Origin: Thiorhodovibrio litoralis
GTDB lineage: Bacteria; Pseudomonadota; Gammaproteobacteria; Chromatiales; Chromatiaceae
NCBI RefSeq assembly: GCF_033954455.1
Contig: NZ_CP121473.1
Location: forward strand, 5,132,501 to 5,196,500
Direction: 5' to 3'
DNA length: 64,000 nucleotides
A model generated the notes under the pieces. The model did no database searches, was not told where the DNA came from, and was given only the letters and a program-made list of their open reading frames with translations. The translations under genes were made by a program, and so were the position numbers. Shown here one piece after another: positions 1 to 64,000 of the stretch (positions within the stretch are counted from its first letter, which is position 1; every line of letters starts with the position of its first letter).

Positions 1-1
1 T

Positions 2-808
2 CCGCTCGCCGACTTGAAGCGCGACTTCGATGCCCTGGTGCTCTGCGGTGGCTCTGAGAAAGCGCGCGATCTCGACGTTCCCGGGCGCAGCTTCGACGGC
101 ATTCACTTCGCGATGGACTTCCTGCGGCCCAACTCCAAGCGGGTGCAGGGCGTCTATGTGCCGGAGGAGGACTTCATCAGCGCCGAGGGCAAGCAGGTTG
201 TGGTCATCGGCGGTGGCGACACCGGCTCAGACTGCATCGGCACCTCCAACCGCCACGGTGCCAAGACCGTCACCCAGATCGAGATCCTCGACAAACCGCC
301 AGCCAAGGAAGACAAAGGCCTGACTTGGCCCAACTGGCCGAACAAACTGCGCACCTCCACCTCGCAAGAGGAAGGCAGCAAGCGCATGTGGAATGTGCTG
401 ACAAAAGGCTTCGTCAGCGACGGCGAGAACCGCGTCAAGGCCGTCAAATACGTCCTGGTGCGCTGGGACAAGGACGACAGCGGCCGCTGGCAGATGAGCG
501 AAGTGCCGGGCTCAGAGGCCGAGATGCCCGCCGACCTGGTGCTGCTTGCCATGGGCTTCGTCCACCCGGTGCACGAAGGCATGCTCGATGAGCTGAAAGA
601 AAGCGCCAATCTTGCGCTCGACGGCCGTGGCAACGTCCAGGCCAGCACGGAAGGCGCGCAAGCCTACGCCACCAGCGTCGAAGGCGTCTTCGCCGCCGGC
701 GACATGCGCCGCGGCCAGTCCCTGGTGGTCTGGGCCATCCGCGAGGGCCGCCAATGCGCCCGCGCCGTCGATGAGTGGCTGATGGGGCGTAGCGATTTGC
801 CGCGCTAA
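2..808 (+). CDS. gltD: Glutamate synthase small (beta) subunit, C-terminal part
   Basis: The window opens inside this gene, so the start is not visible; the frame is open from base 2. GltD passes electrons from NADPH through FAD and iron-sulfur clusters to the GltB subunit, which makes glutamate from glutamine and 2-oxoglutarate. The visible part holds the nucleotide-binding motif GGGDTGSDC (about 205-232) and the C-terminal FAD-binding signature [13 protein letters not shown] (about 683-720), both typical of the GltD/pyridine nucleotide-disulphide oxidoreductase fold. The C-terminus is complete, ending at a TAA. The gltB partner would lie to the left, outside the window. Confidence 0.95.
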
Positions 809-881
809 GCGCCACTCTTCGTAGCGGCGGTACCCAACAGCTAGCGAGCTCAATCTTCTCGGCGCTATCTTATTTTATAAA

Positions 882-2042
882 TCAGTCGAGTCCTTGCGCG
901 GCCAGTCGGTGAGTATGTGAAAGCATGTCTGCGCGTGAAGCATCATCCGCGCCGTCGAGTAACCTTTCTGTTTCAGATGCAAGCCAAGCCAGTCCTTGAC
1001 GGCACTCATCCGTCAATTGCCTGATCTGCTTCAGCGTGAGCCCGCAGGCGTCGATACCGAAACGCTGCATCTCTTTCAGTGAAACAAACCGCTTTGTGCC
1101 CCGCAAGGTGAGTGCCTGCATATCCTTCGGAATATACGCCGTGGTGCAGACCACATCGTAAATCGGCGCCAGGCGCACATCCGTCATGCTTGAATAGAGA
1201 ACGCCGAAATTCTTCAAATGCGCATCACCGTTTTGCAAAGACTGATTCAATAGCTGCGCCTTGAAAAATTGCGTCATGGCTCGCTGTCGATGCGCGGGAC
1301 TCACGAATTGCATAATACTCTTGGCTAATTGCTCGTAACTGCCAGTATATTTTTCATCTCGTGACTTGGCTTGCAGCACGCAGAAGTCTTCAAAACCCCA
1401 ATAGCCTCCGTGAGGATGCCGGTCAAAGCGGCGCATGACAAAAAGCCGCTCGTCTTCGGAAAGGTAAAACTCCGGCACTTCGACCTGTGCTTCTTGTAGA
1501 CAACGCATACAAAGCCATTCGTTGAGTGCCAGATGGGGATAATCTGATCCCCAGGATTTAACAACAAAGTCTTCGACCCGGAGAGTTGCTTTGTCTAGTA
1601 ATGGCGTTAGCACTTTGGGTTGGACACCGCTGAGGGGCGAGTTTAAGGCAAACCGCTGCACCAGAGCCTCAAACAGATCGGGCGATGGGCTGTCGAGCAC
1701 ATCCACCAAAGAGAGTTCGGCAGTGGCTGCATGCGCTCTCTCATTCAGGGTCACCCGGCCTTTCAGGCTGGGAGCTAAGAGCGACAACAGCGCAAAGTCA
1801 TCGGAAATGCCCAACTTGCCAAAGTGCTTTTTAATTACAGCAAGCAAATAGCCCTCGGGCAAATGCATCTCGAACACAGGAAGCAGGCGTCTGTGGGCGT
1901 AGCTCTTCGCTCGCACTGGCATGGTCAAGGACACGAAGGCGGTTGAAGCCTGCGTCTTGTAATTGAACACGCACTCACCCTCGGCCACTTGCAGCAGCTC
2001 ACCGGTGGGCTGGGTGGCGGTGAATGCTGGCAGGCGCTTCAT
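882..2042 (-). CDS. hipA: HipA-family serine/threonine kinase toxin
   Basis: A 386-residue HipA-like protein. HipA toxins phosphorylate a translation component (GltX in E. coli) and induce growth arrest. Visible features are the N-terminal HipA subdomain, the SGVQPK loop (residues 138-143), the catalytic loop NGDAHLKNF (271-279) and the metal-binding aspartate in PIYDVV (D296). All key kinase residues appear present, so the toxin may be active. The start codon overlaps the stop codon of the upstream antitoxin gene by ATGA (2039-2042), the usual hipBA arrangement. The actual target in this organism cannot be inferred. Confidence 0.9.
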   Translation of the reverse strand: MKRLPAFTATQPTGELLQVAEGECVFNYKTQASTAFVSLTMPVRAKSYAHRRLLPVFEMHLPEGYLLAVIKKHFGKLGISDDFALLSLLAPSLKGRVTLNERAHAATAELSLVDVLDSPSPDLFEALVQRFALNSPLSGVQPKVLTPLLDKATLRVEDFVVKSWGSDYPHLALNEWLCMRCLQEAQVEVPEFYLSEDERLFVMRRFDRHPHGGYWGFEDFCVLQAKSRDEKYTGSYEQLAKSIMQFVSPAHRQRAMTQFFKAQLLNQSLQNGDAHLKNFGVLYSSMTDVRLAPIYDVVCTTAYIPKDMQALTLRGTKRFVSLKEMQRFGIDACGLTLKQIRQLTDECRQGLAWLASETERLLDGADDASRADMLSHTHRLAAQGLD

Positions 2043-2281
2043 CGCTGGTCGCGCAGTTGCTCGAAGGTCGGAAAGGGCGACTGCGGCATGGGTTCGAGTG
2101 CAAACCCCAGGTAATCAAACATCTTCAAAACCTTGCGCAGTCCGACATCGCCAGCACGCCCCTGCTCGAAGGCGTTGATCGTGCTGCGGGAAACAGCCAG
2201 ATCCTGAGCCATCCGCTGCTGGGTGATGCCCTTGGTTTGGCGTGTGTGCTTCAGAAACTGACCAAGCGTGCAAAAGTCCAT
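2039..2281 (-). CDS. hipB: HipB-like XRE-family antitoxin
   Basis: An 80-residue protein with a Cro/C1-type helix-turn-helix; the segment ITQQRMAQDLAVSRSTINAFE covers the recognition helices (about residues 18-40). HipB proteins neutralise HipA and repress the operon. The open frame extends upstream to 2329, but the ATG at 2281 gives a normal HipB N-terminus (MDFCTLGQFLK) and is preferred. It overlaps hipA by four bases, which suggests translational coupling. Confidence 0.85.
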   Translation of the reverse strand: MDFCTLGQFLKHTRQTKGITQQRMAQDLAVSRSTINAFEQGRAGDVGLRKVLKMFDYLGFALEPMPQSPFPTFEQLRDQR

Positions 2282-2448
2282 TGTCTGAAATATTCGACAT
2301 AGTGGCTTGATAAGGTGGAAATGTAGCATATTTCGAGCACCCCGGTTGGGTTAGACTCCGGAGATGGTGCGCAGGGCTGGCGCGTGAAACCGTATCTCGA
2401 CAAGCAGTGAAATCGGCTTGGAAATCGGTCTTTAAGCCTGCCAGGCTG

Positions 2449-2466
2449 TACGGAAAATAAACCGTA
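2449..2466. promoter_or_regulatory. Short inverted repeat, possible operator
   Basis: TACGG (2449-2453) and CCGTA (2462-2466) are separated by eight A/T-only bases, 13 bases upstream of the DUF1778 remnant start. Ribbon-helix-helix antitoxins commonly bind such palindromes and repress their own operon. The pairing is visible in the sequence; the function is inference. Confidence 0.3.
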
Positions 2467-2478
2467 TAGAGAAAAAGC

Positions 2479-2658
2479 ATGAATGAAGCTATCGAGCGAT
2501 TCGACATCCGCTTGCCCGACAACGCCAAGCAACTGCTCATGCAGGCGGCGGACATCAGCGGTAACACCCTGACCGGCCTCGTCTTGAATGCCGCCCTGGA
2601 CAAGGCCCATGAGCGACACATACATCAACCTACGGTCTTGTATAGGAGAACACCATGA
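2479..2658 (+). pseudogene. DUF1778 (TacA-like) antitoxin, truncated
   Basis: A 59-codon frame whose first ~45 residues (MNEAIERFDIRLPDNAKQLL onward) match the ribbon-helix-helix N-terminus of DUF1778 antitoxins, which are usually about 90 residues and pair with a GNAT acetyltransferase toxin. The C-terminal toxin-binding region is missing: after the HERHIHQ segment the frame runs into the leader of the next gene, and no GNAT toxin follows. Its TGA overlaps the ATG of the downstream RiPP precursor (ATGA, 2655-2658), so whatever drives this remnant could also drive the precursor. Probably a deletion product that placed the precursor behind an antitoxin promoter. Confidence 0.6.
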
Positions 2659-2954
2659 ACGACCAATCCAAACAGTATCAGCAACTCATTGCCAAGTGCT
2701 GGGCCGACGAGGCATTTAAGCAGCGGCTCCTGGCAAACCCCGCTGAGACGCTCAAGTCCGAGGGTATCGAGGTGCCTGAGGGTGTTCGGGTGCAGGCAGT
2801 GGAGAACACTGCGGAGGTCTTTAATCTGGTGATTCCCGGGTGCCCAGCACAGATCGGCGAGGAGGATTTATTGTATGCGGCGGGGGGTGCAGGATGCCCG
2901 TACGAGGACTGTGGGGCGGTTGGGGCGGCGGGCACACGACATCATTTGAGGTGA
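2655..2954 (+). CDS. NHLP-leader RiPP precursor 1
   Basis: A 99-residue precursor with a nitrile-hydratase-alpha-like leader (NHLP/proteusin type): MNDQSKQYQQLIAKCWADEA begins a helical leader of about 75 residues. A Gly-Gly site (LYAAGG|AG, near residues 76-80) fits cleavage by a C39 peptidase. The predicted core is short, Gly/Ala-rich and holds two cysteines (GCPYEDCGAVGAAGTRHHLR). A strong ribosome site (AGGAG, 2644-2648) precedes the ATG. The leader is nearly identical to precursor 2 at 4658 while the cores differ, as expected for paralogous RiPP precursors. It is convergent with the radical SAM gene, with a 19-base gap. The final structure is unknown; thioether formation at the cysteines is a guess. 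Confidence 0.8.
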   Translation: MNDQSKQYQQLIAKCWADEAFKQRLLANPAETLKSEGIEVPEGVRVQAVENTAEVFNLVIPGCPAQIGEEDLLYAAGGAGCPYEDCGAVGAAGTRHHLR

Positions 2955-2973
2955 AAGCCACGATTAATGAGCT

Positions 2974-4461
2974 TCACGTCCGCTCTGCAGAGCTGAGGGT
3001 CTCGATCTGCTCGCGCAGGTAATCGCGATCAGCGTCCGGCAAATAGCTCCAGCCGTGGATCAAGTCTTCGCACACCGTTTTGATCTCTTGGCAGAAGTGG
3101 GCATCGGGGCGGTGAGGGTCACCGGTCCGGGCCTGGTTATCATAGAAGCAGCCCCCGCCGCACAGGTAGCGAGCCCAGCAGCCCCGGCAGACGGGTAAAT
3201 TGTCCACCACGGCACGGTGATAGTCGTTCAATTCACCCGCGCGATAGTCATCGAGATGACCGAGGCGGGTCTCCGTCAAGCCGACAAAGCGGTGACAGGG
3301 ATAGAGCTCGCCACTCACCGAGATCCCAGCTATTCCCCGACCGACACCGCACGCCACCTGGCGCTTCCGGCCACTGACCAGATACTGCAGCAAGGCCATG
3401 GCCATGGGCGCTGTATGGGCGACGAGTGTGCGCTCATGCGTTGCGGCGAAGAGCCGGGCCACTTCAGCGCGCTGGTCGGCAAGGAACCGGTCATCGACCG
3501 TGATCGGGTCGGGTTGCTCTGCGGTCTTGGGACCGTGCGGCGTTGCATCCGCCAGGATCGCCGGCGATGCCCGAGACAAGCTCAGTGTGGTAAAGCCGAT
3601 CTCGGCTAACCCCTGGCGAATGGCTGTGGGGTCAGCGTCCTCGCAGAGGGTGGCGCGGGCGGTGAGCTCGGGAAAGACTGCGCGAAGCTTCTGGACGTTG
3701 GCGCGGAGGCGTTGGTAGGAACCGCGACCGTTCTTGAACGGGCGCTGGCGATCCTGAATATCCGGGGGGCCATCGCAACTGATCAAAGGGTCGATGTTCT
3801 CGGCCTTGAGGTAGGCGATGATCGGGTCGTTGAGCAGGGTGGCGTTGGTGGTCATGTTAAAGTCGACCCGCTTCCCGCGGCTGGCGGCCTGTTCCTTGGC
3901 GTAGCTGACCACTTGTTGCAGGAGCGGAAAATTAAGCAGGGGCTCGCCGCCGAAAAAGCCGATGTGGACCTGCCCGGCATCCAGGGAGTTATCCATCAGC
4001 CAGTCCACAGCGTTGCGGGCGGTGTCCCAGCTCATGACGCCCTTGTTGCCGTACTCCCCACCCTTTCCGTAGCAGTAGACGCAGCGCAGGTTACAGGTCT
4101 GGGTGAGAAAGAGCGCGATGTTGACGACCGGGTAAGGTCGCGCCGAGGTCGGGTCGGCGGTGGTCTCCGGGGCTTGATCGGGGGCCGTCTCTGGCGGCAA
4201 AGCGGTGTCTGTCGGCTCGGTCGGCGGGACCAGGCCCGTCTCACGCAGTACCTGCATCAGTGCCTCGGGGATCAGGCTACCCGGGCCGGGTATGAGCCGA
4301 CGGAGGGTCAGGGCCAAGGCGGGGCGGATGGGGATAGCCACCAGATCGGCCACCCGAAACAGGCTGTAGGTGCCGTCACGCTCGACAATATGATGATCCG
4401 CCAGTGTGACGTTGCCGTGGTAACTGCGGCCCTGATGGGTAATTTCGTACGGCCCGAACAT
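2974..4461 (-). CDS. Radical SAM/SPASM peptide maturase
   Basis: A 495-residue enzyme. An N-terminal region (1-105) that could bind the leader ends in an acidic/Pro-Thr-rich linker; the radical SAM core follows with the [4Fe-4S] motif CNLRCVYC (Cys123, 127, 130) and the GGEP motif (FFGGEPLL). A C-terminal SPASM domain carries auxiliary-cluster cysteines (CGVGRG, LYPCH, CRGCWARYLCGGGC, HFCQE). The overall pattern resembles the QhpD/ranthipeptide and sactipeptide maturases, which form thioether links to cysteine, fitting the cysteine-containing cores nearby. It lies between the two precursor genes on the opposite strand, so it probably acts on both. The exact chemistry cannot be read from sequence. 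Confidence 0.85.
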   Translation of the reverse strand: MFGPYEITHQGRSYHGNVTLADHHIVERDGTYSLFRVADLVAIPIRPALALTLRRLIPGPGSLIPEALMQVLRETGLVPPTEPTDTALPPETAPDQAPETTADPTSARPYPVVNIALFLTQTCNLRCVYCYGKGGEYGNKGVMSWDTARNAVDWLMDNSLDAGQVHIGFFGGEPLLNFPLLQQVVSYAKEQAASRGKRVDFNMTTNATLLNDPIIAYLKAENIDPLISCDGPPDIQDRQRPFKNGRGSYQRLRANVQKLRAVFPELTARATLCEDADPTAIRQGLAEIGFTTLSLSRASPAILADATPHGPKTAEQPDPITVDDRFLADQRAEVARLFAATHERTLVAHTAPMAMALLQYLVSGRKRQVACGVGRGIAGISVSGELYPCHRFVGLTETRLGHLDDYRAGELNDYHRAVVDNLPVCRGCWARYLCGGGCFYDNQARTGDPHRPDAHFCQEIKTVCEDLIHGWSYLPDADRDYLREQIETLSSAERT

Positions 4462-4541
4462 GTTTGTCTCCAGTGCGTTGCTTATTGGGGAGCTTACTAG
4501 TGCTCAGCCTGTGTTATAACGGGGGCGATCAGGTAAATCAG

Positions 4542-4547
4542 TATAAT
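4542..4547 (+). promoter_or_regulatory. Candidate -10 box upstream of precursor 2
   Basis: A perfect TATAAT hexamer lies 110 bases before the precursor 2 start, in the 196-base divergent region between the radical SAM gene and precursor 2. No good -35 hexamer is visible at 16-18 bases, so this is a weak candidate. Confidence 0.25.
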
Positions 4548-4657
4548 CGGACATGCGGTCAGCCGCGTCCTGATCTGATCAAGCGGTTTGGGTTCTGCTC
4601 CTCGCCCGAACGGCTGCGAGTGGCCCGAGGGGCCATCATTAACCACTGGTGAGCAAC

Positions 4658-4966
4658 ATGAACGACCAATCCAGACAGTATCAGCAACTCATCGCCAAGT
4701 GCTGGGCCGACGAGGCCTTCAAGCAGCGGCTCCTGTCCAACCCGGCTGAGACGCTCAAAGACGAGGGGCTTGAGGTGCCCGAGGGAGTTCAAGTTCAGGT
4801 GTTGGAAAACACCGCGCAGGTTTTGAACCTGGTGATTCCATCACGGCCTACCGAACTTTCGGATGAAGAGTTGCACGCAAGCGGGTTGGCGGGAGGATGC
4901 GGGGATAGCACAACCTGCGGTTTTTATGAGGGCTGCTTTACATTCGGATATACCCGTACGTTTTAG
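4658..4966 (+). CDS. NHLP-leader RiPP precursor 2
   Basis: A 102-residue precursor with almost the same leader as the gene at 2655 (MNDQSRQYQQLIAKCWADEA). The predicted cleavage site is SGLAGG|CGD; the core of about 22 residues contains Cys-Gly-Asp, Thr-Cys-Gly and Gly-Cys-Phe segments (three cysteines) and ends in aromatic/Thr/Arg residues (FGYTRTF). The open frame begins nine bases earlier with GTG, but the ATG at 4658 matches precursor 1. It is divergent from the maturase gene and faces the transporter genes. No lanthionine synthetase or YcaO gene is nearby, so modification most likely depends on the radical SAM enzyme. Confidence 0.8.
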   Translation: MNDQSRQYQQLIAKCWADEAFKQRLLSNPAETLKDEGLEVPEGVQVQVLENTAQVLNLVIPSRPTELSDEELHASGLAGGCGDSTTCGFYEGCFTFGYTRTF

Positions 4967-5288
4967 GATAGCACCCTGCGCGCGGCATTCGTTGCAGATA
5001 GCGGTTCAATAGTGTTTAGCGATTTTCATACGAGATTCAGGGTACGAGGTGGAAGGTTGGGTAAGCAGCTTTGCTGTGCTGAACGCGACTTTCTTTGCTA
5101 TTGGCGACACCCCATACCAGCGTGCAGTCGGAGGTCGCTTAGCGCGGGCGGATAAGGTTACCGGTGAGGTGAAGATTTTTCAGCACTGTGACCCAGACCC
5201 TGATGAATCGCCCTTGGTGCTGACGAGGCCGCGCAGCCCGCCATGCAGCCATCGATACCAACGCCACATGGTCAGCCGGAGTCGATTT
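4967..5288. other. Non-coding stretch after precursor 2
   Basis: No convincing gene. An open frame at 5049-5345 has no recognisable protein features, unusual composition and no good ribosome site; I treat it as chance. This stretch leads into the duplicated 5' end of the secretion gene. Confidence 0.4.
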
Positions 5289-5481
5289 GGAGCCTTTTGC
5301 CGCCGCTTCGGGAACTGGCAACTATTCGAATACTTAGGTGGGTGATTTCACCCTGGCATCCCGAGCAGAATAACCATGCTATTTCGTTCGCAGGTTCTCG
5401 TAAAAGTCACCGATCCTGATCAACTCGATCAGCTTCTGAGCGTCGTCCGCCCTCGGCATGTGCTGGGGTTTGGCGTTGTTG
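5289..5481 (+). repeat. Direct repeat, copy 1 (5' end of HlyD-like gene)
   Basis: Matches 6275-6469, about 988 bases downstream. The coding part (5376-5481 against 6364-6469) shows about ten mismatches in 106 bases by eye; the upstream part is more diverged but shares blocks such as GGGAACTGG and CCCTGGCATCCCGAG. The two copies flank a toxin-antitoxin pair. Confidence 0.8.
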
Positions 5482-5501
5482 ATGAGCTGAATTCCCTTTA
5501 G
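5376..5501 (+). pseudogene. Truncated duplicate of the NHLM HlyD-like secretion gene
   Basis: 41 codons beginning MLFRSQVLVKVTDPDQLDQL, the same start as the full gene at 6364 (MLFRPQALAKVTDPDQLDQL). After FGVV the frame leaves homology and stops at TAG (5499-5501). It lacks the membrane anchor and periplasmic domains, so it is a remnant left by duplication or by insertion of the neighbouring toxin-antitoxin genes. Confidence 0.75.
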
Positions 5502-5553
5502 GTCCTCTTTTGAGACGCGCGCGATGGCGTCGACGAATCATGGGTGCGAAAGA

Positions 5554-5838
5554 ATGACGGTTGCGGACATGCTGAAACAGGCTGGTGAGACTGAATCGCA
5601 GGTGCTCAAAGAGCATCTTATCTTGCTCGCACTCTCCAAAATCAGTCGGTACGAGACGGAGTGTGCGCTCTTCGAGGCCAAATATGCTGAGCCGTTCGAC
5701 GCCTTTCAGCGACGCATGCTGGCCATGAAAAACCAGGAAGATTTCGCGGCCGATGACGACCTGCTGGATTGGGAGTTTGCTGATCGGGCGTTGCGCGGAT
5801 GGAATGAAAAACTGGATGCGCTAAGGCATGTTGATTGA
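5554..5838 (+). CDS. Putative antitoxin paired with TumE/DUF6516 toxin
   Basis: A 94-residue helical protein starting MTVADMLKQAGETESQVLKE. It resembles the small proteins encoded directly before DUF6516 (TumE-family) toxins: a charged N-terminal helix, a central RYETECALFEAKY segment and an acidic end with DLLDWEFA. The frame is open from 5524, but the ATG at 5554 is preferred. It overlaps the next gene by 11 bases, typical of a toxin-antitoxin pair. The family assignment rests on remembered similarity and position. Confidence 0.55.
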   Translation: MTVADMLKQAGETESQVLKEHLILLALSKISRYETECALFEAKYAEPFDAFQRRMLAMKNQEDFAADDDLLDWEFADRALRGWNEKLDALRHVD

Positions 5839-6202
5839 TCTGATCAAGCGATACAGCGCCATCATCCAATCCTGGACGGTCACGAATTTCGACCGGGAAG
5901 GCGAAGACCTTAGACTGAAAGCGCAGATTGTTTTTTTGGATGGAAGTCAGCTTCATATCCGACAGATTGTCATTGACGGACACCTGCTGAAATATGCCTA
6001 TCAATGGCAAACTCAAGAAGGAGCGCTGATCATTCGCTGGGACAATGCAGAGCACTGGTCGGATGTCGCTACCTTCCCGCACCATAAGCATGTTTCCAGA
6101 AATGAAGACGTCAAAGTGATGCCTTCCAATGGCGCTGAACTGGCGCTGGTTCTTGAAGAGATTGCCTTGTTGCTCGAATCCGTCGGACACTCATTGCGAT
6201 GA
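5828..6202 (+). CDS. TumE-family (DUF6516) toxin
   Basis: A 124-residue protein with the features of DUF6516/TumE toxins: an N-terminal beta-rich half (LRLKAQIVFLDGSQLHIRQ), the conserved KYAYQWQ segment and the IIRWDNAEHW...ATFPHHKH motif. The molecular target of this family is poorly known. The pair with the upstream gene sits exactly between two copies of the HlyD gene 5' end, suggesting it arrived as a module or that the duplication formed around it. Confidence 0.7.
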   Translation: MLIDLIKRYSAIIQSWTVTNFDREGEDLRLKAQIVFLDGSQLHIRQIVIDGHLLKYAYQWQTQEGALIIRWDNAEHWSDVATFPHHKHVSRNEDVKVMPSNGAELALVLEEIALLLESVGHSLR

Positions 6203-6274
6203 ATTCTAATTTCCAGCTGCGCCTCTGCCCTGGCGCTCGTCTCCTAACCGATGGTGGGACTGGGCTGATTGCTC

Positions 6275-6469
6275 GGAGCGCTTCGCCGTCGCTGTGGGAA
6301 CTGGCTATGATACGAAATACATCGGTAAGTGAGTTTACCCTGGCATCCCGAGCCGACTAAATCATGCTATTTCGCCCGCAGGCCCTTGCGAAGGTCACCG
6401 ATCCTGATCAACTCGATCAGCTTCTGAGTGTCGTCCGCCCTCGGCATGTGCTCGGGTTTGGCGTTGTTG
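6275..6469 (+). repeat. Direct repeat, copy 2 (intact HlyD-like gene start)
   Basis: Second copy of the repeat at 5289-5481. Here the coding part continues into the full-length gene. Confidence 0.8.
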
Positions 6470-7626
6470 CTGCCGTCATGGTCGCGGGTTTGATCTGGAG
6501 CATCTTGTCCACGGCGCCGGTGATTGTCGGTGGCCCCGGGGTTCTGCTCTCGTCCGCCGGCGTGGCTGCGGTGACCGCCGAGGGGAGCGGGCATATTGAC
6601 GCGATTTTGGTTCAGCCTGGTGATGCGGTCACTCTGGGCCAACCAATCGCCAGAATTCGCCAGCCCGAGCGGCTTGATGAGCTCGAGGCGGCCGAGGATG
6701 AGGCCCGCGATGTCAATGATCGGTATGAGCTTCTGCAAACCGAGTTTGCCGCTCAAGATCAAATCCAGACGGACTTGATGGCGCGTCTGCGCGCGGCGGA
6801 TGCGGAGCGCGTTGCGACTCTGGAGAAGCAACGCGCGGTGCTGGCCAAGCGCACCGAAGGCGAGGCTCGGTTGCAGGGTAAGGGCATGGTGAGTGCCGTC
6901 AATCAGTTCGAGACCGCGCAGCTCTTGGCAAAGGTGGAGCATGAAATCGCGACCGCGCGGAATCGCATGGTCGAGACGTCGCTGCAGCAGGAGCAGGACG
7001 CGGCCCGGCGACACCAGGAACTGGCGGAGCTGCGTATCCAGTCACTGAATCTGCGCCGGCGCGCCGCCAATCTGCGCCGAGACTACGATCGGGACGGTCA
7101 AGTGCTCGCCACCGCGACAGGGGACCTCGCCGAACTGGGCGCTGATGTGAACGATCCTGTCACTCCCGGGCAGGTCATTGCACGGCTGTTGGTCGATGGT
7201 GCGGAGGAGGCGCCGCTGACCGCCGTTGCCTATTTGCCGGCTGGTGACGGAAAAAAGGTCAAAATCGACATGCCGGCGCGGGTTTCGCCCTCAACGGTGA
7301 AGGTGGAGCTTGACGGCTATATTCATGGCCGTGTGATTCGGGTCGCGGAACTGCCTTCCAGTCGCGAAGGCTTGATGCGCCGCCTCAAGAATGCCGTGTT
7401 TGTGGATGAGATTCTCAGCTCTGGCACGCCATTTGAGGTAGAGGTGGAGTTGCAGCGCGATGCAACAACACCTAGCGGTTACGCCTGGACCTCGGGCCAA
7501 GGCCCTGACATCCCGATTGAGCCCGGCACCTTGGCCCGCTCCGAGGTGGTGGTGGAGCGTATTCATCTGATCAGCCTCTTGTTCCCGGCGATGGAATACG
7601 TCTACGGCTGGTTCCGCGCGCTATGA
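6364..7626 (+). CDS. NHLP bacteriocin system secretion protein (HlyD family)
   Basis: 420 residues, matching the usual length (about 420) of the NHLM HlyD-type secretion protein. It has one membrane segment (about residues 34-55, VVAAVMVAGLIWSILS), then a lipoyl-like half motif (EGSGHIDAILVQPGDAVTLGQ), a long coiled-coil hairpin (about 100-250, rich in Glu/Arg/Gln) and a beta-barrel C-terminus. In these systems the protein bridges the inner-membrane ABC transporter to the outer envelope. Its stop overlaps the start of the ABC gene by four bases (7623-7626), so the genes are co-translated. Confidence 0.88.
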   Translation: MLFRPQALAKVTDPDQLDQLLSVVRPRHVLGFGVVAAVMVAGLIWSILSTAPVIVGGPGVLLSSAGVAAVTAEGSGHIDAILVQPGDAVTLGQPIARIRQPERLDELEAAEDEARDVNDRYELLQTEFAAQDQIQTDLMARLRAADAERVATLEKQRAVLAKRTEGEARLQGKGMVSAVNQFETAQLLAKVEHEIATARNRMVETSLQQEQDAARRHQELAELRIQSLNLRRRAANLRRDYDRDGQVLATATGDLAELGADVNDPVTPGQVIARLLVDGAEEAPLTAVAYLPAGDGKKVKIDMPARVSPSTVKVELDGYIHGRVIRVAELPSSREGLMRRLKNAVFVDEILSSGTPFEVEVELQRDATTPSGYAWTSGQGPDIPIEPGTLARSEVVVERIHLISLLFPAMEYVYGWFRAL

Positions 7627-9308
7627 GCGCCCGCAAGCCGGTGGTTGGTGTGGTGCGCACGCCCACCATCCTGCAAATGGAGGCCCTGGAGTGCGGCGCG
7701 GCCGCCCTGGCCATGGTGTTGGCGCATTATGGGCGCTGGGAGCCGCTGGAGAAGTTGCGGCTGTTATGCGGGGTCTCGCGAGACGGCAGCAAGGCGATCA
7801 ATCTCGTTAAGGCGGCCCGCGTCCTTGGATTGAAGGCGAGCGGCAAACGCCTGGAGCCGGCCGACCTGGCTAGCTTGCCGGTGCCGGCCATATTGTTTGT
7901 CGGCATGAACCACTTTGTGGTGCTCGAGGGGGTGAGCAAAGGGAAGTTTCAGCTCAATGACCCTGCGGCCGGTCGGCGGTTGCTAACAGCCAAAGAATTC
8001 GACGAACTCTTTACCGGCTTGGTGCTGGCATTCGAGCCGACCGACGCCTTTCAGCCGGGTGGCACAGCACCATCTATCCTGCCCAGCCTGTGGGCGATGG
8101 CTCGACAGTCGCTCTGGCCGCTGGGCCTGTTGGCCTTGGCTGGTCTGCTGCTGGCTGTTTTCAGCATCCTGATGCCGGGGCTGCAGCAGATTTATATTGA
8201 TCGCATCCTGATCGAGCAATTTGATAATTGGGTCTATCCCCTGGCCATCATTCTGGCGGTGATCGCGCCGGTGATGGCCTTTCTCACCTGGTTGCATGCC
8301 CGACTCATTGCCGCGCTCAACGCCAAACTCTCCATCGTCTTGACTAGCCGACTGGCCTGGCGCGTGTTGCGTCTTCCGGTGCTGTTTTTTGGTCAGCGCT
8401 ACGCAGGCATGATCAGCGCTCGGGTGGGGTTGGCAGATCAGCTGGTGCTCACCCTGACCCAGAGCCTGTCCCAGGTGCTGAGCAATGTGGCACTCGTGCT
8501 GCTGCTCACGCTGCTGATGTTGCAGTACAGCCTTTCTCTCACCCTGATTGTCATCGGCATGAGTCTGTTCAACGCGCTGCTCTTTCAGCGCCTGCGCAAG
8601 AGCCTGGGTGAGGCATCGGAGAAGGTCGCCATGCAAACCGTGAAAATGGGTGGCAAGGTGATGCAAGGGGTACGCATGATGGAAACCCTGAAATCCACCG
8701 GCACTGATGATCTGTTCTTCTCGCAGTGGTCTGGGCTCCAGGTGCTCTACATTAACGCGCAGCAAGCGATTGCCAAGCGCGAGGCGCTGATTGCGGGACT
8801 GCAAACCTGGTTGGCGAGTCTGACGGCGGCGCTGGTGCTGGTGGTGGGGGGCTACTACACCATGACGGAGCAGTTCTCCATCGGCATGCTGGTGGCGTTT
8901 TCCGTCATCACGGTGCTGTTCAATCAGCCGGTGACGGTGTTAGTGAGCTTGGCTGGCATGCTGCAACAGACCCAGGGCGCCATTGCTCAATTGGACGACA
9001 CTCTGGGCTATCCCCTGGCGCGCGAATTTGATGAGCTTGAGACGGACACTAAGACGAACTTCGCCGAAGCGTCCCAGCGGCCCACAACGGCGCCGTTACG
9101 CCGGTTGAGCGGGCAAGTGCGCCTTGAGCAGGTGGGCTGCTGCTGGGGATTGGGCTGGACGAGTCGGCAGACTTTGTCTTGCTGGCCGTGCCCCATGTGG
9201 ACACAGATCTTGTCGAGTGGCCGTCGGCCTTGTTGTCGGCTGAATCCGCCGCGCCTGATGTCATGCCCGCCCTGGTCCCGGCATTGGAGCATTGGCTGCG
9301 CGCGCTGA
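7623..9308 (+). CDS. NHLP export ABC transporter, peptidase/permease part; ATPase domain lost
   Basis: Residues 1-130 are a C39 peptidase with intact triad (Cys24 in LECGAAA, His97 in MNHFVV, Asp113 in LNDPAAG), which cleaves Gly-Gly leaders during export. Residues about 150-460 are the ABC transmembrane domain. Family members are about 710 residues and end in an ATPase domain. Here, just after LSGQVRLEQVG (near 9132), where the ATPase domain should start, the sequence switches to the interior of the next transporter gene in another frame and runs to a chance stop at 9308. No Walker A, signature or Walker B motif is present. The last ~55 residues (Cys/Trp/Pro-rich) are out-of-frame. Peptide cleavage may survive; energy coupling would have to come from the partner ABC protein. 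Confidence 0.8.
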   Translation: MSARKPVVGVVRTPTILQMEALECGAAALAMVLAHYGRWEPLEKLRLLCGVSRDGSKAINLVKAARVLGLKASGKRLEPADLASLPVPAILFVGMNHFVVLEGVSKGKFQLNDPAAGRRLLTAKEFDELFTGLVLAFEPTDAFQPGGTAPSILPSLWAMARQSLWPLGLLALAGLLLAVFSILMPGLQQIYIDRILIEQFDNWVYPLAIILAVIAPVMAFLTWLHARLIAALNAKLSIVLTSRLAWRVLRLPVLFFGQRYAGMISARVGLADQLVLTLTQSLSQVLSNVALVLLLTLLMLQYSLSLTLIVIGMSLFNALLFQRLRKSLGEASEKVAMQTVKMGGKVMQGVRMMETLKSTGTDDLFFSQWSGLQVLYINAQQAIAKREALIAGLQTWLASLTAALVLVVGGYYTMTEQFSIGMLVAFSVITVLFNQPVTVLVSLAGMLQQTQGAIAQLDDTLGYPLAREFDELETDTKTNFAEASQRPTTAPLRRLSGQVRLEQVGCCWGLGWTSRQTLSCWPCPMWTQILSSGRRPCCRLNPPRLMSCPPWSRHWSIGCAR

Positions 9309-11845
9309 GTTGGGGCATGTCGCGCTGGGTGACGCCGCTCCCGGTGGTGGATGTGGGCATCGGCACGGATGAGACGCTCCAGATTGCTTCCGGTCGGCGT
9401 TGCAGCGCTCAACATGCCCTGACGTGGATTCGCTTGGCGCCCGAGGCCGGGTTCTTTCTCGATATTCAGGAGATCGACTCGAGCGCCGATGAGGTGACCT
9501 TCCCCCTCGCCTCCGAGGCCTGGCTGTGGACCATGACGCCGCTGGAGCTTCATGGCCGCTCGACTGCCGCCGCCTTGCGCGACGGCGATGCCTGGGACGG
9601 CGTCGCCGCGCTGCATCGTTTGTTGTTTGAGACGGCCTCGATGAACCTCATGCTGGGCAATGCCGATGAGTACAACCGACTCATGGCGCGCCGTGTTGCG
9701 ACCGAGGCCGAACGCGATCACGCATTCTCCGACTTGATGTCGGTCACGGCGCCGCGTCCCCGGTTGGAGGCGACGCCGGTGCGGGGCGACACTCCCTTGG
9801 TCGGTGCCATGCGGCTGGTGGGCCAGGCGTGCGGGTTCCAGATCCAAGTCCCGGTTGAGCTCAAGTCTGATGATGCGCTCAGCTTAGAGAACATTGTGCG
9901 GTTCAGTCGGCTGCGTCAGCGCACTGTCACCTTGCGCGATGACTGGTGGCAGGGGGATTTCGGCGCGCTGCTGGCGTTTGAAGCCGAAACCCAACGGCCC
10001 TTGGCGCTTGTGTACACGGATCAGGGGAGCGCCCAGTTAATTGACCCGGCCGATGGTCAGGAACTGGACTTTGAGACCCATCGGCAGCGACTCGCGCCCG
10101 AGGCCTTTGAGTTCACCACCCACCTGCCGTTTCGGGCCATGGGATTCCGCTCCCTGTTTGGTTTCGCCTTCGCGCGCGGTTGGCGCGACGCGGTCCTGAT
10201 GTTGGTGATGAGCGCCATGGCCGGGATGATGACCCTGGCCATCCCGGTGACAACCGCTTACCTGATCGACACGGCCATACCCAACCACGAGGTGGGCCAC
10301 TTAATTGAGATTGGCGTGGTCTTGGCGGTGCTTGGCGGCACGGCCTTCGTCGTTGACTATGTGGCGACCTTAGCTTTCACTCGCGCCGAGAGCCGCATGG
10401 GCCGTGCGTTGCAGTCGGGTCTGCTTGACCGGGTCTTGCGCCTGCCCATGGGGTTCTTTCAGAATTTTTCCGCCGGGGACTTGGCCAACCGCGTGATGGC
10501 GATGACGCAGATCCAGACGCTGCTTTCAACCGGCGCGGTCAATGCCATCCTGAGCGGCATTTTCGGCCTGGCCGGCTTTCTGCTCATGTTCTATTACGAC
10601 GCCCGGCTGGCCCTGTGGGCGCTGGTGCTGACCCTGGTGTATCTCATCCTCAGCCTGGTGATCAGCTATCTGCGACTGCGCCAGGAGCGCGCCCTGGCGG
10701 GCCTGATGGGGGACTTTAGCAACATCCTGCTGCACTTGATTCTTGGTGTTGCCAAGATTCGACTCGCCGCTGCCGAAGATCGCGCCTTTGCCCGCTTGGC
10801 CAGTCCCTATGCGAAGAGTCGTCGGCATCAGTTGCGCTCCCAACGCCTGGGCGCCTGGCAATCCGCGCTCAACCAGGTCCTGGCCTTGATCGGGCTGCTG
10901 ATCTTCGTCCTGCTGATTGGCAAACCCTCGCAAGCGCCCAACCTCATCGCGATTGGGGCCTTCTCGGCGCTACTGGTCGCTTTCCAGCAATTCTCCGCCA
11001 GCCTCTCGATGATGGTGATGGTGGCGACTGGCCTGATCGCCATCCAGCCACAGGTGGAGCGCGCCCGCCCTCTGCTCACGGCGGTTCCGGAGGTGAGCGA
11101 GGAGCGCAAGGACCCTGGCGCGCTGTCCGGGGCCATTGAGGTCTCCCATGTCAGTTTTCGCTATACCCCGAACGGACCGCTGATTCTTGACGATGTCTCG
11201 CTGGAGATCGAGCCCGGGCGCTTTGTCGCCCTGGTCGGTGCATCCGGGTCCGGCAAGTCCACGCTGCTGCGCCTCATCATGGGGTTTGAGTCACTGGAGT
11301 CCGGCGGGATTTTCTTCGACGGGCATGCGCTGACCAGTGTCGATGCCACCGCAGTGCGACGACAAATGGGGGTGGTGATGCAGAACGCGCAGCTGATGCC
11401 GGGCTCTCTCTACCAGAACATTGTCGGCACCAGCGGCGGCAGCCTGGACGACGCCTGGGAAGCGGCCACCCAGGTTGGTCTGGCCGATGACATCCACGCA
11501 ATGCCCATGGGCATGCAGACCGTCATCATGGAAGGCGGCGGAGCCCTGTCCGGTGGACAAATGCAACGCCTGATGATTGCCCGCGCCATCGTCAACCGCC
11601 CCAAGGTCTTGCTGCTGGATGAGGCCACCAGCGCGCTCGACAATCGCACCCAGGCCGTGGTCACGGAAAGTCTGGACCGATTGCGCGTGACCCGCATCGT
11701 CGTCGCGCATCGCCTCAGCACCGTGGTCAATGCCGAGCGCATCCACGTCATGGACGCCGGTCGCATCGTCGAGTCGGGAAACTATGCAAGCCTGATGCAG
11801 GCCCAAGGGCAGTTCGCCCGCCTGGCGGCGCGGCAGATGCTTTAG
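9179..11845 (+). CDS. NHLP export ABC transporter, permease/ATPase subunit; N-terminus cut
   Basis: 888 residues from a TTG, but homologous frame is readable from about 9135 (LLLGIGLDESADFVLL), so the native start was lost in the junction. It has an N-terminal accessory region (1-330, with a degenerate peptidase-like part), transmembrane domain (about 335-610), and a complete ATPase domain: Walker A GASGSGKST (about 687), signature LSGGQMQ (about 790), Walker B LLLDEATSALD (about 811) and the H-loop in VVAHRLS. In intact NHLM loci this is the second ABC protein, working with the peptidase-bearing one. Whether it is translated depends on coupling to the upstream frame, which overlaps it by 130 bases. 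Confidence 0.82.
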   Translation: MLAVPHVDTDLVEWPSALLSAESAAPDVMPALVPALEHWLRALSWGMSRWVTPLPVVDVGIGTDETLQIASGRRCSAQHALTWIRLAPEAGFFLDIQEIDSSADEVTFPLASEAWLWTMTPLELHGRSTAAALRDGDAWDGVAALHRLLFETASMNLMLGNADEYNRLMARRVATEAERDHAFSDLMSVTAPRPRLEATPVRGDTPLVGAMRLVGQACGFQIQVPVELKSDDALSLENIVRFSRLRQRTVTLRDDWWQGDFGALLAFEAETQRPLALVYTDQGSAQLIDPADGQELDFETHRQRLAPEAFEFTTHLPFRAMGFRSLFGFAFARGWRDAVLMLVMSAMAGMMTLAIPVTTAYLIDTAIPNHEVGHLIEIGVVLAVLGGTAFVVDYVATLAFTRAESRMGRALQSGLLDRVLRLPMGFFQNFSAGDLANRVMAMTQIQTLLSTGAVNAILSGIFGLAGFLLMFYYDARLALWALVLTLVYLILSLVISYLRLRQERALAGLMGDFSNILLHLILGVAKIRLAAAEDRAFARLASPYAKSRRHQLRSQRLGAWQSALNQVLALIGLLIFVLLIGKPSQAPNLIAIGAFSALLVAFQQFSASLSMMVMVATGLIAIQPQVERARPLLTAVPEVSEERKDPGALSGAIEVSHVSFRYTPNGPLILDDVSLEIEPGRFVALVGASGSGKSTLLRLIMGFESLESGGIFFDGHALTSVDATAVRRQMGVVMQNAQLMPGSLYQNIVGTSGGSLDDAWEAATQVGLADDIHAMPMGMQTVIMEGGGALSGGQMQRLMIARAIVNRPKVLLLDEATSALDNRTQAVVTESLDRLRVTRIVVAHRLSTVVNAERIHVMDAGRIVESGNYASLMQAQGQFARLAARQML

Positions 11846-11899
11846 TCCTGGAACATGAGCGTTCGGTTCCTTTCTGACAAACTCCAGGGAGATTAGATA

Positions 11900-13201
11900 A
11901 TGCGGTTCGATGTAGTTTTTTTAGCAACGGCAGTACTTTTTGCCAGTTATTCTGGCGCGAACGGCTCCGAAGCCTTATTGCGTGGCGCTGCCAATGGGAC
12001 TGTGATGACTGGAGCTGTTTATCCCGACTCCAGCCGCACATCCGTGGATTGGAACGGGCGTTATGTTGGGCGCCTGCCCTGCGCAGATTGTGAGGCGATT
12101 GAAACCGAGCTGACCTTGTCGCCGGACGAAACTTTTGTGCTCAAGACGCGTTACCTGGGGCGCTCAGAGGACTGGCAACGCGAGACCGGGCGCTTTGTGT
12201 GGGACGAAAGCGGCCAGATCGTGCGATTGAACCAGCGCGCACCTGACGCTAAGGCTTTTTTTGTCGGTGAAAATAGACTCTGGCAATTAGATCAATCCGG
12301 GCAGCGGATTCAGGGCGATCTGGCGGAGTTATATCAGCTGCATAAGGTGCAAGAGGGACAGGTCGGTATGGATTCTTTCGCCTTGAGTGCTTCCCTCTTT
12401 GATCAGCCATGGCGCTTGAAGGTGCTAAATGGACAACCTGTGATTGGGCTTGAGCGGCCAATCTATATTGAGTTTGTGGAGTCGGAGCATCGCATTCAAG
12501 GCTTCAACGGTTGCAATCGTTTTTTCGGGGATGTGCGTCTGGATGACCCCGAGGCGGATGAATCGGGCAGTATTGCAGTGGCATTTTCGCAAATAGGAAT
12601 GACGCGAATGGCCTGTCGTGGCGAGACGCATGAGACGCCCTTCATGCAAGCCTTGCAGGAGACGCGATCCATGCGGCTGACTGGCACCGAGCTCAGGTTG
12701 CTTGACGCCTCGGGTCAAGCCTTGGCACTTTTTGAGGCTGATGAAAGCCTGAAACCTTCTATGAGGCGTGTTTTGTCAAGCCCTTTTGAAAGCCTTGTCC
12801 GATTCAGTACCGTCGAGCAAATCAGAACGTTACAGTCGTTCCCGCATTGCATGAGCGCGCAAATCGGCCGATCCGCCGCGCTTCTCTCTCCCCGAAGGGG
12901 CGGGCGTGGTTCATCGAAACGCTCGCGCATGGCAACGGCGTCGAGCGCTGTTCACACGCTTTCAAATAGCCTGATCACTCACTTTGAATCGTCACTCGCT
13001 TATTCGTTCTCCTGTGCAATGGCGGCCGTTTGGTCAGCGCGTTTTGCTCGGTTTCATCGGCATTGCGAGCGTTGTGACAGCCATGGGTTGTCTCGGTTTG
13101 AAAGCCGACGGATTCTGTGCGAATCCGCTCCACCTTCTATCCGTGCCGGGAAGCCCGGTCACCTGAAATTGCATGCGATGTTCGCCGCTGAAACCGATTG
13201 A
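11900..13201 (+). CDS. NlpE-like plus META/HslJ-domain envelope protein with read-through tail
   Basis: The N-terminal signal peptide (MRFDVVFLATAVLFASYSG) lacks a lipobox cysteine. Residues ~50-150 match NlpE (WNGRYVGRLPCADCEAIET, with the CxxC pair), a copper/envelope-stress sensor fold; residues ~165-285 match the META/HslJ domain (QPWRLKVLNG, GFNGCNRFFG, MTRMACRG). The natural end of the META domain is near LRLLDASGQALALFE (about 12740). The remaining ~150 residues are Ser/Arg-rich with no domain and run into the IS110 flank, so the native stop was probably lost. It follows the transporter by 54 bases and might be co-transcribed with it. Confidence 0.75.
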   Translation: MRFDVVFLATAVLFASYSGANGSEALLRGAANGTVMTGAVYPDSSRTSVDWNGRYVGRLPCADCEAIETELTLSPDETFVLKTRYLGRSEDWQRETGRFVWDESGQIVRLNQRAPDAKAFFVGENRLWQLDQSGQRIQGDLAELYQLHKVQEGQVGMDSFALSASLFDQPWRLKVLNGQPVIGLERPIYIEFVESEHRIQGFNGCNRFFGDVRLDDPEADESGSIAVAFSQIGMTRMACRGETHETPFMQALQETRSMRLTGTELRLLDASGQALALFEADESLKPSMRRVLSSPFESLVRFSTVEQIRTLQSFPHCMSAQIGRSAALLSPRRGGRGSSKRSRMATASSAVHTLSNSLITHFESSLAYSFSCAMAAVWSARFARFHRHCERCDSHGLSRFESRRILCESAPPSIRAGKPGHLKLHAMFAAETD

Positions 13202-13270
13202 AAAGGAAAGCGCCCCTTCTTTTAAAACGGCATGACCAGGGGTCAGCCCAGGTTCCAGTCGGGCGCTTTC
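13109..13270 (-). ncRNA. Structured non-coding segment, candidate IS110-family bridge RNA
   Basis: Three perfect or near-perfect hairpins lie just downstream of the transposase gene: CGGATTC/GAATCCG with a 5-base loop (13109-13127); GTGCCGGG/CCCGG-T-CAC (about 13143-13162); and a 10-bp stem GAAAGCGCCC/GGGCGCTTTC (13206-13215 with 13261-13270) enclosing a smaller GACC/GGTC hairpin. IS110-family elements encode a bridge RNA in a non-coding end that pairs with donor and target DNA; in the IS1111 branch it lies 3' of the transposase, and here the 5' flank is only about 70 bases. Strand is inferred from the transposase. Loop complementarity to the element ends was not tested. Confidence 0.35.
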
Positions 13271-13370
13271 GACAACCTTGACCGTGATCCGTCGCGTTGC
13301 TCTCTCCTCGGGCGTTGGCGCTGTGCTTGGCCGTTGGGGGTAACTGGATGTCTTCCGCGGGCGGCGGGCC

Positions 13371-14498
13371 TTAGCCGGCTTTGAGCACCGCGCCGTCTGG
13401 GATCTCGCCCTGTTCGAGATAGCGCCACAAGGCGATGAGCAGCTTGCGCGCCAGGGCGACGATGCCGATGCGACGCATGCGTTTGCCGCCGGTGGCAAAG
13501 CGCTCGCGGTACCAGCGGCTCAGGGCGCTGTCAGGCTGATAGCGCAACCACAGCCAGGACAGTTCAACCATGAGCGCGCGGATGCGCCGGTTGCCGGCCT
13601 TGCTGATGCCTTGGTCGCGCTGATCATCACCGCTCGCATAGGGCGTGGGGGTGAGCCCGGCACAGGCGGCCAGCTGCTGGCGATTGCGAAAGCCGCGCCA
13701 GCTGAAGAATTCCATGACCAAGATCCAGCTCGAAACCCAGCCGATGCCTTTGAGCTCGAGCATGCGTGCGACTTGCTGGTGGGAGACGTCGGTGGCTTGC
13801 TCGACGCGGCGCTTTTGTTCTTGCTCGATGGCGCGGATTTGCTCATCAGCCAAGCAATAGCGCTGGTATTCGCGGCGGATCTCTTCTTTGAGGTCGGCGC
13901 CAAGGGGCTCGCCGGTGGCGGTGCACAAGTGATCGAGAGTATCGATGACGGTGTCGTTGAGACGCTCGATGACGAGACCCTGGGCGATGAAGAGCGATTT
14001 GATTCGGGAGCTGTGGGCGCCACGTTCGCGGATCAGTCGCTCGCGCTCGCGGTTCAGCCGCATCCGATCCTCGGCCCCGGCACTGGGGACGTTCACCACC
14101 GCGAGGGCTTTTTTCTCTCCGCCAAGATACCGCATGAGCTGCACCAGCAGCGCTTCGACGTCGACCCGGTCGGTCTTCACGCGCCGCTTCTTGCGGTTGA
14201 CCTGAATGCTGGCCGAGTCGACCACGCGGCTGTGAATCCCCCAGGATTCCAATGTACGATGAATCCAGAATCCATCCCGGCCGGCTTCGTAAACGCTTTC
14301 AATGACACAATCCGCGCTGAGTCCAAGCTTCCCCTTGGCGATCTCGATCTGCTCGTGCAAGGCGGGAAGATCGCGCGCTTCGATGGTCTTGATGCGGATC
14401 TTCTCGCCGTTGCTGAAGCCCAGCTTCCAGGTTTTGTTGCTCAGCTCAAGGGCCAGATAGAGGGTGGTCTTCGGCGTTTGGACAGCGGCAGTGGTCAT
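13371..14498 (-). CDS. IS110-family transposase (DEDD/serine recombinase)
   Basis: A 375-residue transposase. The N-terminal RuvC-like DEDD domain shows ESVYEAGRDGFWI and KTDRVDVEALL; the C-terminal Transposase_20 domain has LELKGIGWVSSW (helix-hairpin-helix), LAACAGLTPTPYASG and GISKAGNRRIRALM with the catalytic serine. The length is normal for IS110/IS1111 elements, so it looks intact. A GAGGAG ribosome site precedes the ATG. The element sits between the NlpE-like gene and the mechanosensitive channel gene, almost touching the end of the latter. Confidence 0.92.
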   Translation of the reverse strand: MTTAAVQTPKTTLYLALELSNKTWKLGFSNGEKIRIKTIEARDLPALHEQIEIAKGKLGLSADCVIESVYEAGRDGFWIHRTLESWGIHSRVVDSASIQVNRKKRRVKTDRVDVEALLVQLMRYLGGEKKALAVVNVPSAGAEDRMRLNRERERLIRERGAHSSRIKSLFIAQGLVIERLNDTVIDTLDHLCTATGEPLGADLKEEIRREYQRYCLADEQIRAIEQEQKRRVEQATDVSHQQVARMLELKGIGWVSSWILVMEFFSWRGFRNRQQLAACAGLTPTPYASGDDQRDQGISKAGNRRIRALMVELSWLWLRYQPDSALSRWYRERFATGGKRMRRIGIVALARKLLIALWRYLEQGEIPDGAVLKAG

Positions 14499-14567
14499 GT
14501 TCGGTCTCCTCGTGGCTCGGGGTTAATGTCGAGGCTTAGACTTGGATGGCCTACATAGTTTCTTAAG

Positions 14568-17345
14568 CTAGCCGGCGGGCGCGCCGGTGATAGCCGCAGC
14601 TGCCATGGGCGCACGACGCAGTATCAGCTCCTGGGTCGGATAGGCAAACTCGATGCCGGCCTCCTCAAAGCGGCGATGGATGCCGAGGTTGATGCCCTGC
14701 TGGATGTCCATGTAAATGGCGTAATCCGGCGTCAGCACGTAGTAAACGATCTCAAAGTTGAGGGAGAAATCGCCGAAGGCGAAGAAATGCGCGCGATCAA
14801 AGCGCGTCTGCGGCTGTTCCTCAATGGACTGGCGAATCATGTCCGGGATGCGTTCGAGCAGCTCCCTTGGGGTCTGATACACCACTCCAATGTTGAACGA
14901 GATCCGGCGCTCTCTGAAGTATTTGAAGTTATGGATACGGCTGTTGAGCAGATCGCTGTTTGAGAGCACGACCTGCTCCCCGGAAAGACTGCGGATGCGG
15001 GTGGTCTTGATGCCAATTAGCTCAATGGTGCCGACGGTCTCGCCAGCCTTGACGAAATCGCCGACGCGAAACGGCTTGTCGAGGATAATCGCCATGGAGC
15101 TGAACACATCGCCCAGAATGTTCTGCACCGCGAAGGCGACCGCCAAGCTGCCCACACCGAGCGCGCCGACCAGGCCGGCAACCGGGTACCTGAAGTAAAC
15201 CAGCAGCGAGACCACCACGCTGATCCAGATACCGACCCGAATGAAAAACATCAGCAGACCGTAGCCGGTCACCGTCGATGGATCGCGCATCTCCTGGCGC
15301 GTGCGCTTGCGGCTGAAGTAATCAAACATGGCCGCGTTGGCCCATGCGCCGAGCTGCATGTAGAAGGCGATGACCAGCCCGGTCCAGAGCCAGTCTTTTG
15401 CCGTTGGGCTGGCCAACCCCGAAAAGACCATGGCCACATAAAAGGCCGCGATCAGCACGAATAGCTGACTGGTATTGCCGGCAATGGCCGTCAGCGCCAA
15501 ACGCAGATCCCGTTGCTCGGTTGCCGCCAGAGTGGTGTCAAGCTTGCGCAGCGCCCGGCGCGCGAGCACCCGCACGGTCGGCAGGACGAGCAGTACCAGG
15601 GTGAAGATCACCAGAGCAAGGGCCAGCTCCCGCACCCGGATGCTTTGGTCGTTGATCACGATCAGCTCGGCATCCCACCAGCCCGCCATCGCCTCCTTGG
15701 CCTGGAGCCATTGCAGGCTGACGTTCGTGTTCTCAACCAGCCCCTCGAGTTGGTGGCGGATTCCCTGCAGCAGCGCGATCAGCTCGTCCTTGGTCTCGAG
15801 CAGTTCGCGGCCATGCTGCTCGGCGGCATCCAGCGCGGCGGCGCGCGCTGTCATGGCCTCGCGCTCCTGCGTATCCAGCGTCGGGTCGCGCAAAGCGCGT
15901 GACTGGGTGAGCTGAATCGCCCGCAGGGCATTGAGGCGGCGCTCGATGTCGTCCTTCTCGGCGCGCGCCTCGTTGAGCGCCTTGATGGCATCGCGCAGTT
16001 GCTCGGCACCATTGATGGAATCGGGCGACTGCATCATCTCGAAACGTGCCTGCCATAACTGGCGCATCTGGCCAAGATCGGTGATTGCAGCGGTCAGGGA
16101 GTCGACCCCGTTGCGCGCCGCATCAAGCTGGGCCTGACGCGCCGTCACCCGGGCTTCTAGTGCGGCCTTGTCGGCATCCTCGGTGGCATCAGCCAAGCGG
16201 CGCTGCGCCTCGTAGAGCGCGGACTCGGCCCGGTCCCCGTCACGCTGCAGCGCCTCGATCTGCTTGCGCATCTCGGCTTCGGTGTCCGTCAGTTCCGCTA
16301 GGCGCTGCTCGAGCATCTCCGCCGAAAGCTCCGCGCGCGCGTCGAGAAACGCCAGGCGCGCCTCCAGCACTTGCTGCTCGGCTTCGGCCAGATCATCGTC
16401 TTGGCGCGCCAGCGCCACCGCGCCTTCGCCCGCCGTGAGCTGCTGGCGGGCGAGCAATTCGCGCAGTCGCGCCAGCTCCAGCGTCCGCGCCAGCGCGGCG
16501 CGCTCGGCTTGCGGCATGTCTTCATCCTCGGCCGCGGCCATTTGATCGCGCGCGGTGCGTCGCTCACGCACTGCGCTAGTGACGGCCTTCTCCAAGGCCA
16601 CCAGACGCCGCGATGCCGTATCCAGGCGGGTCTCGGCAACGTCTTCCATGGCCTGCTTCAGGCCGAGTTCGGCCTGTTGCTGGTCGAGCTGCGAAATGGA
16701 GAACGGCGGCTCCAGTGCGACCCCCTCCTGCTTGATGGTTTCAAGCTGCGCCTGCCGCTGCGCGACCTCGTTGCCGATGTCCGCAGTGCGCTCGGCAAGG
16801 GTCGCGCGGCGCTGCACGGCGATGCGCAACTGGCGCAGAAGCTCGATTTGGCCGGCGAGCGCCTCGGCCGCAGCGTCTGGCGTCGACGACTGGACCTCCG
16901 AGTCCGGGCCGGAGTCAGAGTCGGAATCAGATTCTGACTCCTGCGCATCTAGCCCTCCGGCCGCCTCTTCGGCGCCTACGCCGGTCTCAGCCGCCGCAGC
17001 CGCTTCGGCCTGCGCCTGTTCAAGCGCGTTTTCCAGCTTGGACAGTCGGGTATTGATCAAATCGATGCCGGCCTGGAAATCCTCTGCCGAGCGCATCGGC
17101 TGCGGCAGCCCGGGCAGCCCAATCGCGGCGGGATCGAAAGCCAAGGTCGAGTTATCGCGCACGTCCTCGGCATCCTTATCCGCAGCATCGGCCTTCGTCT
17201 CGGCGCTGGTATCTGCGCCGGTCTCGCTAGCTGTTTCAGCGCTCGTCTCGGTGCTTGTCTCGGCATTTGCCTCGGTGCTTTCGGCGAGCACGGACAGCGG
17301 CAGCAGGAGAAGCGACAAGGCAACGAAAAGGATTCTGAAATTCAT
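14568..17345 (-). CDS. MscK/KefA-type mechanosensitive channel
   Basis: 925 residues from the ATG at 17345, which gives a clear signal peptide (MNFRILFVALSLLLLPLSVLA); the open frame extends further upstream but without sense. A long periplasmic region (about 25-520) is Ala/Glu/Gln-rich with extensive coiled coil and begins with Thr/Glu/Ala repeats (ETSTETSAETASETG). Several membrane segments follow, and the C-terminal MscS domain contains the pore-lining VAFAVQNILGDVFSSMAII and a beta domain with GDFVKAGETVGTIELIGIKTTRIR. Such channels release solutes under hypo-osmotic shock. It stands alone; the LysE gene starts upstream on the same strand. Confidence 0.88.
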   Translation of the reverse strand: MNFRILFVALSLLLLPLSVLAESTEANAETSTETSAETASETGADTSAETKADAADKDAEDVRDNSTLAFDPAAIGLPGLPQPMRSAEDFQAGIDLINTRLSKLENALEQAQAEAAAAAETGVGAEEAAGGLDAQESESDSDSDSGPDSEVQSSTPDAAAEALAGQIELLRQLRIAVQRRATLAERTADIGNEVAQRQAQLETIKQEGVALEPPFSISQLDQQQAELGLKQAMEDVAETRLDTASRRLVALEKAVTSAVRERRTARDQMAAAEDEDMPQAERAALARTLELARLRELLARQQLTAGEGAVALARQDDDLAEAEQQVLEARLAFLDARAELSAEMLEQRLAELTDTEAEMRKQIEALQRDGDRAESALYEAQRRLADATEDADKAALEARVTARQAQLDAARNGVDSLTAAITDLGQMRQLWQARFEMMQSPDSINGAEQLRDAIKALNEARAEKDDIERRLNALRAIQLTQSRALRDPTLDTQEREAMTARAAALDAAEQHGRELLETKDELIALLQGIRHQLEGLVENTNVSLQWLQAKEAMAGWWDAELIVINDQSIRVRELALALVIFTLVLLVLPTVRVLARRALRKLDTTLAATEQRDLRLALTAIAGNTSQLFVLIAAFYVAMVFSGLASPTAKDWLWTGLVIAFYMQLGAWANAAMFDYFSRKRTRQEMRDPSTVTGYGLLMFFIRVGIWISVVVSLLVYFRYPVAGLVGALGVGSLAVAFAVQNILGDVFSSMAIILDKPFRVGDFVKAGETVGTIELIGIKTTRIRSLSGEQVVLSNSDLLNSRIHNFKYFRERRISFNIGVVYQTPRELLERIPDMIRQSIEEQPQTRFDRAHFFAFGDFSLNFEIVYYVLTPDYAIYMDIQQGINLGIHRRFEEAGIEFAYPTQELILRRAPMAAAAITGAPAG

Positions 17346-17565
17346 GAGCAGTCCACAAAGGTCGAATGGGAATCTTGGCGATGGGAGGATGGGGCGCGAT
17401 GCATGCGCCCGCGAATCGCTAGCCGCGGTCAGCGGGCTGCTGACCGGGATGATGACGTTGCCGACAGGCACGCCAGTGTTCGCGGTCATTGTAAACGGCT
17501 TTCTTGGTCGATCTCTAGCACAGCGGCCAAGTGCTGCCCGATCCTCGAGCACCGATTGTTTCGGC

Positions 17566-18198
17566 TCAAATGAGAGCTCCCAAGGCACGGCTCACAATCA
17601 ACACCGCGAAGGCCACCAATAACAGCGCATAGAACCGCGCCACCCGCGCGGCATTGCGCGCCAAAAGCGGCAGTAATCCGCCGCGCACCACCACCAGCAC
17701 CACCAGGGAATACCAGAGCGCATCAATGCCGCCGATGGTCAGCACCAGCACCGCCTTGGCGGCCAGGCTTTGATCGGCACTGACAAAGGGCGCAAAAAGC
17801 GCGAGCATGAAAATCGCAAGTTTGGGATTGAGAAAAGCGATCAGGAAACCGTCGCGCGCCGCTGTGGCGGTACTCTTGAGTTCTCTGCTCCCGGCTTCCG
17901 CCACCGGCAGCCCAGTGCCCTGGCGCAGCGCGGTGTAAGCCAGGTAGAGGAGATAGCCGGCGCTCGCGAGTTGCAGCCCGGTGAACAGCCCAGGTGCCGC
18001 CACCAGCAGCGCGGCTAGGCCAGCAACAGTGAGCAGTGCATAGAGCCCGACCGCCGCGCCATGGGACAAGGCCACAGCCAGGCCCGCCGCGCGCCCGCCT
18101 TGCCAGGTCGTGCCGAGCACCACGGCCAGACTCGGCCCCGGAGTCATGGCGCCGAGCAAGCAAAGCAGCGCCAGTGAGAGCCAGATGGACAGGGACAT
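17566..18198 (-). CDS. LysE/RhtB-family amino acid exporter
   Basis: 210 residues with about six membrane segments. The N-terminal GAMTPGPSLAVVLGTTWQGG matches the conserved LysE/RhtB signature (TPGP). Members export amino acids or homoserine lactone-like compounds; the substrate here is unknown. The stop lies 220 bases upstream of the channel gene start, so they are probably separate units. Confidence 0.88.
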   Translation of the reverse strand: MSLSIWLSLALLCLLGAMTPGPSLAVVLGTTWQGGRAAGLAVALSHGAAVGLYALLTVAGLAALLVAAPGLFTGLQLASAGYLLYLAYTALRQGTGLPVAEAGSRELKSTATAARDGFLIAFLNPKLAIFMLALFAPFVSADQSLAAKAVLVLTIGGIDALWYSLVVLVVVRGGLLPLLARNAARVARFYALLLVAFAVLIVSRALGALI

Positions 18199-18246
18199 AA
18201 GAAAGGCAACACAAATGCAATTATGGTTGTGGGCTGGAGACAGATC

Positions 18247-19470
18247 ATGGAGACTCTTGCAGCAGAGAAGCCGCTGGCACCATGCCCCTATTTTAACGTG
18301 ACCGAGAACATCATGGCCGAGGACATCCCCCAGGCATCAGATGCCAAGCAAATACTGCGCGACGAAGCGCCGCTTGCCCTTGTCATTGCGACAACACTGG
18401 CCTTCCTTGCCTTTGGCAAGGGCTGGCTCGCCGACCTGAGCAACCCGCTATGGCTGGCGCTGATGTTTGGCTGGCTGTTCGTGGTGATTCTCTGGGCCGC
18501 GCTCAAGGTGGTCCATCACGCCGACTGTCTGGCGATCAAGCTCGGCGAGCCCTATGGCACCCTGATCCTGACCCTGTCGGTGATCTCCATCGAGGTGCTG
18601 ATGATCGCCGCGCTCATGATGAGCGGCAGCAACAATCCAACGCTTGCGCGCGATACCATGTTCGCCGTGGTGATGATCGTGCTGAACGGCATGGTCGGCC
18701 TGACCCTGATTCTGGGCGCGCTGCGCCATCACGAGCAAAGCTACAACCTGCAAGGCGCGAATGCCTATCTGTCGGTCATTATTCCGCTCGCCCTGCTGAC
18801 CCTGCTGCTGCCAAACCTGACGGTCTCCACCGCCACATCAAGCCTGACCGGGTTTCAATCGGTCTTTCTGATTGTCATCTGCATGGCACTCTACGGGACC
18901 TTCCTCGCCATCCAAACCCTGCGCCATCGCGGCTATTTCACCGAGCCTGCGGCGCAAGCCGAGAACGGCGACAGCGACCATTCAGACGATCATTCAGGGC
19001 ATGGTGCGCTCAGGCTGCACTCGGTCGCGTTTCATGGCTTGATGTTGCTGGCTTACCTAATCCCGGTGGTGCTCATGGCGAAAAAGCTCGCCATACCGAT
19101 CGATTACGGCATCGAGGTGCTTGCGCTGCCGGCGGCTCTCGGCGGCTTCATCGTCGCTGCCCTGGTGCTGACACCCGAGGCGGTCGGCGCGATCAGGGCG
19201 GCGCTCGCCAACCGGCTGCAGCGGGCGGTCAACATTTTCCTCGGCTCGGTGATGGCCACCATCGGGCTGACAGTGCCAGCGGTGCTAGGCATCAGCCTGA
19301 CAACCGGCAAGACGGTGGAGCTGGGCCTGCAGCACAGCGACATACTGATGCTGATCGTCACCCTGATGGTCTCCATGGTCACCTTTAGCGCCGTTCGCAC
19401 CAACCTGCTGCAAGGCGTCGTCCACCTCACACTCTTTTTCGCCTACCTGATGCTGATTTTTGCGCCCTGA
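18247..19470 (+). CDS. chaA: ChaA-type Ca2+(Na+)/H+ antiporter
   Basis: 407 residues from the ATG at 18247, preceded by GGAGA at 18236-18240; an alternative ATG at 18313 gives 385 residues, nearer the E. coli length. The ion-binding motif of the cation/Ca2+ exchanger family appears twice: KLGEPYGTLILTLSVISIEV in the first half and ALVLTPEAVGAIRAAL in the second. A His/Asp-rich cytosolic loop (DSDHSDDHSGHG, about residue 250) separates the halves. It exchanges calcium or sodium for protons. It is divergent from lysE with a 48-base gap. Confidence 0.9.
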   Translation: METLAAEKPLAPCPYFNVTENIMAEDIPQASDAKQILRDEAPLALVIATTLAFLAFGKGWLADLSNPLWLALMFGWLFVVILWAALKVVHHADCLAIKLGEPYGTLILTLSVISIEVLMIAALMMSGSNNPTLARDTMFAVVMIVLNGMVGLTLILGALRHHEQSYNLQGANAYLSVIIPLALLTLLLPNLTVSTATSSLTGFQSVFLIVICMALYGTFLAIQTLRHRGYFTEPAAQAENGDSDHSDDHSGHGALRLHSVAFHGLMLLAYLIPVVLMAKKLAIPIDYGIEVLALPAALGGFIVAALVLTPEAVGAIRAALANRLQRAVNIFLGSVMATIGLTVPAVLGISLTTGKTVELGLQHSDILMLIVTLMVSMVTFSAVRTNLLQGVVHLTLFFAYLMLIFAP

Positions 19471-19623
19471 CGGACTTGAGCACTTTACCCAAGCCGTGAG
19501 GCCCAGCACCGAGTATCACGTTCAGCGGGAAGCGCGTTCTGAGGCTGACAAGGCCCAGGATATAAAGCGCTGGCAAGCTGACAAGCGAACCGATAAAGCC
19601 GTTTCTCATGCCGAGGTGGAAAA

Positions 19624-21459
19624 GTGGCTCAACTCCCGGGAGAAGCGAGCAAATCACCTTACGCGCTGATTCATGACCCCGAAACCGGCGGCTGGTTGCA
19701 GCTGCAGGACCCGGCCTGGGTGCTCTGCACGGATGAGCTGAACGAGGTCAGTGCACTGCTGGCCACGGGGATTGAACGCAGGGATACGCCGGCCAGCCTC
19801 TGCTGCCTGGCTTACGAGGCCGCCGCCGCTTTCGATCCCTGCTTGCAACATCACCCGGGCCAATGCCACCAGCCATTGCTGTGGATGGCGGGCTTTCAGA
19901 CGCTAGAGCACTGGGACTCAGACGCGCTTTTCGCCGCCTGCCATGCAGATGATGACCCCTTGATGCGCGAGCCCTTGTTCGGCCCCTGGGAACCAGAGAT
20001 GCGGCGAGCCGACTACGCCCGCGCCTTTGCGGCCATCAAGGCGCATCTGGCCGCTGGGGATGCCTACCAGATCAACCTCACCCAACGCTATCGAGCCGCA
20101 CTTCTGGAGCCGCCAACCCGCGCCGGACTGCGGCGGCTTTTCCTCCGCCTCGCTAAGCGCCACCGCTGCCCCCACGCGGCTTTCATTGATGCGGGTGAAT
20201 TCGCCGTGCTCTCCCTCAGCCCGGAGACCTTTTTTGAGCGCGATCACCAGCAAGTGCGCTGCCGGCCGATGAAGGGCACCGCGGCCAGAGGCGCGACGGT
20301 TGATGCTGACCAGCAAGCCGCGCGCGCGTTGCGGACCTCAGCGAAGGAATGCGCGGAGAACCGCATGATCGTCGACATGGTGCGCAACGATCTCGGGCGC
20401 GTCGCCCGCGGCGGCAGCGTGCGAGTGCCACAGCTTTTTTCGCTTGAGCACTACCCAACGGTGCATCAGATGATCAGCGAAGTCACGGCCGAGACCGAGG
20501 CCTCGGATGGGGAGCTCCTGCGCGCACTCTTCCCCCCCGCGTCCATCACTGGCGCGCCCAAGGTGGCTGCCATGGAGATCATCGCAGCGTTGGAATCCTC
20601 GCCACGCGGGCTCTATACCGGCGCCATTGGCACCCGGCTCGCCTCAGGACGCGCGTTTTGGAATGTGGCGATCCGCACCCTGGTCGTCCATCGCCGTATA
20701 GGCCTTGCGGAGTATGGCAGCGGTGGCGGTATCGTCTGGGACAGCCAGCTCGACCGGGAATTGGCCGAGCTACGGCTCAAGGCCAGCTTGCTCGCCGATA
20801 CGGCACCCGGCTTTGGTCTGATCGAGACCATGCTGCTCCAGCCCGATGGTCAGGTGTTTCTTGAACAACGCCATCTGCGACGGCTGCGCGAGAGCGCGCG
20901 GCTGTTCGGGTTTCGCTTAGACGAGCCCGCGCTTGAGCATCATCTGGCAGCGGCCATCGACGCCACCCGCGACCAACCGCCAGAGCCACGCATCCTCAGG
21001 CTCGTCTTGACGGCTGCAGGCGTGGTGACTGTCTCTTGCGCTCCGCTGAGCGAACGCCCGCTGTCCAGCCCGCTGCGGCTGCGTTTGGCTGAACGCGCGA
21101 TCAACTCCAAGGACATTCTGCTGCGCCACAAAACCACTGACCGCCGGGTTTATCAAGCAGCGGCCGGCCGGCAGAGCGCGAGCGGGGAGGAGGTCCTGCT
21201 GTTCAACGAGCGCAATGAGCTGACCGAGGGAACCTTTACCAACATCGTCCTAGAGCTCGACGGTCGCTGGTGCACCCCACCCGTCGCCGCCGGCCTGCTG
21301 CCCGGCTGCTACCGCGAGGAACTGCTGGCCACCGGGCGGATCATCGAACGACACCTGAAGCTGGCCGATCTGGAGCGCGCCACCTCGGTGTGGGCGATCA
21401 ACTCGGTGCGAGGCATGCTGCGCTGCCAGCTTCTGGCGCCGGAGGCCGATGCGCGCTGA
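19624..21459 (+). CDS. pabB: Aminodeoxychorismate synthase component I fused to 4-amino-4-deoxychorismate lyase
   Basis: 611 residues starting at a GTG with a GAGGTGGA ribosome site. Residues about 120-375 form the chorismate-binding PabB domain (PMKGTAARGA with the catalytic Lys, ECAENRMIVDMVRNDLGRV, SITGAPKVAAMEII, YTGAIG, GGGIVWDS). Residues about 385-611 form a class IV aminotransferase-like PabC domain (FGLIETML, HLRRLRESA, RHKTTDRRVY with the PLP lysine, NERNELTEGTFTNI). Together they convert chorismate and glutamine-derived ammonia to p-aminobenzoate for folate. The amidotransferase partner PabA is not in the window. Confidence 0.93.
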   Translation: MAQLPGEASKSPYALIHDPETGGWLQLQDPAWVLCTDELNEVSALLATGIERRDTPASLCCLAYEAAAAFDPCLQHHPGQCHQPLLWMAGFQTLEHWDSDALFAACHADDDPLMREPLFGPWEPEMRRADYARAFAAIKAHLAAGDAYQINLTQRYRAALLEPPTRAGLRRLFLRLAKRHRCPHAAFIDAGEFAVLSLSPETFFERDHQQVRCRPMKGTAARGATVDADQQAARALRTSAKECAENRMIVDMVRNDLGRVARGGSVRVPQLFSLEHYPTVHQMISEVTAETEASDGELLRALFPPASITGAPKVAAMEIIAALESSPRGLYTGAIGTRLASGRAFWNVAIRTLVVHRRIGLAEYGSGGGIVWDSQLDRELAELRLKASLLADTAPGFGLIETMLLQPDGQVFLEQRHLRRLRESARLFGFRLDEPALEHHLAAAIDATRDQPPEPRILRLVLTAAGVVTVSCAPLSERPLSSPLRLRLAERAINSKDILLRHKTTDRRVYQAAAGRQSASGEEVLLFNERNELTEGTFTNIVLELDGRWCTPPVAAGLLPGCYREELLATGRIIERHLKLADLERATSVWAINSVRGMLRCQLLAPEADAR

Positions 21460-21488
21460 AGTCGCTTTCGAGTCCGCCTGCGGCCTGG

Positions 21489-23423
21489 CTATTCCTCCAG
21501 ATGCTCAGTGTAGCCCTTCGGCGGCGGGGTCCAGCCGCGCTCGGAGCGATCGTGCAACTGCAGCCGGTCGGTTTCCAGGAACTCGGCCAGGGTCGCGCCG
21601 TGCTCGCGGGCGCGAGCCAGATACGCCTTGTTGCTGGACATAGCCACATCCGCATCCCAGAGCTCATAGAGGCTATCAAGACCGGCCTGGTCATGCTGGC
21701 GAAAGGCGCGCGCCATGCGCTCGACCTTGAAGGGATGCATGCCGATGGCTTTCAGCGTCTCTTTGCCCAGCAGCAGCGAGGCGTCGAACAGCTCGCGCAC
21801 GGCCAGGTCGGCGCCGGCCTTGTTCAGGCGATAAAGATGATTGACATCATAGGCGCGCACCAGGGTCTTGACCTGCGGGTAATGACGGCGGATGTAGTCG
21901 ACCAGCTGCACCGCGCGTTCGCGATCATCAATCGCGATGACGATGGCCTGGGCGGATTCGATCCCCGCTGCCTGGAGCAAATCCGGGCGTGAGGCGTCGC
22001 CGAAATAGCCCTTGACACCGAATTTTGCCAGCATGTCGATGGTCGCCGCCTCATGGTCAAGCACCACGGTATTGACCCCGCTCGCTACCAGCAACCGGTT
22101 GACGATCTGCCCGAAGCGACCACTACCGGCGATGATCACAGTGCCCGGGGTATCGATCTCACGCGCCGGCTCCTGCCCGCCGCTCGCGGTCTGCCGGCGC
22201 ACCAGTCGCTCGGAGAGGATGAAGAGCGCGGGCGTCAGCAGCATCGACAGCGCCACGACCAACGACAAGGTCTCCGCCAGCTCGCCCGGAATGGCCTGGC
22301 TTTGCAGGCTGAAGGACAAGAGCACAAAGCCAAACTCGCCCGCTTGTGCCAGCCCGAGTGCGAAGAGCCAGCGGTCGGCGGGTGCGAGCCGAAACACCAG
22401 CGCCAGCCCAAAAAGCACCAGCGCCTTGATGGCAATGATCCCGACTGTCAGGCCAAGGATGAGGAAGGCGTCGTCAAACAGAATGCCGAAATGGATGCCA
22501 GCGCCGACGGTGATGAAAAAGAGCCCGAGCAGCAGCCCTTTGAAAGGCTCGATGTCGGATTCCAGCTCATGGCGGAACTCGCTGTCGGCCAGCACCACGC
22601 CCGCGAGAAAGGTGCCAAGCGCGGGCGACAGGTCGACCAGGGTCATCAGCAGCGCGATGCCGATGACCAGCAACAGCGCGGCGGCGGTGAAGATTTCGCG
22701 CAGCCGCGAGTCGGCGATAAAGCGAAACAGCGGCCGCGACAGGTAATGGCCGCCCAAGAGCACGGTCGCCACGGCCGCGAGCACCACCAGCGTATGCGCC
22801 CAGCCTGACAAGCCGGCGACCAGACTCAAGCTCTCGTTGTGTGGCGCACCGCCGGCGAGCGCCTCGGCATTGCTCGCGACCTGGACCTCGACACCGGTTC
22901 CGGCCAACTCCGGCAGCGCCAGCAGCGGAATTAGCGCCAGCATCGGGATCACCGCGATATCCTGAAACAGCAGGACCGAGAAGCTCGCGCGACCACCCGC
23001 GGTTTTGACCAGGCCCTTCTCATTCAGGGTCTGCAGCACAATCGCCGTCGAAGACAGCGAGAAAATCAGGCCGATGGTCAGAGCCAGGGTCCCGCTGAGC
23101 CCGAACAAGAGCCCAAAACCGGCGATCAGCCCTGTGGTGAGCGCCACCTGCAGGCCGCCGAGCCCCAGCAACTGGCCGCGCATGCGCCACAGCATGCGCG
23201 GCTGCAATTCCAGACCAACCAGAAACAGCATCATCACCACGCCGAGCTCGGCGAAGTGCTGAATCTCCTCGGTCTCGGCCCCGACCAACCCGATCATCGG
23301 GCCAATCACAATGCCGGCGAGCAGATAGCCGAGAACCGAGCCCAGCCCCAAGCGCTTGGCAACAGGCACGGCGATGACTGCGGCACACAGGTAAACAAAG
23401 GCGTCGAACAGCCATCCGCCCAT
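21489..23423 (-). CDS. KefB/KefC-type K+/H+ antiporter with TrkA-N domain
   Basis: 644 residues: a CPA2 antiporter domain with about 12 membrane segments (residues 1-390), including LAGIVIGPMIGL and LSSTAIVLQTL, then a cytosolic NAD-binding RCK/TrkA-N domain beginning near residue 415 (IIAGSGRFGQIVNRLL, VVLDHE, YFGDASRPDLLQAAGI). Kef systems export K+ to acidify the cytoplasm during electrophile stress and are gated by glutathione adducts. It lies three bases after the KefF-like gene, in the usual kef operon order. Confidence 0.92.
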   Translation of the reverse strand: MGGWLFDAFVYLCAAVIAVPVAKRLGLGSVLGYLLAGIVIGPMIGLVGAETEEIQHFAELGVVMMLFLVGLELQPRMLWRMRGQLLGLGGLQVALTTGLIAGFGLLFGLSGTLALTIGLIFSLSSTAIVLQTLNEKGLVKTAGGRASFSVLLFQDIAVIPMLALIPLLALPELAGTGVEVQVASNAEALAGGAPHNESLSLVAGLSGWAHTLVVLAAVATVLLGGHYLSRPLFRFIADSRLREIFTAAALLLVIGIALLMTLVDLSPALGTFLAGVVLADSEFRHELESDIEPFKGLLLGLFFITVGAGIHFGILFDDAFLILGLTVGIIAIKALVLFGLALVFRLAPADRWLFALGLAQAGEFGFVLLSFSLQSQAIPGELAETLSLVVALSMLLTPALFILSERLVRRQTASGGQEPAREIDTPGTVIIAGSGRFGQIVNRLLVASGVNTVVLDHEAATIDMLAKFGVKGYFGDASRPDLLQAAGIESAQAIVIAIDDRERAVQLVDYIRRHYPQVKTLVRAYDVNHLYRLNKAGADLAVRELFDASLLLGKETLKAIGMHPFKVERMARAFRQHDQAGLDSLYELWDADVAMSSNKAYLARAREHGATLAEFLETDRLQLHDRSERGWTPPPKGYTEHLEE

Positions 23424-23426
23424 GAG

Positions 23427-24086
23427 TCAGTCCGCCAGTCGATCTGCCTGTCGGCCTAGCGCGCTATTGAGTTGCGGCGCGCGTTGGGCAGCAGGCACGT
23501 CGAGACGGTCATCGCGCAGCGCGGCCAGTAGCCACAGCCAATTGTCGACATGGCGGGCGAGGCGCCCCTCCTCCACCGCCGTGCGCGCGCCGAACAGGCA
23601 GAAGGGCGGCAGATAGACCATGCCGCAGAGGTTGGCCATCTGCTCCAGCGGCTGGAGCAACTCGCGGATGGTGAAATGATTAAACCCATCGGCGCGATAC
23701 GCCGCCTCCGGCCCACCGGCGGACAGCGCGGAGAAAAAGCACTTGCCATGCAAGGCGGTTCCCTTGGCGCCATAGGCAAAGCCGTACTCCAGCACCAGAT
23801 CCTGCCATTCCTTGAGCAAGGCGGGCGTCGAATACCAGTAGAGCGGGTGCAAGAAAATGATCACATCATGCGCCAGCAGACGCTGCTGCTCGCGGTCGAT
23901 GTCGATCTGCGAATCCGGGTATTCGGCATAGAGGTCAACCAGGGTCACCCCATCGACCTCCCGCGCCGCCTCGGCAAGCGGCCGGTTGATCTCCGAGCGC
24001 TCGAGCGAGGGATGCGCGAGCAGGATCAGGATGCGGCGGTTGGGCGGCACGGCCTGGGTGGCCGGTGGCTCGTCAAAGCGATTCAT
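23427..24086 (-). CDS. KefF/KefG-like NAD(P)H quinone oxidoreductase
   Basis: 219 residues of the flavodoxin-like NQO1 family (RRILILLAHPSLERSEINRPL at the N-terminus, IIFLHPLYWYSTPALLKEWQD in the middle, ALSAGGPEAAY). In kef operons such flavoproteins bind the antiporter and activate it, and may reduce quinones. Its start overlaps the end of the upstream hybrid kinase gene by 14 bases, and kefC follows at three bases. Confidence 0.9.
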   Translation of the reverse strand: MNRFDEPPATQAVPPNRRILILLAHPSLERSEINRPLAEAAREVDGVTLVDLYAEYPDSQIDIDREQQRLLAHDVIIFLHPLYWYSTPALLKEWQDLVLEYGFAYGAKGTALHGKCFFSALSAGGPEAAYRADGFNHFTIRELLQPLEQMANLCGMVYLPPFCLFGARTAVEEGRLARHVDNWLWLLAALRDDRLDVPAAQRAPQLNSALGRQADRLAD

Positions 24087-26133
24087 CGCGACGGGACTCG
24101 TGCCCTTTTCTCTCGAGCACCTGGCTCACGACGGCTTGAAGCTGTTCCATCTCGACCGGTTTGGCCACATAGCCGTCCATGCCGGACTCGAGAAATTTTT
24201 TCTCATCCCCGGCCATGGCATAGGCCGTCACGGCGATGACGGGTATGTATTTATTTTGATTCCCGGCTTGCCCTTGTCTGATTGCCGTTGTGGCCGCAAC
24301 CCCATCGAGAACCGGCATCTGCACATCCATCAGCACGAGGTCGAAAAGCTGCTCCCGCAAGACCGCCAAAGCCTCGGCTCCATCATCCACGCTACGGACC
24401 TGATGCCCTGCTCTTTCCAGGTGTTTCACAACGATAATCTTTGAGGCCTTATCATCCTCCGCCACCAGGATTCTAAGTCCCTCCAGCGCTCTTTGTTCCG
24501 CTTCCGCGGCAAGAGAGGCACCGCCGGGTTCCACACGCTTGAAAGGGATCCAGACCTTGAACGTCGAGCCAGCGCCGTCCTCGCTCTCCACGGAGATGTC
24601 TCCGCCCATCATTTCGACGAGCCTTTTTGAGATCGACAACCCAAGCCCCGCACCCTGGTATGTTCTCTGGTAGCTCTCTTCGGCCTGGGTAAAGGGGGTG
24701 AAAAGATGCTCCAAGAACTCAGCCGGCATGCCGATTCCTGTATCTGAGACCGCGAAAACCAAGCAGTGCTGATCGGCCTTTTCTGACGGCACGGTCTGGG
24801 CACTCAAGGCGACATGGCCCGCATTGGTGAACTTGATCGCGTTACCCACCAGGTTGCTCAGCACCTGCTGCAGACGGGTGGCATCGCCGCACAGGGTGGT
24901 GGGAATGTCTGGATCGATGTTCACGCGCAAATCCACCTGCTTTTCCACGGCAGCGGGAATAAACAGCTGGACCACGCCATTGATGGCGTCTTTGAGATCA
25001 AAAGGCTCAACAACCACGTTCATCTTGCCGGCTTCAACCCTGGCGAGATCGAGAATGTCTGAAAGCAGCCGCAGCAGCCGTCGGCTCGACTGAAGCGCCT
25101 GATCGGTATATTCGTTTTGCTCGCTGTCCTGGTCGGTCATTTTCAGAAGCTGCAGCATGCCCATGAGACCATTCAAGGGCGTGCGGATCTCATGGCTCAT
25201 GTTGGCCAGGAACTCGGACTTGGCCCTGTTGGCGGCCTCGGCCAGCTCCTTGGCTTCGAGCATCGTCTGCTCGGACATTTTCCGCTCAGTGATGTCGAGG
25301 TGCGAGCCAAGCACGCGATAGGCTCTGCCGTCCTCGGCGCGAATGATGGACGCGTGAACCAGAATCCAGAGGTAGCTGCCGTTCTTGTGCTGGAACCGGT
25401 ACTCGAGCTTGTATTTGCTGGCACCTTCTTCGATCTGCTCGCGGATGAAATCGAAGGTGGCGTTAACTTCGTCGGGATGCACGCGACTGCGCCATTCATC
25501 CAAACCATCCCCAACCTCGTCGTCGCCGCATCCGATCTGTCGCTTCCACTCCGACGAATAAGACACCTTATCGGTGGCCAAATCCCAGTCCCAGATACCC
25601 ACGCCACCGGCTCGTATGGCTTCCTCCTGGCGCAGCAGCGCCTCGCGGATTTGCGCCTCCGCGCGCTTGCGCTCGGTGATATCCGAGGTCACCACCGCGA
25701 GGTGAGCGAGGGAGCCGTTGTCATCCTTCACCGGCACGATGACATGCTCGAGCCAGACCTCAGTGCCTTTGGTGTCGCAGTAAACACCCTCCAATCGGGT
25801 TTGTTGCGGCCGTTTTATCACCTCCCGCAAGGCCGCTCTCAACTGGTTGGCGCTTTCCTCCGGAAAGAAATTGAAGGGGTATGGCTTACCATAGGCATCG
25901 TCGGACTTCGTCAGTTGCAGCATGTCGAAACCGCTGTCGTTCATGAACTGCAAGTTCAAGTCAAGATCCACGATCTTGTGGCAAACGGGGGAGTGAGCCA
26001 GCAGCACATCGCGCGTCAGCAAATTTTTACCAACGCTGCCGGAGAGAGCGTCGGCGGCGACTTCCGCGATTCTTCCGCGCGCCTCGTCCGATTCGACGCT
26101 AACTTGGGTGTCAACCTTTTTGGAATCTTGCAT
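24073..26133 (-). CDS. PAS-PAS hybrid sensor histidine kinase/response regulator
   Basis: 686 residues from the ATG at 26133 ([10 protein letters not shown]); a longer frame starts at 26187. Order: PAS/PAC (about 50-165), second PAS with PAC ending LDITERK (about 180-295), HisKA with [15 protein letters not shown] (His near 313), HATPase ([23 protein letters not shown]) and a receiver domain (VAEDDKAS, phospho-acceptor Asp in [13 protein letters not shown] near 601, CheY-like Lys in VAKPVE). No membrane segment is visible, so it is probably cytosolic. It heads the kefF-kefC operon. Its first 18 codons and upstream region are duplicated at 27986-28214. Confidence 0.9.
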
Positions 26134-26308
26134 AATCCGTTCCCAGAGAGCTAGCGTGCGGCGCAGTCTCCTCTGATTGTCACACAATCCATGGCCAAAA
26201 TGGATGTTTTTCAGACGCGCGACAGCGATGCTGCTTGAACGATCGGAGCGTCATATTTTCTACTTGGAACCGCCTGAAAATTGCTCGAGTCCTGGCCGTC
26301 TCCGGCAG
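26079..26308. repeat. ~230-bp direct repeat, copy 1
   Basis: Covers the first codons and upstream region of the hybrid kinase. It matches 27986-28214 with roughly a dozen substitutions and a one-base indel by eye, in the same orientation. The two copies flank a 1.7-kb mosaic of gene remnants. Confidence 0.85.
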
Positions 26309-26372
26309 GTTGGGATAGGCGATGGCCATGGCCACCTAATCGAAAACGCGGCGGGTGAGAAAGACCGCGAAG

Positions 26373-26579
26373 CTATGCACCCACCAGCGGCGCGCGACTG
26401 GCGCCCAGGCGCATCACCCGCAGGTAAAGCGTGGCGAGGATCTCGGCCGAGGAGCAGGCCTGGCTGTGATAGCCGCCGTTGTTGTTAAAGGTATGCCCGA
26501 GCACCCGCCGGCGCACGGCGTCGGCGACGCGGCGGATGGACGCCTGGCTCGCGACCTGGGAGTAAAGGGCGTCGGTCAT
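26373..26579 (-). pseudogene. Transketolase N-terminal fragment
   Basis: 68 codons reading MTDALYSQVASQASIRRVAD and RRRVLGHTFNNNGGYHSQAC, then SSAEILATLYLRVMRLG, which matches the start of transketolase-like thiamine-diphosphate enzymes. After APLVGA it stops, where a real enzyme would continue for about 600 residues. It lies 31 bases after the SPOR-like gene, same strand. Confidence 0.6.
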
Positions 26580-26610
26580 GAAGAAACCTGTGAGAACAGG
26601 TGTGTGTGGC

Positions 26611-27084
26611 TTAATGGAGTGCGCGTTCGCTGGCCTGTTTTACATAGGCATCCGGCACCAGTTGCTTCAGGCCGCTGTTGGTCAGCTTCTGCTTGGCCGC
26701 GGCCGCGCTCGGATAGGGTCCGAGCATGACCACATAGAGCCCTGGCGTCAGGCCGCGGTAGAAGGCGGTCTCTGAGACAATCAAGTTGTCTGAGGGAAAA
26801 TTCCGCTCGACAGTGCCAGCGAGCCGATTGGCCTCGTTGAGACCCGCCTGGGTTCCGGGTAGGCTGCCAAGAATTACGAACCAGCCCGGCACCCAGCCGG
26901 GATCGGCCGCGCGGCCTTGAGCGCAGGGCGCGAGCGTCAGCAATAGGCCGAGCGCTAGCAGCAGCCAGGGCGAGGGATCAGCGGTGACTTTCCGCATGGC
27001 GCCGGGAAGCGTGCTGGGGCCTGGGCTGGGAAACGAGCTGGAAAACGTGCTGGGACCCGTGCTTGGGAGCGCATTGATTGTCAT
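26611..27084 (-). CDS. Secreted SPOR-like repeat protein
   Basis: 157 residues from the ATG at 27084, which has a GGAGAAG ribosome site; an inner ATG at 26997 would start directly at the signal peptide (MRKVTADPSPWLLLALGLLL). A Ser/Pro-rich stretch precedes the hydrophobic segment. The mature part (WFVILGSLPGTQAGLNEANR, YVVMLGPYPSAAAAKQKL) has the alpha/beta pattern of SPOR peptidoglycan-binding repeats. Role unknown. It sits inside the remnant region but looks intact. Confidence 0.5.
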   Translation of the reverse strand: MTINALPSTGPSTFSSSFPSPGPSTLPGAMRKVTADPSPWLLLALGLLLTLAPCAQGRAADPGWVPGWFVILGSLPGTQAGLNEANRLAGTVERNFPSDNLIVSETAFYRGLTPGLYVVMLGPYPSAAAAKQKLTNSGLKQLVPDAYVKQASERALH

Positions 27085-27299
27085 GGGCGCTTCTCCGGCG
27101 CCAGTGGCGCGGTGGATTTGAGGAAAGCGATGGCGGCCCAGAGCATACCCCAATCAACGCTCGATCCGAGCACCGTGTTGTGCGCCGATGTGCGATCTTT
27201 CCGCTGATTTTGGCTCGAGCCATCGGCGGAAATAGATGACGCGCCCGTGGTGGCGAGCCTGACAAACGCGGTTTGTTCACGCTGGCGTGGCGCTTAGAT

Positions 27300-27575
27300 T
27301 CAAGCACGGGGCTTGCCAGCCTTCAGGAACCATAGCAGCGGGATCATGACGAGAAAGGTGAGCGTGATCAGCGAGAACACCAGGGTGAAAGCGCGCATCT
27401 GCGCCTGACGGCTGACCTCATGGGTCAGGATGGCGACCGTCGTCGGGTCCGACAGGCGCAGGTCGCTGGCTTGAAGCCACTCGCGCAGCGCTGGATTGAA
27501 GGGATTGACGTGAGCGCCGAGCTGATTCCACGCGACTTGACCGAAGCGGCTGTACCAGGTCGCGGCGATGGAGAT
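27300..27575 (-). pseudogene. DHA2/EmrB-family efflux pump, C-terminal fragment
   Basis: About 90 codons from ISIAATWYSRFGQVAWNQLG to the stop after FLKAGKPRA. The final segment FTLVFSLITLTFLVMIPLLW is the last membrane helix of a 14-helix DHA2 transporter. Upstream, GLVRAPRGFGAALGMM is readable but in another frame, so a frameshift near 27570 separates the parts, and the rest of the protein is missing. No ATG starts this frame. Confidence 0.55.
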
Positions 27576-27985
27576 GCATCATGCCCAGGGCCGCGCCAAA
27601 GCCGCGCGGGGCCCTGACCAGGCCCGCCGTGGACGCTCGCGGGTGCTGCGCTGGGGCTGGAATTCAAGCCGCAGCAGCGTCAGGCGCGGCCAGCGCGGAC
27701 ACACCGTCCAGTGGCCAGCGGGGTCTTCCTGGGTGTGAACCAGGCCCAGGCAGCAGCGCACGAGCTAGCGGAAGTAGTTGCCGGCGACCCAAGTGGCATC
27801 CAGTCCGGGTGGTGTCAGGATGCGCTGAATGGAGCGCACTAGGCTTTGCTCGCGCATGGATGCCTGGTCGGCAGGCAGCCATGCCGTGCGCGGGCTCATC
27901 GGTCTGGCCGCGGATCCTGGGCGTGCATGAACGGCGTTTGGTCCTTTCGCGGCCAAGGCTTGCAATAGCGCGGCGCGAAATCCGA
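27576..27985. other. Rearranged remnant sequence
   Basis: No intact gene. It contains the out-of-frame piece of the DHA2 fragment and a segment of unknown origin that ends at a stop near 27765 (minus strand). Confidence 0.4.
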
Positions 27986-28040
27986 GCGCCTCGTCCGATT
28001 CGACGCTAACTTGGGTTTCAACCTTTTTGGAATCTTGCAT
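27765..28040 (-). pseudogene. Chimeric frame: kinase 5' end joined to unknown C-terminal fragment
   Basis: Starts [18 protein letters not shown], the same N-terminus as the hybrid kinase at 26133, then leaves homology after about 18 codons and continues as GFRAALLQALAAKG to RILTPPGLDATWVAGNYFR. I do not recognise the second part. It looks like a fusion made by recombination at the kinase 5' end, with the kinase promoter still attached. Confidence 0.45.
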
Positions 28041-28214
28041 AATCCGCTCCCAGAGAGCTAGCTTGCGGCGTAGTCTCCTCTGATTGTCACACAATCCATG
28101 GCCAAAATGGATGTTTTTCAGACGCGCCAAGGCGATGCTGCTTGAACGATCGGAGCGTCATATTTTTTCCTTGGAACCGTCTGAAATTGCTTGAGTCCTG
28201 GCCGTCTCCGGCAG
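27986..28214. repeat. ~230-bp direct repeat, copy 2
   Basis: Same sequence as 26079-26308, offset by about 1907 bases. It ends 113 bases before the GspE/PilB-type ATPase gene. Confidence 0.85.
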
Positions 28215-28327
28215 CTCACGCAAGGCTATGGCGTCGATCATTTGCAGCGATCATCACCCATATTGTCCCATATTCTCATTGAGGGACTTTTCCTGATCTT
28301 CCCAAGGAACTGACTGGTCATTAATCA

Positions 28328-30187
28328 ATGAGCGCAAGCCAGCACACTGTCATGGAAAAGCGCGACCCAGCCTCGCCAACATTTCGCCGTCGCGTCACTG
28401 ACTGCGCCATACCGACCGAGGAGGCGCAGGGAAACCGGGTGCTGACGCTGAAAGAGGTGCTGACCGATCTGACAGCGGATGGCTTGGTCTCTCGGGAGAC
28501 GGCCGACACCTTGCTGCAGCGCGCGGCACGACAAAAACCGGCCGAGAAGCATGTGCTCGAGATCATCGCGGATGCGGAGCTGACATCAGCGCGGCCGCCG
28601 CACCAAGCCCTGGGGCTTGAGGACCTCACCGTCTGGCTGGCCGAGCGCTGCGGCCTGCCGTATTTGCGCATTGATCCGCTCAAGATCGATGTCGGCAGCA
28701 TCGGCGAGTTGACCACCGCCGCCTACGCGAAATGGAATCGTATCCTGCCCGTCGCGCTGACGGCGCAGAAGGCCGTCTTCGCGACCTGTGAGCCCCATCT
28801 CAGCGACTGGGTGGGCGAGTTAGAGAATATCCTCAAGCTGAAGATCGAGCGGGTGGTATCCAACCCACGCGACATCGACCGCTATCGTCGGGAATTTTTC
28901 GACGTGTCGCGTTCCATGCGCGGTGCGCGTTCGACCCATGCTGAAACCAATCTCTCTCTGCACAATCTCGAGGCCCTGGTCGATCTCGGCAAGACCGGCG
29001 CCCTGGATGCCTCGGACAGCCATATCGTCCATCTGGTCGACTGGCTGCTGCAATACGCCTTCGAGCAGCGCGCCAGCGATATCCACCTGGAACCCAGACG
29101 CGACGCCGGCAATATTCGCTTTCGCATCGACGGCGTGATGCATGCTGTGTCTCAGATTCCGCCTGTGGTGATGGCGGCAGTGACCAGTCGCATCAAGATT
29201 CTCGGCCGCATGGATGTAGCCGAGAAACGCCGCCCGCAGGACGGGCGCATCAAAACCCGCACCGAAGCGGGGCTTGAGGCGGAAATGCGTCTCTCGACCA
29301 TGCCGACCGCCTTTGGCGAGAAGCTGGTGATTCGGATTTTCAACCCTGAGGCCCTGCAGCAAGACCTAAGCCAGCTCGGCTTCGAGCCCGAGGAAGCCGC
29401 GGCATGGAAAGACATGACCGCCCTGGCGCACGGCATTATTTTGGTGACGGGGCCGACCGGGTCGGGCAAGACCACCACGCTTTACTCGACACTGACCACC
29501 CTGGCCACGCCGGATGTGAATGTCTGCACGGTGGAGGACCCAATCGAAAACCTGCACCCGAACCTCAACCAAATGCAGGTCAATCACAGCATTGGGCTCG
29601 ATTTTGCCAGCGGCGTGCGCACCCTGCTGCGGCAGGACCCGGATGTCATCATGGTCGGTGAGATTCGCGACCTCGAAACCGCCGAGATGGCGATTCAGGC
29701 CGCCTTGACCGGGCACCTGGTGCTCTCCACCCTGCACACCAATGACGCGCCCTCGGCCATCACCCGGCTGCTCGATCTCGGCGTGCCCTACTACATGATC
29801 AACGCCACCCTGATCGGCGTGCTGGCGCAGCGATTGGTGCGCACCTTCTGCCCGCACTGCAAGGCACCCGCCACACCGGATGCGACGCTGTGGAAGTCGC
29901 TGGTAAAACCCTGGGATGTTGCCCCGCCCACGCGCGTGGCCATGCCGGTCGGCTGTCTGGAATGCCGCAACACCGGCTACTTTGGCCGCGCCGGTCTCTA
30001 TGAGTTGTTGCGGCTCACGCCCAGCGTGCGTGATTGCATTACCCGTGAGGTCGACGAACCGCGTCTGCGCACCCAGGCGTTGAAAGAAGGCATGCGCCCG
30101 TTGCGCATTGGCGGGGCGCGCAAAATCGCAGCCGGCGTGACGAGCTTCGAGGAAGTGTTCCGCGCCGCGCCCATGCCGTCTGACTGA
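28328..30187 (+). CDS. GspE/PilB-family secretion/pilus ATPase
   Basis: 619 residues; an inner ATG at 28352 is also possible, and neither has a strong ribosome site. The N-terminal GspE_N-like domain spans about 60-210. The ATPase domain holds ASDIHLEP (Asp box), Walker A GPTGSGKTTT (about 375), the modified Walker B DPDVIMVGEIRD (about 437), the His box LSTLHTNDA, and a tetracysteine zinc site (CPHC about 508, CLEC about 543). Such hexameric ATPases power type II secretion or type IV pilus assembly. No other pilus or secretion gene is adjacent, so the system it serves cannot be told. Confidence 0.9.
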   Translation: MSASQHTVMEKRDPASPTFRRRVTDCAIPTEEAQGNRVLTLKEVLTDLTADGLVSRETADTLLQRAARQKPAEKHVLEIIADAELTSARPPHQALGLEDLTVWLAERCGLPYLRIDPLKIDVGSIGELTTAAYAKWNRILPVALTAQKAVFATCEPHLSDWVGELENILKLKIERVVSNPRDIDRYRREFFDVSRSMRGARSTHAETNLSLHNLEALVDLGKTGALDASDSHIVHLVDWLLQYAFEQRASDIHLEPRRDAGNIRFRIDGVMHAVSQIPPVVMAAVTSRIKILGRMDVAEKRRPQDGRIKTRTEAGLEAEMRLSTMPTAFGEKLVIRIFNPEALQQDLSQLGFEPEEAAAWKDMTALAHGIILVTGPTGSGKTTTLYSTLTTLATPDVNVCTVEDPIENLHPNLNQMQVNHSIGLDFASGVRTLLRQDPDVIMVGEIRDLETAEMAIQAALTGHLVLSTLHTNDAPSAITRLLDLGVPYYMINATLIGVLAQRLVRTFCPHCKAPATPDATLWKSLVKPWDVAPPTRVAMPVGCLECRNTGYFGRAGLYELLRLTPSVRDCITREVDEPRLRTQALKEGMRPLRIGGARKIAAGVTSFEEVFRAAPMPSD

Positions 30188-30271
30188 CGCCGCAGCTGGC
30201 GCATTCGCGATCCAAAAACAGTGTTTCTCTGACGCCAAGTTCTCCGGCGACCTGTCAACTTTTCCGCTAGC

Positions 30272-31873
30272 ATGCCAGCCATGAACAAGCGCTACACTCC
30301 CTGGCGGTCGTTTTTCCTGCTCTATCCGCTGCTGGCGCTGATTCCGATCGGAATTCTGACGGGTTACAGCGTTTGGGCCTTGTCCAACCGCCTGGAAACA
30401 GCAGAGCGCAGCGAACGTTTTGCGGTTGATATCGAACGCGAAGCCGTCGCGACCCAACTCCAAGGGGTGGTGAAGGACCTCTGCGTGCTGGCGCGGCAAA
30501 ACGAGTTAGCCACCCTGTTGCTTGACGACACCAGCGATGCGCGCCTTGCCATGGCGGCCGAGTACCTAGCGCTCGCGCGCAATTCCGGTCACTACGACCA
30601 GATCCGCTATCTTGACGAAAACGGCTTGGAAGTCGTGCGCGTCAACTACAACGCCGGGGCACCTGCGCTGGTCGACCCGCAGGATTTGCAGGACAAATCT
30701 GATCGCTATTACTTTGCCGATTCCATGGCTTTGGAGCCTGGACAGATTTATGTCTCGCCGCTCGATCTGAACATTGAGCAGGGCCAGATTGAAATCCCCT
30801 ACAAACCGATGATTCGCCTGGGCACAGCGGTCGAGGATGGCGACGGGAACCGGCGCGGTGTGATTCTGATCAACTTCCTCGCCCAAGGCATGCTCGATCA
30901 AGTCGAAACCGCCGGTTCCGTCAGCCCGGGGCAGTCGATGATGCTTAACGACAAGGGCTACTGGCTGGTCACGCCCAATCCCCCCGTCGGCTGGGGCTTT
31001 ATGTTCCCCGACCGCGCCGAAGCGCGCATGCCGGAGTTTTATCCCAAGGTCTGGGCACGCATGAGCCAGAGCGCCAAGGGCACAATTCGCTCTGATCAAG
31101 GCATCTTCACCTATGATCGCTACGATCCGCTGGAACGGCTTGATGGCTGCTTCAACCACCCCAATGGCGTGACCGGCGCCGTGGCGACCAGCGGCTATCC
31201 CTGGTTGATGGCATCGCATCTGCCGCAAGCACTGATCAACGGCTGGCGCCGCACAGTGATCACCCAGGCTTTCCTGATCGGCGTTCCCTTGCTCGTGCTA
31301 CTTGCCGTGGGCACCCGAGCCATACTGCTGGTTACCGCCGAGCGCCGCCGCCATCGCGAGCACATGGAGGAACTGGCGCGCTTCGATCCGCTGACCAGCC
31401 TGGCCAACCGCAACACCTTCGAGGAGCACCTGCGAGAAGAGATCGAGCGCGGCAAGCGCCACCAGCGCCGCTTGGCGGTGCTCTATCTTGATCTCGACGG
31501 CTTCAAGCAGATCAACGACACCCAAGGCCACAAGGTCGGTGACGAAGTGCTGATTCAGGTCGCGGAGGTGCTCAAGACCAGCTGCCGCGCCACCGACCTG
31601 GCCGCGCGCCAAGGCGGCGACGAGTTCGCCGTGCTGCTGTCCGAAGTGGCCGATGCCAGCGCCGCCACCGCCGTCGCCGAAAAAATCCGCTCGCTCATCG
31701 AATCACTGTCTTGGCAAGGCATGGGCGTGGGCGCCAGCATCGGCATCGCACTCTGCCCCGATCATTGCCCCGACGCAGATACGTCGCCAGACTATCTGCT
31801 GCGCCTGGCCGACGAGGCCATGTATCGCGCCAAAACAGCGGGAAAAAACCGCGTCACCCTGGCCAAAAGCTGA
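30272..31873 (+). CDS. Membrane diguanylate cyclase (GGDEF)
   Basis: 533 residues: an N-terminal membrane helix (FFLLYPLLALIPIGILTGYS), a periplasmic dCache-like sensor domain (about 45-320), a second helix (about 325-345, FLIGVPLLVLLAVGTRAILL) and a GGDEF domain. The active motif GGDEF is exact (about 448-452) and the inhibitory I-site RATD lies five residues before it, so it should make cyclic di-GMP and be feedback-inhibited. There is no EAL domain. It starts 84 bases after the ATPase gene and could be co-transcribed; c-di-GMP often controls pili. Confidence 0.92.
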   Translation: MPAMNKRYTPWRSFFLLYPLLALIPIGILTGYSVWALSNRLETAERSERFAVDIEREAVATQLQGVVKDLCVLARQNELATLLLDDTSDARLAMAAEYLALARNSGHYDQIRYLDENGLEVVRVNYNAGAPALVDPQDLQDKSDRYYFADSMALEPGQIYVSPLDLNIEQGQIEIPYKPMIRLGTAVEDGDGNRRGVILINFLAQGMLDQVETAGSVSPGQSMMLNDKGYWLVTPNPPVGWGFMFPDRAEARMPEFYPKVWARMSQSAKGTIRSDQGIFTYDRYDPLERLDGCFNHPNGVTGAVATSGYPWLMASHLPQALINGWRRTVITQAFLIGVPLLVLLAVGTRAILLVTAERRRHREHMEELARFDPLTSLANRNTFEEHLREEIERGKRHQRRLAVLYLDLDGFKQINDTQGHKVGDEVLIQVAEVLKTSCRATDLAARQGGDEFAVLLSEVADASAATAVAEKIRSLIESLSWQGMGVGASIGIALCPDHCPDADTSPDYLLRLADEAMYRAKTAGKNRVTLAKS

Positions 31874-32224
31874 CTGGTTTTGAGAAATCTCAGTTCATAC
31901 GACACGTGTTACAACAATTCCCTTGTTGGAATCAAACATCAAACATCCATCAGGACAGACAACGCGATGGCACACTAAAATCCTGAAAGTCAACGAAGCT
32001 TCTTAGATTTTCGAAACCCGCTGTAACCTTATGACTTAATAATTATTCTTACCGGCACCATGGCATCTGACAGGTCAATTTATGGCCCAAATTTGATCGT
32101 TAAAACAGCGCGTTATGAAAATATTCAGGTTGTAAATAATATACTCTTTTCGTGCCTTGACATGCCCGCCCGTGCCATCTAGCCTTCTGGCTATTGTTCC
32201 GCCAGGTCACACCACGGTATTACA
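31874..32224. other. AT-rich intergenic region
   Basis: 351 bases with clearly lower GC than its surroundings and no gene. It contains a TATACT-like hexamer near 32140 and a TTGACA at about 32156 that could serve the AAA gene, but no convincing full promoter was identified. Confidence 0.35.
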
Positions 32225-34354
32225 ATGCCCAGCAAAGCCGCCACTAACCGCCGTTTGCGCGCAACGCGCCGGCCCACCCGCCAGCATCTGAACAACCTCG
32301 TCGCCTACTGGTCGCTGCGGCTACTGATCGAGCTGCGCTTCTGGGAGCAGCTGTCCGGTTACCCCGATGCGCTGACCGATGATGGCGATCTGCTGCGCCC
32401 GCTCGGCCTAGGGCGTTATGAAGATGCGGACATGAAACCTCGCGCCTTTCTGCGCCTGCTGAAGGATCGCCTACAGGTGCTGAGCGCCAAACAGCCCGAG
32501 TCCATCCTGGAACCCGTGCACCAGCGCCTGCAGCAGGAACTCGCGCTATCCCTGGTCGAGTGCCGGATTCTGACCCTGGTGCTGGCGCTTTGCTCTTACC
32601 CGCCTTTTGCCCGGCTGACGGAGGAGTTTGGCGAACTCTCGCGCGCGGATGCGATCTCCGCCATCGCCACGGCGCTGGGCGTATCCCGCCCGGCAGTGCG
32701 CAAGGCATTGTCGTCCGACGGCCACCTGGCTCGCTCTGGCCTGCTGCAGGTCAGTCTGGGCGGCGTCGATACGCTGGCCGATAAGTTCCTGCCACTCGAT
32801 GGACTCGATGCCCTGCTGTTTGAGTCCCGCATCGGCGTCGATACCCTGACCCGCCGCTATTTCGCCCTGGCACCACGCCCGACTCTCAAGCGCCGCGACT
32901 ACCCGCACCTGGGAGCAACCCTCAGCGATCTGCTCGCCTATCTCAAAGCCGCCCGCCAGCACAGCGAGTCCGGCTGCAATGTGCTGCTCTATGGCCCGCC
33001 GGGGACCGGCAAGACGGAACTCACCCGCGTCCTGGCCAAGGCGCTCAAGCTTCGCCTCTATGCCATCAGCGCCACGGACGAGGATGGCGACCCCATCGGC
33101 GATGCCCAGCGCGTCGCCGCCTACCAACTCGCGCAGCATCGCCTCTCGCGCCAGCCCGATAGCCTCATCCTGTTCGATGAAGCCGAAAGCCTGCTCGCGC
33201 CCTCCTGGCTCGATGCCCTGTTCAGCGAGGACGCGCCCACCACCAACAAGGGCTTCATCAACCAACTGCTGGAAACCAATCCTCTTCCCACTCTGTGGAT
33301 CGCCAACACCATCGAGGAGATGGACCAGGCCTTTGTGCGCCGCTTTGACATGCTGATCGAAATGCCCGTGCCGCCGCTATCGGTGCGCGCCGGGATCGCT
33401 GCGACCGCGATGAATGATCTGGATGTGAGCGCGGCCTTCACTCAGAAGCTGGCCCGTCAGGCACACCTGGCCCCGGCTCATCTGACGCGCGCCGCCCGGG
33501 TGGCGCGACTGTGCGCGGCTGGCGGCGCTTCCCGCGCGCAGACCGAAGCGCAACTGACGCGCATGCTCAATGGCACCCTGCGCGCAATGGGACAGGCCGT
33601 GCCCCTGATGAAAGTGACAAATGCCGCCAGCGACGTCACCACCTACCGCCTCGATCTGCTCAACCCCGATCGGCCCATTGAGCCCATCATCCGGGGGCTC
33701 GCGCTCGGCGGTCAGGGTCGCTTGTGCCTGTACGGGATGCCTGGCACGGGCAAGAGTGCCTTCGCCGCCGAGGTCGCGCGCCGCCTCGACCGGCCCTTGC
33801 TGACCAAGCGCGCCTCCGATCTGCTTGGCTCCCTGGTCGGCCAGACCGAGCAGGCCATCGCCGCCATGTTCGCCGAGGCCAGTCGCGATGGGGCGGTGCT
33901 GCTGCTGGATGAGGCGGATAGCTTTCTGCGCGCTCGATCCTCAGCCCACCAAAGCTGGGAAGTCACCCAGGTCAATGAACTCCTGACCCAGATGGAGGCC
34001 TTCGACGGCGTCTTCATCTGCACCACCAACCTGGTCGATCAACTCGATGATGCCTCGCTAAGACGCTTCGACCTCAAAGTGAAATTCGAGGCTCTCAAGG
34101 TCCAGCAGCGCATGCAGCTGTTCACGCAGGTGTTGACCGAGCAGGGTGTCGCCGCGCCCGCTGGCTCGCCCTGGCGGGCGCGGCTCGCGAGTCTCGACGA
34201 TCTCACCCCCGGTGATTTCGCCGCCGTGATCCGTCAGCTGCGCATCGAACAGGCCAAGTGGACAGCCGCCCTGCTGTTCGAGCGACTTCAGGCGGAGTGT
34301 CGCCACAAACGCCAAGGGCGAGCCCGCCCGATTGGCTTTGCTGCTGCCATCTGA
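32225..34354 (+). CDS. Double AAA+ ATPase
   Basis: 709 residues. The N-terminal 240 residues are helical with no recognised domain. AAA domain 1: Walker A GPPGTGKTEL (about 257), Walker B LILFDEAESL (about 314), sensor and FVRRFDM arginine finger region. AAA domain 2: Walker A GMPGTGKSAF (about 504), Walker B VLLLDEADSFL (about 558), SLRRFDLKVKF. The layout resembles proteins related to FtsH/VPS4/CDC48 ATPases without a protease domain. It is not in an operon; its substrate is unknown. Confidence 0.8.
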   Translation: MPSKAATNRRLRATRRPTRQHLNNLVAYWSLRLLIELRFWEQLSGYPDALTDDGDLLRPLGLGRYEDADMKPRAFLRLLKDRLQVLSAKQPESILEPVHQRLQQELALSLVECRILTLVLALCSYPPFARLTEEFGELSRADAISAIATALGVSRPAVRKALSSDGHLARSGLLQVSLGGVDTLADKFLPLDGLDALLFESRIGVDTLTRRYFALAPRPTLKRRDYPHLGATLSDLLAYLKAARQHSESGCNVLLYGPPGTGKTELTRVLAKALKLRLYAISATDEDGDPIGDAQRVAAYQLAQHRLSRQPDSLILFDEAESLLAPSWLDALFSEDAPTTNKGFINQLLETNPLPTLWIANTIEEMDQAFVRRFDMLIEMPVPPLSVRAGIAATAMNDLDVSAAFTQKLARQAHLAPAHLTRAARVARLCAAGGASRAQTEAQLTRMLNGTLRAMGQAVPLMKVTNAASDVTTYRLDLLNPDRPIEPIIRGLALGGQGRLCLYGMPGTGKSAFAAEVARRLDRPLLTKRASDLLGSLVGQTEQAIAAMFAEASRDGAVLLLDEADSFLRARSSAHQSWEVTQVNELLTQMEAFDGVFICTTNLVDQLDDASLRRFDLKVKFEALKVQQRMQLFTQVLTEQGVAAPAGSPWRARLASLDDLTPGDFAAVIRQLRIEQAKWTAALLFERLQAECRHKRQGRARPIGFAAAI

Positions 34355-34371
34355 CCGCCGCCTATTCCATA

Positions 34372-34386
34372 CGACAGACTCTGTCG
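34372..34386. terminator. Small hairpin after the AAA gene
   Basis: CGACAG-ACT-CTGTCG forms a perfect 6-bp stem 18 bases after the stop codon. No T-run follows, so intrinsic termination is doubtful. Confidence 0.25.
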
Positions 34387-34877
34387 CGAACAGCGCGGCC
34401 TAGTTAGCCCGCCCGCGTGGTCGATTGCGAGCCCAATCGCCACGCCCGGCCGAACAGCATGGGCCGGACTAAACTCCAACAGCCAGCGCCACGCCAGCCC
34501 ATGACAAGAATTAAAGAGGAGCGATAGCGAGTTGAAAGAAACCATCAAACGCGAATTGCCGGGTTACCTGCGCGCGGATACGACGTTACGCGCAAGGCCA
34601 CGAGGCTGATCGCTATCTCGCCCGATGATCGAACCCAAGGCGAAAAATTTGGCTGAGCGCCTAGGTATCGACTGTTATGAGGATTCGCTGAACATTGCGA
34701 GACTTTAAGGCGCAGATAACAGCCGAGAGTCGGATTCGTTTGCCCGGAAACTGAAATATATAGCCGAACATGGTTTCTTTTTCCGGTTTCTTTTTCCGCC
34801 GCTGGTGCCCGCGTCGAGATTCGCTGAGTGCTAGATTTTGCGAATACATCATCGATCGGGAAAAGCAGGAGTACCTC
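34387..34877. other. Region of decayed coding fragments
   Basis: No intact gene in about 490 bases. Short plus-strand pieces such as ELKETIKRELPGYLRAD (near 34530) and MIEPKAKNLAERLGIDCYED (near 34626) look like pieces of proteins broken by frameshifts, but I could not assign families. Confidence 0.35.
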
Positions 34878-35099
34878 ATGGCGTCCGTGACCCTTTCCAG
34901 CAAGTTTCAGATTGCGATTTCCAAGTCCGTGCGAGAGGAAATGCACCTTCAAGCCGGTCAACGTTTTGCGGTCATCACCAAGGGTGACATCATCTCGCTG
35001 GTGCCGATCCGCGCACTGGAAGAGATGCGGGGCATCTTCAAAGGTGCCGATACCAGCGATATTCGTGATCGTACTGATCGCCTGGAACGTTACAAATGA
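34878..35099 (+). CDS. AbrB/MazE-type (VapB-like) antitoxin
   Basis: 73 residues with the swapped-hairpin AbrB fold pattern (MASVTLSSKFQIAISKSVRE, LQAGQRFAVITKGDIISLVP). An AGGAG ribosome site lies 7 bases before the ATG. Its stop overlaps the ATG of the toxin fragment (ATGA, 35096-35099). It appears intact but has lost its toxin. Confidence 0.8.
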   Translation: MASVTLSSKFQIAISKSVREEMHLQAGQRFAVITKGDIISLVPIRALEEMRGIFKGADTSDIRDRTDRLERYK

Positions 35100-35119
35100 T
35101 CTTGGTGGACACCTGCGGT
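35096..35119 (+). pseudogene. VapC-like PIN toxin, 5' stub
   Basis: Eight codons, MILVDTCG, the typical start of a PIN-domain toxin with the first catalytic Asp, followed immediately by insertion-sequence DNA. The remaining ~120 residues are absent. Confidence 0.6.
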
Positions 35120-35447
35120 TTGAGGTGGACCCCATGTCAAGGACAGTTTTTCCCCGAATTTAAGTTAGCGCGCCCAGTTCAGTCGCAGCGGATTGGCGCT
35201 GCCGCTGGCAGGCGAACGCCAAAGTGGTTGGCGACCACGACACCGCTGCCTTCTCCTCGACGATGAACATCGTCCGGCGTTCGGTAGCCGAGCCCCTGGT
35301 GGGGGCGTTTGCTGTTGTAGAAGGGGAAATACGCCGACAGCCCCATGAACAGCTCTGAGAGCTGTCTCATAGCCCTTGGGGTAGATGTCCTCCCATTTGA
35401 CACTGCGCCACAGACGCTCGACGAAGACGTTATCCAAAGCCCTGCCG
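35117..35447 (-). mobile_element. IS3-family fragment (transposase C-terminus)
   Basis: The minus strand encodes the end of an IS3-type OrfB integrase: GRALDNVFVERLWRSVKWED (35443 downwards) and, after a frameshift near 35360, LFMGLSAYFPFYNSKRPHQG and LGYRTPDDVH. The N-terminal DDE part and OrfA are missing. The outer end near 35117 (GGTGGACCCCATGTCAAGGA) could be the terminal repeat. It separates two broken toxin genes, so the rest was lost by deletion after insertion. Confidence 0.8.
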
Positions 35448-35549
35448 CGCAAGAAGATCGACCCGCTTCTTGATGGCACTGCGGGCGCCGTCCGCCATTC
35501 CTTTCAGTATCCTTGTTGCCTGCTTATGGAGCCGCATACGATACGCCAT
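35445..35549 (-). pseudogene. RelE/ParE-type toxin, 5' fragment
   Basis: 35 codons starting MAYRMRLHKQATRILKGMAD, typical of RelE/ParE toxins, then cut by the IS3 fragment. Its ATG overlaps the TGA of the preceding frame. Confidence 0.5.
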
Positions 35550-35632
35550 CAGAGTGTCTCTCTAACCTCCTTCCAGTCATCGAATTCTTCTTCGCGACCG
35601 TCGCGGTAGGCTGTGCGAACCGACTCTAGATG
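35549..35632 (-). pseudogene. RelB-like antitoxin, C-terminal fragment
   Basis: The frame ESVRTAYRDGREEEFDDWKE, ending VRETL-stop, resembles the end of RelB/ParD-type antitoxins that precede RelE toxins. The N-terminal part is not present in frame. Confidence 0.35.
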
Positions 35633-35669
35633 TCATGTCGGCACCTCATTGATCCAAACGTTGTCGTCA

Positions 35670-35981
35670 TCAGGAACGTGATCTTTTGAATGCACGCAAA
35701 TCCGATGCCTCAAACAACTGGCTACGCCCGACCGTCTGAGCAGGCCGGATCTTGCCCGCTTGCACATAACGCCTGAAGGTTGGAACCGAAACCTCAATGT
35801 ACTCTGCGGCCTCAGGCACGGAGAAAGGCTCCCGGTGAACCGAGCTAAACACTTGCTCATGCGTGAAATCGTCATCGCGAAAAGCCTCGCCGGTGAGCAG
35901 CGAGAAAAAGCGCAGTCGCTCGCCGGCTGGCATCTGCTTCATCTCTTGATAGAGGTCTTCAGCGGTTAGATGCATGGTCAT
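35670..35981 (-). CDS. Excisionase-like helix-turn-helix antitoxin
   Basis: 103 residues; the C-terminal half is an excisionase/MerR-type HTH (FSVPEAAEYIEVSVPTFRRY, QAGKIRPAQTVGRSQLFEAS, DLRAFKR), preceded by a helical N-terminal part with ELYQEM/GERLRFF-like sequence. Such proteins act as antitoxins to RelE/HigB-type toxins encoded just upstream, and a decayed toxin lies exactly there. It appears intact. Confidence 0.65.
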   Translation of the reverse strand: MTMHLTAEDLYQEMKQMPAGERLRFFSLLTGEAFRDDDFTHEQVFSSVHREPFSVPEAAEYIEVSVPTFRRYVQAGKIRPAQTVGRSQLFEASDLRAFKRSRS

Positions 35982-35986
35982 GTTTC

Positions 35987-36130
35987 TCAGGCTTCGCGAT
36001 CCCTCAAATATCGCTTGAGGCGGTCATGGAAATTTTCGTGGGTGCCGACTTGATAGAAGATCGGTCACCAGAAATTCGATCGCGACATTGTTCAAGGGCG
36101 ATCGATACGCGATCAGGCAAGGCAGCCGCC
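35987..36130 (-). pseudogene. RelE/HigB-type toxin remnant with frameshift
   Basis: The minus strand reads LIAYRSPLNNVAIEFLVTDL, then after a frameshift FYQVGTHENFHDRLKRYLRD-REA-stop, five bases before the antitoxin start. The end matches toxins of the RelE/HigB group that precede excisionase-like antitoxins. The 5' half is missing or unreadable. Confidence 0.45.
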
Positions 36131-36390
36131 ACTGTAACCGGACAGGATCTACGTGGGCTGAGCCAGCTTAGGAGAGCCGCTGGCCAGCGCTCTCGGGGCT
36201 AGCGTGATGCTCTCATGATGGCGAAACGAGCGCGAGTCTTGAGAGGGGACTGCTCGCGGCCCCAACTCCGCGGCTGTGGGGATCTTTAAGAGACTCTCGG
36301 TAAAGCACGCGCAAGATCGGCTAAGCTTGCACTCTTGCTTTCTTTGCATCTGTTGCAACCCTGCTCCCTCGCCACCCCCAGAGGCCCCGC
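36131..36390. other. Intergenic region upstream of transglutaminase gene
   Basis: No gene seen. No clear promoter or ribosome site could be assigned to the downstream ATG at 36391. Confidence 0.35.
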
Positions 36391-39300
36391 ATGACACTCC
36401 AGGTCGCTCTCAATCACCGCACCACTTATGACTATGACCGGCGCATCCGACTGCACCCGCAGGTGGTGCGGTTGCGCCCGGCGCCCCATGCGCGCACGCC
36501 GGTTGTGAGCTACAGCCTCAAGATCAGCCCGCAGGAGCGCTTTACCAACTGGCAGCAGGACCCGTTCGGCAACTGGCAGGCGCGGCTGGTGTTTCCGGAG
36601 AAGGTCGATCATTTCCACGTTACCGTGGACCTGATCGCGGACATGGTGGCAATCAATCCGTTCGACTTCTTTATCGAGGAAGAATGCCGCATCCCGACCT
36701 TTGCGTACGAGAAGATGCTGCTCAAGGACCTGGCGCCCTACCTGGAAGTCCAGGAGGCTGGGCCGCTGCTGGCGGACTTGATCGCCGCGACCCGACCGAC
36801 CGACAAAGACGACACGCTCGACTGGATCGTCGCGCTCAACCAGCGGCTGCAGGGTATGGTGAGCTATCTCATCCGCATGGAGCCCGGGGTGCAGACGCCG
36901 GAAGATACCCTGCACAAGTCGTCTGGCTCCTGCCGCGACAGTGCCTGGCTGTTGTGCAATCTGCTGCGCCACCATGGCTTCGCTGCGCGCTTCGTGTCGG
37001 GCTATTTGATTCAGCTCACCGCAGATCTGGCGCCGATTGACGACGGACCGGGCGGGCCGACCCAAGACTTCACCGACCTGCATGCCTGGAGCGAGGTCTT
37101 CCTCCCCGGCGCCGGCTGGGTGGGGCTGGACCCGACCTCCGGCCTGCTGACCGCGGAGGGCCATATCCCGCTGGCGGCCACGCCTGAGCCCGCCACCGCT
37201 GCCGCCATCAGCGGCAGCCACGAGGGTTGCGAGGTGCAGTTCGGCTTTTCCATGTCGGTCGAGCGCATCAAGGAAACGCCGCGCGTCTCGGCACCCTATA
37301 CCGCCGCGCAGTGGGCCGGTATCGACGCACTCGGTCGTCAGATCGACGAGCGGTTGCGCGCGGGTGATGTGCGCCTGTCGGTCGGCGGCGAGCCAACCTT
37401 TCTCGCCGCCTTCGACCGCGACGAGCCGGAGTGGAACACCGCCGCCGTTGGCCCGACCAAGCGCGATTATGCCGACAAGCTAATCCGCCGCCTGCGCGAA
37501 CGCTTCGCACCCAATGGGCTGCTGCATTACGGCCAGGGCAAGTGGTACCCCGGCGAGCAACTGCCGCGCTGGGCCTTCAGCCTGAGCTGGCGCGCGGACA
37601 GTGAGCCGCTGTGGACTGACCCTAGTCTGAGCGCACCGGAAGCTGACACCGGGGCGACTATTGTGGCCGCAGAGCGCTTTGCGGTGCGTCTGGCGGAGCA
37701 TCTTGGCGTCGGCGGCGACTATGTGCAGGCCGCCTATGAGGACCCGGCGGCCTTTCTCAAGCAGGAATGCGAACTGCCGGAGAATCTCGACCCCGAGACC
37801 AACAAGCTCGATGACCCGCAAGCGCGCGCCCGGTTGGCGCAGGTGTTCTCGCGCGGGCTCGGCACGCCGCGCAGTTATATTCTCCCTTTGCAAGCCGCGC
37901 AGGTGCAGGCGCCGCAAGCGCGTGGCGAGCGCGGCGGACGGCACTACCAGTGGCTGTCCGAGATCTGGGCCACGCGGGCGAAAAAGCTGGTGCTGATCGC
38001 CGGCGACAGCCCGGCGGGGTTTCGCCTGCCGCTCGGGAGCTTGCCGCATCTCGATGAGGACGAATATCCCTACATGATCACGGCCGATCCATTCGCGCAG
38101 GACGTGCAGCACCCGCTGCTCGCTCGTCCAACGCGCGAGATTTCGCTGCAGAGCGCCGGGACTGGTCGCATACCGATTCCTCGCGGAGGGACTGCTACGA
38201 CGACAGAGGCAGTGCCAGAGGTGCGCACCGAGAGCTTCGATGAGTTCTGGGCGCGCGTGCAGGGCATTGCCGCCCGTCGCGCCGCGCGCGAGGCCGAAGG
38301 GCCGGGCGATGCCGATCAGGGTGCTTCAGGTCAGAGCGGATCGGGTGCTATTGGCGCTGATCAAGCTAGCTCTGGTGAGGCTGATGCCGGTCAGATTGGC
38401 TCTGATCAGCCTGGCTCTTCCAAGGCCAGCACTGGCCAGAACGAAACTGGCCAGACGGGAACCGACCAGACCAACTCGGACCAGCTCTCACCCGAAAGCG
38501 CCCCGGTGCGCACCGCACTCACGGTCGAGCCACGCGACGGCAAGTTGTGCGTCTTCGTTCCGCCCACTCATCATGCGGACGAATACGTTGACCTGATCGC
38601 CGCCATCGAAGACACCGCCGCCGACCTGCAACAGCCCATTCATGTCGAAGGCTACCCGGCACCGCCCGACATGCGCCTGCGTGAGATCAAGGTCACCCCG
38701 GACCCGGGCGTGATCGAGGTCAACATCCAGCCCTCCACCAGCTGGCCCGAGCAGGTCCATATCACCGAGACGATTTACGAAGAAGCGCGCCAGCTTGGCC
38801 TCGATGCCTCGACCTTCGAGCTCGACGGCCGCCCGTCGGGCACCGGCGGCGGCAACCACGTGGTCTTCGGTGGGCCGACGCCGCCCGATAGCCCCTTCCT
38901 GCGCCGCCCGGATTTGCTCGGTTCGATCATCCGCTACTGGCAGCGCCACCCGGCGCTCAGCTACCTGTTCTCCGGGCTCTTTATAGGCCCGACCTCGCAG
39001 GCCCCGCGCATCGACGAGGCGCGCGACGACAGCCTGTTCGAGATGGAAATCGCGCTGGCCCAAATTCCCGACCCGGCCAACGCAAGCTCAGCCCCGCCCT
39101 GGTTGGTCGACCGCATTCTGCGCCACCTGCTGGTGGATTCCACCGGCAACACCCACCGCGCCGAGATCTGCATCGACAAGCTTTACTCGCCCGACAGCCC
39201 AACCGGGCGTCTCGGCCTGGTGGAGTTTCGCGGCTTCGAAATGCCGCCGCACCCCAAGATGTCGCTCGCCCAGCAGTTGGTGCTGCGCTCGCTCATCGCC

Positions 39301-40020
39301 TGGTTCTGGGAGCAACCCTACACTGCGCCGCTGGTTTCGCACGGCCACCGGCTGCGCGATGACTTCATGCTCCCTTACTTTGTCTGGGCCGACTTCCTTG
39401 AGATCCTGGGCGATCTCGGCCAGGCCGGCTTTAACATCGACCCCGGCTGGTTCGAGCCACATTATGAATTCCGCTTCCCGATCGCCGGGACCTTCTCGGC
39501 AGCGGGGCTGAATGTCGAGGTCCGCACCGCACTCGAGCCCTGGCATGTGCTCGGCGAGGAGGGCACCGTCGGCGGCACCGCGCGCTATGTCGACAGCTCG
39601 CTCGAGCGCATCCAGGTGCGGGTGCAGGGCGATCTCGCCGATCGCTATGCGGTCGCTTGCAACGGCTTCATCTTGCCGCTGGGGCCGGCAACCGGTCCTA
39701 AAGATCAGGTTGCCGGCGTGCGCTTCCGCGCCTGGCAGCCCCCGGCCTGCCTGCATCCGACCATCGGTATCCACTCACCGCTAACGATCGAAGTCTATGA
39801 TCTCGCCCAGGGCCGTTCAATCGGCGGCGCCACCCATCATGTGATGCACCCCGGCGGCAAGGCCTATGAGACGCGCCCCGTCAACCTGCTCGAAGCCCAA
39901 GGCCGCCGCCTCGCCCGCTTCGAGGCCATGGGCCACACACCAGGGCGCAGCGCACCGCTGCGACCACGCATGCCAGCCGGAGCCGTGCACACCCTGGATT
40001 TGCGCGTGCAGCGGTCTTGA
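36391..40020 (+). CDS. Large transglutaminase-like protein with DUF2126 domain
   Basis: 1209 residues. The N-terminal transglutaminase beta domain (TYDYDRRIRLHPQVVRLRPA) is followed by the papain-like core with a complete Cys-His-Asp triad (SGSCRDSAWLL Cys180, DLHAWSEVF His230, LDPTSG Asp247). The C-terminal ~750 residues match DUF2126 (SVGGEPTFLAAFD, STSWPEQVHITETIYEEARQ, DGRPSGTGGGNHVVFGG, HPALSYLFSGLFIGPTSQAP). A Gly/Gln/Ser/Asp-rich linker at about 637-705 (repeats like GQ/DQ with S or T) is not typical and probably arose by repeat expansion. Substrate is unknown; it may process peptides or proteins. The last 53 codons are duplicated at 63331. Confidence 0.88.
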   Translation: MTLQVALNHRTTYDYDRRIRLHPQVVRLRPAPHARTPVVSYSLKISPQERFTNWQQDPFGNWQARLVFPEKVDHFHVTVDLIADMVAINPFDFFIEEECRIPTFAYEKMLLKDLAPYLEVQEAGPLLADLIAATRPTDKDDTLDWIVALNQRLQGMVSYLIRMEPGVQTPEDTLHKSSGSCRDSAWLLCNLLRHHGFAARFVSGYLIQLTADLAPIDDGPGGPTQDFTDLHAWSEVFLPGAGWVGLDPTSGLLTAEGHIPLAATPEPATAAAISGSHEGCEVQFGFSMSVERIKETPRVSAPYTAAQWAGIDALGRQIDERLRAGDVRLSVGGEPTFLAAFDRDEPEWNTAAVGPTKRDYADKLIRRLRERFAPNGLLHYGQGKWYPGEQLPRWAFSLSWRADSEPLWTDPSLSAPEADTGATIVAAERFAVRLAEHLGVGGDYVQAAYEDPAAFLKQECELPENLDPETNKLDDPQARARLAQVFSRGLGTPRSYILPLQAAQVQAPQARGERGGRHYQWLSEIWATRAKKLVLIAGDSPAGFRLPLGSLPHLDEDEYPYMITADPFAQDVQHPLLARPTREISLQSAGTGRIPIPRGGTATTTEAVPEVRTESFDEFWARVQGIAARRAAREAEGPGDADQGASGQSGSGAIGADQASSGEADAGQIGSDQPGSSKASTGQNETGQTGTDQTNSDQLSPESAPVRTALTVEPRDGKLCVFVPPTHHADEYVDLIAAIEDTAADLQQPIHVEGYPAPPDMRLREIKVTPDPGVIEVNIQPSTSWPEQVHITETIYEEARQLGLDASTFELDGRPSGTGGGNHVVFGGPTPPDSPFLRRPDLLGSIIRYWQRHPALSYLFSGLFIGPTSQAPRIDEARDDSLFEMEIALAQIPDPANASSAPPWLVDRILRHLLVDSTGNTHRAEICIDKLYSPDSPTGRLGLVEFRGFEMPPHPKMSLAQQLVLRSLIAWFWEQPYTAPLVSHGHRLRDDFMLPYFVWADFLEILGDLGQAGFNIDPGWFEPHYEFRFPIAGTFSAAGLNVEVRTALEPWHVLGEEGTVGGTARYVDSSLERIQVRVQGDLADRYAVACNGFILPLGPATGPKDQVAGVRFRAWQPPACLHPTIGIHSPLTIEVYDLAQGRSIGGATHHVMHPGGKAYETRPVNLLEAQGRRLARFEAMGHTPGRSAPLRPRMPAGAVHTLDLRVQRS

Positions 40021-40529
40021 GTCTTTGTTAACAGCAAGGTTTCAAACAACTCATAGCCAGGGCTCGGTTGGCTAGGCTTTCGTCAGTTCGAAATCATCGA
40101 CATCCCGATACTGCGGATTCTGGATAACTGCCCGTCGCGGCAACTAGACGGCACGCCTGGTCAACATCCGAGCGTTCCGCGAGGATTTTGGGTTATGACC
40201 GCATTTGTCCTCTAATCTTCGCCAACATCCGGGTGGTCCATCGTGTCAAAGCCCCTCCTCCCCTCAGGCGGCATGCCTGGTTGCGTGCTGCTGCTGATCT
40301 GTCTACCGCTTCTCTCCGGTTGTTCACAGGAGGCCGAGCCCGAGGGGTCACCGCCGGTGCGACCGGTCAAGACGCTGGTGGTGGAGTCGCCCGACTTGGG
40401 GGGAGAGCGCAACTTCCCCGGACGGGTCGATGCCGAGGCCAAGGCCGAGCTGGCGTTTCGCGTGCCTGGCACGGTCGCGGAGCTGATGGTGAAGGAGGGG
40501 GACCGGGTCGAGAAAGGCCAGGTGCTGAT
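39857..40529 (+). repeat. ~670-bp duplication, copy 1
   Basis: Nearly identical to 63329-64000, offset by 23472 or 23471 bases. Includes the end of the transglutaminase gene, the intergenic region and the first ~95 codons of the RND adaptor. The only differences seen lie between 40198 and 40235. Confidence 0.95.
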
Positions 40530-41385
40530 TACCCTGGATGCGACCGACTACGAGATCCAGCTGCGCAATGCCCAGGCGAGCTTTGAGCGCGCACAGAACG
40601 ACTTCAACCGCGCCAAGGAACTGGTCGACGACGGCTTCATCTCTCGCACCGATTTTGACGCCAAGGAGGCCGAGTACAAAAATGCCCAGGCCGCGCTCGA
40701 GCGCGCGCAACAAGACGTTGAATACACCCAGCTCAAGGCCTCCTTCGACGGCACCATCAGCCAGCGCTATGTCGAGCGCTTCGAGGAAGTGCAAGCCAAA
40801 CAGCCGGTGCTGGCGATGCAGGACAACAACAGCCTGCAGGTCAAGGTGGATGTGCCCGAGAACATCATCCGCGGCATCAAGCCAAGCGGGAATGACCAGC
40901 CGAACGCCGAGCGGGCGCCGACCTGGGCCACCTTCGACAGCCATCCTGATCAGCGCTTTGATCTGACCTTGCGCGAGGTCTCGACCCGCGCTGATCGCGC
41001 CACCCAGACCTTCGAGGTCACCTACACCATGCCGGCGCCGACGGATTTTTTGGTCTTCCCTGGCATGACAGCCACGGTCACCGCAGACCTCAGCCGGGTC
41101 AGTGTCGGCGAGCGTGTCTTCACCCTGCCGGCAACGGCGGTGACAGCGGACGCGCAACTGGAGCCCTTCGTCTGGGTGGTCGAAGAATCCGCCATGACGG
41201 TGGCCAAGGTGCCGGTTGAGGTCGGGCGCCTGAGTGGTAGCTCCATTGAAGTGGCCGGCGGCCTGGAACCCGGCCAGCGCGTCGTGGTGGCCGGGGTCGG
41301 CTATCTGGCCGAGGGCATGAAGGTGCGCTTGCTGCCGCAGCGCGAGCAAGCGCAGCCGCGCGCGGACGAGGTCCCATCCTCGTGA
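40243..41385 (+). CDS. RND efflux periplasmic adaptor (membrane fusion lipoprotein)
   Basis: 380 residues starting at a GTG. The N-terminal lipoprotein signal ends in LLSGC. Order: lipoyl half (FPGRVDAEAKAELAFRVPGT, VKEGDRVEKGQVLITLDATD), helical hairpin (about 110-160), second lipoyl half (YTQLKASFDGTISQRY), beta-barrel and membrane-proximal domains. It links an RND pump to an outer-membrane channel. Its stop overlaps the GTG of the pump gene, but that gene is cut after 36 codons, so this copy has no cognate pump here. Confidence 0.92.
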   Translation: MSKPLLPSGGMPGCVLLLICLPLLSGCSQEAEPEGSPPVRPVKTLVVESPDLGGERNFPGRVDAEAKAELAFRVPGTVAELMVKEGDRVEKGQVLITLDATDYEIQLRNAQASFERAQNDFNRAKELVDDGFISRTDFDAKEAEYKNAQAALERAQQDVEYTQLKASFDGTISQRYVERFEEVQAKQPVLAMQDNNSLQVKVDVPENIIRGIKPSGNDQPNAERAPTWATFDSHPDQRFDLTLREVSTRADRATQTFEVTYTMPAPTDFLVFPGMTATVTADLSRVSVGERVFTLPATAVTADAQLEPFVWVVEESAMTVAKVPVEVGRLSGSSIEVAGGLEPGQRVVVAGVGYLAEGMKVRLLPQREQAQPRADEVPSS

Positions 41386-41489
41386 ATATCGCCGAATACT
41401 CCGTCAAGACCCCGGTCATTTCCTGGCTGTTGGTCATCATTCTGGTCGGTGGCGGCATCTGGGGCTTTCAGAGCATGGGCAAGCTCGGC
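41382..41489 (+). pseudogene. RND pump (AcrB-type), first 36 codons only
   Basis: MNIAEYSVKTPVISWLLVII and GGGIWGFQSMGKLG match the first membrane helix of AcrB-type pumps, which normally have over 1000 residues. At about 41487 homology switches abruptly to a PAS-histidine kinase in another frame. Confidence 0.8.
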
Positions 41490-42481
41490 TCCACGCCATT
41501 TTCGAGCATTCCAACGATGCCATTTTTGTCATCGACCCGCATGCCGATCGGATTCTGCAGGCCAATCCACACGCCTGCGCCTTGCTCGGCTATGACAGCG
41601 ACCAATTGCTTACCGAGATCCGCGCCCGGCTGCCATTCGATCAGCCCCACACCATGGAAAGCCGCCATCGGCGCCGTGACGGCAGTTGCTTTCCGAGCGA
41701 AATCAGTATCTGCAAATTCGGCAGCCCGGAGCATGTGCGCTTCGTCGCCGTGCTGCGGGATCAGACCGCGCGCAAGGCGGGCGAGGCGGCCATCGCCCGC
41801 CTGGCCGAGCTGGGGCGTCTGGCCGCGACCCTGGCGCATCAAATTCGCAATCCCTTGGCGACCATCCAGCTGTGTCTTGATGATTTCGCCGCGCGCGACC
41901 TGGATACCCGCGCACGCCGGCGCATCGAACTGGCGCAAGGCGAGGCGGCGCGCTTGGAACGCTTGCTGGCGGAAATTCTCGGCTACGCCGGCGAGCGTCC
42001 CCCCGAGCGCCAGGAACTGGAGCCACTGACCTTCGTGCGCCAGCTCGAGCCCGCGCTCGGGGCGCTGCCTACTCTCAAGGGCCGTCGGCTGCGGATCATC
42101 GAGACCGCGCCCCTGGCACCCATCCAAGCCGATGCGGACATGCTGGCGCAGGCGCTGTTTAATCTGATCGACAACGCCGCCGAGGCCTCCGCAGCGGATG
42201 GCACTGTGACCCTGACCCTGGGGCCAGTTCCGGGACCAATTCGGGGATCAGCTGGGGAATCAGAAGGCGAGCCGCAGCGGCCCTGTCTCGAAGTGCATAA
42301 CACCGGCAACTCCATCCCACCCGAGATCCTCGCCCGGGTCGGCACGCCCTTCTTCTCCACCAAGCACTCGGGCACTGGCCTGGGCCTGGCCTATGTGCAA
42401 CGCGTTGCCGATGCCCATGGCTGGACCTTTGAGCTGACCTCCGACGCGCACACCGGCACCCGTGCGCGCTTGTGGCTCTGA
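41489..42481 (+). pseudogene. PAS histidine kinase lacking its N-terminus
   Basis: From LHAIFEHSNDAIFVIDP (PAS domain start) the frame continues with HisKA (LAATLAHQIRNPLATIQ, phospho-acceptor His in AHQIRNP), N box FNLIDNAAEA and G boxes (GTPFFSTKHSGTGLGLAYV), ending complete at RARLWL. It resembles NtrB-type kinases. The upstream part and start codon were lost in the junction with the pump gene; the first in-frame ATG (41654) lies inside the PAS domain. No response regulator follows. Confidence 0.75.
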
Positions 42482-42687
42482 GAAAGGGGGTTGAGAAGGC
42501 TCGCAAGCGTCACCGCCACCTCAGTGGCCCGGAATTTGCTTATTTCGAAGACAAGGATGTGATGTCATCCGGTCTGGCAGGGGAGTCGATCAATCTGCCA
42601 TCACAACTGTCGGATCGCGGGCTGGCTTGTGACCGCGCACGATCAGTCGCCCCGCTGGCGACTTTCCCCGTATGCAGGAGATGCTCC

Positions 42688-43695
42688 GTGAAACTGTTTC
42701 AATCGATTTTTGGCGCCGAGCGCGCGCGCGAACGCTATCCCGAGTCGCTGATCGAGCAGGCAACCGAGCGCGCCATCGATGGCACCGATGCGCGCTTGCG
42801 GCTGCTGCCCGGCTACCGCAAGCGGCTGCGCGCGCCTATTATCGGCGCCATCGACCATGTCGTGGCCATCGTGGATGGGATTGGCGCGCCGGTGGCGGCC
42901 TCGGCCAGCCAGTACAGCGATGAGCCACGGCTGCGGGCCTTGTTCAGCGCGCCGCGCGAGATGCTGGCGATCTTTGCCCGGGATGCGGCGCTCAAGGGCT
43001 ATCTGGCCAGCGGGGAAGGGCGCGGGGCCGGCGCCGTTACCGCGCTGCTGCTGGCGGACCGCGTCGAACGCCAGGTGCTGGGGATGGATCTGGTCGGCGA
43101 CCAGGTGCGCAAGGATGTGCGCCAGCTCGCGGTGAGTTTCAGTGCCCACCGGTTGCTCGACCCCAGCACCGATGAAGAGGGCAGTCGCCACCAGTGGAAA
43201 CGCCGCGCTTTCGATCATCTGCTGACGCTGGCGCTCGCGCGGATGGCCGCGATGCAGACACAGCGTGCGGATCTGAAACATCAGCACGATCTGTTGCGGA
43301 GCAAGCTCGAGGCGCTCGAGCGCGGTGGCTGGAGCTTCGCCGCCACAGAGCAGGCGCCGACCGATCCGGCCAGTCTGCACGCGGAGTTGGAGGCGCTCAA
43401 GACGCACCTGAGCGCGCTTGGCGCCGACCACGAGGTGCTCAAGCGGCACCTGGAGCTGCTGGCGGAGGTGCTGAACGATGCGCCAAATCAGCTCCACCGC
43501 GGGACCATCGAGCTGTGGCTCGATGCGATGAACATTCAACGCGACCCCGATGACGCCAGCGCGCAACGCATCGGTTTTCAGGAACTGCACAATGCGATGA
43601 ACCGGCGGGCGGTGCTCTTGCCGTTGCGCATCGACCCGGCCGATCTGCCGGAAACTCCGGACTGGCTGGCCGAGGCGCAGCGGCATCTGCAATGA
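42688..43695 (+). CDS. Hypothetical protein with coiled coil
   Basis: 335 residues from the GTG at 42688 (VKLFQSIFGAERARERYP), chosen because AGGAG lies 8 bases upstream; the open frame reaches back to 42472 without sense. It is helical, with a heptad-rich part around residues 190-280 (ALARMAAMQTQRADLKHQHD, LEALKTHLSALGADHEVLKR). No signal peptide or membrane segment. I do not recognise the family. It is followed by another small hypothetical gene on the same strand. Confidence 0.65.
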   Translation: MKLFQSIFGAERARERYPESLIEQATERAIDGTDARLRLLPGYRKRLRAPIIGAIDHVVAIVDGIGAPVAASASQYSDEPRLRALFSAPREMLAIFARDAALKGYLASGEGRGAGAVTALLLADRVERQVLGMDLVGDQVRKDVRQLAVSFSAHRLLDPSTDEEGSRHQWKRRAFDHLLTLALARMAAMQTQRADLKHQHDLLRSKLEALERGGWSFAATEQAPTDPASLHAELEALKTHLSALGADHEVLKRHLELLAEVLNDAPNQLHRGTIELWLDAMNIQRDPDDASAQRIGFQELHNAMNRRAVLLPLRIDPADLPETPDWLAEAQRHLQ

Positions 43696-43831
43696 GCAAA
43701 CAACGCGCGTCAGACTCCAAGGCACGGCTCGGAGCTGCGGAGAAGCTCCGATATCTCGTGTCCAAGCCTTGGATAACCCGCAACTCTCACTGCCCAACCC
43801 CGACCCTCAATCCTCAACCTCTGGAATCAGC

Positions 43832-44110
43832 ATGACCGACATCAGCAAAGAAGAAGGCGTCCTGCTCGCTATCGTCGAGCGCTTCGAGCAATTCCGCCTG
43901 CCACGCGCGCTCGAGATCAAGGCGCGGGTTGATCACGGTGAGGCGCTCACGGATACCGATATCACGCATTTGGAACAAGTCATGGAGGATGCGGAATCCA
44001 TCAAAGCCTATGTGGATAAGCGCCCGGAATTCGGCAAGCTCTACGCCCGGGCGGTGCATCTCTACAAGGATATTACTGACAAGGCGCTGGCGAACGAGCC
44101 GGGGGCCTGA
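43832..44110 (+). CDS. Small hypothetical protein
   Basis: 92 residues from the ATG at 43832 (MTDISKEEGVLLAIVERFEQ). Acidic and helical, with no signal peptide and no recognised domain. It ends convergently with the GrrM-like gene; the two overlap by 38 bases. It may form a unit with the gene at 42688. Confidence 0.6.
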   Translation: MTDISKEEGVLLAIVERFEQFRLPRALEIKARVDHGEALTDTDITHLEQVMEDAESIKAYVDKRPEFGKLYARAVHLYKDITDKALANEPGA

Positions 44111-45227
44111 CGCGCGCGCAGCGGGCGGCGGCGGCGGCCAGGTGCGCGAACAGGGCGCGATAGAGATCGCAGTGGGGGTCTTTCTCGCCCAAGCGGCCAT
44201 GGACGGAGTAGGCGCGCACCGGGCAGCCGCCGTGGCACAGGGCGAGAAAGTCGCAGTCCAGGCAGTCTCCCGCGAGCAACTGCGCCGGGCGCTGATGGAA
44301 GCGTTCGCGCACCGGGTTGGCGGCGAGCAGTGCGGTTAGGGAGGCGGCCTCGAACAGGTTGCCGAAGCGCCAGTCCGGGTAGCTGCTGACCCAGCAGTCG
44401 CACTGGGCGACATGGCCGCGCGCGTCAATGCACAGCATGTGCCGAGCGCAGTCGTCGGTCCAGATGCAGGGCCGCAGGCTGGGCTGATCGCGAAAATAGG
44501 CCAGCAGTTCATCGAAGGGGCCAACGCGCGTGTCGTCGTCCGGGCCGCGCGCTAGCCAGACATCGGCCAGCTCGGTATAGAAGCGGATCAACGCGGGGCT
44601 GGCTTGCGGTAGGTCGCGCTTGACCGCGTTGAGGGCGCCGCCTGGAAATGGCGTGTTGACCTGGAAGCTGCGAATGCCAAGCGTATCAACAAAGTGACTG
44701 TAAAAGGCATCTGCGCCCAGTTCCAAAGTGGCGGCATTGGGCACGGCGATGGCCGAGACCTTGATGCCGACCGCGCGCGCCTGCTGGATCGCCCGGATCA
44801 AGAGAGCATCGTAATCCTGGCAGTCGCGACCCGCGCGGTGGCGATGGAGATTGGGCACATCGAGCGAGGTGCTGACCCGGTTGTCGAACATCTCGCGGAT
44901 GATGTCGTTCCAGCGTGGGCTGTAGCCGATCAAATTGCTTTGCAATTCATGCCGGACGTTCAGGCCGCGCGCGATGGCGGCGGTCGCGATCAGCGCCTGG
45001 GCATGGGCGAACCAGGACGGCGACAGCGTCATCACCTCACCGCCCTGCCAGTGGATCAAGAGGGTCGCGTAGCCGGTGGCCAGCAGATGATCCAGCACCT
45101 TGGTGATCAGGACCTCCAGGCCCTCCAGCGACAGCGTCTCGTTGCTGTGTTCCTCGAAGCAATAGTCACAGGCCGCGTTGCATTGCAGCGTCGGCAGCAG
45201 AATCAGCGCGAAAGTCCGCCCGCTCAT
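44073..45227 (-). CDS. GrrM-like radical SAM/SPASM peptide maturase (cyclophane-forming)
   Basis: 384 residues from the ATG at 45227. The radical SAM motif CNAACDYC (Cys16, 20, 23) lies close to the N-terminus, as in GrrM/XyeB/FxsB enzymes; HWQGGEVM is the GGE equivalent. The SPASM domain has CIWTDDCARHMLC, CDCW, CLDCDFLALCHGGC and HCDLYR. This enzyme group links an aromatic ring to the side chain two residues later, giving three-residue cyclophanes. The nearby precursor has four Trp-Xaa-Asn motifs, the right kind of substrate. The last ~20 residues (Ala/Arg/Pro-rich) overlap the convergent gene and look like an added tail. Confidence 0.85.
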   Translation of the reverse strand: MSGRTFALILLPTLQCNAACDYCFEEHSNETLSLEGLEVLITKVLDHLLATGYATLLIHWQGGEVMTLSPSWFAHAQALIATAAIARGLNVRHELQSNLIGYSPRWNDIIREMFDNRVSTSLDVPNLHRHRAGRDCQDYDALLIRAIQQARAVGIKVSAIAVPNAATLELGADAFYSHFVDTLGIRSFQVNTPFPGGALNAVKRDLPQASPALIRFYTELADVWLARGPDDDTRVGPFDELLAYFRDQPSLRPCIWTDDCARHMLCIDARGHVAQCDCWVSSYPDWRFGNLFEAASLTALLAANPVRERFHQRPAQLLAGDCLDCDFLALCHGGCPVRAYSVHGRLGEKDPHCDLYRALFAHLAAAAARCARVRPPARSPAPCQ

Positions 45228-45234
45228 GCCGCGC

Positions 45235-46008
45235 TCAGCCCGGCTCCGGTGGCGCTTCGGCGGCACTCAGATCCGCGCGCAAGGCGCCAGCGGCGGCCTC
45301 GATGTCGCCAAACATCCGCTGGATTCCGGAGCCTGCGGCCGCGCAGGTGAAGTCGCGCGCCAGCCACTTGAAGTAACCGCCGCAGCGCGACAGCCAGGGG
45401 CAGTCGGCGCACTCGCCGCCCGCTGCCAGCAATTGCGCTTGGAACTCGCTGACCGACGCCGGGCCGGCGTCGCGCACCAGCGCGCCGTCGTCGTCGATGA
45501 CCTGGATCTCGGCGGGGTCTTGTTCCAGCAATGACCACAGCGACACCGGCTGGTCGTGAACAAAGGATACCAAGAGCCCATTGAAGGGCTCGACCGTCTG
45601 GGACACTGTGGGATTATGCAAATAATCCACCAGCGCCGCGCGCGCCTCGGCCACCGCCAACCAGGTTGGCTGCTGCCCCCGCAGACGCACCGCAAAGCCG
45701 AGCGCCAGCGCTAGCTTCATCGCCCGCGCCAGACCGATCTCGAACGGCAGGCTGACGCGCACCGGGTGCGCATCGAGCAGCTCGGCGCAGCGATAGAGCA
45801 AGGCCAACTCGGCGACCGGGTCGGTCATGACCAGATCGAGCGGGACGCCCGCGCCCCAAGCGGCCAGCGGCGCCATATCCCCCGCCAGACCGATGATTTC
45901 GATCTGGCGCAGCCAGTCCGGGAGTGCCGCGCCGATCCGTGCCGGGAGTCCGGTCGGATCGTCCGTGCGCAGAATGACCTCGACCTTTACAGCGCTAATA
46001 CCGTCCAT
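45235..46008 (-). CDS. SPASM-like partner protein lacking the radical SAM motif
   Basis: 257 residues from the ATG at 46008. The alternating alpha/beta pattern (KVEVILRTDD, IEIIGLAGDMAPLAAWG, VPLDLVMTD, HPVRVSLPFE, GFAVRLRG) resembles a partial TIM barrel, but there is no CxxxCxxC. The C-terminus has clustered cysteines, ECADCPWLSRCGGYFKWLA then DFTC, like the end of a SPASM domain. It lies between precursor and maturase: it overlaps the precursor end by 14 bases and the maturase starts 7 bases later. I infer an accessory, possibly precursor-binding, role; the family is not recognised with certainty. Confidence 0.65.
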   Translation of the reverse strand: MDGISAVKVEVILRTDDPTGLPARIGAALPDWLRQIEIIGLAGDMAPLAAWGAGVPLDLVMTDPVAELALLYRCAELLDAHPVRVSLPFEIGLARAMKLALALGFAVRLRGQQPTWLAVAEARAALVDYLHNPTVSQTVEPFNGLLVSFVHDQPVSLWSLLEQDPAEIQVIDDDGALVRDAGPASVSEFQAQLLAAGGECADCPWLSRCGGYFKWLARDFTCAAAGSGIQRMFGDIEAAAGALRADLSAAEAPPEPG

Positions 46009-46288
46009 TCGCCCAGCCGCCGGCGCCGCGACGATTGGCCCAGCTCCCGCCGCCGCCACCGCCGTTCACCCAGCCGCCACCGCCGCGCACCACCGCGCCG
46101 CCGCGACGGTTGACCCAGGCGCCGGCTTGCACATCAGCTCCCGGCGCCATCACGCCGCCGAACACGGCTACGGCAATCGCCGCCTTCGACCAGCGCCCCA
46201 AGCCGAGCAGAAAATCGCGGCGTTCCTGTTGCACGGCTTCCTCGGGCGTCGCGGTCAGATCCTGTTCTTGATGCGGTTGTTCGTTCAT
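45995..46288 (-). CDS. GrrA-like glycine-rich RiPP precursor (predicted cyclophanes)
   Basis: 97 residues with a GGAG ribosome site. The leader (1-53) contains ERRDFLLGLGRWSKAAIAVA, which combines a twin-arginine-like motif with a hydrophobic stretch, and ends near GADVQA. The core (about 54-97) is very Gly/Arg-rich with four Trp-Xaa-Asn units: W58-V-N60, W73-V-N75, W83-A-N85 and W92-A-N94, separated by glycine runs. This matches the rSAM-modified Gly-rich (GrrA) family, where each aromatic-Xaa-Asn becomes a three-residue cyclophane. It ends with GRY. The maturase and partner genes follow in the same operon. Confidence 0.85.
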   Translation of the reverse strand: MNEQPHQEQDLTATPEEAVQQERRDFLLGLGRWSKAAIAVAVFGGVMAPGADVQAGAWVNRRGGAVVRGGGGWVNGGGGGGSWANRRGAGGWANGRY

Positions 46289-46314
46289 TGCGTTTTCTCC
46301 TGCTGGCTTACGGG

Positions 46315-46791
46315 CTACTCGGCAAGCGGCGCGGTGGGGTTGGAGAAATGCATGGCGCTGAGTTTCCAGTCGCCATCCAGGCGTTGCACCACGGCGGTGA
46401 CATTGAGCGCAAATTGACGTTCCGTGCCCTTGAGACTGTCCTGATAGACACAGTTGGCGCTGATCCAACCGACATCCCCGCTGGCCTCGGCCTGCATCCA
46501 GGGACACTCGCGTTCGACGCTGCCGGCGTCGAAGTCGGCGAAGAAATGCGTGTAGGCGTCGGCGATTTGCTCGGCGCCGACCCAGCGTTCTGCGGTGGTG
46601 GTGCCCATGACGACGGTCTGGTCGCCGGGCGCATAGAGCGCCACCAGGGCCTCCAGCTCGTGGCCGTTGAGCGCCGCCTCATGGGCGGCGAAGAGCGCCC
46701 GAATCTCGGCCTCCGGCGCGTCCGCGGCCAGCAGTGGAGTGCTGCACAGCGTTAGCGCCATGGCCATCGCCAAGGGTGATTTCATTGTCAT
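46315..46791 (-). CDS. Secreted NTF2/SnoaL-like protein
   Basis: 158 residues: a signal peptide (MKSPLAMAMALTLCSTPLLA) then an NTF2-like fold of the SgcJ/EcaC/SnoaL type (EIRALFAAHEAALNGHELEA, VALYAPGDQTVVMG, IADAYTHFFADF, FALNVTAVVQRLDGDWKLSA). Two possible starts (46791 or 46785). It is the first gene of the GrrA operon, 26 bases before the precursor. Whether it takes part in peptide maturation in the periplasm is unknown. Confidence 0.75.
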   Translation of the reverse strand: MTMKSPLAMAMALTLCSTPLLAADAPEAEIRALFAAHEAALNGHELEALVALYAPGDQTVVMGTTTAERWVGAEQIADAYTHFFADFDAGSVERECPWMQAEASGDVGWISANCVYQDSLKGTERQFALNVTAVVQRLDGDWKLSAMHFSNPTAPLAE

Positions 46792-46825
46792 CTCTCAAAT
46801 CTCCGTTCGTGGTGGTGAATTGGCG

Positions 46826-46897
46826 GTCGTTGCCGGTCGTTGCCGGTCGTTGCCGGTCGTGACAAATCCTAAACAAAGTAAACAAAGTAAACAAAGC
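46826..46897. repeat. Two adjacent short tandem repeats
   Basis: The 10-bp unit GTCGTTGCCG occurs three times plus a half unit (46826-46860), followed by three copies of the 9-bp AAACAAAGT/C (46871-46897). They occupy the promoter region of the GrrA operon (start at 46791) and may vary in copy number. Confidence 0.9.
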
Positions 46898-46918
46898 GAC
46901 CGCCGCTATCGATCAGGC

Positions 46919-48376
46919 TCAACCCCCGTCGGGCGCGTCCGGAAATACCCAGGTGATCGGGCCGGTTTGCACCGGCTCCCGCCCTGGCTGCCCCAGAGCC
47001 TTGCCGTGGCGAAGTAACTGAATCAGATCCGAGCTGACGCGCGGATTGGAGGTGAAGTAGCTGTGGCCAAAGAGATCGGTGCGCTTACCCTGATAGGTGA
47101 TCAGAGCCAAACTGCCCAACTGCGCGAGGTAACGCTGCTTTGGCTCGGGAATGTCCTCGGCCCGCAACTGCCCGACGCGATCCCGGCTGCGAAACAGGAT
47201 GCGGGACACGAGAAGCGCCCGATCCTTGGGCGAGGTATAGACTGTCAGCCGGCCATCGAGCACGCGCGGCAAGCGCCCTTCGGGCCACACCGTGACCAAA
47301 TCGGGATCGGAAAGAAAGCCGGTGATCTGCTGAGCGGCGATATCGACATCGATGTCGGGCGACAGAAGCACCAGGTTCTTGATCCGATAGTATTCGGCAG
47401 GCTCCTTGCCGGCGGCGATGGTTTCCAGCGCCAGCTCGCGCATCGCCTTCAGCGCCACGGCGGTGCCGCGGCTATGGGCGAGGATGTGCATCCCGTCAAC
47501 GCCGGGCGTGGTGGCGAGCAGGCGGATGCTTTTCTTCAAGTGCTCGACCGCGAAGTCCCCCGACTCGGTGGTGGCGGTATAGGCGGTGAGGAAGTTACCC
47601 GAGCTCGCGGCCGGCCAGGTGAAAAAGGCGCACACATGCTCGCGCCCTAAAAAATGGCACAGCTCGGCGGTGGTGTAGGCCGCGCTCTCGAAGGTTTCGT
47701 TAAAGCCATGCACATAGAGCAGGATCTCCTTTTTCGGCGCCGTTGCCAGTCGCCGTTGCACCTCGCCCTGCAACCCATGTTTGGTCGATTCATGGAGCTT
47801 AAGCTGATCCCGATCCCGCAGCAGTCGCCGCTCTCCAACCCGAATCAGCCGATAGGGCTCCTCGGGAAAGGCGCCAAGCTCTTGTACCTTACCCAGTTCC
47901 AGATTCACCTCGCGCGTGCGCCGGGCGAGTTGGCTCTGGGCGCTCAGGCTCGCCCAGTCCAGATCCGGCGTCACCCGCACCCGCACCGTACCAAAGGCGA
48001 TGCGCCGCGCGCGTTCCTGTCCATAAGGCAGGGCCGTCGCCGCCGGCTCGCGCCGCACCGAGCCGCCGAGGTCGATGGGCTCCGGCTTGCCGGCGCGCCC
48101 TGCCAGCTCCTCCGCGCTCGGCCGCGCCCGGTCTGTGATGTAGAGCACCTCCAGATCGGGGCTGTCTGGTGACGGGTTAGAGCTTGCGAACACCGGCTCG
48201 CCCTCGGGCGCGAGGTAGAGCGTCGGCGTCGGCATCAGCGAGCGAGCCGGCGTGGCGCAACCGCTAACCAGGATCACCAGGCTCAGGAGCGCCAGGATGG
48301 GCAGTGGTCGCGACCAGACGGCTGGGACAGGGTTGGCGTCGATGAGGGATCTCCGGCGGATCGTTTCCGCAAACAA
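46919..48376 (-). CDS. DUF900-type alpha/beta hydrolase lipoprotein
   Basis: 485 residues with a lipoprotein signal (LLSLVILVSGC). The alpha/beta-hydrolase region matches DUF900: ILLYVHGFNETFESAAYTTA, HILAHSRGTAVALKAM with the nucleophile serine, and LLSPDIDVDIA. Probably anchored to the outer membrane, acting as an esterase or lipase of unknown substrate. It is upstream of the GrrA operon on the same strand, separated by the tandem repeats. Confidence 0.82.
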   Translation of the reverse strand: MFAETIRRRSLIDANPVPAVWSRPLPILALLSLVILVSGCATPARSLMPTPTLYLAPEGEPVFASSNPSPDSPDLEVLYITDRARPSAEELAGRAGKPEPIDLGGSVRREPAATALPYGQERARRIAFGTVRVRVTPDLDWASLSAQSQLARRTREVNLELGKVQELGAFPEEPYRLIRVGERRLLRDRDQLKLHESTKHGLQGEVQRRLATAPKKEILLYVHGFNETFESAAYTTAELCHFLGREHVCAFFTWPAASSGNFLTAYTATTESGDFAVEHLKKSIRLLATTPGVDGMHILAHSRGTAVALKAMRELALETIAAGKEPAEYYRIKNLVLLSPDIDVDIAAQQITGFLSDPDLVTVWPEGRLPRVLDGRLTVYTSPKDRALLVSRILFRSRDRVGQLRAEDIPEPKQRYLAQLGSLALITYQGKRTDLFGHSYFTSNPRVSSDLIQLLRHGKALGQPGREPVQTGPITWVFPDAPDGG

Positions 48377-48547
48377 CGCAAAAAGCCTACCAGTCTTGGC
48401 AAGCGCCTCTGCGCCACAGATTATCTTCTATTCAACAGCTTACAGCGTCAGCCAGACTATCTGTCACGCAGTCGCTCCGAACCATCGCACCGCGCCTCCG
48501 AGATACCCGAGCGCCTCCGAGTTTTCGGAGTTGCAATCCGACCCGTT

Positions 48548-50365
48548 TCAGGGCCGCCGAATCCCCAGCCGCTTCATACGCGATTCCAGGGTGGTCGGTT
48601 TCAGGTCCAGCCGCTCGGCGGCACCGCCGGCACCGCGGATGCGCCAGCCGGTCAGTTCCAGAATCTCAAGAATATGCGCCCGCTCGCGCGCCGCGAGGCT
48701 GTCGCGCGCGATCATCTCGGGCGACGGGCTGGCGGTGACGGGCGCCGGCGCGCTGGCCAGGGCGCCGATGTTGATGTGCAGGGTCGGGCCGCGCGCGAGG
48801 ATCATGGCGCGTTCGATCAGGTTGCGCAGTTCGCGCACATTGCCGGGCCATGTGTAGGCCAGCAGCGCAGCCATGGAGTCCTCCGAAATGTGCTCGATCG
48901 GCTTGCCCATGGTCGCGCGCAATTCCTCGACGAACTGCCAGGCGAGCAGCGGGATGTCCTCGGGGCGCTCGCGCAAGGGCGGCAGAGTGACCGGGAAGAC
49001 ATTGAGCCGATAGTAGAGATCTTCGCGGAAGTCGCCCTCGGCCACCATGCGCGCGAGGTTGCGGTTGGTCGCCGCGATCAGCCGCACCTTGACCTGCAGC
49101 GTGCGCGTGCCGCCGACGCGCTCAAAGCTGCGATCCTGGAGCACGCGCAGCAGCTTGGGTTGCAGCTCCAGCGGCAGCTCGCCGACTTCGTCGAGAAACA
49201 AAGCGCCCCCGTCGGCCTGCTCGAAGCGACCCATCTGCCGCGCCAGGGCGCCGGTGTAGGCGCCTTTCTCGCGCCCGAACAGCTCGGCCTCGATCAAGGA
49301 CGCCGGCAGCGCGGCGCAGTTGACGCGCACCATGGGGCGCGCTTGGCACGCGCTCATGGCGTGGATGGCATTGGCGATGACTTCCTTGCCGCTGCCGGTC
49401 TCGCCGAGCAGCAGCACGGTGGCGCTGGTCGGTGCGACCTGGGCGATCTCCCCGAGCACCTGATTGAAGCGCGGCGAGCGGCTGGTCAGTGTCGGTAGCG
49501 GGCAGCCGCCACGGGACTGGCGCAGCAGGCGATTCTCGGCCTCCAGTCCGCCCTTCAGCCGGGTGATTTCCGCGAGCGCCTCCTTGAGCGCCTGTTCATG
49601 GCGCGCGCGGGCCAGCGATTGGGCGAAGACCTCGCCGAGGATCTTCAGGCGGACGATGAGGTCTTCCGGCCAGGCGCGGGTGTGCTGGAAGGCGGTGAAG
49701 GCGATGGCGCCGAGAATTCGCCCGCCAACGAGCAGCGGGATGCCGAGATTGGATTTCAGCCCGAGGCGCGCGCAATAGTCGCGCTCCACCAGCGCCTGCG
49801 CCGGCAGCTCGGCGGGAATCTCATGCAGTACCACCAGCCGCCCGGCGCGCAACTCGCCCTGGTACCAGGGCAGGTCCGGCGCGGCCCCGGCCAGGGTCGG
49901 CGCGAAGCCGTCGCGCACCACCGAGCAGAGTACTGCCGATGATGGCACCTTGGCCGCGCCATTGGGGTCATCGCCCGTCGCTTCGGCGACGGCCGGATCG
50001 GCGAATTCCACGAAGGTGCAGCGATCGAAGCCGAGGAAGTCCAGCAGTCGCCGCAGCGCCAGACCGATTTCCTCGGCCACCCGCTCCCCCGGCAGATCGG
50101 CGAAATGCGCCGACAGATCGCCTAAGAGTTGCTCGAAAGCCAGGCGCTCGGCAAGCGAGACCGCCGCGCTGCCAGCGGGCGCCGCACCGGGAAGCGCCGC
50201 CAATGGATTGCGTGTATCGAGCGAATGGTCGAGCGGATGGTCGAGCCGCTGGTCAGGCCGCGCCTGAAGCGCGGCATCAACCCCCGCGCTGATCTTGCCG
50301 CCAATCACCGGGTTGGATCGATCGTCGCGACGCCCTCTGGCCTGGATGGTCGTGCCGCTGATCAT
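48548..50365 (-). CDS. Sigma-54-dependent transcriptional activator with GAF domain
   Basis: 605 residues from the ATG at 50365 (MISGTTIQARG, GGAG upstream). N-terminal GAF-type sensor (about 100-270), AAA+ domain with Walker A GETGSGKEVIANAI, the sigma-54 contact loop as GAYTGA (a Tyr variant of GAFTGA found in some active members), Walker B ALFLDEVGELP, and a C-terminal Fis-type HTH (LKPTTLESRMKRLGI). It needs RNA polymerase with RpoN. Its target genes are unknown; neighbours on both sides are possible. Confidence 0.92.
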   Translation of the reverse strand: MISGTTIQARGRRDDRSNPVIGGKISAGVDAALQARPDQRLDHPLDHSLDTRNPLAALPGAAPAGSAAVSLAERLAFEQLLGDLSAHFADLPGERVAEEIGLALRRLLDFLGFDRCTFVEFADPAVAEATGDDPNGAAKVPSSAVLCSVVRDGFAPTLAGAAPDLPWYQGELRAGRLVVLHEIPAELPAQALVERDYCARLGLKSNLGIPLLVGGRILGAIAFTAFQHTRAWPEDLIVRLKILGEVFAQSLARARHEQALKEALAEITRLKGGLEAENRLLRQSRGGCPLPTLTSRSPRFNQVLGEIAQVAPTSATVLLLGETGSGKEVIANAIHAMSACQARPMVRVNCAALPASLIEAELFGREKGAYTGALARQMGRFEQADGGALFLDEVGELPLELQPKLLRVLQDRSFERVGGTRTLQVKVRLIAATNRNLARMVAEGDFREDLYYRLNVFPVTLPPLRERPEDIPLLAWQFVEELRATMGKPIEHISEDSMAALLAYTWPGNVRELRNLIERAMILARGPTLHINIGALASAPAPVTASPSPEMIARDSLAARERAHILEILELTGWRIRGAGGAAERLDLKPTTLESRMKRLGIRRP

Positions 50366-50384
50366 GGTGATGACTCCGCTCGCC

Positions 50385-51251
50385 TCAGTCGCACGACGGG
50401 ATAATGCGCAAGGGATGATCGGACTCCCGGTAGCCATCCGGTTTTTGCCTCTTGGGCAGGCTGATCTTCTCGCGCGGCTGCTCCCGATAGGGGATCTGCG
50501 CGAGCAGATGGCGGATGATGTTCAGGCGCGCGCGTTTTTTGTCGTCGGAGTGCGCGACGAACCAGGGCGCGAACTCGGTGTCGGTGGCCGCGAACATGGC
50601 ATCGCGCGCGCGGGAGTAGTCGAACCAGCGGCTGTAGGATTCCAGATCCATCGGCGAGAGCTTCCAGATCTTGCGCCGATCCTCGATGCGCGCTTCCAGC
50701 CGGCGGGTTTGCTCCTCGGGGCTGACTTCCAGCCAGTATTTGAGCAGGATGATGCCGGATTCGACCATGGCGTGCTCGACCATGGGCGTCATGTGCAAAA
50801 AGCGCTCGACGATCTCTGGCGGGGTAAAGCCCATCACCCGCTCGACTCCGGCGCGGTTGTACCAGCTGCGGTCGAAAATCACGACTTCCCCGGCGGCCGG
50901 GAAATGCTTCATGTAGCGCTGCAAATACATCTGGCTTTGCTCGCGCTCGCTCGGCGCCGGCAGCGCGACCACGCGAAACACCCGCGGACTGACGCGCTCG
51001 GTGATCGCCTTGATGGCGCCGCCCTTGCCGGCGCCATCGCGCCCCTCGAACACAATGCACACCTTCAGTCCCTTGTGCTTGACCCATTCCTGCAGGCACA
51101 CCAGCTCCTCGTGGAGTTTTCGCAATTCCTTGAGGTAACGCTTGTTTGTCATCCGGCCTGGGGTCTCGGCGGAGGCGGCGTCAGGGGCCTCCTTGGTCAA
51201 GACCTCAGCAAACTGATCTGCTTTGCGTTTCTTCGACTTCTTTTTGCTCAT
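50385..51251 (-). CDS. Polyphosphate kinase 2 (PPK2 family)
   Basis: 288 residues from the ATG at 51251, with a Lys-rich start (MSKKKSKKRKADQ). The PPK2 core shows Walker A FEGRDGAGKGGAIKAI, Walker B-like VIFDRSWYNRAGVERVMGF and the lid region. PPK2 enzymes phosphorylate nucleotides using polyphosphate or the reverse. Which class of nucleotide it uses cannot be told by eye. It ends 19 bases before the sigma-54 activator gene on the same strand. Confidence 0.92.
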   Translation of the reverse strand: MSKKKSKKRKADQFAEVLTKEAPDAASAETPGRMTNKRYLKELRKLHEELVCLQEWVKHKGLKVCIVFEGRDGAGKGGAIKAITERVSPRVFRVVALPAPSEREQSQMYLQRYMKHFPAAGEVVIFDRSWYNRAGVERVMGFTPPEIVERFLHMTPMVEHAMVESGIILLKYWLEVSPEEQTRRLEARIEDRRKIWKLSPMDLESYSRWFDYSRARDAMFAATDTEFAPWFVAHSDDKKRARLNIIRHLLAQIPYREQPREKISLPKRQKPDGYRESDHPLRIIPSCD

Positions 51252-51370
51252 GCCCAAACCCTCCGCTGGAATCACGCTTGTGCGGTCAAGGCCGCGCGGG
51301 CACTATAGACCGCCGCGCAGTCCTTTGTGACCTGGGAATTTTCCCGGGGTCTGGTTCGGGACAGCCCTGA

Positions 51371-52912
51371 GTGCGCACCCCTCACGACGCCATCCGCGAC
51401 ATGCACAACAACATCCGGTCTGAGCCGCTGCCAACCCCGCCCCCCGGCGACACACCGGATAACACCCCGGATGGCGAGTTGGAAACCCTGATCGCCGCCC
51501 TGCGCGACAGCGAGGAGCGGCTGGCGCTGGCCATCGACGCCGCCTCCGCAGGCCTGTGGACGCTGGATGTCACGACCAACAGCTTCTGGGCCTCGCCCCA
51601 GACCCGCGCGCTCTTTGGTTACACGCCGGAGGAGTCCATCCCCATGGCGCGCTTCCGTGACTCGGTGCTCGCCGAGGACTGGCCGGCGGTGGAGGCCGCC
51701 ATCGCCCGCGCCCTGGGCAGCGGCGATACGGTCGATGTCGAATATCGCATTCCCGGCCCGGATGGCGTGCGCTGGATCGCCGCGCGCGGCGCGCCGGTCT
51801 CGTCAGCGTCTGCCGCGACGCCGGGTTTGATGGGCATCGTGCTCGACATCAGCGAACGCCAGCGGCTCGCCGAGGCGCTGCGCGCCAACGAGGCACGCCT
51901 GGCCGCCGGCGCCGATCTGGCCGGCTTGGCCTTCTATGAACTAGGCTTCGACGACGACAGCCTCTTTGCCGACGCCCGCTGCCGCGAGCTGCTGGGTCTG
52001 CCGCCCAACGCCGACGGCCCGGCGTCGCTGCGCCACTGGCTGGCGGGCCTGCATCCCGAGGATCGCGACCGCGTGCTCGAACAGCGCGCACAGTTGCACC
52101 AGGGCCAACGCCGCCGCTTGGCGATCGAATACCGCTATTGTCATCCCAGTCGCGGCGAGCTGTGGCTCGATCATCTCGGCATTGTCGCCGAGCGCGACGC
52201 CAGCGACGCGCCCCGGCGCAGCTTCGGCGTGCTGCGCGACATCGGCCACAAAAAGCGCATCGAGCTGGAACTGCGGCGCATGAGCCAACAACTGCTGCGC
52301 GCCCAGGAGCGCGAGCGCGCCCTGGTCGCCCGCGAATTGCACGATGACCTCAGCCAGCGCCTGGCGGCCTTGGCCATCGAACTGGCGCGCGCCGAGCAGG
52401 CCAGCGCCGCCACGCCGCTCGCCGCCACCTTGGGCGCGGTGCGCGCACAGCTCGCGGCGCTGAGCGAGGATGTGCACAATCTCGCCTATCAGCTCCACCC
52501 CTCGGTGCTCGATGAACTCGGCCTGGCCGAAGCCCTGCGCGCCGAATGCGAGCGGCGCGGACGCCACCACCGCCTGGCCATCCACTTCGCCGCCGATCCC
52601 CTGCCGGCGATCATCGGCAAGGAAGCGGCCCTGTGTCTGTTCCGCATCGCCCAAGAGGCCCTGAGCAACCTGATCCGCCACGCCGGCGCGGAGCGCGCCG
52701 AGCTGCGCCTGTGCCCGCAGGACGGCGGCCTGCTGCTCGCGGTGCAGGATAACGGCAGCGGCTTCGACCCCCAGCAACCGGAACGCGGCCGCCATCTGGG
52801 GCTGGCGAGCATGCGCGACCGCATTCACATCGCCGGCGGCACCCTCGACATCGACAGCGCGCCCGGGCGGGGCACCACGGTGCTGGCTTGGGTGCCGGGA
52901 GACACGCAGTGA
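51371..52912 (+). CDS. PAS sensor histidine kinase, NarL/DegS type
   Basis: 513 residues from a GTG at 51371 (an ATG at 51401 is also possible). Two PAS domains (about 40-170 and 175-300), then HisKA_3 with phospho-acceptor His in VARELHDDLSQRLAAL, and a HATPase domain (LFRIAQEALSNLIRHAGA, VQDNGSGFD). No membrane segment. It overlaps the response regulator gene by four bases (GTGA), so they form a two-component pair. Confidence 0.92.
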   Translation: MRTPHDAIRDMHNNIRSEPLPTPPPGDTPDNTPDGELETLIAALRDSEERLALAIDAASAGLWTLDVTTNSFWASPQTRALFGYTPEESIPMARFRDSVLAEDWPAVEAAIARALGSGDTVDVEYRIPGPDGVRWIAARGAPVSSASAATPGLMGIVLDISERQRLAEALRANEARLAAGADLAGLAFYELGFDDDSLFADARCRELLGLPPNADGPASLRHWLAGLHPEDRDRVLEQRAQLHQGQRRRLAIEYRYCHPSRGELWLDHLGIVAERDASDAPRRSFGVLRDIGHKKRIELELRRMSQQLLRAQERERALVARELHDDLSQRLAALAIELARAEQASAATPLAATLGAVRAQLAALSEDVHNLAYQLHPSVLDELGLAEALRAECERRGRHHRLAIHFAADPLPAIIGKEAALCLFRIAQEALSNLIRHAGAERAELRLCPQDGGLLLAVQDNGSGFDPQQPERGRHLGLASMRDRIHIAGGTLDIDSAPGRGTTVLAWVPGDTQ

Positions 52913-53568
52913 CGGCACAGAGTCCCCCACGCCGCCCGCGCGTGCTGCTGGCCGATGATCACCTGATGGTGGCCGAGGCGCTGAAAAGCCTGCTCGCCGA
53001 GGCGTTCGACCTGGTGGGGGTGGCGGAGGACGGCTTGGCGCTGATCGAGATGGCCGAGCAGCTGCGCCCCGACCTGATCGTCGCCGATCTGACCATGCCC
53101 CGGCTGAGCGGGCTTGACGCCTTGGCGCGCCTGCGCGCGGCCGGCAATACGACGCCCATGGTCATCCTCACCATGCATCGCGATGCCAGTTTCGCGCGCC
53201 GCGCGCTGGAGGCCGGCGCTTCTGGCTATGTGCTCAAACACTCCGCGCCGGCCGAGCTGACGGCGGCCCTGCACGCCGCGCTAGCGGGCAAGACCTATCT
53301 GACGCCCCAGCTTGTCGAGGCGGTCGCCGCCTCCATGCAAGCCTCACCCCAAGCGACTGACGACCCGGTCGCCGCTCTCACGTCGCGCCAGCGCGAGGTG
53401 CTGCCGCTGCTCGCCGAGGGTCTGGCGGCCAAGGAAATCGCCGCGCGCCTGGGCATCTCGGCGCGCACCGTGGAGTTCCACAAGTACCAGATGATGGACA
53501 CTCTAGGCGCGCACTCCAACGCCGAGCTGGTGCGCTTCGCGGTCAAGCATCGGCTGATTGAACTCTGA
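52909..53568 (+). CDS. LuxR/NarL-family response regulator
   Basis: 219 residues from the GTG at 52909. Receiver domain with acidic pocket LLADDHLMV, phospho-acceptor Asp in LIVADLTMPRLSG and conserved Lys in GYVLKHSAP; LuxR HTH at the C-terminus (LTSRQREVLPLLAEGLAAKE, IAARLGISARTVEFHKYQM). Partner of the kinase just upstream. Its regulon is not visible; the envelope-protein genes that follow are convergent. Confidence 0.93.
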   Translation: MTAQSPPRRPRVLLADDHLMVAEALKSLLAEAFDLVGVAEDGLALIEMAEQLRPDLIVADLTMPRLSGLDALARLRAAGNTTPMVILTMHRDASFARRALEAGASGYVLKHSAPAELTAALHAALAGKTYLTPQLVEAVAASMQASPQATDDPVAALTSRQREVLPLLAEGLAAKEIAARLGISARTVEFHKYQMMDTLGAHSNAELVRFAVKHRLIEL

Positions 53569-53597
53569 TCGCGCCACATTCCCGCACGGTTTCCGTC

Positions 53598-54179
53598 TCA
53601 ATAGCCGGGCGGAGCATCGACCACCACATAGGTGACATCGCCGCCGGAATAGGCGGGCTGATACCAGGCGCCGCCGCAATCCGAATAGCTCAAACCATCG
53701 ACATAGACGGTGGTGCAGTCGAGATCGTTATAGGACGCGGCGGTGATCGCCGAGCCGACAATGGCGGCGCCGGCGACCACCGCCGCGCCCGTGGCCCAGT
53801 TGTCCCAGCGCCCCGGATACCCGTAGCGATCATCGTAATAGTCCTGGCGGTCATCACGCGCTTCGTCGCGGTAGTCCAGACGATTGTCCTGACGATCCGT
53901 GACATTGTCCTGGCGGTCGCCGCGCAGATCCTGGCGTCCGTCCGTGCGGTCAGCGCGCAAGTCCTGTCGGCCCGCCGTGCCCGAGGAAAAACCGCCCGCG
54001 CCGCCGCCCGCTGGGCGTGCGGCGAAGCTACCGCCCGCAGCCGGGCCGGAGCGCGCGAATCCGCCGCCTCCGCCCATGCCGCGACCGCCGCCGCGCGCGG
54101 CCAGCTCCATGCTTTGCACGCCAATCAGAAGGGTCAGGCTCGCCAAGGTCAGGGCTTTGCGGGTGTTGGCGATCTTCAT
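53598..54179 (-). CDS. Secreted protein with Gly-rich region and RQD repeats
   Basis: 193 residues with a signal peptide (MKIANTRKALTLASLTLLIG), a Gly/Ala/Arg-rich segment (about 29-65), a charged repeat region with several R-Q-D/R-T-D units (about 70-120), a hydrophobic Ala/Gly segment (WATGAAVVAGAAIVGSAITA) and a C-terminal part with two cysteines (LDCTTVYV, YSDCGGAW). The family is not recognised. It overlaps the upstream DUF2092 gene by ATGA, so they are expressed together. Confidence 0.75.
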   Translation of the reverse strand: MKIANTRKALTLASLTLLIGVQSMELAARGGGRGMGGGGGFARSGPAAGGSFAARPAGGGAGGFSSGTAGRQDLRADRTDGRQDLRGDRQDNVTDRQDNRLDYRDEARDDRQDYYDDRYGYPGRWDNWATGAAVVAGAAIVGSAITAASYNDLDCTTVYVDGLSYSDCGGAWYQPAYSGGDVTYVVVDAPPGY

Positions 54180-55024
54180 GGCTGGTCTCCTGGCAGGGCG
54201 TCACCCACTTCGGCGGATGTCAGGTTGGTGAGGAACTGAATGCGCTCCACATCCGCCGGCAGCTCGACCGCGAAACGCGACGATGGCGGTGAGGGTTTGA
54301 GGTTCCAATCGGAGAAATGCGCCCAGTACTGGGGTTGGCCTTGCTCCTCGCGATAGGTCAGGACAATGCGCCGCGGCAGCGGATCGCCGCTGTCGGGCAG
54401 CCACAGCTGAAAGTCGACATCGTCCGCACGCACGGCCAGGTGCGTGAAGCTTTGGCCGTCGAACTGAGCAGTACCGACGATGGCGGCTTCTTGCACCCGT
54501 TGTTTCAGCTCCTCGGGCAGGCTGGTCACCAGCAGCATGGCCAGCGGCAGGCGCATGTTGAGATCCTTGACGAAGTGCTTGATCGCCGCATCGACATCGC
54601 CGCGCATCTCGGAGGCAGCGTAAAGATTTTGGGTTTTGTTATAGACGCTGATGCGTACGCCATCGAACACGATGGTAGAGAGATTGCCGTCGCTTTGCGC
54701 GACATCCACCCGCAGGCGATCCGGGCGCAGCAGCAGAATGTCGCGTTGCTCGCCAAATTCGATTTTCTGGCCGTTCTCCTGCACCACATCGAAGCCGCTG
54801 GTCAGGCTGACCTGAAAACGCCCGCGCCCGGCGAGAAACTCCGCCATGCGCATGAGTTCCGCCAGGGCCGGATTGGCAGGCTCGACCGTGGCGTCAGCGC
54901 TGGCGGACGCATCGGTGCCGGCTCTAGCGCTCTGGGCGTCTTCCGGCGCGGCCCAGGACAGCCCCGCGCAGAGCAGGAGCGGCAACAGGGCGCCGGATAA
55001 AGCGGTTTTGATCGTTAAACGCAT
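54176..55024 (-). CDS. DUF2092 periplasmic protein
   Basis: 282 residues from the ATG at 55024: signal peptide (MRLTIKTALSGALLPLLLCA) then a region matching DUF2092 (FQVSLTSGFDVVQENGQKIE, RDILLLRPDRLRVDVAQSDG, YNKTQNLYAASEM, FTHLAVRADDVDFQLWLPDS), a LolA-like fold. Function unknown, perhaps lipoprotein or lipid handling. Second gene of the operon that starts at 55735 or beyond. Confidence 0.8.
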   Translation of the reverse strand: MRLTIKTALSGALLPLLLCAGLSWAAPEDAQSARAGTDASASADATVEPANPALAELMRMAEFLAGRGRFQVSLTSGFDVVQENGQKIEFGEQRDILLLRPDRLRVDVAQSDGNLSTIVFDGVRISVYNKTQNLYAASEMRGDVDAAIKHFVKDLNMRLPLAMLLVTSLPEELKQRVQEAAIVGTAQFDGQSFTHLAVRADDVDFQLWLPDSGDPLPRRIVLTYREEQGQPQYWAHFSDWNLKPSPPSSRFAVELPADVERIQFLTNLTSAEVGDALPGDQP

Positions 55025-55066
55025 GGACCCTCTCCTCTTGTGGTTGACCGACCGGCGATACATGAC

Positions 55067-55735
55067 CTAGCGCTGATTGAGCGTCTCGTCCGGCCAGTAG
55101 CGCGAGCCGGTCAGCTTGGCGCCGATCTTCCAGCCTTTGCCGGTCAGCACGAACACCGCCTTGCCGTCGTTGAAGCGCAGGGCGAGCTGGTCTTTTTCCT
55201 CGCCGGTCATAGCGCCGACCTCGGCGGTCGCGTCCAGCCCTTGGGTCACGAAGCGCTCGAGCAAGGCCTCGGTCTCGAACAGAATCACCATCTGGGAGGC
55301 AAAACCGCCGAGGCCGAAGCTCAGGCCCGCGCCGGTGGTGGCCATTTTCATGTAGGTGCGCGCGTCCGTCTGGCGATCGACCGCCACGCCGCGCCCGTAG
55401 CCGGCGACCACATAGAAGCTGGCCTCGCGCTTGTCGAACACCGCATAGCCGGCGCTGCGCTCATAGAGCGCGCGGCTGTCGGGCTGGTCGGCGAACAGGC
55501 GCTGTAAGGTCTCTGCGGCCATGGCGTCGATCTTCTCGCGCGTCTCGGCCGGCGTGGCCTCGTTGCCCAGGCTCTTCTGAGTGGACTCGATGGTGCCGGT
55601 GACCGCGCCGGCGGCCTTGCCAGCCATGTCGCCGACGGTCTCCGCGCCCTGTTTTAAGCCATCAAGCAACTGGGCGTTGACGGACGTGGCGCAGAGCGCG
55701 AGCAGCAAGGCCGTGAAAAAGTGCGTTTTTGGCAT
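55067..55735 (-). CDS. SYLF/Ysc84-domain lipid-binding protein
   Basis: 222 residues: signal peptide (MPKTHFFTALLLALCATSVN), then a short helical part and the SYLF domain (LYERSAGYAVFDKREASFYV, GRGVAVDRQTDARTYMKMAT, GAGLSFGLGGFASQMVILFE). The family binds phosphoinositides in eukaryotes; the bacterial role is unclear. The gap to DUF2092 is 42 bases on the same strand. Confidence 0.85.
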   Translation of the reverse strand: MPKTHFFTALLLALCATSVNAQLLDGLKQGAETVGDMAGKAAGAVTGTIESTQKSLGNEATPAETREKIDAMAAETLQRLFADQPDSRALYERSAGYAVFDKREASFYVVAGYGRGVAVDRQTDARTYMKMATTGAGLSFGLGGFASQMVILFETEALLERFVTQGLDATAEVGAMTGEEKDQLALRFNDGKAVFVLTGKGWKIGAKLTGSRYWPDETLNQR

Positions 55736-55865
55736 TCAAAAGCTCCCATTGAGGCGGGGTTGAGGCAAGATTGATGCGAGTGAAGCGAAGTTTGAAGTGA
55801 GCAAGGCACGGCGAAACCCGGGTGCGTTCCGCGATGCCTTAGGTTGCGCTCGGCAGGGCTTCTTG

Positions 55866-56429
55866 TTACTCGAAGCTGACCTTGCCGCGAATGACCCGCA
55901 CATAGGTGGCGATGACGCCATCGCCGGGCGCGAAGTCGGCCAGCACCGCAGAGTCCTCGACCGCATAGGTGCGAGTGGCCATCGGGCCTTTGATGGTGAC
56001 CTCGCCCTTAGCTGGATCCACCGCCTCGACCACACCATTGACGCTCAAGGTCTCGATCATGGCGCCATCAGGCTTTTCGCCTGGCTCGCGGATGATTTCG
56101 CTTTCTCGCACCACGGTCATGGGCGACTGGCCTTCGTCCTTAACCAAATCGACGACCAGGAAATCGGTCTCGGTGATGGTCAGGCGATTGCCGATTTTGA
56201 TTTCGTCAAGGCGCTGTACCTCGGGCGGCATGTGCAGGACAACGTACTCGCCCTCCGGAGTCTTGATGGTCAGCATGCGCTTGTCTTGATTGACCACCAT
56301 CACCTTGCCGGTAATCTCAGTGGCGGATCCGGTGGCGCCAACCAGGGTGGTCTCGGCGAGCGCGAGTGAAGCAGCGCCAAACAGGGTCAGAGTCAGGGCG
56401 CAAGCGAACGGGCGTGGGTGCTTTAGCAT
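55866..56429 (-). CDS. Periplasmic hypothetical protein
   Basis: 187 residues with a signal peptide (MLKHPRPFACALTLTLFGAA, ending SLALA). The mature part is beta-rich with two similar halves (GKVMVVNQDKRMLTIKTPEG and GVVEAVDPAKGEVTIKGPMA), suggesting OB-like or copper-binding-like barrels of the DUF5666 kind. Function unknown. Likely first gene of the 53.6-56.4 kb envelope operon. Confidence 0.75.
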   Translation of the reverse strand: MLKHPRPFACALTLTLFGAASLALAETTLVGATGSATEITGKVMVVNQDKRMLTIKTPEGEYVVLHMPPEVQRLDEIKIGNRLTITETDFLVVDLVKDEGQSPMTVVRESEIIREPGEKPDGAMIETLSVNGVVEAVDPAKGEVTIKGPMATRTYAVEDSAVLADFAPGDGVIATYVRVIRGKVSFE

Positions 56430-56475
56430 TGGGAATGTCCTCGTTGGTGAGTGGTTGGTGGTGAGAAGTGAGTGG

Positions 56476-57261
56476 TTAGTGGCCAGTCAGCACCAGCATT
56501 TTGATCGGCATCAGCAGCGACTGGATGCGCAGGATGAGCGCGTGCACCAGGCCGATGGTGTCGATGGCATGCAGGCCCAGGCTGCGCCAGAAGCCGATGT
56601 CCGGGTCGGCCAATTGCTCGTGGTGGCTGGTGTACAGATTGGCGATGCAGTTCCCACCGAGCGGCAGGTCATCGAGCTGGCCGGGGTAGAGCGGCTCCAG
56701 GACGGCGGTGATGCTGCCGGGGCGGCCCATCTGCTGAAGATCGACCAGGGTATCGGTAGGCTTGACCTGCCCGGTGGCGATCACCGGCTGCACCTCGGTC
56801 ACCACCATGGGCACGATCTGCCAGGGTTTGGCCATGCAGGCCACCTCGCCGATCATGCCGACCTTGATAACGGAGGATTCGATTTGCCCAAAACCGGCCA
56901 GCAGTCCCGCGAGCGTCGCCGAGGCGGTCAGCAGCGCCGCCGGCTCGCCACTGGGAACCACCAGCGCAAGCTGGGCGCCGGTCAGAATCGCCAGCGTCGT
57001 GGTGGTGGTGACACTGAGTGGTCGCGAAGTGCCGAGGATGGCGTAGATCACCAGCGGCACCAAGGCGGTGTAAAGCCCAACCTGCACCGGCAGCCCGGCA
57101 ATGGTGGCATAGGCCATGGCCTTGGGAATCACCACGGCAGCGGTGGTCAGACCGGCGATCAGATCCAGGCGCAACCCGTCGCGACCGTAGCCGCCGGGTC
57201 CGGTGAGAAGCCCCGCTCCGAGCCAATTTCCGAGCCAGCCGCGCGAGGGAATCATGGACAT
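56476..57261 (-). pseudogene. Chimera: SulP permease N-terminus joined to HlyD-family C-terminus
   Basis: The first ~125 residues (MSMIPSRGWLGNW, RLDLIAGLTTAAVVIPKAMA, ILGTSRPLSVTTTTTLAIL) match the start of SulP anion transporters. After LAGLLAGF the sequence becomes the C-terminal barrel and anchor region of an HlyD-type secretion protein (GMIGEVACMAKPWQIVPMVV, LDDLPLGGNCIANLYTSHHE, MPIKMLVLTGH). The fusion is in frame, so a 261-residue protein could be made, but it is neither a full transporter nor a full adaptor. Best explained by a deletion that removed the rest of sulP and the start of the hlyD-like gene. Confidence 0.75.
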
Positions 57262-57268
57262 CTTTCGC

Positions 57269-57661
57269 TCACTCCGACAGCTCGCCGGCTTCATTGGGAA
57301 CATCCTCGGGCAGCAGCAAGGCGCTCGCTGCGGTCAGTGGCAGCATCATCAGCGCGCCACCACCGGGGCGACCGATTCCCGCCTGCGCGTGGATCTGGGC
57401 AAAGAGCGCATCGGCCTGTTCGGCTTCCACCACGATATTGACCAGCCGCACCAGGGTTGGCTCAGGCAGATGCCCTTGGCGCGCGGCGGTCTCCTGCAAG
57501 ACGGCGTGGCCGCGACAATACACCGAATTGGCCCGGGTGACTCCGGCATGATCGCGCAGCCAGGCGAGCAGGCGCCGGTCGCCGCCGTCATCGGGCAGAA
57601 TGGCGGCAATCAGCTTGGCCGCGCCCGCCGCGGGTGCTGTGGTGGCTCCGGCGCCGTTCAT
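57269..57661 (-). CDS. P-II-like small protein
   Basis: 130 residues from the ATG at 57661 (MNGAGATTAPAAGAAKLIAA), overlapping the upstream P-II gene by ATGA. The pattern KLIAAILPDDGGDRRLLAWL, a middle strand-helix part and LVRLVNIVVEAEQADALFAQ fits a ferredoxin-like fold resembling the P-II superfamily, with a diverged T-loop. Probably pairs with the neighbouring P-II protein. The sulP-like chimera starts seven bases later. Confidence 0.55.
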   Translation of the reverse strand: MNGAGATTAPAAGAAKLIAAILPDDGGDRRLLAWLRDHAGVTRANSVYCRGHAVLQETAARQGHLPEPTLVRLVNIVVEAEQADALFAQIHAQAGIGRPGGGALMMLPLTAASALLLPEDVPNEAGELSE

Positions 57662-58032
57662 GTCGCCTTCCCCTGATCCGCCAGACGCTCCAGCACCTCG
57701 CGCGGGATGAAGGTCGCCAGCCGCTCGATGGGGCTGATGTAGGCCAGACCGGCGCCGGGGCGACCCAGATCCGCCGCCTGGCACACCGCCTCGAACACGA
57801 CATCCTGATGATCACTCGCCACCAACAGGCTGACGACATCCTTGTCGGCCTCGATGGCGATGCCGAGCAGCCCGAGGCGTTCGCGCAGACCGATGCCGCG
57901 CGCATGGCTGACCAGTGCCCCGGCCGCGCCCATCTCCCGCGCCGCCAGGATAACGGCGTCGCCGCGACCCGCCGACACCACGCAGGTGATCAGCACCACA
58001 TCCGTCAGCACCGTGATTTTTTCATCCGTCAT
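57658..58032 (-). CDS. P-II-family regulator
   Basis: 124 residues (MTDEKITVLTDVVLITCVVS). The end GRPGAGLAYISPIERLATFI matches the C-terminal part of P-II proteins, and the middle (LLGIAIEADKDVVSLLVASD) the core strands. It overlaps DUF1538 (58029-58032) and the following gene. P-II proteins near DUF1538 or SulP genes are thought to regulate the transporter by nucleotide binding. Confidence 0.75.
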   Translation of the reverse strand: MTDEKITVLTDVVLITCVVSAGRGDAVILAAREMGAAGALVSHARGIGLRERLGLLGIAIEADKDVVSLLVASDHQDVVFEAVCQAADLGRPGAGLAYISPIERLATFIPREVLERLADQGKAT

Positions 58033-59825
58033 AGCGGCAACTCCGCCCCCAGCGCGGAAGGGGTAGCAGGCGCGTGACCGGCGGCGCGGGCTTGCCATGC
58101 GAGCCGCCAGCGCGCCCACAGCCCGGTCAGCTGCACGCTGATAATCGGCCCGATCGAGGCCAGACACAGAATCCCAAAGCCTTCGACCGCGCCGGTGGCA
58201 TTGCCCAGCCCCAGCCCCATGGCCAGCACCAGCGGCACCGTGATGGGGCCGGTGGTCACGCCCGCGCTGTCCCAGGCGACATTGACGAACTCCTCCGAGG
58301 ACAGCCAGGTCAGCACGGCGGCGAGCAGATAGGGTGGCACGATGAGCCACACCAGCGGAAGGTCTAACACCAGCTTGGTTAGCCCCAAAGCGATGCCGCA
58401 GGCTACACCCACCGACACCGCCAGAATCAGGGTGCGCTTCTTGAAAAAGCCATTGGTCAGTTGCTCGGCGGTCACGCCGAGGGCATTGAGCGCCGGCTCC
58501 GCCACCGTGGCCGCGAAGCCCAGCACCCAGGCGAACACCACCGCGATGCTCAACCCGACGCCATAGCGATACAGCGGCGACCCCGCGGCGCCGGGCAGCG
58601 CCATGAAGGCCGCCGGTACCGAGGCCCCGGCGCTGCCACCCAAGGCCGACAGGCCGTAGGTCAGGCCCAGATTAAACAGGCACATACCGATGACGGTAAA
58701 GGCAATGCCGAGACCGATCTCGCGCGGGCGTGGCAGTGCTTCTTTCAGCACCCACCTGAGAATCAGCCACAGAAACACCACCAGCGGCACAATGGCGCGC
58801 AGGCCCATCAGCAGCTCCACCCAGGGACTGCGGGCGGACCAGGGCAAGGTCGCGCTCGCCGCGCCGACCGCCTGGGCGCTGGCAAGAATCTCCGCCGGCG
58901 TCAGCGTGGCAGCAAGGTAAAGCGTCAACAGCAGCACGCCGATGATGGGGAAAATGGACGCCAGGGTGACGATGCCAAAGCCCGACAGCCCGGAGTCACC
59001 GCGCCCGGCCGCCGCCGCGATGCCGATGCCGAGCGCCAGCACCAGGGGCACGGTCACCGGCCCGGTGGTCACCGCGCCGGCATCCCAGGCCAGGCCCAGC
59101 ACCGGCGCCAGCTCCGGCTGCGACGCGCCATAGAGCGTGAGCCCAAGCACCGGCAGCAGCGCGGTGTAGATCAGCGGTTTGAGGCTCCAGCCATAGAGAA
59201 AGCGCAGCGTGCCCAACACCGCAGCCAGCCCCACGCTGGCGCCGATCATCAGCACCAAGGCGCCCGACCAGGGATTGAGCAAGGCCCACAGATAGGGCGC
59301 GCGTTCGGGCGAGACATTCTGCCCAGCGGCCTGGAGCGCGCCAATCGCCGGCTCGGCGAAGGTCACGCCGATGCCGAGCAGCAGGGTGATCAGCAACACC
59401 AGCGGCAAGGGCGAACGGCGCGGCAAACGCTGGCCGATCAGCTCGCCGAAGGGCATCAGCCCGAGCTTCAGTCCCTCCATGAAAAACATCAGCCCCAGAA
59501 TCACCGCGAACAGCCCGCCCACGATCAGCCAGGAGTCATCGATCAACTGGCGCAGAATCAGCACCTGAAACAGCGCCAGATAGAGCGCCAAGGGCGCCAC
59601 GGCCTTGAGTTGATCGGCAAAGCGCACCGACACATAAGGCTGCAACAGCCGCGCGATTTCATCGGGGCGCAAGCGAATCGGCGCGGTCGCCGGCGCCGGT
59701 CGCGCCCGGCCCTGGGCATCCCGGCCCAGGGTCGGCCCCAGCGCGTTGTAGCTCAGCCGTTGCCGACCGGCGCCGATCGCACGCAGATAATCGCCATAGC
59801 GGATGGACTCAGGCGCACCGCTCAT
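58029..59825 (-). CDS. DUF1538 membrane transporter
   Basis: 598 residues with an N-terminal cytosolic part (1-75) and about 14 membrane segments in two homologous halves. Each half carries a near-identical motif: AWDAGAVTTGPVTVPLVLAL and AWDSAGVTTGPITVPLVLAM, plus TFAEPAIGAL / TVAEPALNAL. This duplication is typical of DUF1538 proteins. Substrate unknown. It overlaps the P-II gene downstream and the monooxygenase-fold gene upstream by four bases each. Confidence 0.9.
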   Translation of the reverse strand: MSGAPESIRYGDYLRAIGAGRQRLSYNALGPTLGRDAQGRARPAPATAPIRLRPDEIARLLQPYVSVRFADQLKAVAPLALYLALFQVLILRQLIDDSWLIVGGLFAVILGLMFFMEGLKLGLMPFGELIGQRLPRRSPLPLVLLITLLLGIGVTFAEPAIGALQAAGQNVSPERAPYLWALLNPWSGALVLMIGASVGLAAVLGTLRFLYGWSLKPLIYTALLPVLGLTLYGASQPELAPVLGLAWDAGAVTTGPVTVPLVLALGIGIAAAAGRGDSGLSGFGIVTLASIFPIIGVLLLTLYLAATLTPAEILASAQAVGAASATLPWSARSPWVELLMGLRAIVPLVVFLWLILRWVLKEALPRPREIGLGIAFTVIGMCLFNLGLTYGLSALGGSAGASVPAAFMALPGAAGSPLYRYGVGLSIAVVFAWVLGFAATVAEPALNALGVTAEQLTNGFFKKRTLILAVSVGVACGIALGLTKLVLDLPLVWLIVPPYLLAAVLTWLSSEEFVNVAWDSAGVTTGPITVPLVLAMGLGLGNATGAVEGFGILCLASIGPIISVQLTGLWARWRLAWQARAAGHAPATPSALGAELPL

Positions 59826-60193
59826 GCCGGCTCCTCCGACCCATCGCCGGGCCAGTCCTGCACCAAGCCACGCGCCCGCCGCGCCGCCTCGATCACCTCA
59901 AGCCCGCCGCTGTGGGCAATCTCATCGAAACGAATCACCGGTGGCGCGAGCGCCAACTCCATGGCCGCGACCAGCCGCGCGCCGGCCTTCGAGCCCAGAT
60001 AGCTGTCCAGCTCCGCCTGGGTATTCCACCGCGCGATCAGCAGATAGGCGTCGGCATCCTCGACATCGCCATAGAGTCGGCAATCCAGGCAGCCAGGCGC
60101 CACCCGGGTTGGCTCCAGCAGGGCGCCAATTCCGCGCAGGAAATCCCCGCGGACCTTGGGCGAGACCAACACATGGAGAGAGAATAGAATCAT
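59822..60193 (-). CDS. Antibiotic biosynthesis monooxygenase (ABM)-fold protein
   Basis: 123 residues from the ATG at 60193 (MILFSLHVLVSPKVRGDFLR). The pattern GCLDCRLYGDVEDADAYLLI, ARWNTQAELDSYL matches the dimeric ABM/YgiN ferredoxin-like fold. Likely first gene of the DUF1538/P-II operon. Function unknown. Confidence 0.75.
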   Translation of the reverse strand: MILFSLHVLVSPKVRGDFLRGIGALLEPTRVAPGCLDCRLYGDVEDADAYLLIARWNTQAELDSYLGSKAGARLVAAMELALAPPVIRFDEIAHSGGLEVIEAARRARGLVQDWPGDGSEEPA

Positions 60194-60671
60194 CGCGGCA
60201 GCAGCGGGAGCTCGGTAAAACGATAAGCGGATAAAGCAAGGTGACAGCAAAAAGCCGGCCAATCGCCGCGGCAAGCCGGCGATTGGCGGCCATGCTTAGG
60301 ACCGTCGTGCCACGGCCGCTGGTTCACCGCCGCCGTTCCACCTGCCCGCCGGCTCCAATCCGCTAAGAAAAGCCAGCCAGCAACTCCGACATATCGCGGT
60401 TTCCATGCCTGATCGGATGTCCGCTCGTGCGCATTGGTGCCGCTTCTCGCCGACTCGGCTCCACCAGGGCCAAAAGGCCCGCGAAAGAGTGCGGGTTCTG
60501 ATAGCGCGTGCGGTGCTGCCCACCTGGCACTGAAAGAAATCTGATTCACATCAGGTCTTATCCGGTGAGAGCCCCCATCGCCCGCAGACTTGACGGCGGA
60601 TGCTGGATTCCAGGAAATCGGATTTCAATCCAGCCGATGCCAACACAAAAACTACTCAGAGGAGCGCCCCC
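60194..60671. other. Divergent intergenic region
   Basis: 478 bases between the DUF1538 operon and the peroxiredoxin-like gene. Open frames on both strands have no recognisable protein character. No clear promoter picked. Confidence 0.4.
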
Positions 60672-61523
60672 ATGAGCCGATTATTCCCAACAGAAATGAC
60701 CGCCATCAGCCACCTTTCCGAGGATTATCCGCCGAGCGACGGGGTCTGGCCGGCCCGCCGCCATCCGCGTTTCGCCCTGGCTTTCGCCATCACCATGGGC
60801 GCTGCAACCCTTGGCGGTGCGACGGCCGCCGAACCACCGCCACTGCCAAGCTACCAGGCCGACTTGCAGGCCTTTCAGGCCGAGCAGGCCAAGCATCCGC
60901 CGCCTTTCACCGCCGCCGAGCGCGAACAGATGGAAGAGGCCGCTGCCGCCTTGGCCGCCGCCATGCCCGAACCCGGCCTGCGGGTTGGCGAGACCGCGCC
61001 GGACTTCCGGCTACCCAATGCCAGGGGCAAAATGGTGCAATTGTCAGAGCGCCTGGCCGCCGGACCTGTGATCCTGACCTTCTATCGCGGCGTATGGTGC
61101 CCCTATTGCAATCTGCAACTGCGCGGATTGCATCAAAGCCTGGCGCATTTCGCGCGCTATCAGGCACAGCTGATCGCCGTCACACCACAGCAACCCGATC
61201 GCTCCCTCGCGCAGGTCAAACAGGACGGCTATCCCTTCGAGATTTTAAGCAACCTCGAGGATACAACCATGCGGGCCTACCGGCTTGCCTTCTCTGTACC
61301 GGAGTCCCTGCGCGCGATCTACCAACGGGGACTCGGGCTGGATCTCGCCGACTACAACGGCAATGGCCGCTTTGTGCTGCCGGTCCCGGCGACCTTTGTG
61401 ATCGACCGCGACGGTGTCGTGCGCTACGCCTTTGCCGAGACCGATTACCGTCAGCGTGCCGAGCCGCCGGACATTCTTGCCGCATTGGCCGATCTATCCG
61501 CACAGGAAGCGTTGAGCCGCTGA
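60672..61523 (+). CDS. Exported AhpC/TSA peroxiredoxin-like protein
   Basis: 283 residues from the ATG at 60672, which has AGAGGAG ten bases upstream. Residues 25-55 hold Arg-Arg-His-Pro followed by a hydrophobic stretch (FALAFAITMGAATLGG) ending in ATAAE, a signal peptide, possibly Tat-dependent. The thioredoxin-fold domain shows VGETAPDFRLPNARGKMVQL, TFYRGVWCPYCNLQLRGL with a CxxC pair, and ATFVIDRDGVVRYAF. Predicted to reduce peroxides in the periplasm. Confidence 0.88.
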   Translation: MSRLFPTEMTAISHLSEDYPPSDGVWPARRHPRFALAFAITMGAATLGGATAAEPPPLPSYQADLQAFQAEQAKHPPPFTAAEREQMEEAAAALAAAMPEPGLRVGETAPDFRLPNARGKMVQLSERLAAGPVILTFYRGVWCPYCNLQLRGLHQSLAHFARYQAQLIAVTPQQPDRSLAQVKQDGYPFEILSNLEDTTMRAYRLAFSVPESLRAIYQRGLGLDLADYNGNGRFVLPVPATFVIDRDGVVRYAFAETDYRQRAEPPDILAALADLSAQEALSR

Positions 61524-61867
61524 AAGAAATCCGCTACTCGAACGGACATTTTGGCTAACAAATCAAGTCACGAACCGGCTGACCAAGGTGCTGACTGAGA
61601 CGGTGTCGCGGTTCAAGCGCTAAACATCGCCGAAAGAGACCGCGATATGAGAGGATAGGAAATCCAAACCACCCTGGGGATCCAGTACGCGTGTCATTGC
61701 GGATATTATCGGTCGATGAGAACGAGGTCAACGGCGGAAACACGCCTGATCGCCCGTTTTGAGGGGCGCAGGACGGACTTGGTTGCGTGTTTTAAGCGAA
61801 GTTGGGCGCGGGCGGGCGAACTGAAAACAAACGCCCTTGGCGCCTTGTCTGGTGGGAAAAGGCGTGG
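61524..61867. other. Intergenic region, possible gene remnant
   Basis: The plus frame TNQVTNRLTKVLTETVSRFK-R-stop (near 61556-61622) looks like the end of a protein without a beginning; family not recognised. The remainder contains the downstream flank of the IS91-family element, whose exact end is not visible. Confidence 0.3.
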
Positions 61868-63292
61868 CTACCAAGCGACGCGTTGATCGAACTCGAACTC
61901 CGGCTCGGGTTGAGCAAAGTCATCCCAGTCCGGTGCTGGCTCGGGCGCATCATCCCAGGCGGGTGGTCCGCGCGCGGGAGCGATGGGCGGAGGACGAGGG
62001 GGTTCGCCGATATGGGTGAGAATCTGCCCAATGGGCGCGGCCTCGGTGATGAATGCGATCAGGCGCATGTCCGCGCCACAATTGGGGCAAGTCAGCGGCA
62101 GCGACTCGAACAGGCGGGCCAGTAGCATGACCCAGAGATAGCGTGCCGGTGAGCGAGGAGGCGCGGCTGGCTTGGTGGTGGCAACCTCGGGAGTCTCGTG
62201 CGGCTCATCACTGAGATCCCGCCCATACGCGGTCGCCTCGGCACGCCACGGCGAATTGGGGGCCAGCACCCCATGGTAGCGATGGCGATGACGCCGTGGA
62301 GGTGGAATCAGCGCCGCGAGATGGTCGATAAACTCAAGCGGCGTGAGCGTCAACACTGTCGTGCCATCGCGCAGCGGTTTGGGCAACCGATAGATCACCC
62401 GTTCGCCATCGATCAGCTCCAGACGTTCGAGGGCGAAGGGCGGGCGTGCACAATAACGCAACAAGCGCTCCAGTCCGGCACGATCTTGGGCAGCGATGCA
62501 TACCTCGGCATCAAGGGAAAATCCGCTGTTGTCCCAAGCGAGCATCTCGCGCACATCGTTTGGCTCAATCAACCCGTGGCGGGCAAACCGGCGTAGCACC
62601 CGCACGCGTACCCGTTCCGAGATGATAGCGAGATCGTCGGCGGTCAGCTCCGCGGCGGGGTGAAAATGCAGGGATTGTGAGACATCACCCTCCTGCTCAA
62701 ACGGCTCGAAGACGCCGTCGATGACACAACAGTGGTAGTGGACATGACGATTGAGAGACGAGCCAAACCGGTGGATAAAGCTCACCGCGCCAAAGCGCGC
62801 CTGGGCATTCGCGGAACTGCTTCTGCGCAAATGCGCCTCAATGACGCGCATGAGAATTTTGAGCACGGCGCTGAGCGCTCGCGGCTCGCGCTCCAGGTAC
62901 CAGCGTAAGCGCTTGGGTACTGAAAGAACCCACTGGCGCACCGGCAGTGGCGGTATGACATGATCGACCAGATGGGCAGCTGTTTCAGCCATGCGTCGCG
63001 CGTTGCACGAAGGACATACCCCGCGTCCCTTGCAGGAGAATGCCACGAGAAAGTCATGACCACAGTCAGGGCAGCGTGCACGAGCAAAACCGAAGGCGAG
63101 AATGCCGCACTCCAGGTAGCGGCGAAACTCCCGCTCGACATAGGTCGGCACGCGCGGCGCGCCCCAATCCTCCTCTCTCGCGAGAGCGAGAAAAGACTCC
63201 AGATGCTGTTGCACGATCTGGTAGAGCGCGGTGTGCTCCGGACAGCGGCGACGATAGGCCACCATCGGGCGGCGTGATGCGGCGACGGCCAT
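61868..63292 (-). CDS. IS91-family transposase (HUH, rolling-circle)
   Basis: 474 residues from the ATG at 63292. N-terminal zinc-binding domain (CPDCGHDFLVAF, CKGRGVCPSCNARR), followed by the Y2-type transposase domain with the HUH motif in LNRHVHYHCCVI and downstream tyrosines. A C-terminal CPNCGADM pair and a Pro-rich tail complete it. IS91 elements move by rolling-circle replication and can carry neighbouring DNA by one-ended transposition. A duplicated chromosomal segment begins 37 bases upstream of this gene. Confidence 0.92.
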   Translation of the reverse strand: MAVAASRRPMVAYRRRCPEHTALYQIVQQHLESFLALAREEDWGAPRVPTYVEREFRRYLECGILAFGFARARCPDCGHDFLVAFSCKGRGVCPSCNARRMAETAAHLVDHVIPPLPVRQWVLSVPKRLRWYLEREPRALSAVLKILMRVIEAHLRRSSSANAQARFGAVSFIHRFGSSLNRHVHYHCCVIDGVFEPFEQEGDVSQSLHFHPAAELTADDLAIISERVRVRVLRRFARHGLIEPNDVREMLAWDNSGFSLDAEVCIAAQDRAGLERLLRYCARPPFALERLELIDGERVIYRLPKPLRDGTTVLTLTPLEFIDHLAALIPPPRRHRHRYHGVLAPNSPWRAEATAYGRDLSDEPHETPEVATTKPAAPPRSPARYLWVMLLARLFESLPLTCPNCGADMRLIAFITEAAPIGQILTHIGEPPRPPPIAPARGPPAWDDAPEPAPDWDDFAQPEPEFEFDQRVAW

Positions 63293-63330
63293 GATGGAGT
63301 GCTGGTGGAGACACAGCAATTAACTCTAGC

Positions 63331-63492
63331 AAGGCCTATGAGACGCGCCCCGTCAACCTGCTCGAAGCCCAAGGCCGCCGCCTCGCCCGCTTCGAGGCCA
63401 TGGGCCACACACCAGGGCGCAGCGCACCGCTGCGACCACGCATGCCAGCCGGAGCCGTGCACACCCTGGATTTGCGCGTGCAGCGGTCTTGA
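63331..63492 (+). pseudogene. Transglutaminase/DUF2126 C-terminal fragment (duplicate)
   Basis: The last 53 codons and stop of the gene at 36391, cut on the left by the IS91 junction. No start codon. Confidence 0.9.
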
Positions 63493-63713
63493 GTCTTTGT
63501 TAACAGCAAGGTTTCAAACAACTCATAGCCAGGGCTCGGTTGGCTAGGCTTTCGTCAGTTCGAAATCATCGACATCCCGATACTGCGGATTCTGGATAAC
63601 TGCCCGTCGCGGCAACTAGACGGCACGCCTGGTCAACATCCGAGCGTTCCGCGAGGATTTTGGGTTATGATCGCCATTTGTCCTTATCTTCGCCAACATC
63701 CGGGTGGTCTATC

Positions 63714-64000
63714 GTGTCAAAGCCCCTCCTCCCCTCAGGCGGCATGCCTGGTTGCGTGCTGCTGCTGATCTGTCTACCGCTTCTCTCCGGTTGTTCACAG
63801 GAGGCCGAGCCCGAGGGGTCACCGCCGGTGCGACCGGTCAAGACGCTGGTGGTGGAGTCGCCCGACTTGGGGGGAGAGCGCAACTTCCCCGGACGGGTCG
63901 ATGCCGAGGCCAAGGCCGAGCTGGCGTTTCGCGTGCCTGGCACGGTCGCGGAGCTGATGGTGAAGGAGGGGGACCGGGTCGAGAAAGGCCAGGTGCTGAT
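63714..64000 (+). CDS. RND efflux periplasmic adaptor, duplicate copy, partial
   Basis: Same GTG start and sequence as the adaptor at 40243 (lipobox LLSGC, then FPGRVDAEAKAEL, GDRVEKGQVL); the window ends after 95 codons. Since the first copy has lost its pump, this may be the copy with an intact pump gene, but that lies outside the window. Confidence 0.9.
   Translation, partial: MSKPLLPSGGMPGCVLLLICLPLLSGCSQEAEPEGSPPVRPVKTLVVESPDLGGERNFPGRVDAEAKAELAFRVPGTVAELMVKEGDRVEKGQVL

Follow-up and report, generated by a model that had tools for sequence, protein, structure and literature searches.

A radical SAM/SPASM maturase beside two NHLP-type precursors in Thiorhodovibrio litoralis may form thioethers on unrelated cores

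What does one radical SAM/SPASM enzyme make of two precursor peptides that share a leader and carry unrelated cores? A locus in a stretch of 64,000 nucleotides from Thiorhodovibrio litoralis (the window) raises this question. On balance, we favor a multi-precursor RiPP pathway in which a single maturase would make ranthipeptide-type thioethers from Cys to Asp/Glu. The genes and stretches concerned are:

2479-2658, + strand: short TacA-type antitoxin fragment (PF08681 35.8 bits over profile 1-39 of 80); it overlaps the precursor 1 start
2655-2954, + strand: NHLP precursor 1, 99 aa (TIGR03793 77.6 bits, PF02979 40.3 bits), two-Cys core with C-X3-[DE]
2974-4461, - strand: radical SAM/SPASM maturase, 495 aa
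4462-4657: divergent stretch of 196 bp from the maturase start to the precursor 2 start, taken from the gene positions
4658-4966, + strand: NHLP precursor 2, 102 aa (TIGR03793 90.7 bits), three-Cys core with C-X3-[DE] and C-X-[DE]
5081-5286: DNA repeated in several copies beside sister-species precursors (blastn of the window against L232; ORF L241:4759-5097)
44076-45266: second radical SAM/SPASM gene (NCBIfam scan), ~40 kb off and away from the precursors

Both precursors exceed the curated cut-off of the NHLP precursor family TIGR03793 (50.9 bits, whole-protein score), which bears out the NHLP-type leaders proposed in a first-pass annotation of this DNA, and both leaders end in GG. The cores are hypervariable and unrelated to each other, and both bear Cys, two in core 1 (counted after the GG) and three in core 2, as annotated. 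The leaders had been called nearly identical; they are closely alike, but with 85% identity over 61 codons, for DNA and protein alike, that wording is slightly too strong. Their dN (0.074) is well below dS (0.66), which we count in favor of a multi-precursor pathway. The precursor 1 leader is 97% identical to that of one precursor in a sister species (G001), where the core again differs, and a short stretch just 5' of the precursor 1 start codon is also found at a G001 precursor. A frameshift origin was considered for core 1; against the nearest sister gene the leader aligns and the core gives no clean alignment. The divergent stretch at 4462-4657 is a possible promoter region common to the maturase and precursor 2, but a sigma-70 consensus scan of 2300-6400, this stretch included, returned no site, and we set a common promoter aside. 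Two terminator-like sites fall in 2300-6400, compared with 3.5 expected by chance.

The maturase is full-length and consists of a clade-wide N-terminal stretch (residues ~1-23), an RRE-like domain (~20-80), a radical SAM core with the CX3CX2C motif at C123/C127/C130, and a SPASM domain whose seven Cys are C371, C389, C425, C428, C434, C438 and C457. All ten cluster Cys are in place and are invariant in 40/40 aligned rows, and CX3CX2C together with the seven-Cys SPASM pattern is a mark of radical SAM/SPASM peptide maturases. The enzyme falls under the cut-offs of the named maturase models, with 387 bits for TIGR04064 (cut-off 518.7), 264.9 for PapB (NF047865, cut-off 340), 240.4 for QhpD (TIGR03906, cut-off 453) and 189.4 for SCIFF (TIGR03974, cut-off 425). 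With QhpD scoring below both TIGR04064 and PapB, we do not retain QhpD-like, as the enzyme had been labeled, as its main label. QhpD/PeaB, the quinohemoprotein amine dehydrogenase maturase, belongs to the same wider enzyme group, but no amine dehydrogenase was found here among the neighboring proteins scanned against NCBIfam/Pfam. The description of a single 495-residue maturase next to the precursors was accurate. As the only visible modifying enzyme it stands alone near the precursors but not in the window, which holds the second radical SAM/SPASM gene at 44076-45266; the first-pass annotation overlooked this gene and the break in the exporter described below. The stated lack of lanthionine and YcaO enzymes agrees with our scan, in which none was recognized among 15 window proteins searched against NCBIfam (nine also against Pfam), a part of the window's ORFs. 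Several NCBIfam matches in the scan carry cyclophane-forming names, and C-C bonds are made by other SPASM enzymes. Horizontal transfer was not indicated by composition, as the GC (0.636) and GC3 (0.776) of the maturase are similar to those of other genes measured. Viral carriage was likewise rejected; a viral scan gave distant relatives only (20-34% identity).

The maturase belongs to a clade of seven (SH-aLRT 100%) that occurs in five phyla, Methanosarcina included. TIGR04064 is the best NCBIfam match of all seven members (402-465 bits in the six mates), with PapB at 264-284, QhpD at 216-245 and SCIFF TIGR03974 at 189-220 bits. Six further full-length members and two more Methanosarcina genomes show that this is no single-species curiosity. 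Searches of 295, 370, 185 and 251 genomes for a hold-out set on which to try the Cys/acid statistic yielded, as new members of the clade, these two Methanosarcina genomes, each with a near-copy of the known Methanosarcina locus, and so no hold-out set. A 23-residue N-terminal motif, common to the clade and preceding the RRE-like domain, was not seen in 33 other rows. A clean N-terminal extension peculiar to the clade proved too strong a reading: 23 residues precede the conserved His in the clade, compared with at most 20 in 27/33 other rows and more in six, lengths that rest on mechanically called start codons; what sets the clade apart is the motif rather than the length.

An NHLP precursor lies within ~0.35 kb of the maturase in 6/7 clade loci (five besides the window), and two further Methanosarcina genomes also have one beside it; none was recognized at clade locus L014. 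Besides its NHLP precursors, the closest relative, L012, has a Nif11-type one with a short Cys-free tail (66.8 bits), located 0.2 kb past the maturase, so the clade does not go with NHLP leaders only. A Prosthecochloris TIGR04064 member has a Nif11 neighbor whose core is also Cys-free, and these two neighbors make Cys-free substrates a possibility. A three-seed Nif11 profile matched no ORF in the window, and no Nif11 model was among the matches of either precursor.

The pathway that we infer would pair the maturase with the NHLP precursors (two here, more in sister species), in which one leader is kept and the cores are varied. The N-terminal RRE-like domain would probably hold the leader, and a 5'-deoxyadenosyl radical would be made at the CX3CX2C cluster. 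A core Cys would then be linked through its sulfur to a carbon in the side chain of an Asp/Glu, most often two to five residues downstream, with a loss of 2 Da per thioether, while the auxiliary SPASM cluster may hold the Cys thiolate, by analogy with the proposal for CteB. A C39-peptidase exporter would finally cleave the peptide at the double Gly and carry the core out of the cell. The exporter genes of this locus are:

6364-7626, + strand: NHLM HlyD-type adaptor, 420 aa (TIGR03794 271.6 bits, cut-off 156.2)
7623-9308, + strand: truncated C39-peptidase exporter ABC1 (TIGR03796 504.7 bits, profile 1-484 of 710, cut-off 853.3)
9128: deletion junction, ~986 bp of the sister species missing here (blastn pieces and junction letters)
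9179-11845, + strand: NHLM second ABC transporter ABC2 (TIGR03797 788.1 bits, cut-off 709.4; PF00664, PF00005)

By blastn, window 6273-9128 corresponds to 5016-7869 of L232 in reverse complement and window 9128-11845 to 8856-11573; the ~986-bp deletion fused ABC1 out of frame to the ABC2 gene. ABC1 keeps its peptidase and membrane domains and has lost its ATPase domain, with an out-of-frame tail after ~9128, while its counterpart in the sister species is intact (732 aa). ABC2 lost its beginning at the junction and keeps its membrane and ATPase domains; it is 97% identical to the G001 protein over 888 aa, where the open frame runs to 1005 aa. The local exporter (6364-11845) is probably dead in this strain, so that a product, if made, would need the second NHLM system, which has a complete ABC1 and lies at ~3.0 Mb of the same genome, or would stay unexported.

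The same exporter is intact in the sister species, which has at least seven precursors with like leaders (Cys in 1/7) and no such maturase. The two sister species gave no maturase match at E 1e-30, nor, among 210 genomes of the order, did any other at E 1e-60. A Chromatiaceae (Thiodictyon) plasmid has a same-leader precursor whose core holds two Cys, and a search of the plasmid turned up no such maturase. Because like-leader precursors persist in sister species that lack the maturase, leader and maturase are, judged from gene content, non-obligate partners. The loss of the ABC1 ATPase domain, the lack of maturase matches across the order and the persistence of like-leader precursors in the sister species fit a decaying or orphan locus, in which the maturase is a horizontally acquired passenger, the genus-wide precursors are served otherwise or left unmodified, and no product is exported. 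We consider this the most serious of the alternatives and still an unlikely one, as the maturase is full-length with all cluster Cys in place, both window cores hold several Cys where sister cores mostly hold none, an NHLP precursor adjoins the maturase in five other clade loci, and the genome retains the second NHLM system.

The window and the sister species offer a natural comparison, with the same exporter, like leaders, the maturase present or absent, and Cys mostly missing from the cores that have no enzyme. Across the six clade genomes with NHLP precursors, 16/17 NHLP cores hold Cys, a set that leaves out two extra, near-identical Methanosarcina precursors and the L012 Nif11 peptide, which is not NHLP. 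Sister genomes without the maturase have Cys in 2/8 like-leader cores (p 0.001); this set omits G001:C1:4553654 (a stop), the sub-cut-off G001 4526561, G002 1714055 (two-Cys core) and 1554178, other-leader G002 precursors, and the Thiodictyon plasmid precursor (two Cys), which was found later. Adding precursor 1714055 and the plasmid precursor gives 4/10 with Cys (p 0.004); relatedness is disregarded in these p-values. An Asp/Glu stands at +2 to +5 of 20/34 Cys, compared with 11.2 expected on shuffling (p 0.0006), and at -2 to -5 of 13, compared with 11.2 (p 0.30), a statistic chosen post hoc after viewing the cores, with non-independent paralogs and p-values that ignore relatedness. C-X1-4-[DE] occurs in 14/17 clade-genome cores against 9.0 expected (one of the three lacking it is Cys-free) and C-X3-[DE] in 8/17, both window cores among them; some of the boundaries (L013 third, L015), where there is no clear GG, were set by eye. 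There was no excess of C-X1-4-[DE] in 12 other NHLP cores (10 compared with 8.8 expected), a comparison set that includes two near-duplicate pairs and excludes L019 and the seven of L206.

The AlphaFold2 model of the maturase (pLDDT 86.6) is nearest to CteB (thermocellin), a SCIFF ranthipeptide maturase and the nearest solved fold (Z 33.7, rmsd 3.3, 390 residues; next protein ChlB, 27.3). The alignment covers model residues 21-474 and begins at residue 2 of CteB, in the CteB N-terminal domain. The N-terminal domain alone gave low Z throughout, with McbB (5.3), TbiB1 (4.4), PqqD (3.9) and CteB (3.8), all of which we take, partly from entry titles, to be leader-binding proteins, interspersed with NO66 entries (3.6-4.3), and non-significant Foldseek E-values. 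Ranthipeptide-like chemistry, already suggested by the first-pass annotation, remains the best guess given the maturase scores, the Cys-bearing cores, the CteB-like predicted fold and the Cys/acid statistic.

The acceptor residue cannot be read from the fold, as the CteB thioether runs from Cys to Thr (PMC11002830); a Cys closely followed by an acid is a PapB-type trait and not one common to all ranthipeptides. Ser/Thr also lie near Cys in several cores, and a thioether to another carbon or residue, whether the alpha-carbon as in sactipeptides or a Thr, Asn or other side chain, is a rather improbable alternative given the enrichment of Asp/Glu downstream of Cys, which the 12 comparison cores lack. 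Least probable, and quite doubtful, is a chemistry without the Cys sulfur (C-C cross-link, epimerisation or excision), the Cys serving disulfides or metal binding: the cyclophane-forming names, the Cys-free tails of some Nif11 neighbors of relatives and the epimerisation or splicing of NHLP-type precursors by other radical SAM enzymes (PMC8326336; PMC11002830) all suit it, but the Cys contrast between cores with and without the enzyme and the nearness of the predicted model to CteB weigh against it.

How does the proposed Cys-to-Asp/Glu thioether formation at this locus compare with known systems? The combination of genes had been thought unusual, but a 2014 report on anaerobes already describes NHLP/Nif11 clusters that hold several radical SAM proteins together with a peptidase transporter (PMC4289311), spliceotide clusters pair NHLP/Nif11-type precursors with radical SAM enzymes (PMC11002830), and TIGR04064 models a near family. 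The 2014 clusters resemble this locus in their NHLP-class precursors, radical SAM proteins and peptidase transporter, and the available text of that report does not set the maturase clade apart or put chemistry to the test. Proteusins and spliceotides (PoyD, PlpX) likewise combine NHLP-type leaders with radical SAM enzymes, although PoyD and PlpX epimerise or excise.

TIGR04064 (NlpM, nif11-like peptide radical SAM maturase) has the same order of N-terminal domain, radical SAM core and SPASM domain; two members above its cut-off, L019 and L042, also have NHLP precursors on their loci, and L012 shares its Nif11 partner type. In contrast, all seven clade members score under 518.7 bits, form a separate clade with 100% support and carry their own 23-residue motif, and the clade mostly goes with NHLP leaders where the TIGR04064 name implies a Nif11 partner. 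The PapB model (freyrasin, a ranthipeptide with Cys-X3-Asp/Glu thioethers) is the second-best NCBIfam match of the clade. The PapB substrate has a PapA leader, whereas the clade uses an NHLP leader instead. The clade cores are like freyrasin in their Cys-then-Asp/Glu direction (PMC9413430), but their spacing is less regular, with C-X and C-X3 both common. PapB acts on C-X3-[DE] and reportedly accepts C-X0-6-D and refuses the transposed order (PMC9413430), and accounts of how strictly it needs X3 differ (PMC9413430; PMC8172795). Unlike CteB, the clade stays below the TIGR03974 cut-off, has hypervariable cores and would use Asp/Glu in place of the Thr acceptor (PMC11002830).

More tentatively, the clade may represent a separate proteusin-leader thioether family, in which one leader-reading radical SAM/SPASM enzyme closes Cys-to-Asp/Glu rings on many unrelated cores, spread horizontally over five phyla and Methanosarcina, with an archaeal product acting without NHLM export. 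Such a family would be a radical counterpart of the prochlorosins, in which one enzyme serves many cores. The product may even belong to a wholly new class of peptides. In three Methanosarcina genomes the core is almost constant and the double-glycine export site has disappeared, which is why NHLM export would play no part there. If this reading is true, the Methanosarcina members place a radical-made NHLP peptide in archaea. Should the enzyme accept whatever core follows an NHLP leader, libraries of acid-acceptor thioether macrocycles could be made simply, from two genes.

At the edges of the locus, the antitoxin fragment at 2479-2658 lies outside the pathway and serves as a flank marker, and the sister-species copies of the DNA at 5081-5286 resemble what we take, by eye, to be a reverse-transcriptase fragment.

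The window spans positions 5132501-5196500 of a single-contig genome of 5,466,623 bases, which was compared with two further genomes of the genus, G001 (5,417,120) and G002 (5,478,625). Gene calls and an NCBIfam scan returned the two NHLP precursors and the radical SAM/SPASM maturase as the first-pass annotation had described them, with the following genes around them:

885-2042, HipA-like gene
2655-2954, plus strand, NHLP precursor 1
2974-4461, minus strand, maturase (495 aa)
4658-4966, plus strand, NHLP precursor 2
5524-6202, plus strand, two-gene pair between precursor 2 and the exporter; the first gene has no family match and the second encodes a TumE-type toxin (PF20126, 75.6 bits; NF045777, 47.5 bits, under cut-off)
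6364-11845, NHLM exporter block (HlyD-ABC1-ABC2)
13374-14498, minus strand, IS110-family transposase (172.3 bits, cut-off 140), about 1.5 kb beyond the exporter

Farther along, a second radical SAM/SPASM gene (397 aa, 44076-45266, minus strand) has DynA as its best NCBIfam match (121.7 bits vs a cut-off of 450) and lies far below the cut-off for DarW (115.4 bits, cut-off 650). A 709-aa AAA-type protein (32225-34351, plus strand) resembles the anti-phage ATPase IteA/IetA, under the NCBIfam cut-off.

The maturase scored highest against TIGR04064 (387 bits vs a cut-off of 518.7), followed by PapB (265, cut-off 340), QhpD (240, 453) and SCIFF (189, 425), and none of the best 25 of the 73 matching NCBIfam models reached its cut-off. 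Relatives are rare. At E 1e-60 the window genome was the sole match among 210 genomes of its order and one of two among 398 sampled from the phylum, the other at 36% identity. A wide scan of genome_contigs, in which 84,980 species are represented by a single genome each, recovered 417 relatives. The best 80 (79 loci) were taken further; among these, six full-length proteins share 44-55% identity with the maturase and the next fall to 40% or less. The six come from a Desulfobacteraceae MAG, a Bacillota MAG, Candidatus Methylobacter oryzae, Methanosarcina spelaei, Candidatus Magnetominusculus xianensis and a Nitrospirae MAG, so that the seven members span five phyla, and they form a clade with 100% SH-aLRT support in a quick tree of 93 rows. 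The six also fall under the TIGR04064 cut-off (402-465 bits). A profile built from the seven members (E 1e-100, each query genome counted among its matches) matched one of the 295 genomes that share a phylum with clade genome G662. At the level of the order, it matched one of 251 genomes for G660, three of 185 for G661 and two of 370 for G658, the last including a TIGR04064 member (L019). Two loci, from Desulfovirgula and Peptococcaceae MAGs (L042 and L043), each carry two neighbouring radical SAM/SPASM genes. Of the L042 pair, only the second exceeds the TIGR04064 cut-off (685.7 bits vs 349.2 for the first), and the contig also carries NHLP precursors.

An AlphaFold2 model of the maturase (mean pLDDT 86.6) had CteB as its closest solved structure (Foldseek E 1.1e-25; VIA-align Z 33.7, rmsd 3.3 across 390 residues, model residues 21-474), ahead of ChlB (27.3) and anSME (26.7). 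The auxiliary cluster of CteB is described in part of PMC8326336 as having an open site positioned to meet substrate. Modelled alone, residues 1-86 (pLDDT 86.5) matched nothing significantly in Foldseek (best E 0.72), and VIA-align returned McbB (5.3), TbiB1 (4.4), PqqD (3.9) and CteB (3.8), with NO66 entries among them at 3.6-4.3; from these weak scores we read the N-terminal domain as a putative RRE. All seven members share a motif (YEI, GR, Y, NV) in the approximately 23 residues ahead of the first conserved His. Judged by eye, it occurs in none of the 33 other relatives in a 40-row alignment, 27 of which have at most 20 residues before this His and six of which have more.

NHLP precursors adjoin the maturase in five of the six clade mates (L012, L013, L015, L016 and L017). 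The exception, L014, has no recognised NHLP precursor at the locus or in its genome, and its maturase gene starts about 0.5 kb from a contig end. We collected 17 precursors from the clade genomes: two from the window, six from G658 (four on another contig, which ends within a second maturase gene), three from G659, one from G661, two from G662 (one about 12 kb from the maturase) and three from G663 (two on another contig than the maturase). Cys is present in 16 of the 17 cores, and 13 hold at least two.

Acidic residues follow these cysteines in a directional manner. Around the 34 Cys, Asp/Glu was absent at +1 and in excess at +2 (9 vs 3.5 expected, p 0.005), +4 (8 vs 3.1, p 0.007) and +6 (6 vs 2.8, p 0.045); positions +2 to +5 held 20 vs 11.2 expected (p 0.0006), and -2 to -5 held 13 vs 11.2 (p 0.30). 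The pattern C-X1-4-[DE] occurred in 14 of 17 cores vs 9.0 expected (p 0.004, for a statistic picked after the cores were seen and rows that are not independent), and the reverse order, [DE]-X1-4-C, in 9 vs 8.9. In a comparison set of twelve NHLP cores, taken from other precursors in Peptococcaceae and related Bacillota, C-X1-4-[DE] was not in excess (10 vs 8.8), though Asp/Glu at +1 was (10 vs 4.5). PapB acts on Cys-X3-Asp/Glu, tolerates X0-6 and refuses the reverse order, according to part of PMC9413430; a passage of a review calls its spacing stricter (PMC8172795). Clusters that unite NHLP/Nif11 precursors with radical SAM proteins and a peptidase transporter were already reported in 2014 (PMC4289311), and among the open-licence PMC papers listed by literature searches, no title or abstract opening described an NHLP-leader peptide with SPASM-made thioethers. 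The pathway is a variant on a known combination that gives a testable, directional chemical prediction.

At E 1e-30 neither sister species gave a match to the maturase. TIGR03793 matched nine times in G001, and of these we used seven intact precursors of like leader type; one of their cores contains Cys. With one G002 precursor added, two of eight sister cores bear Cys vs the 16 of 17 in maturase genomes (Fisher p 0.001), and two more rows bring this to 4 of 10 (p 0.004). In all 15 leader pairs compared, dN was no more than 0.3 of dS, so selection maintains the leaders even in genomes that lack the maturase. The leader alone is therefore no predictor of this chemistry, which agrees with the mix-and-match view that Haft and colleagues give in PMC2887384.

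The exporter DNA of the window is 95-97% identical to that of G001, with 986 bp of G001 sequence absent at a junction at 9128. ABC1 of G001 (732 aa, TIGR03796 927 bits) has an ATPase domain, recognised from motifs. In the window, the match of the peptidase-exporter gene ABC1 (7623-9308) to that model ends at profile position 484 of 710; a deletion of roughly 986 bp relative to G001 has removed the ATPase domain, and the gene continues out of frame into ABC2, whose beginning is lost. The window genome has a further NHLM ABC1, complete and scoring 955 bits, at 3000476-3002656, close to other NHLP genes. This second system (about 2.99-3.01 Mb, L235) has NHLP-like precursors with long Thr/Val-rich cores, and beside one of them (L004) two ORFs look radical SAM-like by eye.

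NHLM exporter genes are close by in L012 and L013 and on the L016 contig; none was detected in the 10-13 kb of DNA covered at each of L014, L015 and L017. L012, the closest relative, also has a Nif11-type precursor (2118-2339; TIGR03798 66.8 bits vs a cut-off of 32.3) that follows its maturase by 0.2 kb and has a short tail lacking Cys, so a single enzyme may encounter leaders of two families. Screening the DNA around the clade maturases with a three-seed Nif11 profile turned up no others. Three Methanosarcina genomes (G661, G1506 and G1509; loci L015, L254 and L255) each have a single NHLP precursor upstream of the maturase, and in the 10-20 kb covered at these loci none of the three exporter proteins had a homologue. 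In all three the usual double Gly is missing and the core end is nearly identical. Finally, a Peptococcaceae MAG (G673, L206:7397-11269) carries seven clustered NHLP precursors, most with a short aromatic-glycine end such as CYGYGY.
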